Shown: one piece after another, positions 1 to 64,000 of the stretch | Position numbering within the stretch: position 1 is the first letter of the stretch | Layout: every line of letters begins with the position of its first letter | Assembly: GCA_903914535.1 (NCBI GenBank) | Contig: CAIWPG010000281.1 | Span: 1-64,000, forward strand | DNA: 64,000 nucleotides | Reading direction: 5' to 3' | Source: an uncultured Oxalobacteraceae bacterium | Lineage (GTDB): Bacteria; Pseudomonadota; Gammaproteobacteria; Burkholderiales; Burkholderiaceae_D | Notes under the pieces: model-generated | Seen by the model: only the letters and a program-made list of their open reading frames with translations | Told to the model about the DNA's origin: nothing | Databases searched by the model: none | Made by a program: the position numbers and the translations under genes

Positions 1-225
1 TGTCGATTTTTTATTGGATGGCGTAATTATCGACATAGGACAGTCATCAGTGAGTTTGTTTTAGCATCAGGGACTTAAACAAGGGCTATTACTTGCATAA
101 AGTCTCAAGTAAGCCTGCATAAGTAGTTATTTATGAGAGTAACAGCGCCATCTAAAATCTGCAACACAGGATAAGTAGTATTTGTACCCGATAGCCATAA
201 CCACCAGAAAATATCAGGAGCACGC

Positions 226-1575
226 ATGAATCAAAATGACGCCCGCATCTCCGGCTCTCCGCGACAAGATGCCGCATGGCTGAATGCACACTGGATGCCT
301 TACACCGGCAACCGCAATTTTATAGCCAATCCACGCATGATCGCGGGGGCACAGGGCAATTACTATACTGATACACACGGACGTAAAATTCTGGATGGTT
401 TATCCGGCTTATGGTGCTGCGGTCTGGGACATGCGCGTAGCGAGATTACTGCGGCTGTCGCTCACCAGATGAATACCCTGGATTATTCACCGGCGTTTCA
501 ATTTGGTCATCCTTTATCATTTGAATTAGCCAATATGATCAAAGACCGCACCCCTGCCGGTCTCGACCATGTATTTTTCACCGGCTCCGGCTCTGAATCT
601 GCTGACACCTCCTTAAAAATGGCACGGGCATACTGGCGCGCAAAAGGTCAGGCCGGTAAAACCCTGTTAATTGGCAGAGAAAAAGGTTATCACGGCGTTA
701 ATTTTGGCGGCATTTCGGTTGGTGGTATCGGTGGTAACCGCAAGACTTTTGGCCAGGGCATCGCTGCCGACCATCTGCCACACACCATGCTGGCAAAAAA
801 TGCTTTTTCACGCGGTATGCCGGAACATGGCGTTGAATTAGCGGACGAACTACTGAACCTGATTGCATTGCACGATGCCTCCAACATTGCCGCTGTTATT
901 GTAGAACCGTTTTCCGGTTCTGCCGGTGTCATTGTGCCGCCACAAGGTTATCTGAAACGCTTACGTGAAATCTGTGACCAGCACAGTATTTTGTTGATCT
1001 TTGATGAAGTAATTAGCGGATTCGGCCGTGTTGGCAGCTATACCGCATCGGAATTATTTGGTGTTACACCGGATATCTTAAATATCGCCAAACAAGTCAC
1101 CAACGGTACTCAGCCTCTGGGAGCCGTCGTCGTCAAAAAAGAAATTTACGACCTGTTTATGGAGCAAGGCGGTCCTGAGTATATGGTGGAATTCCCACAT
1201 GGTTATACCTACTCGGCACATCCGGTAGCCTGTGCTGCCGGTATCGCCACTCTCACGTTATTAGATCAGGAAAATGCTCTGGAACGCGTAACAGAAATAG
1301 CACCGTTTTTTGAGCAGGCCGTACATAGCTTAAAAGGCGCAAACCACCTGAGCGACATTCGCAATATAGGACTGGCTGCCGGACTCACGTTTGCAGCCGT
1401 TCCCGGTGAACCGGCACGGCGGCCTTATGAAATCGCCATGCGCTGCCTGGAAAAAGGATTTTATGTACGCTACGGCGGCGATACCATTCAGCTGGCACCG
1501 CCCTTCACCATAGAAAAAGACGAAATTACCAGTCTGGTGAATGCCCTGGGAGAAGCGATTAACGCTACCGCATAG
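226..1575 (+). CDS. aspartate aminotransferase family protein (class III, omega-amino acid:pyruvate transaminase-like)
   Basis: ORF; class III PLP aminotransferase motifs (LLIFDEVISGFGRVG, FTGSGSESADTSLKMARAYW). Confidence 0.9.
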   Translation: MNQNDARISGSPRQDAAWLNAHWMPYTGNRNFIANPRMIAGAQGNYYTDTHGRKILDGLSGLWCCGLGHARSEITAAVAHQMNTLDYSPAFQFGHPLSFELANMIKDRTPAGLDHVFFTGSGSESADTSLKMARAYWRAKGQAGKTLLIGREKGYHGVNFGGISVGGIGGNRKTFGQGIAADHLPHTMLAKNAFSRGMPEHGVELADELLNLIALHDASNIAAVIVEPFSGSAGVIVPPQGYLKRLREICDQHSILLIFDEVISGFGRVGSYTASELFGVTPDILNIAKQVTNGTQPLGAVVVKKEIYDLFMEQGGPEYMVEFPHGYTYSAHPVACAAGIATLTLLDQENALERVTEIAPFFEQAVHSLKGANHLSDIRNIGLAAGLTFAAVPGEPARRPYEIAMRCLEKGFYVRYGGDTIQLAPPFTIEKDEITSLVNALGEAINATA

Positions 1576-1732
1576 GGTCAGCACGTATCCGGCACACAAA
1601 CTGGTTCCGCATTACAATTGTGAAGTTAAAAAATCGCACTGCCCGCACAATCTGTACACGGCTTGCTCCGGCCCGTGGCAGTGCAGCGAAAAACAACTGA
1701 ATTTTTCACATTACATTTTAAGGAAAACCACG

Positions 1733-2434
1733 ATGAACGGACATTGGATTAGCATTTCTGCTGCGGATGACGGCGGCTTTAGCGGCTATCTGTCTTTGCC
1801 GCCGGGTGGCAAAGGACCGGGGATTGTGTTGGTGCAGGAAATTTGGGGCGTCAATGCGCACATACGTGCAGTGGCAGATATGTACGCTCTGGCAGGTTTC
1901 GTCGTATTAGCACCGGATGTATTCTGGCGGCTGGCACCGCGTGTTGATCTGGATTACGATGAAGCAGGAACGGCGCAGGCATTTGGATTTTACCAAAAAG
2001 TAGATACTGACAAGGCCGCGGCCGACGTAGCTGCTGCTGTTGTAGCCTTACGTCAGCGACCAGAAACCGATGGAAATAAAGTTGCTACCCTGGGCTATTG
2101 TCTGGGAGGCCAGCTGGCGTACCGTGCCGGCGCACTGACTGAAGTAGATGCCACCGTCAGCTTCTACGGAGGCGGCATTGACCAGCATCTGGATATCGCT
2201 GGCAAAATCACACAGCCCATCCTGTTCCACTACGCGGACGATGATGCACACATTACCCAAGCCAATGTCGCTGCGGTAAAAACTGCTTTTGCAGAAAAAA
2301 CCAATGCGACGTTCTTTTCCTATCCGGGCGTTGGCCATGGTTTCAATTGCTCCGGCCGCACTGCCGTGTACAACCAACGCGCTGCTGCGCTGGCAACAGG
2401 CCGGACACTGGTGTTTTTAGCTGAACATCTTTAA
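1733..2434 (+). CDS. dienelactone hydrolase family protein
   Basis: ORF 1541-2434; likely start at ATG 1733 (MNGHWISISAADDGG); GIVLVQEIWGVNAHIR, GYCLGGQ nucleophile elbow, GVGHGF. Confidence 0.88.
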   Translation: MNGHWISISAADDGGFSGYLSLPPGGKGPGIVLVQEIWGVNAHIRAVADMYALAGFVVLAPDVFWRLAPRVDLDYDEAGTAQAFGFYQKVDTDKAAADVAAAVVALRQRPETDGNKVATLGYCLGGQLAYRAGALTEVDATVSFYGGGIDQHLDIAGKITQPILFHYADDDAHITQANVAAVKTAFAEKTNATFFSYPGVGHGFNCSGRTAVYNQRAAALATGRTLVFLAEHL

Positions 2435-2459
2435 AAAATGAAGCGCACCCGGCATCGTA

Positions 2460-2978
2460 TCAGCTTGAAAAAACCAGCTTACGTCTGGTTTGTGCCGGTT
2501 GCGTGACATGGCTTAAAGGTAAAGCATTGGTCTGCTTAATTTTTTTAAGCGCTATATTGGATTTAACATTGACGACACCGGGCAGACGCAAGATGCGCTT
2601 CATCATAAATTCAGAAAATGAGGCCAGGTCAGCAGCAACAATACGCAAGACATAATCCGCTTCACCGATAACAGAAATACACTCCAATACTTCCGGCATA
2701 GCCGCAATAGCCTGCTCAAACGCATCCCCCTGCGCCTCACCGTGCCGCCCCAGCGTGACCGAAGTAAATGCCGTCACACTCAGACCAATGATGTCTGAAT
2801 CCAAAATTGCGGCATAGTGGCGGATAACATGCATTTCTTCCAGACGCTGAATGCGACGGCCGACCTGCGATGTCGATAAATGTACTTTTTCACCAAGTGC
2901 ACTATTGGTCGCCGTACCATTGCGCTGCAACTCCTCAAGTAACTCAAGATCATACTTATCAACAGTAATTGTACTCAT
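2460..2978 (-). CDS. Lrp/AsnC family transcriptional regulator
   Basis: N-terminal HTH (LLEELQRNGTATNSALGEKVHLSTSQVGRRIQRLEE) plus AsnC effector domain; divergent from hppD. Confidence 0.9.
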   Translation of the reverse strand: MSTITVDKYDLELLEELQRNGTATNSALGEKVHLSTSQVGRRIQRLEEMHVIRHYAAILDSDIIGLSVTAFTSVTLGRHGEAQGDAFEQAIAAMPEVLECISVIGEADYVLRIVAADLASFSEFMMKRILRLPGVVNVKSNIALKKIKQTNALPLSHVTQPAQTRRKLVFSS

Positions 2979-2995
2979 TATTCAATTAACCTCAA

Positions 2996-3052
2996 TTTTG
3001 TGCGCAATTTACGCATTATAACCGCATGATACCGATAATTACGCGCACAAAA
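2996..3052. promoter_or_regulatory. inverted repeat TTTTGTGCGC(AATT)...(AATT)ACGCGCACAAAA in the divergent Lrp/hppD intergenic region
   Basis: 10-bp perfect arms 2996-3005 and 3043-3052. Confidence 0.5.
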
Positions 3053-3238
3053 TGCAGGGTCAACGCACTACAATATAAAACAAGCCAGCTTAACTACCTA
3101 TGACTGGCAGCAGAGACAAAAGACACTTTTTCGCCAGCCCCGGATTTACTTTCGTTGGCAGGCTATCGGATTCCGGCCGTCACTGCCCCATGTATCAAGC
3201 AGCTACTCCCTCTTCACTTTTTAGTTCAGGAATGCATC

Positions 3239-4315
3239 ATGTCAGAATCTGATTTCAATCCGATGGGCCTCATGGGCTTTGAATTCGTTGAATTTGCCTC
3301 GCCAACACCCCATGTGCTGGAACCCGTTTTTGCCCTGCTCGGCTTTACCAAAGTGGCGGTACATCGCTCCAAAGATGTCGCGCTGTACCGTCAGGGCGAT
3401 ATCAATTTCATCCTGAATAATGAACCAAAAAGCCCTGCAGCATTCTTTGCTGCGGAACATGGTCCTTCTGCCTGCGGCATGGCTTTCCGCGTTAAAAATT
3501 CGCATCAGGCTTATGCCCGGGCACTTGAGCTCGGGGCACAGGCACTGGAAGTGCCGACCGGCCCGATGGAATTGCGCCTGCCCGCCATTAAAGGCATCGG
3601 CGGTGCACCGCTCTACCTGATCGATCGCTACGAAGATGGCAAATCCATCTATGACATTGACTTTGAATTTATTGAAGGCGTTGATCGCCATCCGGTTGGC
3701 CATGGCCTCAAATTAATCGACCATCTCACCCATAATGTCTACCGCGGACGCATGAGCTACTGGGGCGCTTTCTACGAACGTTTCTTCAACTTCAAAGAAA
3801 TCCGCTATTTTGATATCAAAGGAGAATACACTGGCCTGACTTCACGGGCGATGTCAGCACCGGATGGCATGATCCGTATTCCCCTGAACGAAGAAGCCTC
3901 CGGCAGCGGCGGTCAGATTGAAGAATTCCTGATGCAATTTAACGGCGAAGGCATTCAGCATATTGCGCTGATCACGGATGATTTATTTGACAGTGTAGAT
4001 AAATTACGCCAGGCCGGTGTGAAGCTCATGACCGCGCCGCCAGCCAGCTATTACGAAATGCTGGAAGGCCGTCTGCCAAATCACGGCGAACCGGTTGATG
4101 CTCTGCAAACGCGCGGCATCTTACTGGACGGCTCCACGGACCAGGGTGAAAACCGGCTACTGCTGCAAATTTTTTCTGAAACAATGTTAGGACCGGTATT
4201 CTTTGAATTTATTCAACGCAAAGGAGATAGCGGATTCGGCGAGGGTAACTTCAAAGCTTTATTTGAATCAATGGAACGCGACCAGTTAAGACGCGGCGTA
4301 CTCACCGCCGAATAA
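3239..4315 (+). CDS. hppD: 4-hydroxyphenylpyruvate dioxygenase
   Basis: ATG 3239 ([24 protein letters not shown]); HPPD signatures [54 protein letters not shown]. Confidence 0.95.
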
Positions 4316-4410
4316 TTTTTCCGGTACAGGAGTGCAGTCTGGCTAAATTGTTCTTAACCAGACCGCATCCCGGCAATAACAAGTTCAACAAAGTGACTCA
4401 GGAGACAAGC

Positions 4411-4950
4411 ATGCAAATTCAACAAATTCATCATGTCGCATACCGCTGCAAAGATGCCAAAGAAACCGTAGAGTGGTATCAGAAATACCTGAACATGAAT
4501 TTCATTCTCGCCATCGCCGAAGATAAAGTGCCTTCGACCGGTGAAAACGATCCCTACATGCACGTCTTTCTCGATGCCGGAAACGGTAATGTGCTGGCGT
4601 TCTTTGAACTCCCCACCCAGCCACCCATGAGCCGTGATCTCAACACCCCCGTCTGGACTCAGCATCTGGCGCTGCAAGTCGGCAGCATGGACGACATGCT
4701 CGCGGCAAAAGAACGACTCGAAGCCGATGGCATCAACGTCATCGGCCCGACCGACCACACTATCTTCAAATCCATTTATTTCTTTGACCCCAGCGGACAT
4801 CGCCTTGAATTAGCCGTCAACACCGCCACACCCGTCATGAATAAAATGCTCGATGACGCTAAATGGGCCATGCTCAATGAATGGGCTATCACTAAAAAAG
4901 CGCCCCAGCACGCCCGCTGGATGCATGACGGCAGCTTTGCCGGAGAATAA
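4411..4950 (+). CDS. VOC (vicinal oxygen chelate / glyoxalase-like) family protein
   Basis: likely start ATG 4411 (MQIQQIHHVAYRCKD); VOC repeats with candidate metal ligands HHVAY, WTQHLALQV, HRLELAV. Confidence 0.85.
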   Translation: MQIQQIHHVAYRCKDAKETVEWYQKYLNMNFILAIAEDKVPSTGENDPYMHVFLDAGNGNVLAFFELPTQPPMSRDLNTPVWTQHLALQVGSMDDMLAAKERLEADGINVIGPTDHTIFKSIYFFDPSGHRLELAVNTATPVMNKMLDDAKWAMLNEWAITKKAPQHARWMHDGSFAGE

Positions 4951-4953
4951 ATC

Positions 4954-5970
4954 ATGAAATTAGCCAGCTTAAAACACGGCGGACGCGACGGCACACTGGT
5001 CGTGGTCAACCGCACCATGACACACTGCCGCGCCGTACCCGCTATTGCCCGCACCTTACAAGCGGCACTGGATGACTGGACCGTCTGTGAACCACAATTA
5101 CGCCAGGTTTATGAGGCGCTTAACAGCAACGCCTTCGCAGACACCGACCCCTTTGATCCCTTGCTGTGCCACGCACCATTACCGCGTGCTTATCAGTGGG
5201 CCGATGGCTCTGCCTATGTGAATCATGTCGAACTGGTGCGCCGCGCACGCGGTGCAACGCTGCCGCCGGAATTTTGGACCGACCCGCTGATGTATCAGGG
5301 CGGCTCCGATTCCTTCGCCGGTCCGCGCAGCCCCATTTATGCCCTCTCCGAAGACTGGGGTATTGATCTGGAAGCCGAAGTCGCCGTGATTACCGGCGAT
5401 GTCAGCATGGGCGCCACACCGGAACAATGTGCCCCGGCGATACGCTTGCTGATGCTGGTCAACGATGTCTCCCTGCGCAATCTGATTCCCGCTGAACTGG
5501 CTAAAGGCTTTGGCTTTCTGCAATCCAAACCCGCCAGCGCATTCAGCCCCGTTGCCGTGACACCGGATGAGCTGGGCAAAGACTGGCGCGAAGGCCGTAT
5601 ACACCGTCCGCTCACCGTCCATATTAACGGTCAGCTATTCGGTCAGCCGGATGCCGGCACCGATATGGTGTTCAACTTCCCGCAACTGCTGGCACACGTC
5701 GCCAAAACCCGCGAAATGGAAGCGGGCAGTATTATCGGCTCCGGCACCGTATCCAACAAACAGGATAACCTGCATGGCTCTTCCATCGCCAACGGTGGTG
5801 TTGGCTATTGCTGTCTGGCAGAAGTACGCATGTATGAAACCATAGAAACCGGTCAGCCGCAAACCCGTTATTTACACTTCGGCGACACCGTCCGGATCGA
5901 CATGTGCGACAGCGACAACAACAGTATCTTTGGCGCGATCGAACAGCGGGTGGAAATATACCCGGCTTAA
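4954..5970 (+). CDS. fumarylacetoacetate hydrolase family protein
   Basis: ORF; DWGIDLEAEVAVITGD, GTVSNKQDN, FGDTVRIDMCD typical of FAH family. Confidence 0.9.
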   Translation: MKLASLKHGGRDGTLVVVNRTMTHCRAVPAIARTLQAALDDWTVCEPQLRQVYEALNSNAFADTDPFDPLLCHAPLPRAYQWADGSAYVNHVELVRRARGATLPPEFWTDPLMYQGGSDSFAGPRSPIYALSEDWGIDLEAEVAVITGDVSMGATPEQCAPAIRLLMLVNDVSLRNLIPAELAKGFGFLQSKPASAFSPVAVTPDELGKDWREGRIHRPLTVHINGQLFGQPDAGTDMVFNFPQLLAHVAKTREMEAGSIIGSGTVSNKQDNLHGSSIANGGVGYCCLAEVRMYETIETGQPQTRYLHFGDTVRIDMCDSDNNSIFGAIEQRVEIYPA

Positions 5971-6043
5971 TACCAGACTGAGTACCTTACTGAATGAACA
6001 CATGAAATTAAGAGCTCAGACGCACAAGCTATACATATAAAAA

Positions 6044-6094
6044 ATGCCCCGCCAGACACACAATTTTTTACAAAATCGGGTATTGGCGGGGCAT
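6044..6094. terminator. hairpin terminator between convergent FAH and cysteine desulfurase genes
   Basis: ATGCCCCGCCA ... TGGCGGGGCAT 11-bp arms. Confidence 0.6.
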
Positions 6095-6176
6095 ATGTAT
6101 AACCAGATACAGCAACTAAGTGCGACAAGCAAATTCGCTACAGCAAACAACAAGAACCCGATATAAAATACCGGAA

Positions 6177-8201
6177 TCAGCTGCGCCTGGAACCTGCCAG
6201 CCTGCGTAACACCGCAATCATATGATCAATTTCTTCACACGTATTATAGAAAGCCAGGGACGGACGCACTGAGGCTTCCACACCAAAACGGCGTAAAATC
6301 GGCTGTGCGCAATGATGCCCTGAACGAACGGCAATACCTTCCTGATTAAGTGCATGACCCACTTCTCCGGTCTTGTACCCGGATAACACAAAAGACGACA
6401 CACTGGCCTTATTCTGAGCAGTACCGATCAGGCGTAAGCCGGGGATACTGAGCAGACCATGCGTCGCGTATTCCAGCAAACCGTGCTCGTACAGTGCAAT
6501 GTTTGCCATACCAATACGTTCCACATACTCCAGTGCCGCCCCCAGTCCGACTGCATCAGCAATATTCCCGGTACCCGCTTCAAAACGCGCCGGTGCAGGC
6601 TGATATTGTGTACGCTCGAAGGTGACATCAGCAATCATATTACCGCCGCCTTGCCACGGCGGCAGCTGATCCAGTAATTCTTGCTTACCATACACGACAC
6701 CAATACCGGTCGGCCCGAAGATTTTATGTCCGGAAAACACATAAAAATCAGCATCCAGCTGCTGTACATTCACACTGGCATGCGAAAGACCTTGCGCGCC
6801 ATCGATCATGACCCGTGCACCAGCCTGATGTCCCAGATCAATAATCTGCTTAACCGGAGTAACCGTACCCAAGGCATTTGATACCTGGGTAACCGACACC
6901 AGCTTAGTACGCGGATTAAGAAGCTTACGGTACTCATCCAGCAAAATCTGACCTGTATCGTCTACAGGAATAACGCGAAGTCTGGCACCGGTCTGGTCAG
7001 CCAGTTGTTGCCACGGAACGATATTGGCATGGTGCTCCAGATGCGAAATAATAATTTCATCACCCGCACCGATCTGCTGTTTACCAAACGTTTGTGCGAC
7101 CAGATTAATACCTTCAGTAGTACCGCGTACAAAGATAATTTCGCCGGATGATTTTGCACCGATAAAGCGCGCCACCGTATTCCGGGCACCTTCATACGCA
7201 TCGGTCGCACGGGCGGCCAATTCATGTGCTGCACGATGAATATTGGAGTTTTCATGCGCATAAAAATAACTGATACGATCAATCACCGCTTGTGGCTTTT
7301 GCGTAGTCGCTGCATTATCAAACCAAACCAGAGGGCGACCATTGACGCGCTCAGACAGGATAGGAAAATCCCGCCGTATGGCATGTACATCAAACGGTGG
7401 CTGAGCCTGATACTGAATATGATTCGGTGCTCTGTCCCAGGAAAGCGGCTGCTCAAACGACGGGCTCAATGACGGGCCGGCCGGCTGAACCAGAGTGCGT
7501 CCACCCGCATCATAGGCAGAACCGGAAGCAGAACTGACAGCAGTCGTCCCTGCAACAGGACTGGCTGCCAGATCCGGATATAACTCACTCAACAATAACA
7601 CCAGCGGATCTTGCCCCGGTAATTGTCCTGACTGAGCAGCAATACTGCTCTGCGGGTCAGCCAGACTGGCAAATTGATCCAGATTACCGGCAGACGGCGC
7701 AGCGGGCCGGTCATAGTCCAGAAAATAATACGGAGCCGTACCATGTGTATCCGCAAGTGAAGATACGGATACCGGCGCTGCTGACGGAAGCGATGATGAT
7801 AATGACGGCTGCGCCACGGATGGTGCTGCCGGTGCACTCAGGGGCGACGGCACCAGAATACCCGTACCGGCAGGTGCCGCTACGGAAGATGCCGGTGGCC
7901 GCCCGACAGGAAAACTGCCGGGCGGATTAACAGGCAAACCTGTCGGCAAGGTACCCAGGCCGCCGGGTAAGCTGGAAGACATTCCTTCCGGTGCATCCGT
8001 GGATAAACCTACCGGCAAACCAGAGGCTAAGCCTGTTGTACGTAACACAGGCAAAACACGGGGAGCGAGCTGTACCACGCCGGGAAGCTGAGCAAAAAAC
8101 TCACCCGCCAGACGATTAAGCGATGCCAGATCCGGCAATCCGCTCGCTTCAGGGTGGCCTGTGCCACCGGAGACATCACTTATAGGTGTCTGGATAGTCA
8201 T
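6177..8201 (-). CDS. family 2A encapsulin cargo: cysteine desulfurase (SufS/CsdA-like) with long N-terminal low-complexity cargo-loading region
   Basis: C-terminal SufS-like domain (RDFPILSERVNGRPLVWFDNAATTQKP, FSGHKIFGPTGIG, VRSGHHCAQPILRRFG); about 270 aa P/S/A/G-rich N-terminus with islands LNRLAGEFFAQLPG, APYYFLDYDRP and DPLVLLLSELYPDLA; adjacent shell gene; likely start ATG 8201 (MTIQTPIS). Confidence 0.93.
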   Translation of the reverse strand: MTIQTPISDVSGGTGHPEASGLPDLASLNRLAGEFFAQLPGVVQLAPRVLPVLRTTGLASGLPVGLSTDAPEGMSSSLPGGLGTLPTGLPVNPPGSFPVGRPPASSVAAPAGTGILVPSPLSAPAAPSVAQPSLSSSLPSAAPVSVSSLADTHGTAPYYFLDYDRPAAPSAGNLDQFASLADPQSSIAAQSGQLPGQDPLVLLLSELYPDLAASPVAGTTAVSSASGSAYDAGGRTLVQPAGPSLSPSFEQPLSWDRAPNHIQYQAQPPFDVHAIRRDFPILSERVNGRPLVWFDNAATTQKPQAVIDRISYFYAHENSNIHRAAHELAARATDAYEGARNTVARFIGAKSSGEIIFVRGTTEGINLVAQTFGKQQIGAGDEIIISHLEHHANIVPWQQLADQTGARLRVIPVDDTGQILLDEYRKLLNPRTKLVSVTQVSNALGTVTPVKQIIDLGHQAGARVMIDGAQGLSHASVNVQQLDADFYVFSGHKIFGPTGIGVVYGKQELLDQLPPWQGGGNMIADVTFERTQYQPAPARFEAGTGNIADAVGLGAALEYVERIGMANIALYEHGLLEYATHGLLSIPGLRLIGTAQNKASVSSFVLSGYKTGEVGHALNQEGIAVRSGHHCAQPILRRFGVEASVRPSLAFYNTCEEIDHMIAVLRRLAGSRRS

Positions 8202-9105
8202 GGTATTTACCGATCTCCACATCATCAAGTACCGCTATCGCATCGTCTGTCAAAATAGCAAGTGAGCAATACAGTGAAATTAAGTAGGATGCAATGGCAT
8301 TACGGTTAATACCCATAAAACGCACCGACAAACCCGGACTTTGTTCACCAGCCAGCCCCGGCTGGAACAAACCAACAACACCCTGACGTTTTTCACCGGC
8401 ACGCAACAACAGAATTTTAGTTTTACCATCTTCAATCGGCAATTTATCCGACGGAACCAGCGGAATACCACGCCATGTCAAAAATTGCGAACCAAACAAA
8501 CTGATGGTAGGCGGCGGCACGCCACGACGGGTACATTCACGACCAAATGCGGCAATCGCTAACGGATGTGCTAAAAAGAAGCCAGGCTCTTTCCATACTT
8601 TAGTCAGTAAATCATCCAAATCATCCGGTGTCGGGGCACCAGTCAGCGTGGAGAGTCGCTGTTCATCCGTTACATTGGCCAGCAGACCGTAATCAGGATT
8701 ATTGATTAATTCACTTTCCTGACGTTCCTTGATCGTTTCAATGGTAACGCGCAGTTGTTCTTTGATCTGGTCATGCGGGCTGCTGTACAAATCGGATACC
8801 CGCGTATGCACATCCAGAATGGTGGTAACCGCATTCAGGAAATATTCACGCGGCTTTTCATCGTAATCAACGAATGTTTGCGGCAATTCCGACTCATCGC
8901 GCTGTGAACAGGCGACGCGGACATCTTTAGGGTTCTTAACTTTATTAAGACGATAAATACCTGCTTCTACCGGCAGCCACTGCAATAAATGCACCAGCCA
9001 GCGTGGCGAAATGGTCGACAATTGCGGAACTGTCTTGGTCGCATTGGCTAACTGGCGGGCAGCGTTGTCACCAAGCGCCTGGTTGGGAGTGGGTAAATCA
9101 GACAT
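8176..9105 (-). CDS. family 2A encapsulin nanocompartment shell protein (SrpI-like)
   Basis: 309-aa ORF with SrpI-family character (VDYDEKPREYFLNAVTTILDVHTRVSDLYSSPHDQIKEQLRVTIETIKERQE, YGLLANV, PGFFLAHPLAIAAFGRECTRRGVPPPT, NAIASYLISLYCSLAILTDDAIAVLDDVE); 26-bp overlap with cargo gene. Confidence 0.94.
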   Translation of the reverse strand: MSDLPTPNQALGDNAARQLANATKTVPQLSTISPRWLVHLLQWLPVEAGIYRLNKVKNPKDVRVACSQRDESELPQTFVDYDEKPREYFLNAVTTILDVHTRVSDLYSSPHDQIKEQLRVTIETIKERQESELINNPDYGLLANVTDEQRLSTLTGAPTPDDLDDLLTKVWKEPGFFLAHPLAIAAFGRECTRRGVPPPTISLFGSQFLTWRGIPLVPSDKLPIEDGKTKILLLRAGEKRQGVVGLFQPGLAGEQSPGLSVRFMGINRNAIASYLISLYCSLAILTDDAIAVLDDVEIGKYHDYPDTYK

Positions 9106-9164
9106 AATATAGCTCCGTTGCTAAGCTTGTTTAAATTAAAAGATTATTCAGTTACGCAGTTTCT

Positions 9165-9204
9165 GTTGTCTATGGACATCTTTCAACATGCTATAGACAG
9201 CAAC
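9165..9204. other. intercistronic imperfect inverted repeat between XRE regulator and encapsulin shell gene
   Basis: GTTGTCTATGG...GCTATAGACAGCAAC. Confidence 0.4.
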
Positions 9205-9219
9205 AAAACAGGCAAAAAA

Positions 9220-9465
9220 TTACTCGTGAATCTGTAAGCGCCGCAGCTGCTCACACTCTACTAATAAATCCGACATCGTCACATCAAGAGCAGTAGCCAG
9301 TTTTTCTACGGTAAGCAACGATGGAATAACGCTGCCCCGCTCAATTTCCCCGACATAAGAACGATTCAAATCGGCTTTTTCTGCCAGACGTTCCTGTGAC
9401 CAGCTATGTGCATCCCGCAAGCGGCGCACAGACTGACCAAAACTCAGGCACAGGAGATTATTCAT
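9220..9465 (-). CDS. small XRE-family helix-turn-helix regulator
   Basis: 81 aa; VRRLRDAHSWSQERLAEKADLNRSYVGEIERGSVIPSLLTVEKLATALDV; 4-bp ATGA overlap with upstream SAT gene. Confidence 0.9.
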   Translation of the reverse strand: MNNLLCLSFGQSVRRLRDAHSWSQERLAEKADLNRSYVGEIERGSVIPSLLTVEKLATALDVTMSDLLVECEQLRRLQIHE

Positions 9466-10430
9466 AGCGCGGGCTGAAAATTCAGCAGATCGGCATGCTG
9501 CTCATGACGCAAACTGGCCTGACTAACCTGCCCGCCAGGCGCTACGTCAAATGTGACCCAGACATTGCCGCTGATAATGGCCCCGCGTCCGATAGTGATA
9601 CGGCCGAGTACTGTAGCTCCGGCATAAATCACCACATCGTCTTCCACGATAGGATGACGGGGTATGCCTTTTTGTAATTTACCCTGAGCATCAACAGGAA
9701 AACGCCTGGCGCCCAGAGTCACCGCCTGATAAATACGTACCCGCTCACCAATAACAGCAGTCTCGCCGATCACCACTCCGGTCCCGTGATCAATAAAAAA
9801 ACCGGCACCGATACTGGCACCGGGATGAATATCAATCCCGGTCTGTCCGTGAGCAAGTTCCGCAACGATACGTGCCAGCAAAGGCACTCCCAGTAAATGA
9901 AGCTGATGTGCGATACGATGATGTATCATGGCCAGCGTACCCGGATAACACAACAGCACTTCATCGACACTATGTGCGGCCGGATCGCCCCGATAAGCCG
10001 CAATAACGTCACTATCGAGTAAGGACCGGATGCCCGGCAAGGCCTGAGAAAAGGCCCGTACAATATACACCGCCTGGTCTTCCGTCAGAATCTCTTGCTG
10101 TGCGCTATAACGCGCGGCATAACCCAACTCCAGACGCACCTGTGCCAGCAATGAATGCAGCGCACAATCGAGCGTATGCCCGACATAAAAATCTTCACTT
10201 TCCTGACGTAATTCCGGTGGTCCAAGACGCATAGGAAACAAGGCACCACGCAAATCGGAAATAATTTTTGACAGGGCATCACGCGATGGCAATTCCCGTC
10301 CGCCCGGCTCAGTAGAGCGTTGCTGACCGGCTCGCCAGTTATAACGGACCGCCGCCAGTTCACCCACAACCTGATCAATATCAAACAGGGAAGAGCGGAT
10401 ATCTTTTCGGGATAGTGTCGGCAGCGTCAT
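9462..10430 (-). CDS. serine O-acetyltransferase (EpsC/CysE family)
   Basis: left-handed beta-helix acyltransferase (GIDIHPGASIGAGFFIDHGTGVVIGETAVIGERVRIYQAVTLGA); likely start ATG 10430 (MTLPTLSRKDIR). Confidence 0.9.
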   Translation of the reverse strand: MTLPTLSRKDIRSSLFDIDQVVGELAAVRYNWRAGQQRSTEPGGRELPSRDALSKIISDLRGALFPMRLGPPELRQESEDFYVGHTLDCALHSLLAQVRLELGYAARYSAQQEILTEDQAVYIVRAFSQALPGIRSLLDSDVIAAYRGDPAAHSVDEVLLCYPGTLAMIHHRIAHQLHLLGVPLLARIVAELAHGQTGIDIHPGASIGAGFFIDHGTGVVIGETAVIGERVRIYQAVTLGARRFPVDAQGKLQKGIPRHPIVEDDVVIYAGATVLGRITIGRGAIISGNVWVTFDVAPGGQVSQASLRHEQHADLLNFQPAL

Positions 10431-10547
10431 ACCGGCACCCCATATAAAAAATACGATCCCTGCCATAAGCATTGGTCAGTAACAATCTGAGCAGACGACA
10501 ACAGAGCGTGCAAAATTCGGACTAACATTCCATTTCCTTTAGTTACA

Positions 10548-10573
10548 GGGTTTACGCAACTTGGCGTAAACCC
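10548..10573. other. perfect hairpin between rhodanese and serine acetyltransferase genes
   Basis: GGGTTTACGC-AACTTG-GCGTAAACCC. Confidence 0.5.
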
Positions 10574-10602
10574 TTCAGCATTACGGATAATCTTGTATTA
10601 CC

Positions 10603-11148
10603 TTAATCCTGAATCCAGGGTAAATCGTGCCAGCGCCAGCCGCCTTGCTGTCCGCGTTGTTGCGCTTCGTTCAAATCACCCTCGAATCCATCCTGCACAT
10701 TAAATACCTGTTGAAACCCGGCTTTGCTTGCCGCTTCAGCCGCTGCAGCAGACCGTTTTCCGCTACGGCACAGCAGCAAAATGACTGTTGCTTTATCTTT
10801 GATTTTGGCTTCCAGCTCTTTAACAAAGCGTGGATTTTTATTCATTTGCGTACCGGTCATCCAGGCAACATGCACCGATTCGGATACATAGCCAACAAAC
10901 TTACGCTCTTCATTAGTACGGACATCCACCAACACAGCCAGATGATGTTGTATTAAATGCCAGGCATCCTGCGGCGTCACACTGCCGGCAAAAGGAAGAT
11001 GCGTATCCAGCGCCTGCCGGCGTGCCTGCAGCAGCACCTGATCTTCACTCGCCTGAGTAGTAAGCACCTCGTCCTGATTTAAAGAACCGGCCCGATGATG
11101 TTGAAAAAATATGGAACTAGCAGTTTCATTGATGGAAATATTGGTCAT
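10603..11148 (-). CDS. rhodanese-like domain protein, catalytic Cys present
   Basis: DVRTNEERKFVGYVSESVHVAW; active-site loop LLLCRSGKRSAAAAEAA. Confidence 0.9.
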   Translation of the reverse strand: MTNISINETASSIFFQHHRAGSLNQDEVLTTQASEDQVLLQARRQALDTHLPFAGSVTPQDAWHLIQHHLAVLVDVRTNEERKFVGYVSESVHVAWMTGTQMNKNPRFVKELEAKIKDKATVILLLCRSGKRSAAAAEAASKAGFQQVFNVQDGFEGDLNEAQQRGQQGGWRWHDLPWIQD

Positions 11149-11246
11149 AAGTCGCTTTCAATTGGACATGACTTACACAAAATTGCCTCGCCAGGATGAC
11201 ACGCCGGAGTGATTTTGCATAAACTCTGTCAGATCAGATAATGTGC

Positions 11247-11262
11247 TGCTGATTTCGCAGCA
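11247..11262. promoter_or_regulatory. candidate sigma54-activator binding dyad TGYTG-N6-CAGCA upstream of the encapsulin operon
   Basis: TGCTG-ATTTCG-CAGCA, embedded in the larger perfect palindrome GTGCTGCTG-ATTTCG-CAGCAGCAC (11243-11266). Confidence 0.6.
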
Positions 11263-11445
11263 GCACTCCAATGTAACCAATCTACACACATCGTAAAACG
11301 AATAAAAACGTGAGTGCTAATGCAAAGAATGAATATAAATAATGTGATAAGGTGGCATGAGCAAAATCAGAGCGTCGATAGGGTGCACTACGACGTGCTG
11401 ATGGTTTTCATCGAACCAATTCACAAACAAGTTGCAGAAGATAAA

Positions 11446-12615
11446 TTAAAAAACTGCTGCATGCTGCTCAGAACCAGCCAGATTTTCGGCGTGATAATTC
11501 GGGGAAGACAGACTCCCTGACTCCTGCTTAATCAGACCGAACCGCTTCAGTTGTGTACGCAAAACATTGCGGCTGATACCAAGAACCCGGGCACTATGTA
11601 CCTGATTCTGGTTACACCAGCTAAACACGGTACGTACCAGCGATTCTTCTACCGAATTGAATAAATCCGGGTCTCCTGCAGAGACCAGCTCGCTGACCAA
11701 TTCTTCCAGACGACGATACAATTGCTCACGTGCCGCCGCAACAGAACTGACTTCCGGTGTTAAATCTGATGCTGATGCTGAACCTGAATCTGAAACAAGC
11801 ACCTGCAGCGGAACGTCGATACCTTCTGTAACAGCACGATTGCGATGAATGGCGCCGACCAGTTTTAAATCATCAGCACGAATCTGATGATCCCGGCAAA
11901 CAATCAGCCCGTAATGTATGACGTTTTCCAGTTCCCGGATATTGCCGGGCCACTCATACGACAGCAGGGCTGCCTTTGCATCGGCAGCTAAGGTAACGTC
12001 CTTAATATTCATCTTGGCACTGTAGATGCCGATAAAGTGCTGTGACAGCGGCAAAATATCGCCGGGGCGCTCACAGAGCGGTGGCAGCTGTATGGTAGCA
12101 ACCGATAACCGGTAATACAAGTCAGAGCGAAACCGGTCCGACAAAATCGCCTTGTGCAAATCCACGTTGGTGGCAGCTACCAGACGGACATCCAGGGCAA
12201 TGGGGCGACGCGATCCCAGCCGTACCACCTGGCGCTCTTGCAACACCCGTAATAATTTGACCTGCAGAGCCATGGATAAATCGCCGATCTCATCCAAAAA
12301 CATCGTGCCGCCATTTGCCGCCTCAAACCAACCGGCTCGTGCCTGCGATGCACCGGTAAACGCACCGGTTTCGTGACCAAATAACTCAGCATCAATCAGC
12401 GACTCACTGAATGCGCCGCAATTAACGGCAATAAAAGGACCAGTCCGGCCGCTCTGTGCATGAATATGACGTGCGATCAGCTCTTTTCCGGTACCGGTCT
12501 CACCCACAATCAAGGCACTGGCATCACTGCGTGCAATCCGCTCAACCTGTAACAATAATTCTGAGGAACGCGGGTCATGAAATAACAGAGCCTTGGCACG
12601 TATCGACGTCGTCAT
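11446..12615 (-). CDS. sigma54-dependent transcriptional activator (bEBP, SfnR-like architecture: AAA+ plus Fis-type HTH, no N-terminal sensor)
   Basis: GETGTGKE Walker A, GAFTGA loop, LDEIGDLS, C-terminal HTH HSARVLGISRNVLRTQLKRFGLI; likely start ATG 12615 (MTTSIRAKALLFHDPRS). Confidence 0.92.
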   Translation of the reverse strand: MTTSIRAKALLFHDPRSSELLLQVERIARSDASALIVGETGTGKELIARHIHAQSGRTGPFIAVNCGAFSESLIDAELFGHETGAFTGASQARAGWFEAANGGTMFLDEIGDLSMALQVKLLRVLQERQVVRLGSRRPIALDVRLVAATNVDLHKAILSDRFRSDLYYRLSVATIQLPPLCERPGDILPLSQHFIGIYSAKMNIKDVTLAADAKAALLSYEWPGNIRELENVIHYGLIVCRDHQIRADDLKLVGAIHRNRAVTEGIDVPLQVLVSDSGSASASDLTPEVSSVAAAREQLYRRLEELVSELVSAGDPDLFNSVEESLVRTVFSWCNQNQVHSARVLGISRNVLRTQLKRFGLIKQESGSLSSPNYHAENLAGSEQHAAVF

Positions 12616-12818
12616 GACGGCCAAATCCGGGAAGGTAAGAAGTTTATTCACAGGATATATCCAATATAAAAGGCCAAAAGACAATGCCTGACAATACCCT
12701 GACGATACCTGTTTGAACACGAATTATTTCGAAAATTGATAGTCGTTTTTAGCATAAAGAATCTGCACATCATCCGCATTTTGCATTTATTCACACTAAA
12801 AAACGACTAACACGCCCC

Positions 12819-14339
12819 CTATTTACTCATTGGACGTAAGGAAATAAACTGCGAATTTTCCCCGCGCCGCACCAATAAAACGATAGTTTTTTTCGTATCG
12901 GTTTTAGCCGCCAGCGCCGTAAACTGAGCAACATCTTTGATGTCGACGTTATTCAGAGTCAAAATAATGTCGCCTTCGTGCAAACCAGGGCGTACTGTGG
13001 CACCATCCACATTAGTAACCAACACACCGGAACTAAGCTGCAATTCCTTTTTTTGTGCGTCAGTAATATTAAGCAGATCGATACCAAACACATTCGCATT
13101 TATCGCCTCAGGTTCTGCCGGCGACGCCTCATTTTTAGCCTGTTTTTCCAGCTCAATTTCAGCCAGGGTCACGGTAATGACTTGCGTTACCCCTTTACGC
13201 CAGACCAGCAATTTAACATTTGATCCCGGTTTGGTGGCGGCAACCAGACGCCTTAAGTCGGCACTTTTGTCGACGACGACATTATTGAATTTAACAATAA
13301 TATCGCCCCCCGCCAGACCAGCCATCTCAGCCGGCCCACCTTTTTCCACCCGCCCGATCACACTGCCTTTAGCCGATGGTAAACCCAGCGATTCGGCCAG
13401 CTCTTTACTGACTTCACCAAGGTACACACCCAGGCGTCCGCGGGTAACATGACCGGCAGATTTGAGTTGATCTGCGGTAGCCATAGCTTCATCGATAGGC
13501 ACGGCAAAAGAGATCCCCATAAATCCACCCGACTTACTATAAATCTGCGAGTTAATACCCACAACTTCACCGCGCATATTAATCAGCGGGCCACCCGAAT
13601 TGCCGGGATTTACAGCCACATCGGTCTGAATCAATGGCAAGAAATCGCCGGTTTCACGCGCTTTGGCAGAAATAATCCCGGCGGTGACCGTATTTTCCAG
13701 ATCAAACGGCGAACCGATGGCAATGACCCATTCACCGACCCTGGCTCTGGCAGATGCACCAATAGCTACTTTAGGTAATCCGGTGCCGTCGATTTTAAGT
13801 AGCGCCACATCGGTACGACTATCCAGCCCGACTACTTTTGCCTTAAATTCACGATTATCCGTCAGCTTAACAAAGACGTCATCCGCGCCATCGACGACAT
13901 GCGCATTCGTCATCACATAACCATCTTGCGAAATAATAAAACCGGAACCGACACCGCGGGGTGTCTGATCATCGGAGGGTGATTTTTGTGCTTTTTTATC
14001 TTTTTGTCCGGGAGCCGGTACATGGTGCGGCGTCTGATTGTGGCCCTGATCCGGTATCGGTACGCCAAAAAAACGCCGGAAAAATTCTTGCATCTGCTCA
14101 TCCTGACTACCGCCATCAGCTTCAATCGTTTTAGTGCTCTCCGTAGTACGGATATTGACTACCGCCGGGCCGACTTTATCGACCAGACTGCTAAAATCAG
14201 GTAAACCGGCAAGACTGGCTGAAGCGGCAACGGCAAACGAATTAACATTCAGCAGCGTTGGTGCGACAACCCCGGTCAACATACTCATCATAAGAATTGA
14301 CAATGCGCGCTTACCAGGAAATAGAGTAATTTTTCTCAT
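12819..14339 (-). CDS. Do/DegQ/HtrA family periplasmic serine endoprotease
   Basis: Trypsin-like domain (TNAHVV, TDVALLKID, GNSGGPL) plus two PDZ domains, signal peptide. Confidence 0.94.
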   Translation of the reverse strand: MRKITLFPGKRALSILMMSMLTGVVAPTLLNVNSFAVAASASLAGLPDFSSLVDKVGPAVVNIRTTESTKTIEADGGSQDEQMQEFFRRFFGVPIPDQGHNQTPHHVPAPGQKDKKAQKSPSDDQTPRGVGSGFIISQDGYVMTNAHVVDGADDVFVKLTDNREFKAKVVGLDSRTDVALLKIDGTGLPKVAIGASARARVGEWVIAIGSPFDLENTVTAGIISAKARETGDFLPLIQTDVAVNPGNSGGPLINMRGEVVGINSQIYSKSGGFMGISFAVPIDEAMATADQLKSAGHVTRGRLGVYLGEVSKELAESLGLPSAKGSVIGRVEKGGPAEMAGLAGGDIIVKFNNVVVDKSADLRRLVAATKPGSNVKLLVWRKGVTQVITVTLAEIELEKQAKNEASPAEPEAINANVFGIDLLNITDAQKKELQLSSGVLVTNVDGATVRPGLHEGDIILTLNNVDIKDVAQFTALAAKTDTKKTIVLLVRRGENSQFISLRPMSK

Positions 14340-14400
14340 GATGGAATTCTCGTCATACTCACATTAAAAGTGAAATTAATAAATCAACGAATAAAAAGAC

Positions 14401-14489
14401 TTACGCAAAATTGTCCCGGCCAGGTTTATCACCGTAAACAGCACAATCCGTTCTGCAAAGTAGCAATGCCACTGAGACAATTTGCGTAA
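14401..14489. repeat. MITE-like element with terminal inverted repeats
   Basis: TTACGCAAAATTGTC (14401-14415) and GACAATTTGCGTAA (14476-14489); related sequence near 49894 and 11170. Confidence 0.45.
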
Positions 14490-14583
14490 TTCCGGTAAAA
14501 CAGCCATACCGCTGATCCGGGAATTTTTCAGATTCCGGATCAGCCGGAGAGGATGAATGACGCACAGGCGTCTGTCGGACTAG

Positions 14584-15309
14584 TTAATTAACCGCGAAAC
14601 AATACAACAAGCCTGCACCACCGGTCGAAACCAGATTCGCCTGACCGCAGCCACGGCTTGGGTGTGTGGAATTCCAGGAAGTGTTGTTACCACCGGTGCG
14701 ATCAAAATGACCTAACTGAACAGAGCCGTCAGCGGCACTACTTGTATAGTTCTTACAGGTATGGTCAGCAGCATCCGTATATGCCGTACCATCAGCTTGA
14801 GAACCAGTGATAATATCGTGCTGATTCGGCGTATCTCCCGCACCTTTAACTGATTCATTTTTTTCAGTAAATGCCGTCGCTTTACTGATGTTATTACCAA
14901 GTCGTGCCAGTTCCAGGGTATCCCCGTTTAACTGCGCCAGATCACGGGAAATCAGTGCACCGCGTGTGTTGTACCACGGGCCCTGACCAATACGGTCACG
15001 TGCATTAATCGCGGGATTACCATTCGCTGCCTGCGTACTGAGGTAAGCATGCCAGGTTTTATTACCGGCATTTACCGCAGTTGCCAATTTTTGACATTGC
15101 GCATCAGCGCCTGCCAGACCGCCCAGATCCGCACCTTTACCGATACCTTCACTGGTCACAAAAAAACTAAACGGTTTGGCAGGATCAGTTGACCTGGCAC
15201 CCGGCGTCGCAACAGGGGAAGCGGTTTGCGCAAATGCGCCAGCCGTGATCGCCATCGCAGTTACGGCGCAGGAAAACCATACCACTGCCTTAAAGCTTGA
15301 ATTACGCAT
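14584..15309 (-). CDS. secreted lectin-like (C-type lectin/endostatin-like fold) protein
   Basis: Signal peptide; GADLGGLAGADAQCQKLATA...WHAYLSTQ...RIGQGPWYNTRG...HTCKNYTSS...WNSTHPSRGCGQ...LYCFAVN pattern. Confidence 0.65.
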   Translation of the reverse strand: MRNSSFKAVVWFSCAVTAMAITAGAFAQTASPVATPGARSTDPAKPFSFFVTSEGIGKGADLGGLAGADAQCQKLATAVNAGNKTWHAYLSTQAANGNPAINARDRIGQGPWYNTRGALISRDLAQLNGDTLELARLGNNISKATAFTEKNESVKGAGDTPNQHDIITGSQADGTAYTDAADHTCKNYTSSAADGSVQLGHFDRTGGNNTSWNSTHPSRGCGQANLVSTGGAGLLYCFAVN

Positions 15310-15464
15310 AAGAAGTCTCTGTGAAATAAGTTATAAAATTTTTCAAAACGCATACTGTCTCTGCCATTAACACATGCCAAAAAACACTATTCAGCGGGGT
15401 ATTAACGAAGAGGCAGCATAGATCAACAGCACGGACAGCAAGACCGATGCCTCAATCAAAAAAT

Positions 15465-15944
15465 TTAATCTTTGCTTTTGAAATCATCGTGGCATGCTTT
15501 GCAGGTACGGGTCAGTTTACCGTACTGTGTTTTTACTGCTGCAGCATCGCCGCCGGCAGCAACCACAGCCAGCTCGCTGGCTTCTTTATTGAAGTTGGCA
15601 CCCAGTTCAGCGAAGTGTTTAAGATCTTTAAATAATTCCGGCTTTGCCGAGGTTTCATGCCAGCCTTTACCTTGCTCTGTACCCGGTGCAAACAAAGCGC
15701 CTAAACCGGAATTAGCAACAGCGGCAATCGTGTTGGCAGCCTTAACCACGTCATCCTTATTGTATTGCCCTTCAAGAGAAGCCTTAATACGACCGGAACT
15801 CCAGGCAATCACCTGGAAGCTGGATTGACGTACTTTAATCAATTGTTCCGGCTTTGGTGCCTGCTGAGCCATAGCAAGGGAAGCTGCAGCCAGGATCACA
15901 AGAGCCAGAGCGGGAGCAAAGATTTTTTTCATCTTCTTATTCAT
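15465..15944 (-). CDS. cytochrome c prime-like protein
   Basis: Signal peptide; C-terminal single heme motif CKACHDDFKSKD; four-helix c-prime pattern. Confidence 0.88.
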   Translation of the reverse strand: MNKKMKKIFAPALALVILAAASLAMAQQAPKPEQLIKVRQSSFQVIAWSSGRIKASLEGQYNKDDVVKAANTIAAVANSGLGALFAPGTEQGKGWHETSAKPELFKDLKHFAELGANFNKEASELAVVAAGGDAAAVKTQYGKLTRTCKACHDDFKSKD

Positions 15945-16026
15945 AGTATTTCCTTATGGTAGTAGTTTTTTTCAGGGTGAATTACACTTAACGAGTAAAA
16001 AATAATTTAATAAAACGAGTACATTA

Positions 16027-16596
16027 TTACTTTAAATTTTGTACCACTTCCAACGCTTTATTCACGTTATCTTCCGGGGCAAGACCACCCAGACTGGCAA
16101 TAATTTTTCCGTTTGGTGTAATAATAAATGTGGTTCGTTCGGTCGTATCATGATCGATTTCCACACCGCGCGTATCCTTTTTACCGGCAGCAATCTGCTT
16201 TACAGCAAGGTCATAAGAAACTGCAATTTTTCCACCCGCATCAGAGGCGACCGGAAACTTACCGGCACAATAGTGCGGATCGGCAGAAAATGCATTGAGA
16301 CGACTGATACTATCCAGAGATACGCCAATAATTGTGGCTCCCGCTGCTGCAAATTTTTCCTGATTCACTGCAAATGTATGCGCCTGAATATTACAGCCGC
16401 CGGTAAACGCAGATGGATAGAAATACACCACCACAGGCCCTTTTTTCAGTGACTCTTTCAGTGAAAACTGAAAGGATTTTCCGGCCAGTGATGCTTCAGC
16501 TTTAAAATCAGGTGCAATATCACCTTCCTTTAACGCAGCAAGCGCAGGCAAAGCGATAAGGCCAGATAACACGCAGCCAAGTAAAATTTTCTTCAT
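16027..16596 (-). CDS. periplasmic peroxiredoxin (AhpC/TSA family)
   Basis: Signal peptide MKKILLGCVLSGLIALPALA; YPSAFTGGCNIQAHTFA active site. Confidence 0.88.
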   Translation of the reverse strand: MKKILLGCVLSGLIALPALAALKEGDIAPDFKAEASLAGKSFQFSLKESLKKGPVVVYFYPSAFTGGCNIQAHTFAVNQEKFAAAGATIIGVSLDSISRLNAFSADPHYCAGKFPVASDAGGKIAVSYDLAVKQIAAGKKDTRGVEIDHDTTERTTFIITPNGKIIASLGGLAPEDNVNKALEVVQNLK

Positions 16597-16703
16597 TTTT
16601 CATTCTCCTGAATAGGTGGGCTAACTCATAGCCTACTGTATAGCCTGCTATTATCTATATTAACTACTTAATACTACTTAATGTTTCCGCAACGTGATAT
16701 TTT

Positions 16704-17333
16704 TTACAAACCAGCAATATAATGAGACAAAGCAAGCAGTTCTTCATCGGTCAGCGACTTAGCGATGCCATTCATAACATTACCAGGACTATTTTTTCTC
16801 TCCCCGCTGCGCCAGTCACGTAACTGCTGCTCCAGATAACTCCACTGCTGTCCGCCAATAACCGGGTAAATGACATTAGCGGCTACCGCGCCCTGACCAC
16901 GTACACCATGACAAGCGACGCAAGCAATAACAGCTCTGGCAGGATCACCGTTTTGAAACAATTTTCTGGCAACGGGACTATCAACACCACCATCAGCCTG
17001 CATTTTTTTACCAGTGCCAAAATAAGCTGCAATATCAAACAAATCGGTATCACTAAGCGTGCCCGCCATCATAGTCATAAAATCATAATGGCGTCGCTCA
17101 TGCCGGAAATCCTGCACCTGTTTAACAATATATCCGGGATACTGACCCGATAAAGTCGCAAATTTATTCAAGGGGCCATTACTACTGTCCTGCCCGTTAG
17201 CATCATGGCATTCAAGACAGCGTTCGGCTTCCAGTTTGATCTTTCCTGCTACCGGATCTCCCCCGAAAACCGGCGGCTTAGCAGTCCCGGCAGCAATAGC
17301 ACCGGATGTCACTACCAGTGATGCTGCCACCAT
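16704..17333 (-). CDS. diheme c-type cytochrome (c4-like); true start may be an ATT at 17384
   Basis: Two heme motifs CLECH and CVACH; signal-like N-terminus incomplete from the ATG at 17333. Confidence 0.9.
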   Translation of the reverse strand: MVAASLVVTSGAIAAGTAKPPVFGGDPVAGKIKLEAERCLECHDANGQDSSNGPLNKFATLSGQYPGYIVKQVQDFRHERRHYDFMTMMAGTLSDTDLFDIAAYFGTGKKMQADGGVDSPVARKLFQNGDPARAVIACVACHGVRGQGAVAANVIYPVIGGQQWSYLEQQLRDWRSGERKNSPGNVMNGIAKSLTDEELLALSHYIAGL

Positions 17334-17387
17334 CAGGCCAAACCAAATGTCGGACGAAAAAAATTGCTTAATACGCTTAAAAATCGC

Positions 17388-17768
17388 CTACTCCTTTTTA
17401 TAAAATGTATGGCAGGTACGGCAGTTTCGCGATACGGTGGTCGCCGCATTGGTTGCTGCCTCATAATTTTTAGCGGCCATATAGTTAACGATATCCATAG
17501 TGAGTTCTTTACTCTTTTTCGCCAGATCAACCGCATCCGGAGCATCACCTTTCTGGACAAAAAAAGTTTCAACCTGCGCAAACATATCGGTTAATTCGTT
17601 TGCATCCGCTGTCGATGCCTTCACATCATTCAGTGAAATATTCGATGACAGACTTTTGTTTGTATCTTCTATCGACTGCATTAAATCGGTACTGATTCCA
17701 ACGTCAGCCCAGCTTATACCTGCGACAAGTGCGGCGCAGGTTCCCAAAAAAAGAATTAATTTACGCAT
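17388..17768 (-). CDS. small c-type cytochrome (C-terminal heme, c-prime-like)
   Basis: Signal peptide; CRTCHTFYKKE C-terminus. Confidence 0.82.
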   Translation of the reverse strand: MRKLILFLGTCAALVAGISWADVGISTDLMQSIEDTNKSLSSNISLNDVKASTADANELTDMFAQVETFFVQKGDAPDAVDLAKKSKELTMDIVNYMAAKNYEAATNAATTVSRNCRTCHTFYKKE

Positions 17769-17784
17769 GTGATCGTTATTTTTA

Positions 17785-19233
17785 TTAACTCAAAATATCT
17801 TTCACAACCTTACCGTACACAACAGTCGGACGTTCCGAGCGACCGTTATTCAGGAAGGTAGTTTTCAAATGATCCAGACCCAATAATTGCAATACAGTCG
17901 CATGCACATCATAGGTATCCACGGCTTTATCCTTATCTGCGACTTGCAAACCGATTTCATCGGTTTCACCATAAGTAAAGCCCGCTTTTAAACCACCGCC
18001 GGCCAGCCACTGGGTATAACCCCACGGATTATGATCACGGCCATTACCGCTCTGACCGTAGGAAGTACGACCAAACTCGGAAGTCCATACCACGAGAGTT
18101 GTTTCCAGCAAACCGCGCTCTTTTAAATCAGCCAGTAATGCACCGATTGGTTTATCAACCATCTTAGCCATCAGGCCATGATTTTTTTCAAGATTGCTAT
18201 GGGCATCCCAGCTGGTAATTTCAGTCTGATTTTCAGGTGAACCTGAAACCACCTGAATAAAGCGCACACCACGCTCAACCAAACGACGTGCACGCAACAA
18301 GGTCGTACCATAACCGGCGGTTGTCGGATCATTCAGTCCATATTTATCTTTGGTATCTTCTGATTCCTTCGAAAGATCGACGGCTTCCGGTGCTGCACGC
18401 TGCATACGATCAGCCAGCTCATACGAACGTACCCGTGCTTTCAGTTCAGTATCGGACGGATAACGCGCTTCACCTTGCGCATTCAGGCGTTTTAACAAAT
18501 CCAGCGAAGCACGCTGTTCATTTGCCGCCGTCAGTTCAGGGCGTTGCAGATACAGAATGGGCGACGGGCCCGGACGGAATGCCGTACCCTGATACACGGC
18601 AGGTAAGAAACCGGAGCTCCAGTTAACCGAACCGGCCGTTGGTTCGCTTTTACCGTTATACAGAACTACATACGATGGCAAATCCTGGTTAGCCGAACCC
18701 AGCGCATAATTGACCCAGGCACCCAGAGAAGGACGACCCGGGCTTACATCACCGGTATTCAATTTTAAAATCGAAATATCGTGCGTTGCACCTACTGTCA
18801 CGCTCGATTTAATAAAAGTCATCTTATCGGCATGCTGTGCAATGTTGGGAACCAGATCAGAAAACCAGGCACCGCTTTCGCCATACTGTTTCCAGGTACG
18901 GTTTGATGCAAACAATTTACCGACACCACCCTGGGTACTGGTTTTGATCCCTTTCAGAAAGGATGCCGGTACATCTTGTCCATGTAATTTAACCAGTTCC
19001 GGTTTGTAGTCATACAAATCCAGCGTACTCGGAGCGCCATTCTGGTGTAACCAGATAACCGATTTAATTTTAGCCGGAAAATTACCGGCTTTAGGTGCCA
19101 GTGGATCTGCCGCCAGGTCTGCCGCAGATGCGGCTGAAATAACTCCGCCACCCGGCAAAAAACCACTCAATGCCGCACCACCAAAACCCATGCCGGAGCG
19201 AATCAGAAAATCGCGACGTGATTGTGTACTCAT
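17785..19233 (-). CDS. DUF1501 domain-containing protein (alkaline phosphatase/sulfatase-like fold, Tat signal)
   Basis: Tat motif SRRDFLIRSGMGFGGAAL; FGRTSYGQSGNGRDHNPWGYTQWLAGGGLKAG typical of DUF1501. Confidence 0.92.
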   Translation of the reverse strand: MSTQSRRDFLIRSGMGFGGAALSGFLPGGGVISAASAADLAADPLAPKAGNFPAKIKSVIWLHQNGAPSTLDLYDYKPELVKLHGQDVPASFLKGIKTSTQGGVGKLFASNRTWKQYGESGAWFSDLVPNIAQHADKMTFIKSSVTVGATHDISILKLNTGDVSPGRPSLGAWVNYALGSANQDLPSYVVLYNGKSEPTAGSVNWSSGFLPAVYQGTAFRPGPSPILYLQRPELTAANEQRASLDLLKRLNAQGEARYPSDTELKARVRSYELADRMQRAAPEAVDLSKESEDTKDKYGLNDPTTAGYGTTLLRARRLVERGVRFIQVVSGSPENQTEITSWDAHSNLEKNHGLMAKMVDKPIGALLADLKERGLLETTLVVWTSEFGRTSYGQSGNGRDHNPWGYTQWLAGGGLKAGFTYGETDEIGLQVADKDKAVDTYDVHATVLQLLGLDHLKTTFLNNGRSERPTVVYGKVVKDILS

Positions 19234-19328
19234 GATATTTTTTCCTTATTTTTTATGTTATTCAAGGTATTCAGATTAATCAGACCGGATCAGTCTGATA
19301 CAGGCTGATCCGGTCATCCAGGAAACAA

Positions 19329-21683
19329 TTAAAAACGATATGCAAAGTCATTCGAGTTAGCTACGGTATGAACCAGATCAACGAATGCTGCGGCACGTAC
19401 CGGATTAAATGCAGCGGAAGCCGGCACACCGGTCGGAATAGCAATTTCAAACTTTCCGGACGATGCTTTTTGCTGAATCAACTTTTCCTGTGATGTTAAA
19501 AATTCTTTCAGCAACGCCCGTTCTGCTTTACTCGGTTCACGGGAAAAAAGAATTTCATACAATTTACTCACCTGAGCGGATTCATCGTTACCGGCTTCAC
19601 GAATAACACGACCAGCTAATGCCTGCGACCAGCCAAAAACCACATCGCTGTTAAACAGGGTCAGTGCTTGCAATGGCGTCGTTGTTACATCGCGTTTGTG
19701 ATGCGGATGTGACGAATCTGCCGGATCAAACGTTTGTGTTAATGGATAAGGAATACTGCGTCGGACAAAGGTGTAAATGCTACGGCGATTAAAGTCATGT
19801 GCATCTGTTGAAACCACCCATAAATTACCTGCGCCCAAATTGCCTGGCACTTGCGGAAATACTGCCGGTCCGCCGACTTTATCTTCGATTTCACCCGATG
19901 CAAATAACAGGGAATCACGAATCTCTTCCGCTTCCAGCCGTTTACGCGGGAATACCGCCAGCAATTTATTTTCCGGATCTGCTTTTAAGACTTCAAGCCG
20001 TTCATCCGATGACTCACGGTACACACTCGACAACAGAATTTCACGTTGTAATTTTTTGACGCTCCATCCTTGTTTGATGAAATTTCCAGCCAGGTAATCC
20101 AGTAATTCAGGATTAGTTGGCTTTTGTCCGGCACGCCCGAAATCAGCGACTGTACTGACAATACCGTTATTAAAATACTGGCTCCATACCCGGTTAACAT
20201 AGACACGTGCTGTCAATGGATTGTTATCACTGGTAATCCATTTAGCTAAGGCCGCACGCCGGCCGGAAGATGTGGCTGTCGGAATAATTTCAAGCTTATC
20301 GCCGCCCCATAAAGCAGGAATACCTGGTTGTACTTCATCCAGAGGACGTTCATGCGTACCACCAAAACGAATATTCGTCGGTGGTGAATCAGAATGACCG
20401 AGTTCAGTTACAGAAGTAATCTGGTTCGATCCGCTGCCTGGTCTGAGCTTGTCGAATTTCTTCAGCTCATTCGTCAGTTTTTCATAATCCTTCCATTTAG
20501 GAATATTTTCCGGTTTGTAATCAGCACTGTCTTTATCTTCGGCTGTCAGCTTCAGATAAGCGGCAATGTCATTATCTGTAGTGACACTTTTCAGACGAAA
20601 ATTAACCCAGCGATCCAATGCATTCCATTCACTCTCCGGTTTAAAGATAGCTTCACGACTATCGGTCAGATAACGTTCTTTGTGGTATTTCAAACCTTCA
20701 GCACGTACGGTATCCAAAATTGCTTTTTGCTTAGCGCGGATATCTTTGCTTGCCTCGCGATAAGCTGCTTGCTTTTTAATGAATTCCGTATCCCATGCTG
20801 ACTCCGTGCCTTTCATCAGAGCCATTTTTTCATCGACGCTGGTATTAGCAAAGAATGCCTGCAACTGGAAGTATTCTTTTTGACTTACTTTGTCTGATTT
20901 ATGATTGTGGCATCGTGCGCAGCCAACCGTTGCAGCCAGAAAAGCACCACCGACCAGATCGGTCATATCTGTAGCAATTTCATATTTACGCTGAACCAAA
21001 TCACGTGAATTACTGTTATCCGGGTAGCCAGCCAAAAAGCCGGTAGCGATTTTAGCTTCCTGACTATCAGGGAAGAGTTCATCACCAGCCAGTTGTTCCT
21101 GTACAAAACGGTCAAACGGTTTATCCTGATTAAACGCATTAATCACGTAATCACGATAACGCCAGTTGTTAGGACGTGTCTGGTCACCCTGAAAACCGGC
21201 ACTGTCTGCATAACGGGCCAGATCAAGCCAGCGACGTGCCTGACGCTCACCGAAATGCGGCGACGACAATAAACGATCTACCAGTTTTTCATAAGCTTGT
21301 GGTGAATGATCGTTCTCAAACGCTTTCACATCTTCCGTAGTCGGGAGAATACCCCAGGCGTCCAGCGTAGCGCGGCGGATATAAGTACCACGGGAGGCAT
21401 CTGCCGATGGTTTAATCCCCCTGGCTTCCAGTTGTGCAAGGATAAATGCATCAATAGGAGTACGTACCCATTTACTTTGTCTGACTGCTGGTGCAGCAAC
21501 CAGTTGTATCGGTTGATATGCCCATGGTTTAACCACTGGTGCCGGTACTTTTGCAGCAGCAGAAGCCGTAGCTGCCGGAACAGCTTTGCTCTGATCAGCA
21601 GCCGGCTTATCATCATTTGCAGCGCTTGAAATTGCCGTAGTAAACGTCAGCAGGACCGAGAGATAAAGCGCTTTAGTCTTCAT
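19329..21683 (-). CDS. PSD1/DUF1549-DUF1553 domain (planctomycete cytochrome-associated) protein
   Basis: DUF1549 (RQARRWLDLARYADSAGFQGDQTRPNNWRYRDYVINAFNQDKPFDRFVQEQLAGDE), heme-like motif CARCHNHK, DUF1553 (RVWSQYFNNGIVSTVADFGRAG). Confidence 0.93.
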   Translation of the reverse strand: MKTKALYLSVLLTFTTAISSAANDDKPAADQSKAVPAATASAAAKVPAPVVKPWAYQPIQLVAAPAVRQSKWVRTPIDAFILAQLEARGIKPSADASRGTYIRRATLDAWGILPTTEDVKAFENDHSPQAYEKLVDRLLSSPHFGERQARRWLDLARYADSAGFQGDQTRPNNWRYRDYVINAFNQDKPFDRFVQEQLAGDELFPDSQEAKIATGFLAGYPDNSNSRDLVQRKYEIATDMTDLVGGAFLAATVGCARCHNHKSDKVSQKEYFQLQAFFANTSVDEKMALMKGTESAWDTEFIKKQAAYREASKDIRAKQKAILDTVRAEGLKYHKERYLTDSREAIFKPESEWNALDRWVNFRLKSVTTDNDIAAYLKLTAEDKDSADYKPENIPKWKDYEKLTNELKKFDKLRPGSGSNQITSVTELGHSDSPPTNIRFGGTHERPLDEVQPGIPALWGGDKLEIIPTATSSGRRAALAKWITSDNNPLTARVYVNRVWSQYFNNGIVSTVADFGRAGQKPTNPELLDYLAGNFIKQGWSVKKLQREILLSSVYRESSDERLEVLKADPENKLLAVFPRKRLEAEEIRDSLLFASGEIEDKVGGPAVFPQVPGNLGAGNLWVVSTDAHDFNRRSIYTFVRRSIPYPLTQTFDPADSSHPHHKRDVTTTPLQALTLFNSDVVFGWSQALAGRVIREAGNDESAQVSKLYEILFSREPSKAERALLKEFLTSQEKLIQQKASSGKFEIAIPTGVPASAAFNPVRAAAFVDLVHTVANSNDFAYRF

Positions 21684-21798
21684 CGCTTACCTCCTGAAAC
21701 AGGTATAAATTTTTTCATGTTATTGCCCCTTAAATGAATAATGCATTTGTCCTGACACAAGACTGTGAAGTAAAGTAAAGTGAACCTGAACCTGTATG

Positions 21799-21814
21799 AG
21801 CAACTATCAGGCCA
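21799..21814 (-). promoter_or_regulatory. candidate sigma54 (-24/-12) promoter for the PSD1-DUF1501-cytochrome operon
   Basis: minus strand TGGCCTGATAGTTGCT, GG-N10-GC spacing. Confidence 0.6.
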
Positions 21815-21959
21815 GCTTTCATCCCCTCACAAAAAATGCTTAAAAAATCATCAGGACAATACGCCATTCGTCTTAGATTCCCCCTGCAGAAACCAGGTTT
21901 TTATACTTATTTCATAAAAAATTTCTCTTCTTACATTTGCTAATAAATCGGCTGTTTCG

Positions 21960-21975
21960 TGCTGTTGCAGCAGCA
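21960..21975. promoter_or_regulatory. candidate activator dyad TGYTG-N6-CAGCA
   Basis: TGCTG-TTGCAG-CAGCA in divergent intergenic region. Confidence 0.55.
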
Positions 21976-21993
21976 CCCGTTATGTATCATTGC

Positions 21994-22009
21994 TGCTGGA
22001 CTTGCAGCA
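21994..22009. promoter_or_regulatory. candidate activator dyad TGYTG-N6-CAGCA
   Basis: TGCTG-GACTTG-CAGCA; second site 34 bp from the first. Confidence 0.55.
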
Positions 22010-22161
22010 GATGCGTAAAGTCATCTGTCCTAAAACAAACATATTATTTTCTGCTGAAGAATCACCAGGTTACGCGATGCAACTGCGCGCTATGCAGCAG
22101 ATCTGTTTAAATTTCATCCTGCAATACCCAACTGATTACCGCCGGCAGGGCGGACCTCGCC

Positions 22162-22177
22162 TGGCACGATGATTGCT
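22162..22177 (+). promoter_or_regulatory. candidate sigma54 (-24/-12) promoter for the rhodanese-cytochrome b561 operon
   Basis: TGGCACGATGATTGCT, near-perfect match to TGGCACG-N4-TTGCW. Confidence 0.75.
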
Positions 22178-22212
22178 CATTAAAAAGTATTCACATTTAA
22201 GGAGTCGTTATT

Positions 22213-22704
22213 ATGAAAAGTTTGATTAATAAGAAAAACCTGCTGATCGTTGCATTAGGTCTTACTGCATCCATCGTCTTTGCACAACAAAGCACAACGA
22301 ACCCTAAAGCAGCAGCAGCGGCAGCGGCCGACGTCTGGAAATACCAGGCAAAACGACTCACCAGTACTGAAATTGATAGCTTGCTGGCGACACCGGAAAA
22401 ATTGCTGGTCATTGATGTACGTCGCCCGGATGAGTTGAGCGCCAAAGGCAGTTTTCCTGTCTACCTGAACATACAAGCGAAGGATCTGGAAAAAAGCCTG
22501 GCTTATATCCCTAAAGACCGCGCCATCATTACTGTATCTAACCACGCACACCGCGCTGGTGCTGCGGCCGATATCCTGGCAGCCAAAGGCTACAAAGTAG
22601 CCGGTGCAGCCGGATCGGAAGATTACGAAGCACAAGGCGGAAAATCTATTATCCGCATTGCCGCACCAATACCCAAGGCAGCACCAATAGCTGCAGCAAA
22701 CTAA
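22213..22704 (+). CDS. periplasmic rhodanese-like domain protein lacking the catalytic Cys
   Basis: Signal peptide; LLVIDVRRPDEL; active-site loop ITVSNHAHRAG (Ser in Cys position). Confidence 0.82.
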   Translation: MKSLINKKNLLIVALGLTASIVFAQQSTTNPKAAAAAAADVWKYQAKRLTSTEIDSLLATPEKLLVIDVRRPDELSAKGSFPVYLNIQAKDLEKSLAYIPKDRAIITVSNHAHRAGAAADILAAKGYKVAGAAGSEDYEAQGGKSIIRIAAPIPKAAPIAAAN

Positions 22705-22745
22705 TACCGCTTCAGAATTAAAAACATCAAAATAAGGTCGCCGGC

Positions 22746-23606
22746 ATGAACACCAAATTAATAAATGAACAGGGCCATGAAACCGTCAGCTCCGTACTAA
22801 CCCGTATTCACTTGTGGGATTTGCCTGTCCGTATTTTTCATTGGGCACTGGTCGGACTGGTCACCACGGCTGTCATTACAGGTGAACTTGGCGGCGATCT
22901 GATGGATATTCACAGCAAAGCCGGCATTGCCATCATTGGCCTGGTCGTATTCCGGCTGATCTGGGGCTTTGTTGGTTCCACACATGCACGTTTTATCAAC
23001 TTTGCACCTTCCCCGCCAAAAATTAAGGCGTACTTACGTGGTCAATGGAAAGGTGTCGGTCATAACCCGATTGGCGCATTATCCGTATTAGCATTACTCG
23101 CCTTATTGGCAATACAAGCTGGTACCGGTTTGTTTTCCAATGACGATATCGCCTTTACCGGCCCTCTGGCTGACCTGGCAGGGTCAGCGCTATCGAACCG
23201 CCTCACCAGCATCCATCAATTACTCTCTAATTTCTTACTGGGATTATTGGTACTACATATCGTCGCTATCGGGTTTTATGTGATATTTAAAAAAGATAAT
23301 CTGGTCAGGCCTATGATCACAGGCTGGAAAGAAGTTCAAAAAACAGCTGACCCGGAAATCTCCGTAAAATCCGCTAAACCAGTCCGCAAAGGCAGCCTGC
23401 CCGCATTTTTAGTTGCCAGCTTCATTGCCCTGACTGTGATTTACAGTGTCAGCGGTGCGGCACGGCATGAGGATACTGCGGCGGGTACAAGCCCTGCAGC
23501 GACTGAAATGAAAAATACCCCGGCATCTGCAAGCGACCTTAGCAATAAAACGGGCCAGCCGGTTGCCGCCACACCGCGCGCTGCTACCGTTACGCCATCC
23601 TGGTAA
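22746..23606 (+). CDS. cytochrome b561 domain-containing protein
   Basis: VRIFHWALVGLVTTAVITGE, HSKAGIAIIGLVVFRLIWGFVGSTHARF, HQLLSNFLLGLLVLHIVAIGFY. Confidence 0.88.
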   Translation: MNTKLINEQGHETVSSVLTRIHLWDLPVRIFHWALVGLVTTAVITGELGGDLMDIHSKAGIAIIGLVVFRLIWGFVGSTHARFINFAPSPPKIKAYLRGQWKGVGHNPIGALSVLALLALLAIQAGTGLFSNDDIAFTGPLADLAGSALSNRLTSIHQLLSNFLLGLLVLHIVAIGFYVIFKKDNLVRPMITGWKEVQKTADPEISVKSAKPVRKGSLPAFLVASFIALTVIYSVSGAARHEDTAAGTSPAATEMKNTPASASDLSNKTGQPVAATPRAATVTPSW

Positions 23607-23645
23607 AAAATAAATCAGCACATGGAATGCCATGTAAAAAAATAC

Positions 23646-23672
23646 CGGCCCGCATCCATGATGCCGGGCCTT
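23646..23672. terminator. hairpin downstream of cytochrome b561 gene
   Basis: GGCCCGCATC-CAT-GATGCCGGGCC followed by T-rich sequence. Confidence 0.5.
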
Positions 23673-23829
23673 TCAAGTTTTGCTCTTATGCAAAAAAGTA
23701 CTAACTAAATACACATAAATTCGTTCTCTTTATAACAAACCAATGCAATACTTTCACCATAACGGTTAAATAAGTAATAAAGAAACGGCTGTATGCCCCA
23801 TTTACAGCAATCAGAACCAGGAAATCACC

Positions 23830-24942
23830 ATGAGCATCGCAGTCAAACAACTCAATAAGCGGTTTGGTCAGTTTCAAGCCTTAAACAATGTCTCTCTTGA
23901 TTTTCCGGCCGGAGAATTAACGGCGTTACTGGGACCATCCGGGTGTGGAAAAACCACCTTATTACGCATTATTGCCGGACTTGAACATGCGGATAGCGGA
24001 CAGGTATTGCTTGATGGTGAAGATGCTACCGTTAAACATGTCCGTGAACGCCAGGTCGGATTTGTTTTTCAACACTATGCGCTTTTTAAGCACATGAGCA
24101 TCTTTGATAATGTTGCTTTTGGCTTGAGGGTAAAATCACGTCAGCATCGTCCCAGTGAAGCGCAAATACGTGAAAAAGTAAAAAAATTACTGGATCTCGT
24201 CCAGCTCGACTGGCTGGCAGATCGTTACCCGTCGCAACTCTCCGGCGGACAGCGCCAGCGTATCGCTCTGGCACGGGCTCTGGCCGTTGAACCGCGCGTA
24301 TTACTACTGGATGAACCATTCGGTGCGTTGGATGCCAAAGTCAGGAAAGAATTACGTCGCTGGCTGAGGCAGTTACACGATGAATTACACGTCACCAGCA
24401 TCTTCGTCACGCACGATCAGGAAGAAGCATTGGAAGTATCCGACCAGATTATTGTCATGAACCAGGGACAGGTTGAACAACAAGGTTCGCCGGAACAGGT
24501 ATATCAGTATCCCGCCTCACCTTTTGTTTATGGTTTTCTGGGGAGTGTAAATCTGTTTCATGGCAGGCTGCATGAGGGTATATTACAGGCTGGAACTGCA
24601 TCATTTAACGCACCGGAACACCAGCATGTCATAGATGGCAGCGGAACTGCCTATGTGCGGCCGCATGAGCTTGATGTGCAGCGCTACAGCCCGGATATGC
24701 CAGGACTGGTGGCGCAGTTAAAACGCGTACACAGCATCGGACCGCTAACCCAGCTTGAATTAGCACGTGAAGACAATAACGAATTAATCGAGGCATTGCT
24801 ACCGACGGAGTACTACGCCGCCAGACAATTCAAAACTGGTGAAACATTGTTAGTCACTCCGCGTCGCCTGCATATTTTTACCAGCCCTGAATCTGCTCCG
24901 ATATTAAAAGCAGACTCTACCTTTACTACTGCTCAATTATGA
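23830..24942 (+). CDS. cysA: sulfate/thiosulfate ABC transporter ATP-binding protein
   Basis: [89 protein letters not shown]. Confidence 0.93.
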
Positions 24943-25883
24943 ACTTTCAACAATTACGCTCCATTCGTGAAGCATCGCGCTGCGGATTTAATCTGACCGA
25001 GGTCGCCAACGTGCTATTCACATCGCAGCCGGGTGTAAGTCGTCAGATCCGTGAACTGGAAGAAGAACTGGGCGTCACTATTTTTGAGCGGAACGGCAAA
25101 CGTCTGACAGGGCTGACTGAACCGGGCAGAGGCATTTTAACCATTGTTGAACGCCTGTTGGTAGAAGCAGAAAACCTGCAACGCGCCAGTAATGATTACG
25201 CAGATCAAAACAAAGGCACACTGACCATTGCTACGACCCACACCCAGGCACGCTATGTATTACCGCATGTTGTACAGGCATTCCGGCTGGCATTTCCCAA
25301 CGTCCGGATCGCGCTGCAACAAAGCTCACCTGAACATATTGCCGATCTGGTGATGTCAGGAAAAGCAGATATTGGTATTGCAACCGAAGGCCTGAGTCAG
25401 TTTAAAGACCTGGCTTCGTTTGCATGCTATGAATGGAGCCACGTATTAGTTGTCCCTGACGGACATCCTTTGCTGTCCTGTGTCGCCAACGGCGAACAAA
25501 TCAAACTACAGGATATCGCCACCTGGCCACTGATTACCTACGATATCGGCTTTACCGGTCGCAGCCATATTGATAAAGCATTTCGTGCCAGCGATCTGCA
25601 CGCCGATATCGTTCTGACTGCGATGGATGCCGATGTTATCGGACAATATGTCGCACTCGGTATGGGTGTGGGTATCGTCGCCTCAATGGCAGCCGAATCA
25701 CTCAGAGCACATGGCTTAAACACGATACCTGCCAGTCACTTGTTTAGCGCCAACGTCACGCGTCTGGCGGTACGTCGCGGTACCTATCTGCGCACTTACA
25801 CCGTCGATTTTATTCTGGAATTTGCCCCGGATCTGACCAGAGAAAAAATTATCACTGAAGTTGCGCTGATCAACCACGACTGA
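24939..25883 (+). CDS. cysB: CysB-type LysR-family transcriptional regulator
   Basis: [46 protein letters not shown] (CysB/Cbl subfamily); 4-bp overlap with cysA. Confidence 0.88.
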
Positions 25884-26029
25884 TCAACTGCATGCCACTA
25901 CACGCCGGGGGCAGGGTACTGCAACCGGCATTAAAAACACGCATAGCCAGCCCGCCGTTTTTTCTAAGTAATAAAACCCTATCCTCCCTGCCCCCCGCAG
26001 TTCAGCACGGACATCCGGTATAAACATAC

Positions 26030-26045
26030 TGTTGAATTCGCAGCA
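26030..26045. promoter_or_regulatory. candidate activator dyad TGYTG-N6-CAGCA upstream of TonB receptor
   Basis: TGTTG-AATTCG-CAGCA. Confidence 0.55.
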
Positions 26046-26078
26046 AATAAATAAAAATTAGTTTATATCGCACTACCA

Positions 26079-26094
26079 GGTTGAATTTTCAACA
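26079..26094. promoter_or_regulatory. related dyad GGTTG-AATTTT-CAACA upstream of TonB receptor
   Basis: perfect GTTGAA-TT-TTCAAC palindrome with the same N6 spacing. Confidence 0.45.
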
Positions 26095-26265
26095 CATGAC
26101 AATGCCGAAAATTTCCGTGATTCAGCTACGATATGCCAGACATATTTTTCTCTTTTTTTAAGACTGGATTTGTATCAATCAAGAGCTAAAACCGATAAAA
26201 ATCACCTGACTGATTTCATGTCAGTCTCCCACAATAAAGCATCGGTTAAAACGACAAATAAGACA

Positions 26266-26281
26266 TGGTATGTAACTTGCG
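26266..26281 (+). promoter_or_regulatory. candidate sigma54 (-24/-12) promoter of TonB receptor gene
   Basis: TGGTATGTAACTTGCG, GG-N10-GC spacing, 58 bp before the ATG. Confidence 0.55.
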
Positions 26282-26323
26282 TAACGAATTGTATTTACCT
26301 CTTATTTTTCAGGAGAATTTGCA

Positions 26324-29131
26324 ATGCGTACCAGACTAAGACATCACACGACATCCCAGCGAACGCGACAACAATCAGGATTCCGCCTGCAACCTATTGC
26401 CGGCATAATAGCCAGTTTATTTATTGCAGCATCAGGTTCCGTATATGCGGCAGATCCGACCGTTGCTGATTTACAAGCTGAAATTGTTAAATTAAAACAG
26501 ACTATCGCCGCACAGGCTGCGGCACAGGCAACAGCAAGCGGCACACCGGCCGCTACGGCTCCCCCTGCTGCACCTGGCACCGTAGCAGCAGCACCGGAAG
26601 AACCACAAACGCTGGGTGAAGTTACCGTTACCGGTACGGCACGACTTGCCGCAGTAAAAGATATACCTAACTCTATTTCCATTACGAGCGGTGAAGATTT
26701 ACAAACATTAAATGCAGCCGATATCGGCTCAATAATCAAACGTGCTTCCAATGTAGTATGGAATCAGGGTAATCAACGCAGCAGTAGTATTTCAATACGC
26801 GGCATAGGTAAAATCGGCCAGACCGAAGCGCAGGATCCCAGCGTTGGCGTAACAGTAGATGGCGTAAGTTATGCCTACAATGCGCTGACATCCAGCTACG
26901 ATTTTACCGATGTAGATACGCTGGAAGTATTACGTGGCCCACAAGGTACGCAATCAGGAAAAAATGCCAGTCTGGGTGTGATTAACATTACCACCAACCG
27001 TCCTTCATTCACCCCAAGTTCCGACTACTCGCTGACTCTTGGTCAGCGTGGCACTGTTGCCGCTACATTTGCAGGAGGCGGGCCAATTGTGGACGACCTT
27101 CTGGCCTGGCGCGGCACATTTAGTGCAGACAAGGGATCTGGCGACATGGTCAATTTATATGACCGTGATCAGTCCTTTACCAATACGGACCGGCTCACTG
27201 GTAAAGTTCAGTTTCTGCTTACGCCAACACGCGACTTTAACGCCCGGTTTTCAGTTGAGGTACAACCAAATTCCGGTGAAACGTCTAATAACCGCACTAT
27301 CTTTACTCAAACACCATCTGTCTATTCCAATGGGTCGGTCAATCCTCTCTCTACCGATGCACAAACCCGCTTAGGGCGCAGCTGGTTTACGCAAGAGGCA
27401 AACTATAGCTACCTGGGTAACTACCTGAATGGATCGGGTCAGGGTGCCGTTGACTATAACAACGGATTACCCCAGGTCACAGGCAGCCGCAGTGCTACTG
27501 CCGAGTTAAACTGGACATTAGGAACACATACACTGACTTCAATTACTGCATATAAAGATTATCATTTTAATGCGGTCAATGACGAAGGAACGCCATTCGA
27601 TATTAATCCTAATTCCGGCGGATTTAACCTCAATTACAAACAAGCCAGCCAGGAATTTCGTATCAGCTCAGAATTGGGTGGACTGGTTGATTACCAGGCC
27701 GGCCTGTATTTCATGAAGACGCAGGATATTGCCGATTACAATAAAGTATGGGGAAGCGATGCCGGAGCTTATTTTGCCAGTACAGCCCAATACAACCGGC
27801 TGGATGCCACTGCTGCCGGTCAGCTACTAATGGTCAATTCGCTGGATCGTTTGTCGATGTTATACAATTCGCCCGCCGGTGTTCAGGATATCGAAAATAG
27901 CAGCGATGCTATATTTGCTCAGGCTAACTGGCATGTTGCTAATAATTTCACCGTGACTACCGGGCTGCGCGTCTCGCATGAAGCACGCGTCACCAGCGGC
28001 AGCAGCTCCATCATTGATAATGGCTACGGCGCAGCACTGAATCCGGTATCCGTAAATAATGTTCAGCTGGGCGGCTTCAATTCCGGTTCAACCGGCACAT
28101 TGGTTGCAGGTGGCAACAATGCAGCCCAATTAGCCCTGGCTGATTCAGTGGCGCTGCAATACTTTGGCGTTAAAGCCACCAACGTCGCGGGTGCGGCCTA
28201 CAACAGCCTGTCCGCAGCACAATTACAACAGGTAGCGGATGCAAAAAACATCCGGGCGACAAATGCCGGCGTACTATTTAATCAATCAACGGCACAAGCT
28301 TATTCTGGTAATCTGCCTACGATAAATATCAGCCCTGCATACAAAATTAATGACAACCTGACTACCTATATCTCTTTGCAATATGGTGTTAAAGCCGGTA
28401 TTTCTCAGTTTACCAACGGGATATCTAACCCCGTCAAAGCAGAACGTACCAGTTCATATGAGTGGGGACTAAAATCGTCATTACTGGATAAAACTTTGCT
28501 GCTGAATGGTGATTTATTCCTGACCAATATCGCCAACTACCAACAGGCAGTCCGGGTACTGGATGTCTACACCACGGCACTGAACAATAACGGTCAGTAC
28601 TACTACACCACAGCAACCGGTAATGTGGCTAAAGTTGTCTCACGCGGACTGGAACTGGATGCAACGTACAGCGGGCTTAAAAATACCGTCGTCCGGATTA
28701 CCGGCGCTTATAACAATGCCTTCTACAAATCCTTTACAAATTCTGCACAACCGGTAGAAAACGCCTATACCGGGGCCTCACCATACCAGAACGTCTCTGG
28801 TCAGACATTGCCTGGTGCCGCTAAAGTAACCCTGAATCTGGCGGCAGATTACCATATACCTGTATCGGCGGATAAAGAGTTCCATACCAGTTTTAATACG
28901 GCCTTCTCAAGCCGTTATAACTCGGATACGTCTTTATCCTCTTATGCATGGATAGGCGGCAACAGCGTCACCGATATCGCGGCAGGTATCGGCAATACCA
29001 AAAAAACTTTCGATGTCAGTTTATTGGTCAAAAACCTGTTTAACAATAATACGCCGCTGGCGCAGACATGGGATAGCTTTACACCGGCTAACCCACGCTG
29101 GATCGGTATCGTATTCCGTGGCAAACAATAA
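26324..29131 (+). CDS. TonB-dependent receptor
   Basis: Signal peptide, periplasmic coiled-coil/Ala-Pro linker, TonB box-like TLGEVTVTGTAR, plug domain (VLRGPQGTQSGKNASLGVINITTNRP), C-terminal barrel ending in aromatic segment RWIGIVFRGKQ. Confidence 0.93.
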   Translation: MRTRLRHHTTSQRTRQQSGFRLQPIAGIIASLFIAASGSVYAADPTVADLQAEIVKLKQTIAAQAAAQATASGTPAATAPPAAPGTVAAAPEEPQTLGEVTVTGTARLAAVKDIPNSISITSGEDLQTLNAADIGSIIKRASNVVWNQGNQRSSSISIRGIGKIGQTEAQDPSVGVTVDGVSYAYNALTSSYDFTDVDTLEVLRGPQGTQSGKNASLGVINITTNRPSFTPSSDYSLTLGQRGTVAATFAGGGPIVDDLLAWRGTFSADKGSGDMVNLYDRDQSFTNTDRLTGKVQFLLTPTRDFNARFSVEVQPNSGETSNNRTIFTQTPSVYSNGSVNPLSTDAQTRLGRSWFTQEANYSYLGNYLNGSGQGAVDYNNGLPQVTGSRSATAELNWTLGTHTLTSITAYKDYHFNAVNDEGTPFDINPNSGGFNLNYKQASQEFRISSELGGLVDYQAGLYFMKTQDIADYNKVWGSDAGAYFASTAQYNRLDATAAGQLLMVNSLDRLSMLYNSPAGVQDIENSSDAIFAQANWHVANNFTVTTGLRVSHEARVTSGSSSIIDNGYGAALNPVSVNNVQLGGFNSGSTGTLVAGGNNAAQLALADSVALQYFGVKATNVAGAAYNSLSAAQLQQVADAKNIRATNAGVLFNQSTAQAYSGNLPTINISPAYKINDNLTTYISLQYGVKAGISQFTNGISNPVKAERTSSYEWGLKSSLLDKTLLLNGDLFLTNIANYQQAVRVLDVYTTALNNNGQYYYTTATGNVAKVVSRGLELDATYSGLKNTVVRITGAYNNAFYKSFTNSAQPVENAYTGASPYQNVSGQTLPGAAKVTLNLAADYHIPVSADKEFHTSFNTAFSSRYNSDTSLSSYAWIGGNSVTDIAAGIGNTKKTFDVSLLVKNLFNNNTPLAQTWDSFTPANPRWIGIVFRGKQ

Positions 29132-29153
29132 AATAATCATTTAAACACGTACA

Positions 29154-29192
29154 CAATACCCCCGGCAAAGTCAGCACCTGCCGGGGGTATTG
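29154..29192. terminator. strong hairpin downstream of TonB receptor gene
   Basis: CAATACCCCCGGCA-N11-TGCCGGGGGTATTG, 14-bp perfect stem. Confidence 0.75.
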
Positions 29193-29288
29193 TTCATTCT
29201 TCCGCCTGCCGGGGATGATGTACTTACAAACACAACGACTACCGCTACATTCTGCTGCATCAGACTCAACACCATGACCAATACCATC

Positions 29289-29304
29289 TGTTGAATTTGC
29301 AGCA
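29289..29304. promoter_or_regulatory. candidate activator dyad TGYTG-N6-CAGCA upstream of tonB
   Basis: TGTTG-AATTTG-CAGCA. Confidence 0.55.
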
Positions 29305-29391
29305 GTTATGTGTCGTATTGTTAGCAGCGACCTCCCTGCATTCCTCCCCGATTTCATCTTCCTCACAGGTAAACCGAACCTATCAGACATC

Positions 29392-29407
29392 AGGCACGCT
29401 TTCTGCT
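29392..29407 (+). promoter_or_regulatory. candidate sigma54 (-24/-12) promoter of tonB-exbB-exbD
   Basis: AGGCACGCTTTCTGCT, GG-N10-GC spacing. Confidence 0.65.
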
Positions 29408-29446
29408 AATGAACAGGTATGAAAGCAATTTTAAAAAGGCTAAATC

Positions 29447-30217
29447 ATGTCTACCCTGACTTTTGAAAGCATCACGACTTATCCGCGGCGTACGGCAGTA
29501 AGACGCCAGACCCGCAAACCTTTGCCACTGACTGAACCGGCAAATGTGCAGGCTGCCATCGCTGCCATCAAGGCCAAGAATGCAACTGGCGGACTGAGAA
29601 ACAAACGTAGTATCACTGCACTGGTGATAGTAACGGTATTGCTGCATGCCGCAATTATCACGTCGATAAACCGTCATGGCCCGATAGAACCGCTTCAATC
29701 TCCGCCACCGCCGCCGTTAAGCATCGATATTGCACCGCCACCACCGCCGCCGGTCATCTTACCTAAGCCTTTGCCACAAGTGGCAAAACCATTACCGGCT
29801 CCGGCGAAACCGGCGCCATCCGTTCCCTTAGTTCGCAGTGACACGCCGGTTGATAATACACCCTCACCAGATGCTGTACGCGTTGCGACGGCTCCGGCTC
29901 CGCCTGCACCACCTGCTCCGGCACCGGCAGAACGTATTACCGAACCGCGCGGCTTTGCCGGTTACCTGAATAATCCGGCTCCGGAGTATCCGGCTGCAGC
30001 ACTGCTCAAAGGCTACCACGGCACAGTTATTCTTAACGTACATGTTTTAGCCTCAGGACAAGCAGACCAAATCACCGTATTAAAAACCAGCGGACAACGC
30101 ATCCTGGATGATGCCGCAATTAAAACCGTTACAAACTGGAAATTTGATCCGGCTAAACGCGGAGAAACACCTATTGATGCATTTGTAAAAGTGCCTCTGA
30201 ACTTCAAACTTTCTTAA
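29447..30217 (+). CDS. energy transducer TonB
   Basis: Single TM, Pro-rich spacer, C-terminal TonB domain (PEYPAAALLKGYHGTVILNVHVLASGQADQITVLKTSGQRILDDAAIKTVTNWKFDPA). Confidence 0.92.
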   Translation: MSTLTFESITTYPRRTAVRRQTRKPLPLTEPANVQAAIAAIKAKNATGGLRNKRSITALVIVTVLLHAAIITSINRHGPIEPLQSPPPPPLSIDIAPPPPPPVILPKPLPQVAKPLPAPAKPAPSVPLVRSDTPVDNTPSPDAVRVATAPAPPAPPAPAPAERITEPRGFAGYLNNPAPEYPAAALLKGYHGTVILNVHVLASGQADQITVLKTSGQRILDDAAIKTVTNWKFDPAKRGETPIDAFVKVPLNFKLS

Positions 30218-30247
30218 TCCAATTTAAACTTGTAAAGAGCGCATACC

Positions 30248-30970
30248 ATGAATGACTCCACCTTAAATCTTATCGTACAGGGAGCACTTTATTCCCTTGT
30301 ATTTTTTTCCATTGTCACCTGGGCCCTGATCCTGATTAAGGGAATACAGCACTGGCGTTTGTCGCGACGCAACCGGCAATTTACACAACAATTCTGGGCA
30401 GCTACCAGCCTGGATGCCGCTACGGCACTGGCCAGCGATGCCAGCCCTAAATCCCGCCTGGCCACCGTCGGCTTTGATGCCCTGTATGTCAGCGAAGGAA
30501 ACGGCACAGGCAGCGATCTGGAACACAGCTGGGATCGTCAGGAACTGCTGGAGCGTCATCTGCGTCAACAAATTCAAAAGGAATACCATTCACTGGAAAG
30601 TGGTCTTGCCGTATTAGCCTCCGTGGGCAGCACAGCACCCTTCGTCGGCTTATTTGGCACTGTATTCGGGATTATTCATGCGCTCAGCGCCATCGGTAAA
30701 AATGCCTCTGCCAGTATTGATGTCGTTGCAGGGCCAATTGGTGAAGCCTTGGTTGCGACCGGCGTCGGGATTGCTGTTGCGGTACCGGCTGTGCTGGCAT
30801 TTAACTTTTATGTCCGTCGACTGAAAGTAACAGCGGCTGAACTTGACAACTATGCCACCGACTTCGTCAATCTGGCACAGAAGAGCGGTTTCCGTGTCGC
30901 TAAATACAAAGTAAAACAAACACAGGAAAAAGAAACCGACACAAGCAAACCACAGGGAGTATTTGCATAA
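30248..30970 (+). CDS. exbB: MotA/TolQ/ExbB proton channel family protein
   Basis: SGLAVLASVGSTAPFVGLFGTVFGIIHALSAI ... GPIGEALVATGVGIAVAVPAVLAFNFY. Confidence 0.92.
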   Translation: MNDSTLNLIVQGALYSLVFFSIVTWALILIKGIQHWRLSRRNRQFTQQFWAATSLDAATALASDASPKSRLATVGFDALYVSEGNGTGSDLEHSWDRQELLERHLRQQIQKEYHSLESGLAVLASVGSTAPFVGLFGTVFGIIHALSAIGKNASASIDVVAGPIGEALVATGVGIAVAVPAVLAFNFYVRRLKVTAAELDNYATDFVNLAQKSGFRVAKYKVKQTQEKETDTSKPQGVFA

Positions 30971-31380
30971 TGGCTTTCTCAACAGGCAGAGATAGTAGCG
31001 ATGTGGTCAGTGAAATTAATATTACGCCCCTGGTAGATGTCATGCTGGTGTTACTGGTGACGTTCATCATTACCGCACCCTTACTCAATAACGCAGTCCA
31101 CATCAACCTGCCAAAAACATCAAGCACCTCACCACCGTCGCAAGTAAAAACGGTAACCGTGAGTATTGATGCCGCCAGCAGGGTATTTATCGATAAGCGT
31201 GAAGTTACCTTGCTGGAAGTAGAAACCGACCTGAAGAGTCTGGTTACACATGATCCCGACCTGGCCTTAAGCCTGCAGGCAGATGAAGGAGTTCCTTACC
31301 GGTCGGTCGCTAAAGTGATTACCAATATTCAGCGTGCCGGTGTTACTAAACTGGCGGTATTAACGCAACCCGGCGGGTAA
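30970..31380 (+). CDS. exbD: ExbD/TolR biopolymer transporter
   Basis: SEINITPLVDVMLVLLVTFIITAPLL. Confidence 0.92.
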   Translation: MAFSTGRDSSDVVSEINITPLVDVMLVLLVTFIITAPLLNNAVHINLPKTSSTSPPSQVKTVTVSIDAASRVFIDKREVTLLEVETDLKSLVTHDPDLALSLQADEGVPYRSVAKVITNIQRAGVTKLAVLTQPGG

Positions 31381-31477
31381 CTTACCCGCCTCTTAGCAGA
31401 GCAGAAAAACCCGAAGACTGCCCTGATCCGAAGTGCCCGCTTCATTTTTAGTTGACCCCTTATAAAACGGAACCGCC

Positions 31478-32494
31478 ATGTTTAAAAAATTAGCAAGAAC
31501 AGTCATTGCAGTCGCATTGTTTGCACAAGCAGCTCATTCGGTGCAAGCTGCCGATTTTTCCCTGCTGAATGTATCGTATGATCCGACCCGCGAACTTTAT
31601 CAGGAATACAATAAAGCCTTTACCAAATACTGGAAAGATAAAACAGGCGACAACCTGACCCTGAAAGCATCTCATGGCGGATCAGGAAAACAAGGCCGGG
31701 CTGTTATTGACGGTCTGGAAGCCGATGTGGTCACACTGGCTCTGGCATACGATATTGATGAAATTTCCAGCGTAGGAAAATTATTAGCTCCCGACTGGCA
31801 AAAACGCCTGCCGCACAACAGCACACCGTACACATCGACGATTGTGTTACTGGTTCGCAAAGGTAATCCCAAAGGAATCAAAGACTGGAATGATTTGATT
31901 AAACCGGGTGTTTCTGTTGTGGTAGCCAACCCGAAAACATCCGGCGGTGCACGCTGGGCTTATCTGGCAGCCTATGGCTATGCACTTAAAAAGAATAATA
32001 ATGATGACGCCAAAGCACGCGCCTTCATTACCAGCCTGTATAAAAATGTCCCGGTACTCGATTCCGGTGCCCGCGGTGCGACAGTCACATTTGCTGAACG
32101 TGGTGTCGGCGATGTGTTGCTGGCATGGGAAAATGAAGCCTATCTGGTAGAAGCCGAATTTGGCAAAGGTAAATTCGATACCGTATTCCCTACACTGAGT
32201 ATTTTGGCTGAACCACCGGTTGCCGTGGTCGACAAAGTCGTCGATAAACGCGGCACACGCAAAATAGCGGAAGCCTATCTGCAGTACCTGTATTCACCGG
32301 AAGGACAGGAAATTGCAGCACGTAATTTCTATCGTCCGACCGACCCTAAAATCGCGGCGAAATACGCTTCTAAATTTCCAAAATTAAGCTTATTTACCAT
32401 CAATGACACCTTTGGCGGATGGCAGAAAGCCCAGCAAACCCACTTTAGCGATGGCGGTGTGTTTGACAAAATTTATCAGCCGGCCGCGAAGTAA
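31478..32494 (+). CDS. sulfate ABC transporter substrate-binding protein
   Basis: Signal peptide; [69 protein letters not shown]. Confidence 0.95.
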
Positions 32495-32505
32495 TTAGCT
32501 ATGCA

Positions 32506-32541
32506 ATTAAAAAATCCGCGCTCATACGTGGATTTTTTAAT
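32506..32541. terminator. intercistronic 12-bp perfect hairpin between sulfate-binding protein gene and cysT
   Basis: ATTAAAAAATCC-N12-GGATTTTTTAAT with T-run in right arm. Confidence 0.65.
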
Positions 32542-32572
32542 CAATAAATACCATTTTCACAAGAGAATAATG

Positions 32573-33469
32573 ATGTCCATTGCCAGTACTGTACCCACTC
32601 CGCTCCACAGCACCGGAACTCCGGTAACGCGACCCGCGGGCAATCCGTTCCGTGTCATGCCCGGCTTTCGTTTATCACTGGGGTTCACTTTATTTTACCT
32701 GGCTCTGATCGTACTGATTCCCTTGTCAGCGGTATTCCTGAAAACCTTCACCATGAGCTGGGATGGATTTATTGCTGCGGTTACTTCCCCGCGCGTAATG
32801 GCATCGTATCGGCTGACTTTTGGCGCATCGCTACTGGCAGCATTACTGAATATTCTGTTTGGCGGCATAGTCGCCTGGGTACTGGTACGTTACCAGTTTC
32901 CCGGAAAAAAACTGGCCGATGCACTGATCGACCTGCCTTTTGCCTTACCAACAGCCGTCGCCGGGATTGCCCTGACCGGGCTCTATTCAACCAATGGCTG
33001 GATAGGCAGTTATCTGGAACCCCTGGGCATCAAAGTCGCATTTACGCCACTGGGCATATTAATCGCTCTTACCTTTATCGGTTTACCTTTTGTGGTACGC
33101 ACGGTGCAGCCCGTACTGGAGGGCGCGGAACATGAACTGGAAGAAGCCGCTGCCAGCCTTGGTGCCAGTCATTGGACTGTGTTTACCAAAGTCATCTTCC
33201 CAACCATATTCCCCGCCCTGCTCACCGGATTTGCTCTATCGTTTGCACGCGCAACCGGCGAATATGGCTCCGTCATTTTCATCGCGGGCAATATGCCTAT
33301 GGTGTCAGAAATTACGCCCCTCTTCATCATCACCAAACTGGAGCAATACGATTATGCCGGTGCCACCGCAATTGCAGTAGTGATGCTGGTGACTTCCTTC
33401 CTGCTGCTGTTAGCCATTAATTTATTACAAGCCTGGACACGTCATCGCGGCCAGTCAGAACCCGCCTGA
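32573..33469 (+). CDS. cysT: sulfate ABC transporter permease CysT
   Basis: PGFRLSLGFTLFYLALIVLIPLSAVFLKTF; EEAAASLGASHWTVFTKVIFPTIFPALLTGFALSFARATGEYGSVIFIAGN; start chosen at ATG 32573 rather than ORF start 32501, which lies beside the hairpin. Confidence 0.92.
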   Translation: MSIASTVPTPLHSTGTPVTRPAGNPFRVMPGFRLSLGFTLFYLALIVLIPLSAVFLKTFTMSWDGFIAAVTSPRVMASYRLTFGASLLAALLNILFGGIVAWVLVRYQFPGKKLADALIDLPFALPTAVAGIALTGLYSTNGWIGSYLEPLGIKVAFTPLGILIALTFIGLPFVVRTVQPVLEGAEHELEEAAASLGASHWTVFTKVIFPTIFPALLTGFALSFARATGEYGSVIFIAGNMPMVSEITPLFIITKLEQYDYAGATAIAVVMLVTSFLLLLAINLLQAWTRHRGQSEPA

Positions 33470-33478
33470 GGAGTTATC

Positions 33479-34414
33479 GTGAGCACCACTATCCCCCTGT
33501 CATTCCCTGCCTCGGGCAATCCGCCTTCTCATCCCGGCGCCGCTAAATTACGCACACCCGGTGCAACGCAAGAACCGCTGTGGGTACGCGTACTGCTACT
33601 CAGTATTGCACTCCTGTTTCTGACGGTATTTTTAGTACTGCCGCTGGTGTCCGTGTTTGCAGAAGCCTTTAAAAAAGGGTGGGAAGCCTATATAGCCGCC
33701 ATTACTGAAGCGGATGCCATTACCGCCATCAGACTGACTCTCATCACGGCCCTGATTGCCGTCCCTTTAAATCTGGTATTTGGCCTGGCGGCTTCCTGGA
33801 CCATTGCTAAATTTGAATTTCGCGGTAAAAATATCCTGCTGACACTGATTGATTTACCATTTTCAGTATCTCCCGTCATTTCCGGCCTGATTTATGTCTT
33901 ACTGTTCGGCGCTCAGGGCTGGTTTGGCCCCTGGCTGCGCGAACACGATATTAAAATTTTATTCGCGGTTCCCGGCATTGTGCTGGCAACCGTATTCGTG
34001 ACCTTTCCCTTCGTCGCACGGGAATTAATCCCCCTCATGCAAGAACAGGGCAGCGAAGAAGAAGAGGCTGCGCTGGTACTGGGAGCATCAGGCTGGAAAA
34101 CATTCTGGCACGTCACATTACCTAATATTAAATGGGGACTGTTATACGGCATAATTTTATGCAATGCGCGTGCCATGGGTGAATTCGGTGCTGTTTCTGT
34201 CGTGTCCGGCCATATTCGCGGTGAAACCAACACCATTCCGCTACAGGTTGAGATTCTGTATAACGAATACAATTTCCAGGCGGCTTTTGCTGTCGCTTCG
34301 CTATTGGCCTTCCTGGCACTGATTACGCTGGCACTAAAATCATTCATTGAATGGCGCCTGCGCGATTCTTCCGTAAATATCCTCCCGGAGCCAGACAAAT
34401 CTGTGTCACGCTGA
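33479..34414 (+). CDS. cysW: sulfate ABC transporter permease CysW
   Basis: [71 protein letters not shown]. Confidence 0.94.
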
Positions 34415-34437
34415 AATCTCAGCAATCTGCCCTGTAA

Positions 34438-34902
34438 TCAAACCAAAGGCATGCGCGGGTCATATTTGACCTCGCGCAGTACAATCGATGAGCGGGCATG
34501 TGCTACCCCCGGCAAACGGAAGATAACCGTATTAAGCATCACATCGTAAGATTTAATATCAGCAGTAATCACCTTCAAAACATAATCCGACGTGCCAGTA
34601 GTGCTGTAACACTCCGTAATCTGCGGACAGGCGGCAATCTCCCGCTCAAAATCATTGACGATTTTTTCGCTGTGATTAATTAAATTTATTTCCACCAGCA
34701 CGCAATTGTGCAGTCCCACCTTGTCACGATCAACCAGCGTTGTATAGCCTTTAATTACCCCGGCACTTTCCATTTCCTTCACCCTCTTCCAGCAAGGTGT
34801 GCTGCTCAGCCCGACATACTGGGCAATCTGCTGAATCGTTTGTCGTGCATCACGCTGTAGTTCAGAAAGGATGCGTACACTAAAGGCGTCTAAGGAGGAC
34901 AT
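34438..34902 (-). CDS. Lrp/AsnC family transcriptional regulator
   Basis: ILSELQRDARQTIQQIAQYVGLSSTPCWKRVKEMESAGVIKGY; divergent from indolepyruvate oxidoreductase gene. Confidence 0.92.
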   Translation of the reverse strand: MSSLDAFSVRILSELQRDARQTIQQIAQYVGLSSTPCWKRVKEMESAGVIKGYTTLVDRDKVGLHNCVLVEINLINHSEKIVNDFEREIAACPQITECYSTTGTSDYVLKVITADIKSYDVMLNTVIFRLPGVAHARSSIVLREVKYDPRMPLV

Positions 34903-35101
34903 AAATATCTTTATTTGTTAATTTATAGAAAAATATTCTCCACTATAGCAATTTATAAAAAAAATAAGAAATTATTTCTTCATTGCCGAGCATAAAATGA
35001 ATCATTCAAACTCACAAAAAATCGTCACGGCAAAACGGAAAAACATCATGCCGCAACAATTTCACGTCAGTCCCATAATTAAAAAAATAAGATAGCACAC
35101 A

Positions 35102-38100
35102 ATGCAGGAGACAAAATTGGAACAAACACCGATACGCACCGACTACCAGTTATCAGATAATCTCAGAGCCGGCAGCGGTCAGGTATTCCTGACCGGCACC
35201 CAGGCGCTGGTACGCCTTCCCCTGATGCAAAAAGCACTGGACATGGCACAGGGCTGGAATACCGCCGGCTTTATCAGCGGATACCGCGGTTCACCGTTAG
35301 GCATGGTCGATCAGGCCTTATGGAAAGCAAAAAAAATTCTGGCTGAACAGCATATTGAATTTCTTCCTGCTATTAATGAAGAGTTGGGTGCTACCGCCGT
35401 ACTCGGTTCACAACAGGTTGAATCCGATCAGGAACGTACCGTCGATGGCGTATTTGCCTACTGGTATGGCAAAGGCCCCGGTGTTGACCGCGCCGGTGAT
35501 GCACTCAAACACGGTAATGCCTATGGCTCGTCCCCCAAAGGAGGGGTACTGATTGTTGCCGGAGACGACCACGGTTGTGTCTCTTCCTCTATGCCGCATC
35601 AGAGCGACCGTGCTTTTCAGGCATGGAGCGTACCGGTAGTCACGCCTGCCAGCGTCGCCGAGTATCTTGAATTTGGCCTGTACGGCTGGGCATTATCACG
35701 TTTTTGCGGCGCATGGGTAGGATTTACCGCCTTATCAGAAGTCGTTGAAAGTGGTATGACGGTCGATCTGAACGAAACCAATGCACGCGTCGCACAATGG
35801 AAATCGGCGGATGAAGTACGTACCGTGACCGGGTACACACCACCCGCCGACGGGCTGCATTACCGCTGGCCTGATCTGCCATCATTAAAACTTGAGGCAC
35901 GGCTCCAGCACAAGCTGGATGCCGTCAGAGCTTTTGCCCGCGTCAATAGTATTGATCGTCACATCATCACCGCGCCACACGCCACCCGAGGCATCATCAC
36001 CTGCGGCAAAGTGCATTACGATCTGATCGAAGTATTGCGCCGGTTAGAATTGTCGCCGGACGACCTTGCTGCTGCAGGTATCCGGCTATACAAAGTAGGC
36101 TTGTCCTTCCCGCTGGAACCCGGCCGCATGCTTGAATTCGCACGCGGACTGGAACAGATTTTAGTCATTGAAGAAAAAGCCCCTGTCGTCGAAGGTCAGT
36201 TGCGTGAATTATTCTACAACGGCATAGACGGCGTGCGCCCTGTAATCACCGGCAAGCAAGATGCGCATGGTCAGGCACAAATCTCTGCACTGGGCGAACT
36301 GCGCCCGTCCCGGCTGATTAACCTGGTTGCAGAATGGCTGTCCGGACACAGTGCCACGCTGGACCGGCGCGGACACGTCACTGATTTTATGGTGCCGTCA
36401 CTACTTTCCAATGCCGCCGATGCCGTCAAACGTGTGCCGTATTTTTGCTCAGGTTGCCCGCATAATACATCAACAAAAGTACCGGAAGGCTCACGTGCTC
36501 AAGCTGGTATCGGTTGCCATTTCATGGTGAGCTGGATGGACAGAGACACCACCGGTCTGATTCAGATGGGTGGTGAGGGCGTAGACTGGGCAGCACACAG
36601 CCGCTTTTCTAAAGTACCCCATGTATTTCAAAATCTCGGCGATGGTACCTACTATCATTCCGGCTATCTGGCGATCCGGCAATCCGTAGCGGCCAAATCG
36701 ACCATCACTTACAAAATCTTGTTTAACGATGCCGTTGCCATGACGGGTGGCCAGCCTATCGACGGTACTATTTCAGTTGACCAGATGGCCAGACAAATTG
36801 AAGCAGAAGGTATCAAAGCACTTGCTATTGTGTCTGATGATATCGAAAAATACGACGCCATCAGGAATAAATTTCCCGCTTTTACCTCATTCCACGATCG
36901 CAGCGAACTGGATCAGGTACAACGTACCATGCGCGAAATCGCCGGTGTCACGGCGCTGATTTACGAACAAACCTGCGCAGCAGAAAAACGCCGTCGTCGT
37001 AAAAAAGGCGAAATGTCTGACCCGCAAAAACGCTTGTTCATCAATCAGGCGGTTTGCGAAGGTTGCGGCGATTGCGGTACCCAGTCCAACTGTCTCTCGG
37101 TATTACCACTGGAAACCGAATTCGGGCGAAAACGCACCATAGACCAATCAAGCTGCAACAAAGATTACACTTGTGTAAATGGTTTTTGCCCGAGCTTCGT
37201 TAGTGTCATCGGCGGAAAATTACGGCAACGCAGCGGGGCATTAAGTCAGGCAGGCAGTGCGGGTACCAATGCATTAACAAGCTATCTTGACCAGCTTCCG
37301 CTCCCGCCTCTTCATGTATGGAACGGCCCGTTCGACATGCTGGTTACCGGAGTCGGCGGTACCGGCATCGTCACGGTTGGCGCACTGATTACGATGGCCG
37401 CCCATCTGGAGCACAAACATGCCAGCGTACTGGATTTCATGGGTTTTGCGCAAAAAGGCGGCTCTGTACTCTCATTTGTGCGCTTTGCTCAAGACAAAGC
37501 ACACCTGAATCAGGTACGTATCGATACCCAGCAAGCCGATGTCTTACTGGCCTGCGATCTGGTGGTTGGTGCATCCGATGACGCACTGATCACGGTGCGG
37601 CACGGCCGTACCCGGGTACTGGCCAATACCCACGAAATTCCGGTATCCGAATCCATACATAATCCGGATGCCGATCTGCGCGTTGATGCCCTGCTCGAAA
37701 AAATCAGCCATGCTGCAGGAGAACAACAAGTTCAGACACTGGATGCACAGGCACTGGCAATACAGTTTCTCGGCGACTCTATCGGCGCCAATATTGTAGC
37801 GATGGGCTATGCCTGGCAATCCGGCCTGATCCCTCTGGGATTAGCCTCCATGCTGCGTGCCATTGAGCTCAACAATGTCGCAGTTAACATGAATCAGACC
37901 GCATTCAGCCTTGGCCGTCTGGCTGCAGCCAATCCACAGGCACTGGAACAATTAGCCGGAATAAATACGCAGAAAAAGCCAGCCATTGCGACACTGGATC
38001 AACTGATTACCCATCGCACTGCGCATTTAACCAGCTACCAGAACGCCGCGTATGCACAACGTTATCTGGCCTTAGTCGAACAGGTTCATCGTGCCGAACG

Positions 38101-38713
38101 GGCATTAACCGGCCCGCAGGGCGAACTGGCATTAACGTATAAAGTAGCGTTCATTTTTTCTAAACTGATGTCCTGCAAAGATGAATACGAAGTCGCCAGA
38201 CTGTACACTGATGGCAGCTTCCGCAAACAACTGGACGAGATATTTGAAGGCGATTTCTCTCTGGAGTTTCACATGGCGCCACCTGTGGTCAGCAAGCCCG
38301 GAGTACAAGGCGGCACCGCAAAAAAACGGCGCTTTGGCCCGTGGATGATGCCGGTTCTGCAAATCATCGCCAAAGCCAGAGGATTGCGTGGCAGCTGGAT
38401 GGATATATTTGGTAAAACAGAAGAACGCCGCATGGAGCGTGCACTCATCGGCACGTATGAAAGCCGGATACAGGAATTACTCGGGCAACTCACACCAGCC
38501 AACCTGACCATCGCTATCGACATCGCTGCGATTCCGGAACGCATCCGTGGTTATGGTCACATCAAGCTGGATAACATACGACTGGCGCAGGAACGTGAAG
38601 CCGCCTTGCTGCATCGCTTTAACCCGGACCGTTATCCACGTCCCAAAGCCGGTAAAACCATCATCGCCGGTCAGTTCCGGGGAATTCCGGTAGTCAGTGA
38701 CGGTAAACGTTAA
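35102..38713 (+). CDS. indolepyruvate ferredoxin oxidoreductase family protein (fused alpha/gamma)
   Basis: 1203 aa; GYRGSPLGMVDQALWKAKKIL, GIGCHFM, GGEGVDWAAHSRF, Fe-S motif CEGCGDCGTQSNC, VTGVGGTGIVTVGALI. Confidence 0.93.
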   Translation: MQETKLEQTPIRTDYQLSDNLRAGSGQVFLTGTQALVRLPLMQKALDMAQGWNTAGFISGYRGSPLGMVDQALWKAKKILAEQHIEFLPAINEELGATAVLGSQQVESDQERTVDGVFAYWYGKGPGVDRAGDALKHGNAYGSSPKGGVLIVAGDDHGCVSSSMPHQSDRAFQAWSVPVVTPASVAEYLEFGLYGWALSRFCGAWVGFTALSEVVESGMTVDLNETNARVAQWKSADEVRTVTGYTPPADGLHYRWPDLPSLKLEARLQHKLDAVRAFARVNSIDRHIITAPHATRGIITCGKVHYDLIEVLRRLELSPDDLAAAGIRLYKVGLSFPLEPGRMLEFARGLEQILVIEEKAPVVEGQLRELFYNGIDGVRPVITGKQDAHGQAQISALGELRPSRLINLVAEWLSGHSATLDRRGHVTDFMVPSLLSNAADAVKRVPYFCSGCPHNTSTKVPEGSRAQAGIGCHFMVSWMDRDTTGLIQMGGEGVDWAAHSRFSKVPHVFQNLGDGTYYHSGYLAIRQSVAAKSTITYKILFNDAVAMTGGQPIDGTISVDQMARQIEAEGIKALAIVSDDIEKYDAIRNKFPAFTSFHDRSELDQVQRTMREIAGVTALIYEQTCAAEKRRRRKKGEMSDPQKRLFINQAVCEGCGDCGTQSNCLSVLPLETEFGRKRTIDQSSCNKDYTCVNGFCPSFVSVIGGKLRQRSGALSQAGSAGTNALTSYLDQLPLPPLHVWNGPFDMLVTGVGGTGIVTVGALITMAAHLEHKHASVLDFMGFAQKGGSVLSFVRFAQDKAHLNQVRIDTQQADVLLACDLVVGASDDALITVRHGRTRVLANTHEIPVSESIHNPDADLRVDALLEKISHAAGEQQVQTLDAQALAIQFLGDSIGANIVAMGYAWQSGLIPLGLASMLRAIELNNVAVNMNQTAFSLGRLAAANPQALEQLAGINTQKKPAIATLDQLITHRTAHLTSYQNAAYAQRYLALVEQVHRAERALTGPQGELALTYKVAFIFSKLMSCKDEYEVARLYTDGSFRKQLDEIFEGDFSLEFHMAPPVVSKPGVQGGTAKKRRFGPWMMPVLQIIAKARGLRGSWMDIFGKTEERRMERALIGTYESRIQELLGQLTPANLTIAIDIAAIPERIRGYGHIKLDNIRLAQEREAALLHRFNPDRYPRPKAGKTIIAGQFRGIPVVSDGKR

Positions 38714-38729
38714 AAAATACAGCGTACTA

Positions 38730-38777
38730 GTCTCTCCACCACCCCCTCCGGTAAAAACAGGAGAGAGGTGGTGGGCA
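38730..38777. terminator. hairpin between convergent genes
   Basis: CCACCACC ... GGTGGTGG arms. Confidence 0.4.
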
Positions 38778-38793
38778 GTCAACAAGGCCGCAT

Positions 38794-41223
38794 TTACTTA
38801 TTTTCAATGCCGGTGACTTCATCATCATCATAATCAGCAATCAATGTAGCATCGCTGACTTTGGCATTTGCATTCAACAGCACATAATAGGTACCTGCCC
38901 GTGGACGAGGAATAACGACAGGCTGACCGCTACGTGCAAAAAAACTGTGAGAACGGGTACTGGGAGCACTGCCCAGCCTGACGTAGAGATCAACATCACC
39001 AGTCCCGCCGGTACGCCGGAAAATCAGATTAGATTTATCCTTTGGCACCTTAAATGTATAAATTCTTCCCTGCCCCGCCCCCATGTTTATTTCCTTCACG
39101 GAATGCCCCCTGACCAAGGTCTGACTTGGCTGCGCCGGCTGATAACTGACACGTAACGATGCATTACTAATCGTGTCATCAGCCCTGAGCGTGACACAAG
39201 TATAACCATGTACAATAGAATGATAAGTAAATTTGTCTTTGTTACCGGTCTTATCCGTCATTTGCGAATATTGAATAATTTCCGTAAAAATATCCGTAGG
39301 CGGCAAATGAAAACTGCCATTGCCTGTTCCGTTATATAACTCAAACGTTAAACCCGAAGTTTCATTTTCCCGGTAGTGATGATTAAATAAAGAACTGTAA
39401 TTACGATTGAACAAATCCATCGCATCATAAGGAACATGAAAACAATAATTACTGTGACTTCCTTTAACCAGAAAAAGACCATCGTGCGGTTTTTTATCTG
39501 CTAAAAAAATCGTCGCCGGCCTGAAAATCCTGTCATCGCGAAAAGCAGCGGCAAATGCACCTATATCGATGCTGCCCAAACCACTGGCATAATCCCACCC
39601 CATTCGCGCATAAAATACACCATGTGAGTTCTCAGCACTACCGGAGGTAATATCATGAAACCAATGCGGATTACTTCTGGCGCCCATATAAAGCAGCGGT
39701 GCGGGAAAAGGTAAATTATCACCGTATGCAGATAATATGCGCGCCCAGAATCCGGTAAACAGAGACGCTGAAAGACTCGTACCTCCGACAATCTGATCAC
39801 TGCCATCCACCGTAATATAAGCTCCCGAATCGGGATTAGCATTAAATACAATATCCGGCAGACTACGGGTTGTCATCGTTCCCGGCACCGCACCGGAAGC
39901 AATTTGCCACTCCGGTACCCGCTGACCGATACTAAGACCTCCACCCGTGTATTTCCATGCCACTTCATGATGCCATTCATTGCGTAAAGTCGTTGACAGT
40001 GAAGTACCGCCCACAGCAATCACATACGGCGATGATGCCGGGAAAAATTGCTCATTTGGATTATTTCTGCACCGATTACCACCGGTATTTCCTGTAGCAG
40101 CCACAAAAGTTTGCCCCTGCACTATGCCGACCTGAAACAGGGTATTAGCAACCGTATCGTAGCCAGATGCGGATGCAATACTTTCACAAGACCCCGCAGA
40201 TACGTTAATCACCCGAACCTGATTATCAATCACCACCTGATTAAAGGCCCGTAGCATGTCGGTATGTGATAACGATGGCACGTTATACAACAACATTTCT
40301 CTGACAGCCCCACCGGCAGCAGCCAGCGCGGCTTGCGTGACCATACTCCACGCAATATCATGCTCTGTCGCACCCTCCCCCACTTCTCCGACGGGAATAG
40401 TCCGCACAATCGATACTGGAAATCCGGAACTTGCAGCAAATCTCCGCAAATTCATCCTGACCGGATCCAGGTTACCATCCGCAATAATACCGATAGCAGA
40501 ATTCACCGCCGCAGACAACTTATGCGCATTATAGATAAGAGGAAACTCGGTCAGAAAATGTGGTTTTACACTGTCTGCATCCGTGTTTTCCGGATAAGTT
40601 GTACCCCGTTGCCGGTAAGGTCCCGAACGACGGTATGCAATTTCATCCATGACTTTCGTCTGTAACCCGACCACAGCAGAAATTACACCGGCAAACCGCT
40701 CCGGAACGGAGGCCGGTTCGATATTGTCATGCACAATACGATCATTTTTAAGATAAAAATGTAAGTCCGTATTAAATGCCGTTTTAATTTTTTCCGGGTT
40801 TCCCTGTGCTGAAATCAGCAAACGATTACTGGCTATATTGACGTGATCAAATTTGTGCAAACGAAGATAATCAGCAACTGCCTGTGCCTGCTCTTCCGTC
40901 GGTGCGTATTGCGTCATAAATTCATCACTGGTCAATCTCGGCCCCGACGTATTAATCAAAATCTGATCACTTAAGGCACCCAGTGCCTGTTTGTTACGGG
41001 GATAAAGAGCCACGACAATATCAACAGGATGAGCAGGACGGGATTCGCCAAGAAAAAACGCCTGCCGCACCCCTTGGGTCGCCGATTTAATAAGCACCCA
41101 TTTTTCACTGGTAACGGCACCCGCCGGGCAGGAACACAGAACCGCCATAATCACAAAAATAAACACGCAGCAATAGCGATACAGAATCATAATCACACCA
41201 TGTGAATCACGAGCAAACGACAA
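38794..41223 (-). CDS. S53 family (sedolisin/kumamolisin-like) peptidase with prodomain and C-terminal PPC domain
   Basis: Pro-kumamolisin activation domain (HPVDIVVALYPRN, NTDLHFY), FPASSPYVIAVGGTSL, GGTSLSASLFTGFWARI; C-terminal RIYTFKVP...DVDLYVRLG...GTYYVLL PPC-like domain. Confidence 0.88.
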   Translation of the reverse strand: MSFARDSHGVIMILYRYCCVFIFVIMAVLCSCPAGAVTSEKWVLIKSATQGVRQAFFLGESRPAHPVDIVVALYPRNKQALGALSDQILINTSGPRLTSDEFMTQYAPTEEQAQAVADYLRLHKFDHVNIASNRLLISAQGNPEKIKTAFNTDLHFYLKNDRIVHDNIEPASVPERFAGVISAVVGLQTKVMDEIAYRRSGPYRQRGTTYPENTDADSVKPHFLTEFPLIYNAHKLSAAVNSAIGIIADGNLDPVRMNLRRFAASSGFPVSIVRTIPVGEVGEGATEHDIAWSMVTQAALAAAGGAVREMLLYNVPSLSHTDMLRAFNQVVIDNQVRVINVSAGSCESIASASGYDTVANTLFQVGIVQGQTFVAATGNTGGNRCRNNPNEQFFPASSPYVIAVGGTSLSTTLRNEWHHEVAWKYTGGGLSIGQRVPEWQIASGAVPGTMTTRSLPDIVFNANPDSGAYITVDGSDQIVGGTSLSASLFTGFWARILSAYGDNLPFPAPLLYMGARSNPHWFHDITSGSAENSHGVFYARMGWDYASGLGSIDIGAFAAAFRDDRIFRPATIFLADKKPHDGLFLVKGSHSNYCFHVPYDAMDLFNRNYSSLFNHHYRENETSGLTFELYNGTGNGSFHLPPTDIFTEIIQYSQMTDKTGNKDKFTYHSIVHGYTCVTLRADDTISNASLRVSYQPAQPSQTLVRGHSVKEINMGAGQGRIYTFKVPKDKSNLIFRRTGGTGDVDLYVRLGSAPSTRSHSFFARSGQPVVIPRPRAGTYYVLLNANAKVSDATLIADYDDDEVTGIENK

Positions 41224-41333
41224 TTAGACTGATGTTTATTCTATAAATTTCATTCTTTTTTTCTATAACGCTGTCTCTGCACGATAGACGACATTTTTGG
41301 TACTATGACAAACACTATGGAGGATTACCCCGA

Positions 41334-41978
41334 ATGAAACTGTATACTTATTTTCGTAGTTCAGCCGCCTATCGGGTGCGCATTGCCCTGAACCTGAAGG
41401 GTCTGGCATATCAAGCTATTCCTGTGCATTTATTGCGTGATGGCGGCCAGCAAAAACAGGCCGGGTACAGACAACTCAGCCCGCTGGGTCTGATTCCGGC
41501 TCTGCAAACGGAAACGGGCGTATTCACTCAATCCTTATCCATCATGGAATGGCTGGATGAAAGCTACCCGGATCAGCCGCTGCTGCCGGCAGACACTGAC
41601 AGCCGGGCACGCGTCAGGGCCATAGCGCAAACTATCGCCTGCGATATCCACCCGATCAACAATTTGCGGGTACTGAACTACCTGACCAGTAATTTTGGCA
41701 TTAGCGAAGAACAAAAAAGTGACTGGTACCGGCACTGGATCAATGAAGGACTGGCTGCCATAGAAAAGCTACTTGCAGATGACCCGCGCACCGGCGTTTT
41801 CTGCCACGGAGACATCCCCGGCATCGCCGATTGCTGTCTGATCCCGCAAGTATTCAACGCACACCGCTTTAACTGCCCGATGGAGAATCTGCCCACGATC
41901 CGGCGTATAGTCGCAGCCTGCGGATCACTTGAGGCATTTCAGCATGCAGCGCCAGACCGGCAACCCGACTTTGAATAA
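41334..41978 (+). CDS. maiA: maleylacetoacetate isomerase
   Basis: MKLYTYFRSSAAYRVRIALNLKGLAYQAIPVHLLRDGGQQ; SLSIMEWLDE; GST-type zeta class. Confidence 0.94.
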   Translation: MKLYTYFRSSAAYRVRIALNLKGLAYQAIPVHLLRDGGQQKQAGYRQLSPLGLIPALQTETGVFTQSLSIMEWLDESYPDQPLLPADTDSRARVRAIAQTIACDIHPINNLRVLNYLTSNFGISEEQKSDWYRHWINEGLAAIEKLLADDPRTGVFCHGDIPGIADCCLIPQVFNAHRFNCPMENLPTIRRIVAACGSLEAFQHAAPDRQPDFE

Positions 41979-42007
41979 GGTAAAAGCAGGGACTGTCGGC
42001 CGCCTGA

Positions 42008-42613
42008 TCAGGATTCCCGTTTAGTTGCAATCAGGGGCTGCACCCCCTGCAATGGCAAACCCGGACGATCTTGCTCCGGCTCCGTGAGTGGCGACACTTC
42101 AACCATGCTGGCCAGGCAACGCTTCGTCAATTGCTGATAGGTCGCCGTGCCCGTCTGCTTCCAGGCGATCTCCTGCTCACTCAGCTCACGAAGCACTTTC
42201 GCCGGCACACCGGCAACCAGTGAACGTGCCGGCACCTTCATGCCGGCACGGATAAAAGCACTGGCAGCGACAATCGCCTGCTCGCCAATTTCCGCTTCAT
42301 CCATCACCACCGCATTCATACCAACCAGTGCATCACGCCGGACAATGCAACTATGCAACACGGCACCATGACCGATATGCCCGTTTTCTTCCACCACGGT
42401 ATCCGCCGACGGAAAACCATGTAATACGCAGGTATCCTGCACATTAGCACCACGATGCAGGATGATACGCCCGAAATCACCGCGTAATACGGCACAGGGA
42501 CCGATATAACAGTTGGCACCGACAATCACATCTCCGATCAGCACAGCGGTCGGATGTACATACGCGCTGGAATCAACGACGGGTATAACTCCATCTATAG
42601 AATACGAAGGCAT
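42008..42613 (-). CDS. paaY: PaaY-like gamma-carbonic-anhydrase-fold protein
   Basis: [50 protein letters not shown]; in paa neighbourhood. Confidence 0.88.
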
Positions 42614-42734
42614 GCAGTCTCCAAAAAAATCTTATTATTAATTATTGCTTATTAGTAGTTATTGCCAGTTACCGGCAAAATAATCGCCATCGTTAAACCT
42701 TGCTTTTATTTTAGCAGTCAAAATATAATATAAT

Positions 42735-42746
42735 CCGACCGGTCGG
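42735..42746. promoter_or_regulatory. TetR-type operator candidate
   Basis: CCGACCGGTCGG 12-bp perfect palindrome about 20 bp upstream of the TetR gene. Confidence 0.65.
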
Positions 42747-42765
42747 TCAATATTGTTTTAACAGG

Positions 42766-43386
42766 ATGGAATCAATGGCACGCGGACGCTCTCCGGGATA
42801 CGACGAACAATGCGGCACCATACTTGCCGGTGCTGCACAACTATTTGCAGCACGCGGCTACTCTGCGACCTCAATGAATGAAGTTGCACAGGCTTGCGGT
42901 ATGTCAAAGCCATCGCTTTACCACTATTTTAGGGATAAATACGCCTTGCTGGTAACCATTTCGGAAGAGCACGTCTCACTGCTGGAAACCGTTGTCGGTG
43001 ACGTACTGGCACAGCAATTAGCACCAAAAGCCAGGCTGTATTTACTGATTCAGCGCTTTGTTGAAGAATATGCAGGGGCACAACACGCCCATCGGGTACT
43101 CACTGAAGACAGTCGCTTTCTGAATGAAGAAGACCGGGAACGTATTATGAGTCGTGAACGGCGCATAGTCAGTGCTTTTGCCACCGTCATCACTGAATTA
43201 CGTCCTGAACTGAGTGCTCCGGCGTTAGCAAAACCGCTCTCCATGCTACTGTTTGGCATGATTAACTGGATGTTTACCTGGCTCAAGGAAGATGGAAAAC
43301 TGAGCTATGAAGCAATGGCACCCATCGTTGCCGATTTATTTTTCGGAGGTTTTCCGGCAATACGTTTACCTGTTGACGGCGAATAA
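42766..43386 (+). CDS. TetR/AcrR family regulator (PaaR-like position)
   Basis: TetR HTH AAQLFAARGYSATSMNEVAQACGMSKPSLYHYFRDKYAL. Confidence 0.9.
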   Translation: MESMARGRSPGYDEQCGTILAGAAQLFAARGYSATSMNEVAQACGMSKPSLYHYFRDKYALLVTISEEHVSLLETVVGDVLAQQLAPKARLYLLIQRFVEEYAGAQHAHRVLTEDSRFLNEEDRERIMSRERRIVSAFATVITELRPELSAPALAKPLSMLLFGMINWMFTWLKEDGKLSYEAMAPIVADLFFGGFPAIRLPVDGE

Positions 43387-43474
43387 ATAAAACGATGTAA
43401 GTAATTTTTAGAGCCACACAAGTATTGTTGTGCGACGACTATATGACATAAAAAAATAACCCAGGAGATTTTAC

Positions 43475-45526
43475 ATGACGACACCACCTGTTTTACAAAG
43501 TTTTATTGCCGGTCGCTGGATCGGTCAGGAAGCGGCCAGCCTGCTGGTCAGTGCCATTAACGGGCGCCCTGTTGCCAGTACACATGCCGATGTCATCGAT
43601 TTTGGCGAAGCCATGCACCACGCACGCAATCAGGGTATTCCCGGTCTGATGGCAATGGATTTTCAGGAACGTGCTGCACGCCTGAAAGCACTGGCCATCT
43701 ATCTGGCAGAACGCAAAGAATTGCTATACGCCATATCACACCACACCGGTGCCACACGCAATGACAGCTGGATTGATATTGAAGGAGGCACCGGCACCCT
43801 GTTTGCTTATGCGAGTATGGGAGTCAATGAACTCCCCTCCGGCAATGTATTTCATGAAGGCCCGCCGATTCAACTCGGTAAACAAGGCAGCTTTTTTGGT
43901 ACGCATATCCTGGTGCCACGTAATGGTGTCGCTGTTCATATTAATGCATTCAACTTCCCGATCTGGGGTGTACTGGAAAAATTTGCACCATCCTTTTTAG
44001 CGGGCATGCCATGTATCGTTAAACCGGCCACCGCGACCAGCTACCTGACCGCCGCTATGGTAAAACTGGTTGCTGAATCCGGCATACTGCCAACCGGCAG
44101 CCTGCAACTGGTAATCGGTGGTGTGGGCGATTTGCTGGACAGACTGGATGGTCTGGATGCCGTGACGTTTACCGGCTCTGCCGACACCGCTGCCCGCTTG
44201 CGGGTACACAGCAACCTGATTCGCAACTCGGTGCCTTTCAACGCAGAAGCCGATTCACTGAATTGCGCCATACTGGCGCCGGATGTCACGCCGGATGATG
44301 AAGAATTCGACTTATTCGTCAAAGAAGTAGCGCGGGAAATGACGACAAAAGCCGGACAAAAATGTACCGCTATCCGTCGTGCCATTGTACCGGAGCAATA
44401 TGCCGGTGAAGTCGCGCAACGACTGCGTGCCCGTCTGGCAAAAATAGTAACAGGTGATCCGTCTGCAGAAGGCGTCAGAATGGGGCCGCTGGCCTCCCAT
44501 GCCCAACAGTCCGATGTCGCGGAACGCGTCGCTATGCTGGCACAGGACAATGAAATCATCTTCGGCGAACGCGATGGCGTCGCCCCCCGCGGTGAAGGCG
44601 TGGCACAGGGCGCTTTCTTCTGCCCTACCCTGTTACTGTGTCATGACCCGATGAATAACACAGTGGTGCATGATATCGAAGCTTTTGGCCCGGTCAGCAC
44701 ACTCATGCCTTACCACGATCTGGATGAAGCCATCGCACTGGCAGCCAAAGGACGCGGCAGCCTGGTCGGCTCACTGGTCACCCGTGACCCGAAAATTGCT
44801 GCCAAAGTCATTCCGGCAGCAGCACGCTATCATGGCCGCATGCTGGTACTGGATCGCGAGTCTGCAATAGAATCGACCGGACACGGATCACCGTTACCAC
44901 AACTTAAACATGGCGGACCGGGACGTGCCGGCGGCGGTGAAGAACTGGGCGGAATACGGGCGGTTAAACATTACCTGCAACGTTGTGCCGTACAGGGGTC
45001 TGCCTCCATGATCAGTGCGGTTACCGGCGAATATCTGCGCGGAGCAAAGGTGCAAGAGTCGGAAGTACATCCCTTCCGCCGCCACTTTGAAGACTTGCAG
45101 GTTGCAGATTCCCTGCTTACACACCGCCGGACAGTCACAGAAGCCGATATTGTGTCCTTCGGTGGTTTATCAGGTGATTATTTTTACATGCATTTCGATG
45201 AAATTGCTGCCCGTGATTCGCAATTCGGTCAACGCATTGCACATGGTTATTTTGTCCTTTCTGCAGCAGCGGGTTTATTTGTGTCCCCGGCACCCGGCCC
45301 GGTATTAGCCAATTACGGACTCGACAATTTACGCTTTGTTAAACCGGTAGGCATAGGCGACACCATACAGGCACGCCTGACGTGCAAACGCAAAATTGAC
45401 CGCAATAAAAAGGATCTCAAAGGAGTAGGGCAAGGCGTGGTAGTCTGGGATGTCGCCGTCACCAACCAATCAGGCGAACTGGTTGCCACCTACGACATTC
45501 TGACACTGGTATCCAAACGGAGCTGA
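43475..45526 (+). CDS. paaZ: bifunctional oxepin-CoA hydrolase / aldehyde dehydrogenase PaaZ
   Basis: ALDH domain ([47 protein letters not shown]) plus MaoC-like hydratase domain ([17 protein letters not shown]). Confidence 0.95.
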
Positions 45527-45608
45527 TCCGTCACAAGGCCGGCCAGACACGGATTGAAGACAAGCCGCCTGGCCGGGTTTTACAATGCGACCTGATGAAG
45601 AGAAGAGA

Positions 45609-47675
45609 CTAATGAGCTGCCAATACCTGACCATACTCCGCATGTAAAGACGCATTATCAACTGCTTCAGCAGCATCAAGCTTCACGCATACAACACCTT
45701 GTTCTACTGAGTGATAGACCAGGCGTTCAGTATGATCGGCATGTACCGACCTGACTGAATGCCGGTACGGACTACTGGCAGAATCAAAAACATCCCCCTG
45801 AAGGCGGGCATTTCCCTTTCCATTCCGCAAGGTAAACGTGACTTTAGGATAATCCGCATTACGAGCGTAACGATTTAACAGATCAATACCATCATCCTGA
45901 ACATGGAAACAATAGCGGGCACTATTTCCTTTAGCCAAAGAAATGCCGTCAAGCGCCTTCCCGTTATGCAGAAAAACTGTCTCAGAACGGAAAACCGTCG
46001 CCACATTACGGAGTGACGCGGCAAACTCGCCGACATTCAGACTGCCAAAACCAGAAGCAAAATCCCAGCCACGGTAAGCATCATACGCACGCGTCGACTG
46101 ATGGCTCACACTCCCCGATGTGACATCATAAAACCATTTCGGATTGTCCCTGGCTCCCATATAAAACAAAGAACCGGGAAATGGCAGTTCGTTATTATAA
46201 GCAGATTGAATACGTGCCCAAAATCCGGAAAACAACGATGCACTCAGACCGGCACCGCCAACAGACTTATACTCACCATTCACCACAACCAGCCCGCCAG
46301 AGTCGGGATCTGCATTAAACGAAATATCCGGCACACTCCGGGATCTGACACTCCCCGGAACCGCTCCGGAAGCTCCCTGCCAGTCAGGCGGCGACTGGCT
46401 GAGGCTAAGGCCGCCACCGGTAAACTTCCATGCCGTCTCATGCTCCCGTACATTGTATTTATTCGTTACCAGCCTGGTACCGCCGACAGCGATAACAAAA
46501 GGAGAGGCCGCCGGATACAACTGCTCACCAACCTTGTTATCACACCCATTTTTACTCGTATCTCCGGCAGAAAATATAAAGGTCTTCCCCTGAACAATTC
46601 CGGCCTGAAAAATAAAATTCGCGGCCGTATCATATCCATTTAAAGTCGCAACAATTTCACATGCACCAAAAGCACCGCCAATCACCTGAACCTGCTTATC
46701 AGTCACAGCCTGATTGAACGCCCTGAGCATATTCGCATATGTCAGAGCAGGCACGTTATATATGCGCATTTGCTTAACGGTGCCGCCGGCAGCCGCCAGT
46801 GCGGCTTGCGTAACCATATTCCATTCGAGCATATTTTCAGTACCGCTTGTCTTCCCGGCTCCGATGGAAACAACACGTACATCGGGAACCGGAAAACCGG
46901 AAATTGCAGCGAAACTTCGCAAGTCTTTTTCAGTTTGCACTACATCGCCATCAGCAATAATGCCTATAGTGGTATTACGTGCAGGAGGCAGATTATGCGC
47001 ATTATAGATAGCAGAAAATTCGGTCAGATGACGTGCCTTGGACGCATTGAACAAAGAAGCGCCAACAGCCCTGCTGACTCTTACGCTGCCCTCTGACGCA
47101 GAAGCAGATCGCCGGTCCGCAAGTTTTTCCCTGACGACGGCCTGCACTCCAAGTACGGCCGATATGGAATCTGCAAGTTTCCCCGGAACGGATGCCGAGT
47201 CAATATTAGTACGAAAAGTCCGCCCGTTTTTACGATAAATACGCACGCCCGTTTTAAACGCTTTATTTATCATGCCCACATTACCATTTGCGGAAATCAG
47301 CAAATTGTTTTTATCGACAATAATGTTCTTAAAATTAAAACTTTTCAGGTAATCAACTACCGAATTAACCTGCTCTGCGGCAGGCGCATACCGGGCAAAA
47401 AATTCCTCACTGCTCATGTGAGACACCGAAACACCATCCAGAATTTTGTTAGTCAGGGCATCCAGCTCTGACCTGTTGCGGGGATAAAGAGAAACAACGA
47501 TCTCAGTCGGCGTGGCAGGATCCGGCTCTTCCACCTGCAACGCCAGCGGAACACTCTGCGTGCGTGCCCCGGCGCCATCCCATTTCCCACCAACGGTGCC
47601 GGCAGCAACACAGGAACTGAATGCAGCGGAGACAAAAACAAGCGAGCGGCAATAATGATACAGAGTCATAGTCAT
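45609..47675 (-). CDS. S53 family-like protein, apparently catalytically degenerate paralog of the 38794-41223 product
   Basis: Same prodomain/catalytic-fold pattern, but the Ser motif reads GGAGLSASLFSGF and there is no C-terminal PPC domain. Confidence 0.85.
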   Translation of the reverse strand: MTMTLYHYCRSLVFVSAAFSSCVAAGTVGGKWDGAGARTQSVPLALQVEEPDPATPTEIVVSLYPRNRSELDALTNKILDGVSVSHMSSEEFFARYAPAAEQVNSVVDYLKSFNFKNIIVDKNNLLISANGNVGMINKAFKTGVRIYRKNGRTFRTNIDSASVPGKLADSISAVLGVQAVVREKLADRRSASASEGSVRVSRAVGASLFNASKARHLTEFSAIYNAHNLPPARNTTIGIIADGDVVQTEKDLRSFAAISGFPVPDVRVVSIGAGKTSGTENMLEWNMVTQAALAAAGGTVKQMRIYNVPALTYANMLRAFNQAVTDKQVQVIGGAFGACEIVATLNGYDTAANFIFQAGIVQGKTFIFSAGDTSKNGCDNKVGEQLYPAASPFVIAVGGTRLVTNKYNVREHETAWKFTGGGLSLSQSPPDWQGASGAVPGSVRSRSVPDISFNADPDSGGLVVVNGEYKSVGGAGLSASLFSGFWARIQSAYNNELPFPGSLFYMGARDNPKWFYDVTSGSVSHQSTRAYDAYRGWDFASGFGSLNVGEFAASLRNVATVFRSETVFLHNGKALDGISLAKGNSARYCFHVQDDGIDLLNRYARNADYPKVTFTLRNGKGNARLQGDVFDSASSPYRHSVRSVHADHTERLVYHSVEQGVVCVKLDAAEAVDNASLHAEYGQVLAAH

Positions 47676-47846
47676 AATTACACCAATTAAAATAGTAAAA
47701 AAGATAACTACTAGGATTGATGCAAATTAAATTAATTTCATTTAATTTAACTATAAGCTGATCGGGTGCAGTTGAATTTATCTGCTCCCGGGTTGCCGCC
47801 GGATTTCTGTGGCCGACTCATTATTCATCTGCCTCTCACAGACAAA

Positions 47847-48479
47847 TTATGCCTTCATTCCTGCCATCAATGCCGCAAATCCGATAAAAGCACCTCCGGT
47901 CACACGATTGAACATTTTCAAAACACTGGTTTGTTTCAGATAACCGGACAATTTATGACCGCCGGTAGCATAGACCATGTACCAGCTTGTTTCTATCACA
48001 ATAAAGGTAGTGAGTAAGATGCCAAACTGCGGCAGTTGCGGCAAGGCTGAATTAAGAAATTGCGGAAAAAAAGCAGCGGCAAATAACAAGGCCTTGGGAT
48101 TGCTGGCCGCCGTCATAAATCCTGTTTTGTACAAAATCCACGGCGTCGGTTTTTTGCTATTGACAACAGCCTGATTCATATCAGCGTGTGATTGCACCGG
48201 AGCGCGAAAAACTTTATAACCAAGATAAGCCAGGTAAATAGCACCGGCCCAACGCAATACATTAAATACCGCCGGAGCATTCAGCAACAATACGCCTAAT
48301 CCGGCTGCAGATGCCGTTTGCATCAGAAGTAAGGCAGTCAGACAACCCGAGGCGCCCCATACTGCCGAACGGATGCCAAAGCGTACGCTGTGGCTCATCA
48401 CCAGCAACATATTCGGCCCGGGGGCACCGGAAATAAAAAAAGTAGCGGTAACAAATAACCACCAGGTATGCATATTCAT
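47847..48479 (-). CDS. LysE family translocator
   Basis: FFISGAPGPNMLLVMSHSVRFGIRSAVWGASGCLTALLL; hydrophobic. Confidence 0.92.
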   Translation of the reverse strand: MNMHTWWLFVTATFFISGAPGPNMLLVMSHSVRFGIRSAVWGASGCLTALLLMQTASAAGLGVLLLNAPAVFNVLRWAGAIYLAYLGYKVFRAPVQSHADMNQAVVNSKKPTPWILYKTGFMTAASNPKALLFAAAFFPQFLNSALPQLPQFGILLTTFIVIETSWYMVYATGGHKLSGYLKQTSVLKMFNRVTGGAFIGFAALMAGMKA

Positions 48480-48612
48480 AGGAGCGACTCAAAAGAAGGT
48501 AAACAAAGAATCATTAAGCAGAAACAGCTAGCATTTCAGTATTAACAGACCCGACAATGAATCATGCCACAAATTTTGCCACAGCCACGCTGATACCGGC
48601 ATTTTCGATTTT

Positions 48613-49551
48613 TTACGCCGCCAAACCACCAAATCGCTGGTAAAAATAAGCCGCCGCTTCAGGAGCATCCGGATTTTCACGACGCAGGGTTTCCAAGACA
48701 TGCTGCTCCGCGTGCTGATACGACGCATTGTAGATATCATGGCACAACGTGTAGGCAATTTTTCCCGGCCAGTTGGCAGGTAAGAGTTCCAGTGGCAATT
48801 GCGGATCGTGCAGCTGAACCCGGCGAAACTCATGTATCGTCAGAGTACGGACAACGAAAGCATATTCCGGCGATAGCGTTGCTTTATCTCTGAGTAGCTC
48901 TGGTAATGCGTTAAAGCAGCTAATGAAATGCTCATAATCGGCCACAATAGCGTCCAGTTGCCAGCATTGCTCCACCATACTGCTCAGTGGTCGTCCGTAT
49001 ACCGTATCAGCATTACTTGCTGCACACACAAATACCGTATCACGCACTCCGACCCTGTCAATAATTTCGCGTATAACTTCCTGGTCAATACCGGGGTGAA
49101 TAAAAATGGCCGGAGCCAGTGCCACAAACCCTTCCCACAACAGCGCTTTACGCAAAGCGGTACGCTGTGAGGTCGTCGTCGCACCATCGGTTGCCAACAC
49201 CAGCGTCCACTGACCATCCCAGGATTTATCAGACCGGGCATAAATACGCTGATAGGCATGTTCAAAACGACTTTCTGCTGTGGTATTCAGGGCATACGAA
49301 CTGCGCCTGCCCTCGCGGCGGGCATTTAACCAACCTTCTTCCGCCAGTCTGAATACGCTGGTACGCACCAGCCGGTCGCTAAGTCCGAATGGTGCAAGCA
49401 ACTCAATCAGGCTACCTAACCATGCTTCTCCTCCATGCGGAGTAATCGAATCGCCAAACAGCGTCATGACAACGGATTTAGCACGAGGCGGATTCTGTGC
49501 CATGAATTGATCTATCCATTTTTTTATTGTTAGATTTTTGCTAGAAAGCAT
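48613..49551 (-). CDS. paaX: phenylacetic acid degradation repressor PaaX
   Basis: SVVMTLFGDSITPHGGEAWLGSLIELLAPFGLSDRLVRTSVFRLAEEGWLNARREGRRSSY; start at ATG 49551 (MLSSKNLTIKKW). Confidence 0.93.
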   Translation of the reverse strand: MLSSKNLTIKKWIDQFMAQNPPRAKSVVMTLFGDSITPHGGEAWLGSLIELLAPFGLSDRLVRTSVFRLAEEGWLNARREGRRSSYALNTTAESRFEHAYQRIYARSDKSWDGQWTLVLATDGATTTSQRTALRKALLWEGFVALAPAIFIHPGIDQEVIREIIDRVGVRDTVFVCAASNADTVYGRPLSSMVEQCWQLDAIVADYEHFISCFNALPELLRDKATLSPEYAFVVRTLTIHEFRRVQLHDPQLPLELLPANWPGKIAYTLCHDIYNASYQHAEQHVLETLRRENPDAPEAAAYFYQRFGGLAA

Positions 49552-49862
49552 AGTGAGGCTAAAGGTAATAGGTAGTAATAGATAGTAATGGTGAGCACAA
49601 ATAAACGCATGCGCGCACCGGTTGCCGGACCACCTGTAACAACAGGGAGCGAATAGCTCCATCCGGTGAGTACCGCAGCACCCGCCGGTAACGGGTACGA
49701 CAGACACAGCGAATTATACAACCAGCCCATATCTGTACCTTACTCGTGTCACCGGCAACAAATACGATACAAAATTATGATGTGATACGATAAATGTGTT
49801 TACTTATTTTATTCTGTATCATAATATTATCTGACGGCAAAAAAAGATTCAAAAAAATGTCG

Positions 49863-49876
49863 TTGACATGGATCAA
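49863..49876. promoter_or_regulatory. FNR/Anr-type box upstream of paaA
   Basis: TTGACATGGATCAA vs TTGAT-N4-ATCAA. Confidence 0.45.
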
Positions 49877-50060
49877 GTTTTTATTTGTTCATGACTGACG
49901 TAAAAGTGTTCCGGCAAGGTTTGTCACCACAGGCAGCACAAAAAACCGACAAGATGACAATAGCAATGCAAGAAGGGGTGTTCTGCCCGTGTCTTATTGT
50001 CTCAGGTGCCTGATTGCCACCGCATAAAATATAAAAATGACAATATAGGAGAGCAAAAGC

Positions 50061-51053
50061 ATGTATGCACAATTGGTTGAAACCGGCAGCAAACGCGTCC
50101 GGTTGCCCGAAGAAATGTCGACAGAAGAGCGCGCGTTCCAGGAAAAAGTCGATGCCGGAATCAAGATAGAACCCAAAGACTGGATGCCGGAAGGCTACCG
50201 GAAAACCCTGATTCGTCAGATTTCTCAGCACGCACATTCGGAAATCGTCGGGCAACTCCCTGAAGGTAACTGGGTAACACGTGCACCCAGCCTGAAACGC
50301 AAAGCCATTTTGCTCGCTAAAATTCAGGATGAAGCAGGTCATGGCCTGTACCTGTACAGCGCAGTCGAAACATTGGGGGTTTCTCGTGATGAAGTACTGG
50401 CCGACTTACATTCCGGCAAAGCTAAATACTCCAGTATTTTTAATTACCCGACGCTGAACTGGGCTGACATGGGTGCTATCGGCTGGCTGGTCGACGGTTC
50501 TGCCATCATCAACCAGATTCCGTTATGCCGTTGTTCATACGGCCCGTATGCCCGCGCAATGGTACGTGTTTGCAAGGAAGAGTCTTTCCATGCACGGCAG
50601 GGTTACGACATTATGCTGGCACTTTGCAAGGGCACTCCTGAACAAAAACAAATGGCACAGGATGCAATCAATCGCTGGTGGTGGCCTTCGCTCATGATGT
50701 TTGGCCCTTCGGATGCCACTTCCGCCAACAGCGCACAATCGGCCGCATGGCGTATCAAGTTATTTTCCAACGATGAACTGCGTCAGCGCATGGTCGATCA
50801 GACCGTTCCGCAAGCTGAATTCCTCGGATTGACTATACCTGACCCTTTATTACGTTTTAACGAAGAAACCCAACGTTATACGTTCGGTGAAATTGACTGG
50901 GACGAGTTCAATAATGTCATTCGCGGTAATGGCCCATGTAATCGCGATCGCTTAAAAACACGGGTAGCTGCATATAACGACGGCGCGTGGTTCCGTGATG
51001 CACTCACGGCACACGCTGAAAAACAACAAAATCGGGAGAATAATGATGAGTAA
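50061..51053 (+). CDS. paaA: 1,2-phenylacetyl-CoA epoxidase subunit PaaA
   Basis: [30 protein letters not shown]. Confidence 0.96.
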
Positions 51054-51330
51054 AGAATGGCCTTTGTGGGAAGTATTTATCCGTAGTCAACACGGTCTGT
51101 CACACAAGCATGTTGGTAGCCTGCATGCACCCGATGCCGAAATGGCGCTAAATCATGCCCGTGATGTCTACACCCGCCGCAATGAAGGCACCAGCATCTG
51201 GGTAGTCAAAGCAAATGACATTACCGCTAGCAGCCCCGGCGATAAACAGGCTATGTTCGACCCGTCCAACAGCAAAGTATACCGGCACCCTACCTTCTTC
51301 CCTATGCCGGATGAAGTGACCAACCTGTAA
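51043..51330 (+). CDS. paaB: 1,2-phenylacetyl-CoA epoxidase subunit PaaB
   Basis: [31 protein letters not shown]; overlaps paaA end; start 51043 or 51046. Confidence 0.95.
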
Positions 51331-51352
51331 GCCGACGCGGAGACAATAAAAG

Positions 51353-52108
51353 ATGAAGAATACTAAATTCGACTATCTGCTGCGACTGGCAGATAACGTC
51401 GTTATTCTCAGCCAGCGCCTGACCGAATTATGCGGAAAAGGCCCGGTTCTGGAAGAAGACATGGCATTAGCCAATGTGGCACTGGATCTGATCGGACAAG
51501 CCCGTTTCTGGTACAGCTATGCAGCTGAAATTGAAGGTCTGAACCGTACCGAAGACCAATTAGCCTTCTTGCGCGATGCACATGACTTTCATAATTTGCT
51601 GCTGGTGGAGCAAGCTAACGGCAATTATGCAGATACGCTGGCACGTCAGTTTTACTTTGATTCCTGGCACTACCTGTTTTTAGAAAAATTACTCAAATCA
51701 TCGGATACACAAATCGCCGCCATCGCTGAAAAAGCCTTAAAAGAAGTGAGCTATCACCTGCGACGCAGTGGTGATCTGATCATACGGCTGGGTGACGGCA
51801 CAGAACACAGCCATCAGTTAATGCAAACAGCAGTGAATGATCTCTGGATGTTTACCGGCGAAATGTTTCAGGCCGATGCGCTGGACGACGCAATGGCACA
51901 ACAGGGGGTCGGACCGGATCTGGCCAGTTTACGTACCCCGTGGCTGCAATACGTAGCAGACGTATTTAAAGATGCAACCCTGACCATGCCTCCTGCTGAT
52001 GCATGGATGCAAAAAGGCGGCAAACAAGGGGTTCATACCGAAAAACTCGGCTTTCTTCTGGCTGAAATGCAGTTTCTTCAACGTGCCTATCCCGGCGCTG
52101 TCTGGTAG
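51353..52108 (+). CDS. paaC: 1,2-phenylacetyl-CoA epoxidase subunit PaaC
   Basis: LADNVVILSQRLTELCGKGPVLEEDMALANVALDLIGQAR. Confidence 0.95.
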   Translation: MKNTKFDYLLRLADNVVILSQRLTELCGKGPVLEEDMALANVALDLIGQARFWYSYAAEIEGLNRTEDQLAFLRDAHDFHNLLLVEQANGNYADTLARQFYFDSWHYLFLEKLLKSSDTQIAAIAEKALKEVSYHLRRSGDLIIRLGDGTEHSHQLMQTAVNDLWMFTGEMFQADALDDAMAQQGVGPDLASLRTPWLQYVADVFKDATLTMPPADAWMQKGGKQGVHTEKLGFLLAEMQFLQRAYPGAVW

Positions 52109-52110
52109 CA

Positions 52111-52629
52111 ATGATGATGACCGACTCTACTCAGATCTGGACCTGGCTTGCCGGGGTTGCTGATCCCGAAATTCCGGTTATTTCCATTGTGGATCTGGGT
52201 ATTGTTCGTGCGGTAGATTGGGACGATGGTGTATGCATCGTCACCGTCACACCCACTTACAGCGGTTGCCCGGCCATGATGGTGATTAATGAATCCATCA
52301 CTGCGACACTGAATAGTCATGGCGTAACGCAGGTAAGAATTAAAAACCAGATTTCACCGGCATGGACAACCGACTGGATGTCCGAAGCAGGTAAAGACAA
52401 ACTCAGGGGATACGGCATTGCACCTCCGGAGCAACAGGTGATTGATATCAGTCGCCTTAGCAAAGGAAGCATAAACGGCCTTGGCCGTCCGGAAAAATTA
52501 AAAGTAAGCTGCCCAAACTGCGGTTCCTTATCCACTTCGTGCAGCAGCCAGTTTGGTTCTACCCCTTGCAAAGCCCTGTACCGCTGCCACGATTGCCTGG
52601 AACCGTTTGATTATTTTAAATGCCATTAG
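52111..52629 (+). CDS. paaD: 1,2-phenylacetyl-CoA epoxidase subunit PaaD
   Basis: DPEIPVISIVDLGIVR; C-terminal CPNCGS...FGSTPCKALYRCHDCLEPFDYFKCH. Confidence 0.95.
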   Translation: MMMTDSTQIWTWLAGVADPEIPVISIVDLGIVRAVDWDDGVCIVTVTPTYSGCPAMMVINESITATLNSHGVTQVRIKNQISPAWTTDWMSEAGKDKLRGYGIAPPEQQVIDISRLSKGSINGLGRPEKLKVSCPNCGSLSTSCSSQFGSTPCKALYRCHDCLEPFDYFKCH

Positions 52630-52736
52630 TCAGTTTGAGTAGCTAAACAAATCAGCAAACCGGTTTTAACGATTAATTACATAAATAGCCATTAGCGCAC
52701 TACGTAAGGTGCCCGGCTAAATTGGAGACAGTCCAC

Positions 52737-53807
52737 ATGAGTAAATTCCAGGCATTGACCGTGTCGCAGGTCACTAACGAAACCCGGGATACCATTGCGG
52801 TTACATTCGCAGTACCCGCAGAACTACAGGAAGTATTTCGTTACACTCAGGGACAACATCTGACCCTGAGAGCCGACATTGACGGCGAAGATGTGCGCCG
52901 CTCTTACTCCATTTGCTCCGCGGTGCAGGACAATACACTGCGCGTCGCGATCAAACGCACACCAGGCGGTGTTTTTTCTAATTGGGCAAATGCCGAATTA
53001 CGCGCCGGCGCTGTCATTGATGTCATGCCACCGATGGGGCACTTCAACGTGGCGCTGTCACCACTGCAAGGTAAAAACTATCTGGCTTTTGCAGCAGGCA
53101 GCGGAATTACTCCGATGCTCTCCATCATCAAAACAACGCTGATGACAGAACCAGACAGCAATTTCACACTGATCTACGGCAACCGTTCCAGCTCGTCTGT
53201 GATTTTCAGGGAAGAATTATCGGATCTCAAAGATCGTTATCTTGGGCGATTCAAACTGGTCTACATCATGAGCCGCGAACTACAGGATATTGCCTTATTT
53301 AACGGCAGAATCAATAAAGAAAAATGCGAAAGCCTGATCGCCGACTGGATTGCTCTTGACGATATCGATCAAGTCTTTATCTGTGGCCCGGAACAAATGA
53401 TGCACGATGTTTCCGAGGTATTGCAAACGAAGGGCATGGCCAAAGAAAAAATTAAAATTGAATTGTTTGCCGCCAGTGTACCCAAACGCGCACATGTCGC
53501 GGGCACACAGACACGCGCAGGCAGCCAGGATTGTGATGTCACCCTCATTATTGATGGCGCACATCTCACATTCAAGATGGAAAAAGATACCGAATCGGTA
53601 CTGGATGCAGCACTTAAGCAAGGGATAGATATGCGTTATTCCTGCAAATCCGGCGTATGTTCTACTTGTCGCTGCAAAGTTGTAGAAGGAAAAGTTGACA
53701 TGGATGCCAACTATGCACTGGAAGATTATGAGATAGCCGGCGGATTTGCGCTGTCATGTCAGAGTTTCCCGGTTTCTGATAATGTCGTCATTGATTTCGA
53801 TCACTGA
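52737..53807 (+). CDS. paaE: 1,2-phenylacetyl-CoA epoxidase subunit PaaE (reductase)
   Basis: FAD/NAD reductase plus 2Fe-2S domain (RYSCKSGVCSTCRCKVVEG); start ATG 52737. Confidence 0.94.
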   Translation: MSKFQALTVSQVTNETRDTIAVTFAVPAELQEVFRYTQGQHLTLRADIDGEDVRRSYSICSAVQDNTLRVAIKRTPGGVFSNWANAELRAGAVIDVMPPMGHFNVALSPLQGKNYLAFAAGSGITPMLSIIKTTLMTEPDSNFTLIYGNRSSSSVIFREELSDLKDRYLGRFKLVYIMSRELQDIALFNGRINKEKCESLIADWIALDDIDQVFICGPEQMMHDVSEVLQTKGMAKEKIKIELFAASVPKRAHVAGTQTRAGSQDCDVTLIIDGAHLTFKMEKDTESVLDAALKQGIDMRYSCKSGVCSTCRCKVVEGKVDMDANYALEDYEIAGGFALSCQSFPVSDNVVIDFDH

Positions 53808-53890
53808 CGCTGGTATTTAGTCACGCCACACCAACGGCTGCGCTTTTGCGGCCGTTTTGTGCGTAGTTTCACCTATACAGCTACAGGAAT

Positions 53891-55687
53891 ATGCAGACCA
53901 TGTCTCACCTTGAATCGACTACTGAATCAGGCACTCACGCGCCGCTCTTCTTTACCCGCCATAAGGCATTACTTGAGCAGGCCGTACACGCTATCGGACA
54001 GCGTGGTCACTGGAGTGCATACACCGAAATTCCCAGCACCAGAGTCTACGGTGAAACTGCCAATGACGATGGCAAAGCCGCCTATGAAGCGCAACTCGGA
54101 AAACCATTTGCATTGCAACAGGCGGCGACGATTGGTCTGACCGGGCAAGAAACTTCTCCCTACGGCATCAAACTTGGCATCAGTTATCCTAAAGCCGATC
54201 TGAATCAATTAATACCCGCCATCAAAACAGCATCGCGCGCATGGCGTCAGGCCGGGCCGGAAGTCTGGGCCGGAGTTTCACTCGAAATTTTGCACCGCTT
54301 AAACCAGCGCAGCTTTGAAATTGCCTATGCGGTTATGCACACTACCGGACAATCATTCATCATGTCGTTTCAGGCTGGCAGTCCGCATGCACAAGACCGG
54401 GGACTGGAAGCGATTGCCTATGCATGGCAACAAATGCGCGCCATCCCTGCCCGCACCCAATGGCAAAAACCTCAGGGAAAAAATCCGCCGCTGGATATGA
54501 TCAAGCATTACCACATTGTCCCGCGTGGTATCGGTTTAGTTATCGGCTGCTGTACCTTCCCTACCTGGAACAGCTACCCTGGTTTATTTGCCAGTCTGGC
54601 AACTGGCAATGCCGTGATCGTCAAACCGCACCCCGGCGCTATTTTACCTTTAGCCATTACCGTTGCGATTGCGCGTGAAGTACTGGAAGAAGCCGGTTTT
54701 GATGCCAACATCGTCACGCTGGCAGCACACGAGCAAAGCGACAATACCGCGCTGGAACTGGCGACACGCCCTGAAATCAGCCTGATCGACTTTACCGGCA
54801 GCAGCCAAAACGGCAACTGGCTGGAACGCAATGCCCGTCAGGCGCATGTATTTACCGAAAAAGCCGGCGTCAATCAAATCATCATTGATTCCACTGATGA
54901 CTTTAAGGGTATGGTACGCAACATCGCTTTTTCTCTGTCACTGTATTCAGGTCAGATGTGTACTACGCCACAAAATATTTATATACCCAAAGATGGCATC
55001 ACCACCCCGGAAGGACAAATCAGTTTTGATCAGGTCGCCGCCGCACTGGGTCAGGCCATCGCAAAATTAACTGCCGACCCGGCCAAAGCAGTCGAAGTAC
55101 TCGGTGCAATTCAAAATCCCGGCGTACTGGCACGTATAGAAATGGCACGCCAGCTCGGCACTTCCGGCAACGGTGAAATCGTGCTGGATAGTACAACACT
55201 GACGCACCCCCTGTTTCCCGATGCCTGCATACGCACTCCCTTACTCCTGAAAATACGGGACAGTAAAGCAGCCTGTCTGCGCGAAGAATTTTTTGGCCCG
55301 GTTTCATTTTGCATCGCCACCGAAAACACCGGAGACAGTATTGCCCTGGCTGAGAAAATCGTTACTGAACAGGGCGCATTAACCTTGTCGGTCTACTCCT
55401 GCGACAATGCCGTGATTGCTGCCACAGAACAAGCTGCCTGCGATGCCGGTGTTGCACTATCCATTAACCTGACCGGCGGCGTGTTTGTCAATCAATCTGC
55501 GGCATTCAGCGACTTCCACGGTACCGGCGCTAATCCGGCCGCCAACGCTGCTTTATCGGATGCCGCTTTTGTAGTAAACCGCTTCCGCGTAGTACAAACC
55601 CGCGTACATGCACCGCTTATACCGCAAGCACAAGCAGCAGAAACCATGACACCACCGTCCAAACCACCAGTAAACGGGAGCATCTGA
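53891..55687 (+). CDS. paaN: phenylacetic acid degradation protein PaaN (aldehyde dehydrogenase family)
   Basis: ALDH-like with PaaN N-terminus; TFPTWNSYPGLFASLATGNAVIVKPHPGAILPLA. Confidence 0.9.
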   Translation: MQTMSHLESTTESGTHAPLFFTRHKALLEQAVHAIGQRGHWSAYTEIPSTRVYGETANDDGKAAYEAQLGKPFALQQAATIGLTGQETSPYGIKLGISYPKADLNQLIPAIKTASRAWRQAGPEVWAGVSLEILHRLNQRSFEIAYAVMHTTGQSFIMSFQAGSPHAQDRGLEAIAYAWQQMRAIPARTQWQKPQGKNPPLDMIKHYHIVPRGIGLVIGCCTFPTWNSYPGLFASLATGNAVIVKPHPGAILPLAITVAIAREVLEEAGFDANIVTLAAHEQSDNTALELATRPEISLIDFTGSSQNGNWLERNARQAHVFTEKAGVNQIIIDSTDDFKGMVRNIAFSLSLYSGQMCTTPQNIYIPKDGITTPEGQISFDQVAAALGQAIAKLTADPAKAVEVLGAIQNPGVLARIEMARQLGTSGNGEIVLDSTTLTHPLFPDACIRTPLLLKIRDSKAACLREEFFGPVSFCIATENTGDSIALAEKIVTEQGALTLSVYSCDNAVIAATEQAACDAGVALSINLTGGVFVNQSAAFSDFHGTGANPAANAALSDAAFVVNRFRVVQTRVHAPLIPQAQAAETMTPPSKPPVNGSI

Positions 55688-56478
55688 TGCATTACGACCA
55701 TATTCTGTTCGACATTAATGCAGGCATTGCACGTCTGACCTTCAATCGTCCTGACAAGCTCAATAGTTTTAATACCGCGATGCATCTGGAAGTAAAACAC
55801 GCTCTGGAACAACTCAGCACGGATACGGACGCACGGGTTCTGGTATTGACCGGAGCCGGACGCGGATTTTGTGCCGGACAAGATTTAGGCGACAGAGCAG
55901 TATCTTCCGGTGATGCACCCGTAGATCTTGGTGCCTCGGTTGAGAAATACTATGCACCGCTGGTACTGGCCTTACGCAACCTGCCTATGCCGGTCATCTG
56001 CGCCGTCAATGGTGTTGCCGCCGGAGCCGGAGCCAATCTGGCACTGGCCGCGGATATCGTCATTGCCGCCAGATCAGCATCCTTTGTCGAAGCATTTTGC
56101 CGGCTCGGTTTGATACCCGACACCGGCGGAACTTATTTCCTGCCACGTTTAATTGGTAACGCCCGCGCCATGGGACTGGCCATGCTCGGTGAAAAACTGA
56201 CCGCCGAACGTGCTGAAAGCTGGGGACTGATCTGGAAATGCGTAGACGATGCAACACTGGAAGCAGAAGTCACAAAACTCGCTACCCATTTTTCCCAGGC
56301 ACCGACCAAAGGATTAGCACGCACCAAACAGGCCATTTACGCCAGTGCCTCCAATTCACTGGAAACCCAGCTGAATCTGGAACGTGACATGATGCGTGAA
56401 TTGGGTAACAGCCATGATTACCGTGAAGGTGTAGCTGCCTTCATGGAAAAACGTCCGCCTCAATTCAAGGGAGTCTGA
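55687..56478 (+). CDS. paaG: 2-(1,2-epoxy-1,2-dihydrophenyl)acetyl-CoA isomerase PaaG
   Basis: crotonase family; GAGRGFCAGQDLGDRAV, GVAAGAGANLALAADIVIAARSASFVEAFCRLGLIPDTGGTYFLPRLIG. Confidence 0.93.
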   Translation: MHYDHILFDINAGIARLTFNRPDKLNSFNTAMHLEVKHALEQLSTDTDARVLVLTGAGRGFCAGQDLGDRAVSSGDAPVDLGASVEKYYAPLVLALRNLPMPVICAVNGVAAGAGANLALAADIVIAARSASFVEAFCRLGLIPDTGGTYFLPRLIGNARAMGLAMLGEKLTAERAESWGLIWKCVDDATLEAEVTKLATHFSQAPTKGLARTKQAIYASASNSLETQLNLERDMMRELGNSHDYREGVAAFMEKRPPQFKGV

Positions 56479-56481
56479 ACC

Positions 56482-58047
56482 ATGATAATTGCAAACAGCA
56501 CATTGCCTGACCCGGCACTCCCCTCCGCCTGCACCATCGCCATCATCGGCAGCGGAGCCATGGGTGCAGGCATTGCCCAGATTGCTGCCAGCGCCGGACA
56601 CCAGGTCAAACTGGTGGATATGCGTGCCGATGCAGCAAAATCAGCCATCGCCGGTATTCGCGCCACCTACAACAAACTGGCAGATAAAGGCAAAATGCGT
56701 CAGGAACAGGCCGATGCAGCAGGACAGCGTTTGCATGTTGCGACAATGGACGATCTGGCGGATGCCGCACTGGTGATTGAAGCCATTGTTGAAAATCTGG
56801 ACGCCAAACGCGAGTTATTCGCTCAACTGGAAGCCGTCGTAAGCGACGACTGCATCTTAGCGACCAATACCTCATCCATTTCGGTCACCGCCATCGGGGC
56901 AAAGCTGCGTCGCCCGCAACGTCTGGTCGGCATGCATTTCTTTAATCCGGTGCCATTAATGGCTCTGGTTGAAGTCGTCAGCGGTCTGGCCAGTGACCGT
57001 GCTGTTGCAGATACGGTATATGCCACAAGTATTTCCTGGGGCAAAAGCCCGGTACACACCATTTCCACTCCGGGCTTTATTGTTAACCGGCTGGCACGTC
57101 CCTACTATGCAGAAAGCCTGCGGGTAGCGACCGAACAAGCCGCCACACCGGCCACCCTGGATGCCGTCATGCGCGAATCCGGCGGGTTCCGTATGGGGCC
57201 GTTTGAACTCATGGATCTGATCGGACACGACGTTAATTTTTCTGTCACCTGCTCCGTATTTGCCAGTTATTTCAACGACCAGCGCTTTACACCTTCACTC
57301 TTGCAACAGGAATTAGTTAACGCCGGTTTTCTGGGACGTAAAACCGGGCGCGGTTTCTATCAATATGGCGACAATGCCAGCGCCGTCGTGCCGCAAACTG
57401 AGCTGCCATATCCGGCACCCCGGCACATCGTACTACGTGCGCAACATACTGTTGCTGACGTACTGGCTGCGCGTCTGCCTGCGCAGGATGCAAATACACA
57501 AACACCGGTACAACGCTCTCTGTTTGAAGGGGAAGACGATACCCTTCTGCAATGCGGCCTGGCAACGATCTGTATCACCGATGGCCGCAGCGCCACACAA
57601 CGTGCCGCAGACAATGCGACGCCCGATACCGTGTTACTGGATCTGGCGCTGGACTATAACCGCGCCACACGCATCGCCTTAAGCCGTGCCGATCAATGCA
57701 GTGATGCTGCCTACCAGGATGCTGTCGGATTTTTTCAGCGGGCCGGCTATACCGTATCAACTCTGGGTGACGTGCCGGGCATGGTGGTCATGCGCACCGT
57801 AGCTATGCTGGCAAATGAAGCTGCCGATGCCGTCAATCAGGGAGTTTGCAGTGCGCTGGCCGCAGACACTGCAATGCAAAAAGGAGTTAACTATCCGCTG
57901 GGGCCATTAGCCTGGGCTGATAAGCTGGGATTGAACACCGTTTACAACGTGCTCAAGCACCTGAGCCAGAGTTACGGCGAAGACCGTTATCGTATTTCGC
58001 CCCTGATTCATCGAAAACTGGCAAGTGGAGCACAATTCCATGGCTGA
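56482..58047 (+). CDS. paaH: 3-hydroxyacyl-CoA dehydrogenase PaaH
   Basis: IAIIGSGAMGAGIAQIAASAGHQVKLVDM; GMHFFNPVPLMALVEVVSG; tandem 3HCDH C-terminal domains. Confidence 0.93.
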   Translation: MIIANSTLPDPALPSACTIAIIGSGAMGAGIAQIAASAGHQVKLVDMRADAAKSAIAGIRATYNKLADKGKMRQEQADAAGQRLHVATMDDLADAALVIEAIVENLDAKRELFAQLEAVVSDDCILATNTSSISVTAIGAKLRRPQRLVGMHFFNPVPLMALVEVVSGLASDRAVADTVYATSISWGKSPVHTISTPGFIVNRLARPYYAESLRVATEQAATPATLDAVMRESGGFRMGPFELMDLIGHDVNFSVTCSVFASYFNDQRFTPSLLQQELVNAGFLGRKTGRGFYQYGDNASAVVPQTELPYPAPRHIVLRAQHTVADVLAARLPAQDANTQTPVQRSLFEGEDDTLLQCGLATICITDGRSATQRAADNATPDTVLLDLALDYNRATRIALSRADQCSDAAYQDAVGFFQRAGYTVSTLGDVPGMVVMRTVAMLANEAADAVNQGVCSALAADTAMQKGVNYPLGPLAWADKLGLNTVYNVLKHLSQSYGEDRYRISPLIHRKLASGAQFHG

Positions 58048-58507
58048 TATCACCACTACGGCAACCAGTGCAGAAGCACAAAAATTAGCTAATGCAGTAG
58101 CACAAGCCAGCGCAGCATTTATGTTCGGACGCGATGCTGCAACACAATCGCTGGGCATATCCATCGCAAAAGTGGCTCCGGGCTACGCACAATTAATTAT
58201 GCCGGTACGACCGGATATGCTAAATGGGCACCAAACCTGCCATGGCGGATTTATTTTTTCCCTGGCTGACAGCGCTTTTGCTTTTGCCTGTAACAGTTAT
58301 AACCGCAACACCGTTGGTTCCGGCTGCACCATTGATTACCTGGCACCGGGACAGGCAGGAGATGTATTGACTGCCACAGCCACAGAACAAGCCAGAGGCG
58401 GCAAAACCGGCCTTTACGATGTTACGGTATCCAATCAGGATGGCGTACGGATTGCCCTGTTTCGCGGAAAATCTTATCAGGTACATGGCACGGTATTACC
58501 AGCCTGA
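58040..58507 (+). CDS. paaI: hydroxyphenylacetyl-CoA thioesterase PaaI
   Basis: hotdog fold GHQTCHGGFIFSLADSAFAFACNSYN; start 58040 or 58025, overlapping paaH end. Confidence 0.92.
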   Translation: MADITTTATSAEAQKLANAVAQASAAFMFGRDAATQSLGISIAKVAPGYAQLIMPVRPDMLNGHQTCHGGFIFSLADSAFAFACNSYNRNTVGSGCTIDYLAPGQAGDVLTATATEQARGGKTGLYDVTVSNQDGVRIALFRGKSYQVHGTVLPA

Positions 58508-58615
58508 CGATCGGGATGCAGTACCCCGATCAACAGTCTGTACATTATAAAAACGACCAGCGGATATGGATAAAAAAACCTGCCGCCTGACTGATACACC
58601 ATTGAAGGAGACACA

Positions 58616-59944
58616 ATGACACGACGCATACCATCCCCGGTCGAATTAGATCCGATTGAGCGGGCAAGTAAAGATGAACTGCAGGCATTGCAGTTACAAC
58701 GCATGCAATGGTCATTAAAGCATGCTTACGATAATGTTCCTCATTATCGTGCCGCATTTGACGCTGCAGGCGTACACCCGGGCGATTTAAAATCACTGGC
58801 AGATCTGGCCAAATTTCCCTTTACCGGCAAAAAAGAATTACGTGACAATTATCCCTTCGGTATGTTTGCCGTTCCGCGCGAACAGATCTCGCGGGTGCAT
58901 GCCTCCAGCGGAACCACCGGTCAGCCTACCGTGGTCGGCTATACCGCCAATGACATCGACACCTGGGCCAATGTGGTGGCACGCTCAATCCGGGCCGCAG
59001 GCGGACGACGCGGCGACATGGTGCATATCGCCTACGGCTACGGCTTATTTACCGGCGGACTGGGTGCACATTACGGCGCCGAACGTCTGGGCTGTACCGT
59101 TATCCCGATGTCTGGCGGACAAACTGAAAAACAAGTGCAATTGATCCGGGACTTTAAGCCGGAAATCATCATGGTCACGCCATCCTATATGCTCAATATT
59201 ATCGAAGAGTTTACCCGTCAGGGTATGGATGCCGCTGAGAGTTCACTTAAAATTGGCATCTTTGGTGCAGAACCCTGGACCGACGGCATGCGCGCCGAAA
59301 TAGAAAACCGCGCCGGCATTGATGCGGTTGATATTTATGGTTTATCCGAAGTCATGGGACCCGGTGTTGCATGTGAATGCATCGAAAGCAAAGACGGCCC
59401 GGTTATTTGGGAAGATCATTTTTATCCTGAAATTATCGACCCGGTCACCGGCGACGTATTACCGGATGGTGAAGTCGGCGAACTGGTATTTACCTCACTG
59501 AGTAAAGAGGCATTACCGATTATCCGCTACCGTACCCGCGACTTAACCAGTTTGTTGCCACCGACCTCACGCTCCATGCGCCGCATAGGTAAAATTACCG
59601 GTCGCTCCGATGACATGCTCATCATTCGCGGCGTCAATGTGTTCCCGAGCCAGATTGAAGAACTCATTCTTAAAATCCCGCAACTGGCACCACATTACCA
59701 GTTATTACTTAATCGCAATGGTCACATGGATACGGTTGAAGTGCTGGCTGAGTTCCGGCATGACCTCGGCGTTGGTGTCTCTGAAAACGATACCAACGCA
59801 CTGGCAGCAAAACTACAACATGCCATCAAAACTTATGTCGGCATCTCCACTAAAGTCACCGTAATGCGTCCCGACAGTATTGAACGCACTGCCACAGGCA
59901 AAGCCAGACGCGTGATTGATAAACGGCCTAAATATACTAATTAA
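58616..59944 (+). CDS. paaK: phenylacetate-CoA ligase PaaK
   Basis: VHASSGTTGQPTVVGYT, IFGAEPWTDGMR, YGLSEVMGPGVACEC. Confidence 0.96.
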   Translation: MTRRIPSPVELDPIERASKDELQALQLQRMQWSLKHAYDNVPHYRAAFDAAGVHPGDLKSLADLAKFPFTGKKELRDNYPFGMFAVPREQISRVHASSGTTGQPTVVGYTANDIDTWANVVARSIRAAGGRRGDMVHIAYGYGLFTGGLGAHYGAERLGCTVIPMSGGQTEKQVQLIRDFKPEIIMVTPSYMLNIIEEFTRQGMDAAESSLKIGIFGAEPWTDGMRAEIENRAGIDAVDIYGLSEVMGPGVACECIESKDGPVIWEDHFYPEIIDPVTGDVLPDGEVGELVFTSLSKEALPIIRYRTRDLTSLLPPTSRSMRRIGKITGRSDDMLIIRGVNVFPSQIEELILKIPQLAPHYQLLLNRNGHMDTVEVLAEFRHDLGVGVSENDTNALAAKLQHAIKTYVGISTKVTVMRPDSIERTATGKARRVIDKRPKYTN

Positions 59945-60018
59945 CCAGGATGGATACTGACCGGTACAACGGTCAGTAAAAGGGCATCTTTAACGGCTAA
60001 TTCAAGATCAGGAATACC

Positions 60019-61233
60019 ATGTTAACTAATAAAAACGCATATATTTGCGATGCAATCCGTACCCCCTTCGGCCGTTACGGCGGAGCCTTATCTTCCGTCC
60101 GTACCGATGACCTGGGTGCATTGCCGATCCGGGCCCTGATGGAACGGAATCCGACAGTCGACTGGAGCCAGGTCGATGATGTGGTGTACGGCTGTGCCAA
60201 TCAGGCCGGTGAAGACAACCGCAATATCGGCAGAATGGCAGCCTTGCTGGCAGGTTTGCCTGTCGACGTACCGGGAACAACAGTCAATCGCTTATGCGGC
60301 TCCAGTCTGGATGCCGTCGGCATTGCAGCGCGCAGTATTAAATCCGGCGAAACCAGCCTGATGATTGCAGGTGGGGTGGAGAGCATGAGCCGCGCACCAT
60401 TCGTGATGGGAAAAACCGACAGTCCGTTTTCACGTTCGGTCAAAATCGAAGATACCACTATAGGATGGCGCTTCGTCAATCCTTTAATGAAAGCGGCTTA
60501 CGGTATCGATTCTATGCCGGAAACTGCTGAAAATGTTGCGGATGATTTTGGTATCAGCCGTGCCGATCAGGATGCGCTGGCAGTACGTAGCCAGCAACGC
60601 TGGGCAGCGGCAAATGCAGCCGGAATTTTTTCCGGCGAAATCATTCCGGTCAGCCTGCCACAAAAAAAGGGCGACCCTGTCATTTTTTCCAGCGATGAAC
60701 ACCCGCGCCCGGAAACAACACTGGCTATGCTGGCCAGACTGAAAGGTGTAGTACGTGCCGACGGCACCGTCACTGCCGGCAATGCCTCTGGCGTCAACGA
60801 TGGCGCCTGCGCCATTCTGATCGCTTCCGGCGATGCTGCACAGCGCCACGGACTGACACCGCGCGCACGGATCGTCGGTATGGCCTGCGCCGGTCTGGCA
60901 CCACGCATCATGGGATTCGGCCCCTCACCGGCTACTAAGAAATTACTGGCACAAACCGGTCTGACACTGGATCAAATGGATGTGATTGAGCTGAACGAAG
61001 CCTTTGCCGCACAAGCTCTGGCGGTGTTGCGTGATCTGGGCTTGCCTGATGATGCCGCGCATGTCAATGCCTATGGCGGTGCCATCGCCATGGGACACCC
61101 GCTGGGAGCCTCCGGCGCACGTCTGGTAATGACGGCACTGAATCAACTGGAACGCATCAATGGCCGCTACGCTTTATGCACCATGTGCATAGGAGTAGGC
61201 CAAGGTATTGCACTGATTATCGAACGTATCTGA
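60019..61233 (+). CDS. 3-oxoadipyl-CoA thiolase
   Basis: thiolase; NRLCGSSLDAVGIAARSI, GGVESMSRAPFVMGK, NAYGGAIAMGHPLGASGARL; PaaJ/PcaF type. Confidence 0.93.
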   Translation: MLTNKNAYICDAIRTPFGRYGGALSSVRTDDLGALPIRALMERNPTVDWSQVDDVVYGCANQAGEDNRNIGRMAALLAGLPVDVPGTTVNRLCGSSLDAVGIAARSIKSGETSLMIAGGVESMSRAPFVMGKTDSPFSRSVKIEDTTIGWRFVNPLMKAAYGIDSMPETAENVADDFGISRADQDALAVRSQQRWAAANAAGIFSGEIIPVSLPQKKGDPVIFSSDEHPRPETTLAMLARLKGVVRADGTVTAGNASGVNDGACAILIASGDAAQRHGLTPRARIVGMACAGLAPRIMGFGPSPATKKLLAQTGLTLDQMDVIELNEAFAAQALAVLRDLGLPDDAAHVNAYGGAIAMGHPLGASGARLVMTALNQLERINGRYALCTMCIGVGQGIALIIERI

Positions 61234-61244
61234 ATAGCATTAAA

Positions 61245-61291
61245 ACGGCAAAAAAAGGGGGTATATCTGCACTCCCCCCCCACTTTTGCCT
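61245..61291. terminator. hairpin after thiolase gene
   Basis: GGCAAAAAAGGGGG ... CCCCCCCCACTTTTGCC. Confidence 0.55.
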
Positions 61292-61411
61292 GTAGCACCA
61301 GTAAATAAGTTGTATCAGTTACATAAATAAGCCTGCTGCTAAAAACAGGCAGAAGTAAGCGTCACCCAATTAAAATAAAATGACAATAATTTAATCCGGA
61401 CGGAGACAACA

Positions 61412-62575
61412 ATGAAAAACTTCACCATGAGCAAGCGCTTCCTGATTGGCGCTGCACTGATTTCATGCACACTGGGTAGCATACAAACAGCAAACGCAGC
61501 CGACGCCATCCGGATAGGTTCCATTCTTTCCGTCTCTGGACCTGCCGCATTTCTGGGTGACCCCGAACTCAATACGCTACAAACTTATATAGAAAAAATT
61601 AATGCGGCCGGTGGCGTGCTGGGACGTAAACTGGAACTGGTTCATTATGATGACGGCGGCGAATCCGTCAAAGCAAACAGCTTTGCCAAACGCCTGATTG
61701 AATCTGATAATGTCGATGTGATTATCGGTGGCACGACTACCGGTGCCACCATGGCTGCCATACCATTAGCAGAAAAAGCCAATATTCCCTTTATCTCGCT
61801 GGCCGGTGCCGTCGTAATTATTGAACCGGTCAAAAAATGGGTCTTCAAGACACCCCATACTGACCGTATGGCCGCAGAAAAAGTGTTTGAAGATATGAAA
61901 AAAAGAGGCATCAGTAAAGTTGGCCTGCTCTCCGAAACCAGTGGCTTCGGGCAGTCCGGACGTAAAGAAGTACAGGGAGTAGCCGCCAATTATGGCATCA
62001 CCCTGGTTGCCGATGAAACTTACGGACCTAAAGACACCGACACCACGCCCCAGCTGACCAAAATCATCAATGCCCCCGGCGTGCAGGCCATTTTCGTTTT
62101 TGGCCTGGGTCAGGGCCCGGCCATCGTCACCAAAAATGCCGGACAACTTGGCAATAAACTGCCACTGTACCAATCGCACGGAGTAGCTTCCGGCGAATTC
62201 ATTAAACTGGCCGGAAAAAATGCCGAAGGCGTGCGCCTGCCAACCCCGGCTATACTGATTGCCGATGCCTTGCCTGCCAGTGACGCGCAAAAAGCCGTGG
62301 TGGTTTCCTATAACAAAACTTATCGTGATAAATACAAAACCGAACCATCTACTTTTGGCGCTTATGCTTTCGATGCCCTGAGCTTGTATATTGATGCGGT
62401 TAAACGTGCCGGCTCTGTCGACAAAGCTAAAGTGCGGACTGCACTGGAACAAACCAAAGGGTTTATCGGTACTACCGGCGTGGTAAATATGTCGGCTACC
62501 GACCATCTCGGACTCAATTTAAGTGCCTTCCGCATGGTTGAAGTAAATCATGGTGACTGGCTTATCCTGAAATAA
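61412..62575 (+). CDS. ABC transporter substrate-binding protein (branched-chain amino acid / aromatic acid type)
   Basis: Signal peptide; IRIGSILSVSGPAAFLGDPELNTLQTYIEKINAAGGVLGRKLELVHYDDGG. Confidence 0.93.
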   Translation: MKNFTMSKRFLIGAALISCTLGSIQTANAADAIRIGSILSVSGPAAFLGDPELNTLQTYIEKINAAGGVLGRKLELVHYDDGGESVKANSFAKRLIESDNVDVIIGGTTTGATMAAIPLAEKANIPFISLAGAVVIIEPVKKWVFKTPHTDRMAAEKVFEDMKKRGISKVGLLSETSGFGQSGRKEVQGVAANYGITLVADETYGPKDTDTTPQLTKIINAPGVQAIFVFGLGQGPAIVTKNAGQLGNKLPLYQSHGVASGEFIKLAGKNAEGVRLPTPAILIADALPASDAQKAVVVSYNKTYRDKYKTEPSTFGAYAFDALSLYIDAVKRAGSVDKAKVRTALEQTKGFIGTTGVVNMSATDHLGLNLSAFRMVEVNHGDWLILK

Positions 62576-62656
62576 TTTTAATGTGACTCTATCGTGATTT
62601 CGCCGGGGTCTTTCCGACTCCCGGAATCCGCAAACGGATCATTATAAGGATAATCC

Positions 62657-63532
62657 ATGCTCGCACAATTTCTTCAATTCCTGTTTTCAGGAATGACCAC
62701 AGGTGCTGCCTACGCGCTGGCAGCACTGGGCTTTACCCTTATCTATAACACCAGCAATGTAATCAATTTTGCGCAAGGCGAATTCATTATGCTGGGCGGA
62801 ATGTTTTCATCCGCTCTGCTCAGTTTCGGTTTACCACTCCCGGCAGCGATTGTGCTGGCAGTAGCAGCAACCGGCATCATCGGTCTGCTTTTAGAAAAAA
62901 TCGCCATAGAACCGGCTAATAATGCCGAAGTAGTGACCCTGATTATTATTACCATCGGAGCTTCACTGACCATCCGGGGGCTGGTACAAGTCTGGCTGGG
63001 CAAAGATAATCATGCCCTGCCTGCCTTTTCCGGTGAAACCCCGCTGCGTGTTTTAGGTGCAAGCCTGCTGCCACAAAGTTTATGGGTACTTGGAGTAGCA
63101 TTGCTTATGGTGCTATTACTAGGCTGGTTTTTTGGCAAAACACGCTACGGCAAAGCCATGCTGGCGACGTCGCATAACAAACTGGCCGCACAACTGGCCG
63201 GTATTAATACCTCTCGCATCGTATTGTTATCCTTCGGACTTTCTGCTGTTCTGGGTGCAGTGGGCGGCATCATACTGGCACCGATAACATATACATCGTA
63301 CGACGTCGGCATCATGCTGGGAATGAAGGGCTTTGTTGCTGCAGTACTGGGTGGTCTTGGCGGTGGTCTTGGTGCAATTGCAGGAGGACTCATTTTAGGC
63401 ATAACGGAATCCATAACGGCAGGCTATATTTCATCTGCCTATAAAGATGCTGTGCCATTCATCCTGATATTACTCATTCTGTTTTTCCGTCCGGGCGGAT
63501 TATTCAGCGCAAAAACCACGGAGCGTGTATGA
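62657..63532 (+). CDS. branched-chain amino acid-type ABC transporter permease (LivH family)
   Basis: GMTTGAAYALAALGFTLIYNTSNVINFAQGEFIMLGG. Confidence 0.93.
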   Translation: MLAQFLQFLFSGMTTGAAYALAALGFTLIYNTSNVINFAQGEFIMLGGMFSSALLSFGLPLPAAIVLAVAATGIIGLLLEKIAIEPANNAEVVTLIIITIGASLTIRGLVQVWLGKDNHALPAFSGETPLRVLGASLLPQSLWVLGVALLMVLLLGWFFGKTRYGKAMLATSHNKLAAQLAGINTSRIVLLSFGLSAVLGAVGGIILAPITYTSYDVGIMLGMKGFVAAVLGGLGGGLGAIAGGLILGITESITAGYISSAYKDAVPFILILLILFFRPGGLFSAKTTERV

Positions 63533-64000
63533 CTATATTTTCCAATGCAACACTTTTTCCGGCCCGTTATAAAGGCCTGGCTCTGCTTGCACTGACCCTG
63601 GCTTTATTACCACTGGTATTACCCAATAGCTTTTATTACGATGTCGTAATACGCATCGCCCTGAATGCAATTGTCGTCATCGCCTTAAATCTGTTAATGG
63701 GTTACACCGGTCAGATCAGCCTGGGCCATGCGGGATTTCTTGGCATAGGAGCTTATGCATCAGCTATCCTGACCACGCACTTTAACTGGATGCCCTTGCC
63801 TGCCATGCTGACCGGCGCCATTGCTACCGGTTTACTGGCTTTTGTCGTTGCACGCCCTATTCTAAAATTAAAAGGACATACACTGGCAATGGCAACACTG
63901 GGGCTGGGTATGATTATCTCCATTATCCTGAGCAATGAAGCGCAGTATACCGGCGGACCGGATGGCATGGCCGTAGCGGAATTTTCCCTGTTCGGGCAAA
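63529..64000 (+). CDS. branched-chain amino acid-type ABC transporter permease (LivM family), truncated by window end
   Basis: ATG 63529 overlaps the LivH stop (ATGA); frame encodes NLLMGYTGQISLGHAGFLGIGAYASAIL; open to the window end. Confidence 0.9.
   Translation, partial: MTIFSNATLFPARYKGLALLALTLALLPLVLPNSFYYDVVIRIALNAIVVIALNLLMGYTGQISLGHAGFLGIGAYASAILTTHFNWMPLPAMLTGAIATGLLAFVVARPILKLKGHTLAMATLGLGMIISIILSNEAQYTGGPDGMAVAEFSLFGQ

Follow-up and report, generated by a model that had tools for sequence, protein, structure and literature searches.

A putative SfnR-type enhancer in a bidirectional σ54 control region of probable sulfur-acquisition operons

An intergenic region of 529 bp (positions 21684–22212 of the window, i.e., the whole 64,000-nucleotide stretch of DNA analysed) lies between a minus-strand operon, the first gene of which encodes a DUF1549/DUF1553 protein, and a plus-strand operon that starts with a gene for a rhodanese-like protein. 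DUF1501 proteins together with DUF1549/DUF1553 proteins form a widespread pair lacking an assigned function, and the question arises of how the two divergent operons are controlled and by which regulator. We consider it very likely that an SfnR-type enhancer drives both of them, as sulfur-acquisition operons, via a bidirectional σ54 region.

Divergent σ54 promoters and their conservation

Mismatches were counted against the σ54 consensus TGGCACNNNNNTTGCW, using TGGCAC-N5-TTGCW as the test form with GG and GC at exact spacing. Just two sites of at least 6 bits are found in the 529-bp region, one on each strand, and they coincide with the two -24/-12 elements described in the initial annotation (Table 1). 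The plus-strand element matches the consensus perfectly and has counterparts in Sapientia (L063) and in the Oxalobacteraceae genome L104. The minus-strand element deviates by CT in place of AC and keeps both invariant pairs, GG and GC, as well as their spacing. Transcription is predicted to start at about position 22188 on the plus strand, which leaves a leader of 25 nt, and at about position 21788 on the minus strand, with a leader of 105 nt. An rpoN gene is present in the genome, its Sigma54_DBD domain being detected as two parts located at the ends of contigs.

Table 1. Coordinates of predicted regulatory elements and associated genes in the window
Feature	Position	Strand	Remarks
σ54 -24/-12 promoter, rhodanese–cytochrome b561 operon	22162..22177	+	TGGCACGATGATTGCT; 0 mismatches; 17.9/19.0 bits
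σ54 -24/-12 promoter, DUF1549/DUF1553 operon	21799..21814	-	TGGCCTGATAGTTGCT; 2 mismatches; 13.4 bits
Operator 1	21960..21975		TGCTGTTGCAGCAGCA; TGCTG-N6-CAGCA
Operator 2	21994..22009		TGCTGGACTTGCAGCA; TGCTG-N6-CAGCA
Candidate weak third operator	22052..22067		TGCTGAAGAATCACCA; 1 mismatch
Best IHF-like match	22060..22072	+	AATCACCAGGTTA; 1 mismatch; right arm; weak
DUF1549/DUF1553 protein, first gene of minus operon	19329..21683	-	784 aa; Pfam PSCyt2 and PSD1
DUF1501 protein	17785..19233	-	N-terminal twin-arginine-type leader; sulfatase-like
Small CxxCH protein, cytochrome c, AhpC-type peroxiredoxin, cytochrome c'	15465..17768	-	In line with DUF1501
Exported rhodanese-like protein, first gene of plus operon	22213..22704	+	
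Cytochrome b561	22746..23606	+	
Operator before TonB-dependent receptor gene	26030..26045		TGTTGAATTCGCAGCA
σ54 promoter, TonB-dependent receptor gene	26266..26281	+	TGGTATGTAACTTGCG; TGGTATGCAACTTGCA in L063 and L104
Operator before tonB-exbB-exbD	29289..29304		TGTTGAATTTGCAGCA; distance to promoter identical in L063
σ54 promoter of tonB	29392..29407	+	AGGCACGCTTTCTGCT
Perfect dyad before rhodanese–serine acetyltransferase–encapsulin–cysteine desulfurase operon	11247..11262		TGCTGATTTCGCAGCA
SfnR-like σ54 activator (bEBP) without sensor domain	11446..12720	-	9 kb from control region

Across the window, matches with at most two mismatches number 48 as compared with 47 expected from the pattern count. 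By this measure the minus-strand site is at chance level, and conservation in relatives was therefore needed to judge it. A search with the DUF1553 protein provided 78 loci from named genomes and another six in a same-order sample. From these, 59 homologous upstream regions were scored with a σ54 cut-off of at least 13 bits, with shuffles and 300 segments drawn at random from these loci as controls. A σ54 site facing the DUF1549/DUF1553 gene is present in 39 of the 59 regions (1.7 in shuffles; 3% of random segments), and a divergent σ54 pair is present in 22 (0.03 in shuffles; 0.3% of random segments).

These results bear on a first alternative, according to which the plus promoter alone is σ54-dependent, the minus element is decayed or a chance match, and the DUF1553 operon is transcribed from another promoter. 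The two mismatches of the element, the chance frequency of such matches and the long minus-side leader would fit this explanation, but at the matching place upstream of the same gene relatives carry an element of the strong TGGCACGATAGTTGC type, with which the minus element agrees in position and sequence, and a site facing the DUF1553 gene recurs in 39 of the 59 homologous regions. We thus regard this alternative as very unlikely and, based on the conservation in homologous upstream regions, take the minus-strand site as real.

The layout of promoters and operators is conserved across dozens of Proteobacteria. L063 and L104 resemble the window in that a rhodanese gene and the DUF1553 gene are divergently arranged; each of the two promoters is matched by a counterpart, and the space between them holds two dyads at a distance of 32 bp. 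In some relatives with the promoters the dyads are not recognisable or, as in L104, degenerate. In other lineages a TonB-receptor gene replaces the rhodanese gene as the divergent neighbour of the DUF1553 operon, with an unchanged promoter layout; that is, the divergent partner varies by lineage and the divergent arrangement of the promoters persists.

Operators and the presumed activator

The two dyads noted previously between the promoters both have the sequence TGCTG-N6-CAGCA, are of the TGYTG-N6-CARCA type, and are separated from the promoters by gaps of 145 bp and 152 bp. Dyads with at most one mismatch occur 14 times in the window (2.9 expected). The motif was also found de novo in relatives: when all 5-mer inverted repeats with spacers of 0–14 were counted without bias in 87 regulatory regions, TGCTG-N6-CAGCA ranked first and TGTTG-N6-CAACA second. 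Sorted by spacer, TGYTG..CARCA is present in 37 regions at a spacing of 6, in 8 at 3, in 13 at 9 and in 0–2 elsewhere, the counts at 3 and 9 being attributed to CAGCAG periodicity. Operators are often paired, with a sharp peak at 31–32 bp (about three helical turns); in the window they are 34 bp apart. In 20 regions a dyad is located between the two promoters of a divergent σ54 pair.

The description of the region as symmetric holds for the near-equal gaps found here; in L063 and L104, the closest relatives, the operators lie at other distances from the promoters. Because these distances vary among relatives, symmetry was dropped as a functional feature, and the exact symmetry of the region is incidental. 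IHF sites had been envisaged for both arms. The search yielded one candidate with a single mismatch, in the right arm, and none as good in the left arm, for which reason a need for IHF in both arms was discarded. IHF may assist in the region.

The product of the putative activator gene is an AAA+ σ54 activator (PF00158, 223 bits) with a GAFTGA loop. Its AAA+ domain begins at residue 48, and no other N-terminal family and no sensor domain were detected in the domain search; the true start may be internal to the open reading frame. Orthologues of the activator sit in many homologous DUF1553 clusters and have the helix-turn-helix in common with it. In one sampled genome (G308) the operators are present, but its bEBP fails the 1e-100 cut-off. 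The nearest plasmid-encoded relatives of the activator adjoin msuE-ssuD in P. aeruginosa and msuE-sfnG-sfnB in Burkholderia pyrrocinia, and a position next to msuE/sfnG-type genes is the known setting of SfnR (PMC8234197). TGYTG-N6-CARCA and a -24/-12 site precede both msuE of P. aeruginosa and msuE-sfnG of B. pyrrocinia. Likewise, a divergent promoter pair in L181 encloses two dyads between genes which, from their N-terminal sequences only, were read as msuE and sfnB. The helix-turn-helix (HTH) sequence of the activator, NQVHSARVLGISRN, resembles NQVHTANLLGLSRN and NQIQAARLLGISRN, the HTHs of regulators beside sfn/msu genes, and differs from those of the six other full-length bEBPs encoded in the genome.

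The presence of these six genes, along with one fragment of a σ54-activator gene, is compatible with a second alternative, in which the divergent σ54 promoter is real but the dyads are bound by a different activator of the genome, e.g., one of the NtrC type. We consider this very unlikely since dyads of this type occur at sfn/msu genes next to SfnR-type regulators, and since the SfnR-like protein with its distinct HTH is the sole bEBP in the window and recurs in homologous clusters. The HTH similarity, the linkage and the operators at known SfnR targets all point to the product of 11446–12720 as the most likely activator acting on the dyads.

Outside the window 44 further dyads of the draft genome were inspected; they lie mostly within open frames, and only 2 of the 44 have any σ54-like site facing away, which confines the coupling of dyads and σ54 sites to the sulfur cluster. 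That the dyads are unrelated repeats of codon-like CAG/CTG words, with both promoters activated from elsewhere, is hardly credible: such words are indeed common, the degenerate dyad pattern occurring 51 times in the genome (5 times for the reversed control) and mostly in genes, but the de novo enrichment at a single spacing with inclusion of the non-CAG form, the preferred pairing distance and this restricted σ54 coupling argue against it.

Proposed mechanism and comparison with known systems

The initial proposal of one cluster of operators flanked by two divergent σ54 promoters remains the best reading, and the arrangement recurs in relatives. The region most likely works like, and is, an SfnR-type control region. 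The predicted promoters and operators are documented by sequence together with conservation. We propose that RNA polymerase-σ54 would sit at the two divergent -24/-12 promoters and that the pair of TGYTG-N6-CARCA operators at the centre of the region would be occupied by an enhancer-binding protein of the SfnR type, most likely the one encoded at 11446–12720. DNA looping in either direction would then lead to opening of both promoters, and sulfur limitation would turn on the DUF1553-DUF1501-cytochrome operon and the rhodanese–cytochrome b561 operon. Given that the activator is devoid of a sensor domain, the sulfur signal is probably transmitted via CysB control of the activator level. Expression of SfnR is under CysB control at sulfate starvation, and a cysB-like gene is located at 24939–25883. 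What is known of SfnR forms the basis for proposing DNA looping, the simultaneous activation of both operons and the sulfur signal. One small conserved region thereby probably lets a single SfnR-type activator switch both sets of sulfur genes on together, and the arrangement suggests that one enhancer cluster would bring the exported enzyme module and the partner operon under joint control.

The mechanism is of a known kind. In the SfnR regulon of Pseudomonas, SfnR, SfnR1 and SfnR2 act on sfnFG, sfnAB and msuEDC. Common to both systems are a sensor-less σ54 activator, -24/-12 promoters, sulfur genes as targets, and TGYTG-N6-CARCA dyads about 100–200 bp upstream, which we found also at msuE and msuE-sfnG. 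By contrast, the targets in the window are the DUF1553/DUF1501/cytochrome operon, the rhodanese–cytochrome b561 operon, the TonB receptor gene and tonB-exbBD. Moreover, a family search detected neither the SfnG nor the SsuD-type family in the 81%-complete draft genome, in which control of sulfone or sulfonate genes by the activator was accordingly not found. The activator is thus SfnR-like by protein and operator, and different by targets.

Pairs of divergent σ54 promoters that share an activator region are exemplified by zraP/zraSR of E. coli and by divergent nif promoters. In these, too, activator sites are located between two σ54 promoters pointing away from each other, but activator, operator and genes are all other than here.

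On a broader reading, whose chances we regard as evenly balanced, many Proteobacteria would have redirected an SfnR-type activator away from sulfone metabolism and towards the control of an undescribed sulfur-scavenging system with the conserved bidirectional enhancer as its hub. As a joint claim this reading comprises sulfatase-like, exported DUF1501, the DUF1549/DUF1553 haem protein, periplasmic cytochromes, peroxiredoxin and rhodanese, a TonB receptor and energizer of the system's own, and hub operators paired about three helical turns apart.

Target genes and neighbouring operons

The DUF1549/DUF1553 protein has an invariant CxxCH haem motif (C255/C258/H259). DUF1501 gives weak sulfatase matches by sequence and by fold. 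As the quality of its structural model is medium (mean pLDDT of 65) and matches to the sulfatase/alkaline-phosphatase fold reach a TM score of about 0.3, the term sulfatase-like is to be taken as a lead. The order of the genes in line with DUF1501 (15465–17768) is identical in relatives. DUF1501/DUF1553 together with cytochromes, peroxiredoxin, rhodanese and a TonB system suggest that the target set may take up an organosulfur compound and process it in the periplasm. We regard organosulfur compounds or sulfate esters as candidate substrates, and the operons are expected to respond to sulfur supply. Paired TGYTG-N6-CARCA operators and conserved σ54 promoters tie the DUF1501-DUF1549/DUF1553 pair to sulfur-limitation control, which makes the function of this pair directly testable. 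A regulon of sulfatase-like DUF1501, haem protein and TonB receptor seems to be undescribed, no description of it having been found in the literature searched.

Several Zoogloea-type genomes (L048–L051) contain the DUF1553-DUF1501 module in two tandem copies. In many genomes the DUF1553 operon is accompanied by a gene for an exported protein of 241 amino acids (14584–15309, minus strand, in the window), for which no Pfam or NCBIfam match was obtained. A σ54 site preceding this gene (15437, minus strand) was rejected as it is not conserved in relatives.

On the plus strand (23830–34414), a set of sulfate-uptake genes, encoding CysA, CysT and CysW along with a periplasmic binding protein and a regulator of the CysB family, is interleaved with the genes for the TonB receptor and TonB-ExbBD; the sulfate and TonB systems thus seem to form one sulfur island. 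Within cysW, on the opposite strand, a perfect σ54 consensus, TGGCACGCGCATTGCA, is located at 34160–34175 and probably represents a chance or intragenic site.

A complete family 2A encapsulin operon (6177–11148, minus strand) directly adjoins the SfnR-like activator gene. It encodes a rhodanese, a serine acetyltransferase, the SrpI shell protein and a cysteine desulfurase whose N-terminus carries a long extension. Family 2A (SrpI-type) encapsulins with cysteine desulfurase have been tied to sulfur starvation (PMC8049743, PMC8346489). The operon in the window corresponds to such systems, includes the rhodanese and serine acetyltransferase genes and has one dyad upstream, but differs in that no σ54 site was found near this dyad. 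In 34 other genomes neither a dyad nor a σ54 site is present directly upstream of encapsulin operons. Control of encapsulin by the SfnR-like activator is therefore not supported in general, and encapsulin storage was dropped as a conserved regulon member; in this genome, control of the operon by the activator is a possibility. In L184 (400–850, reverse complement) a divergent σ54 pair has four dyads in or beside it; this genome has an encapsulin operon, and a gene for an SfnR-like protein is located close by.
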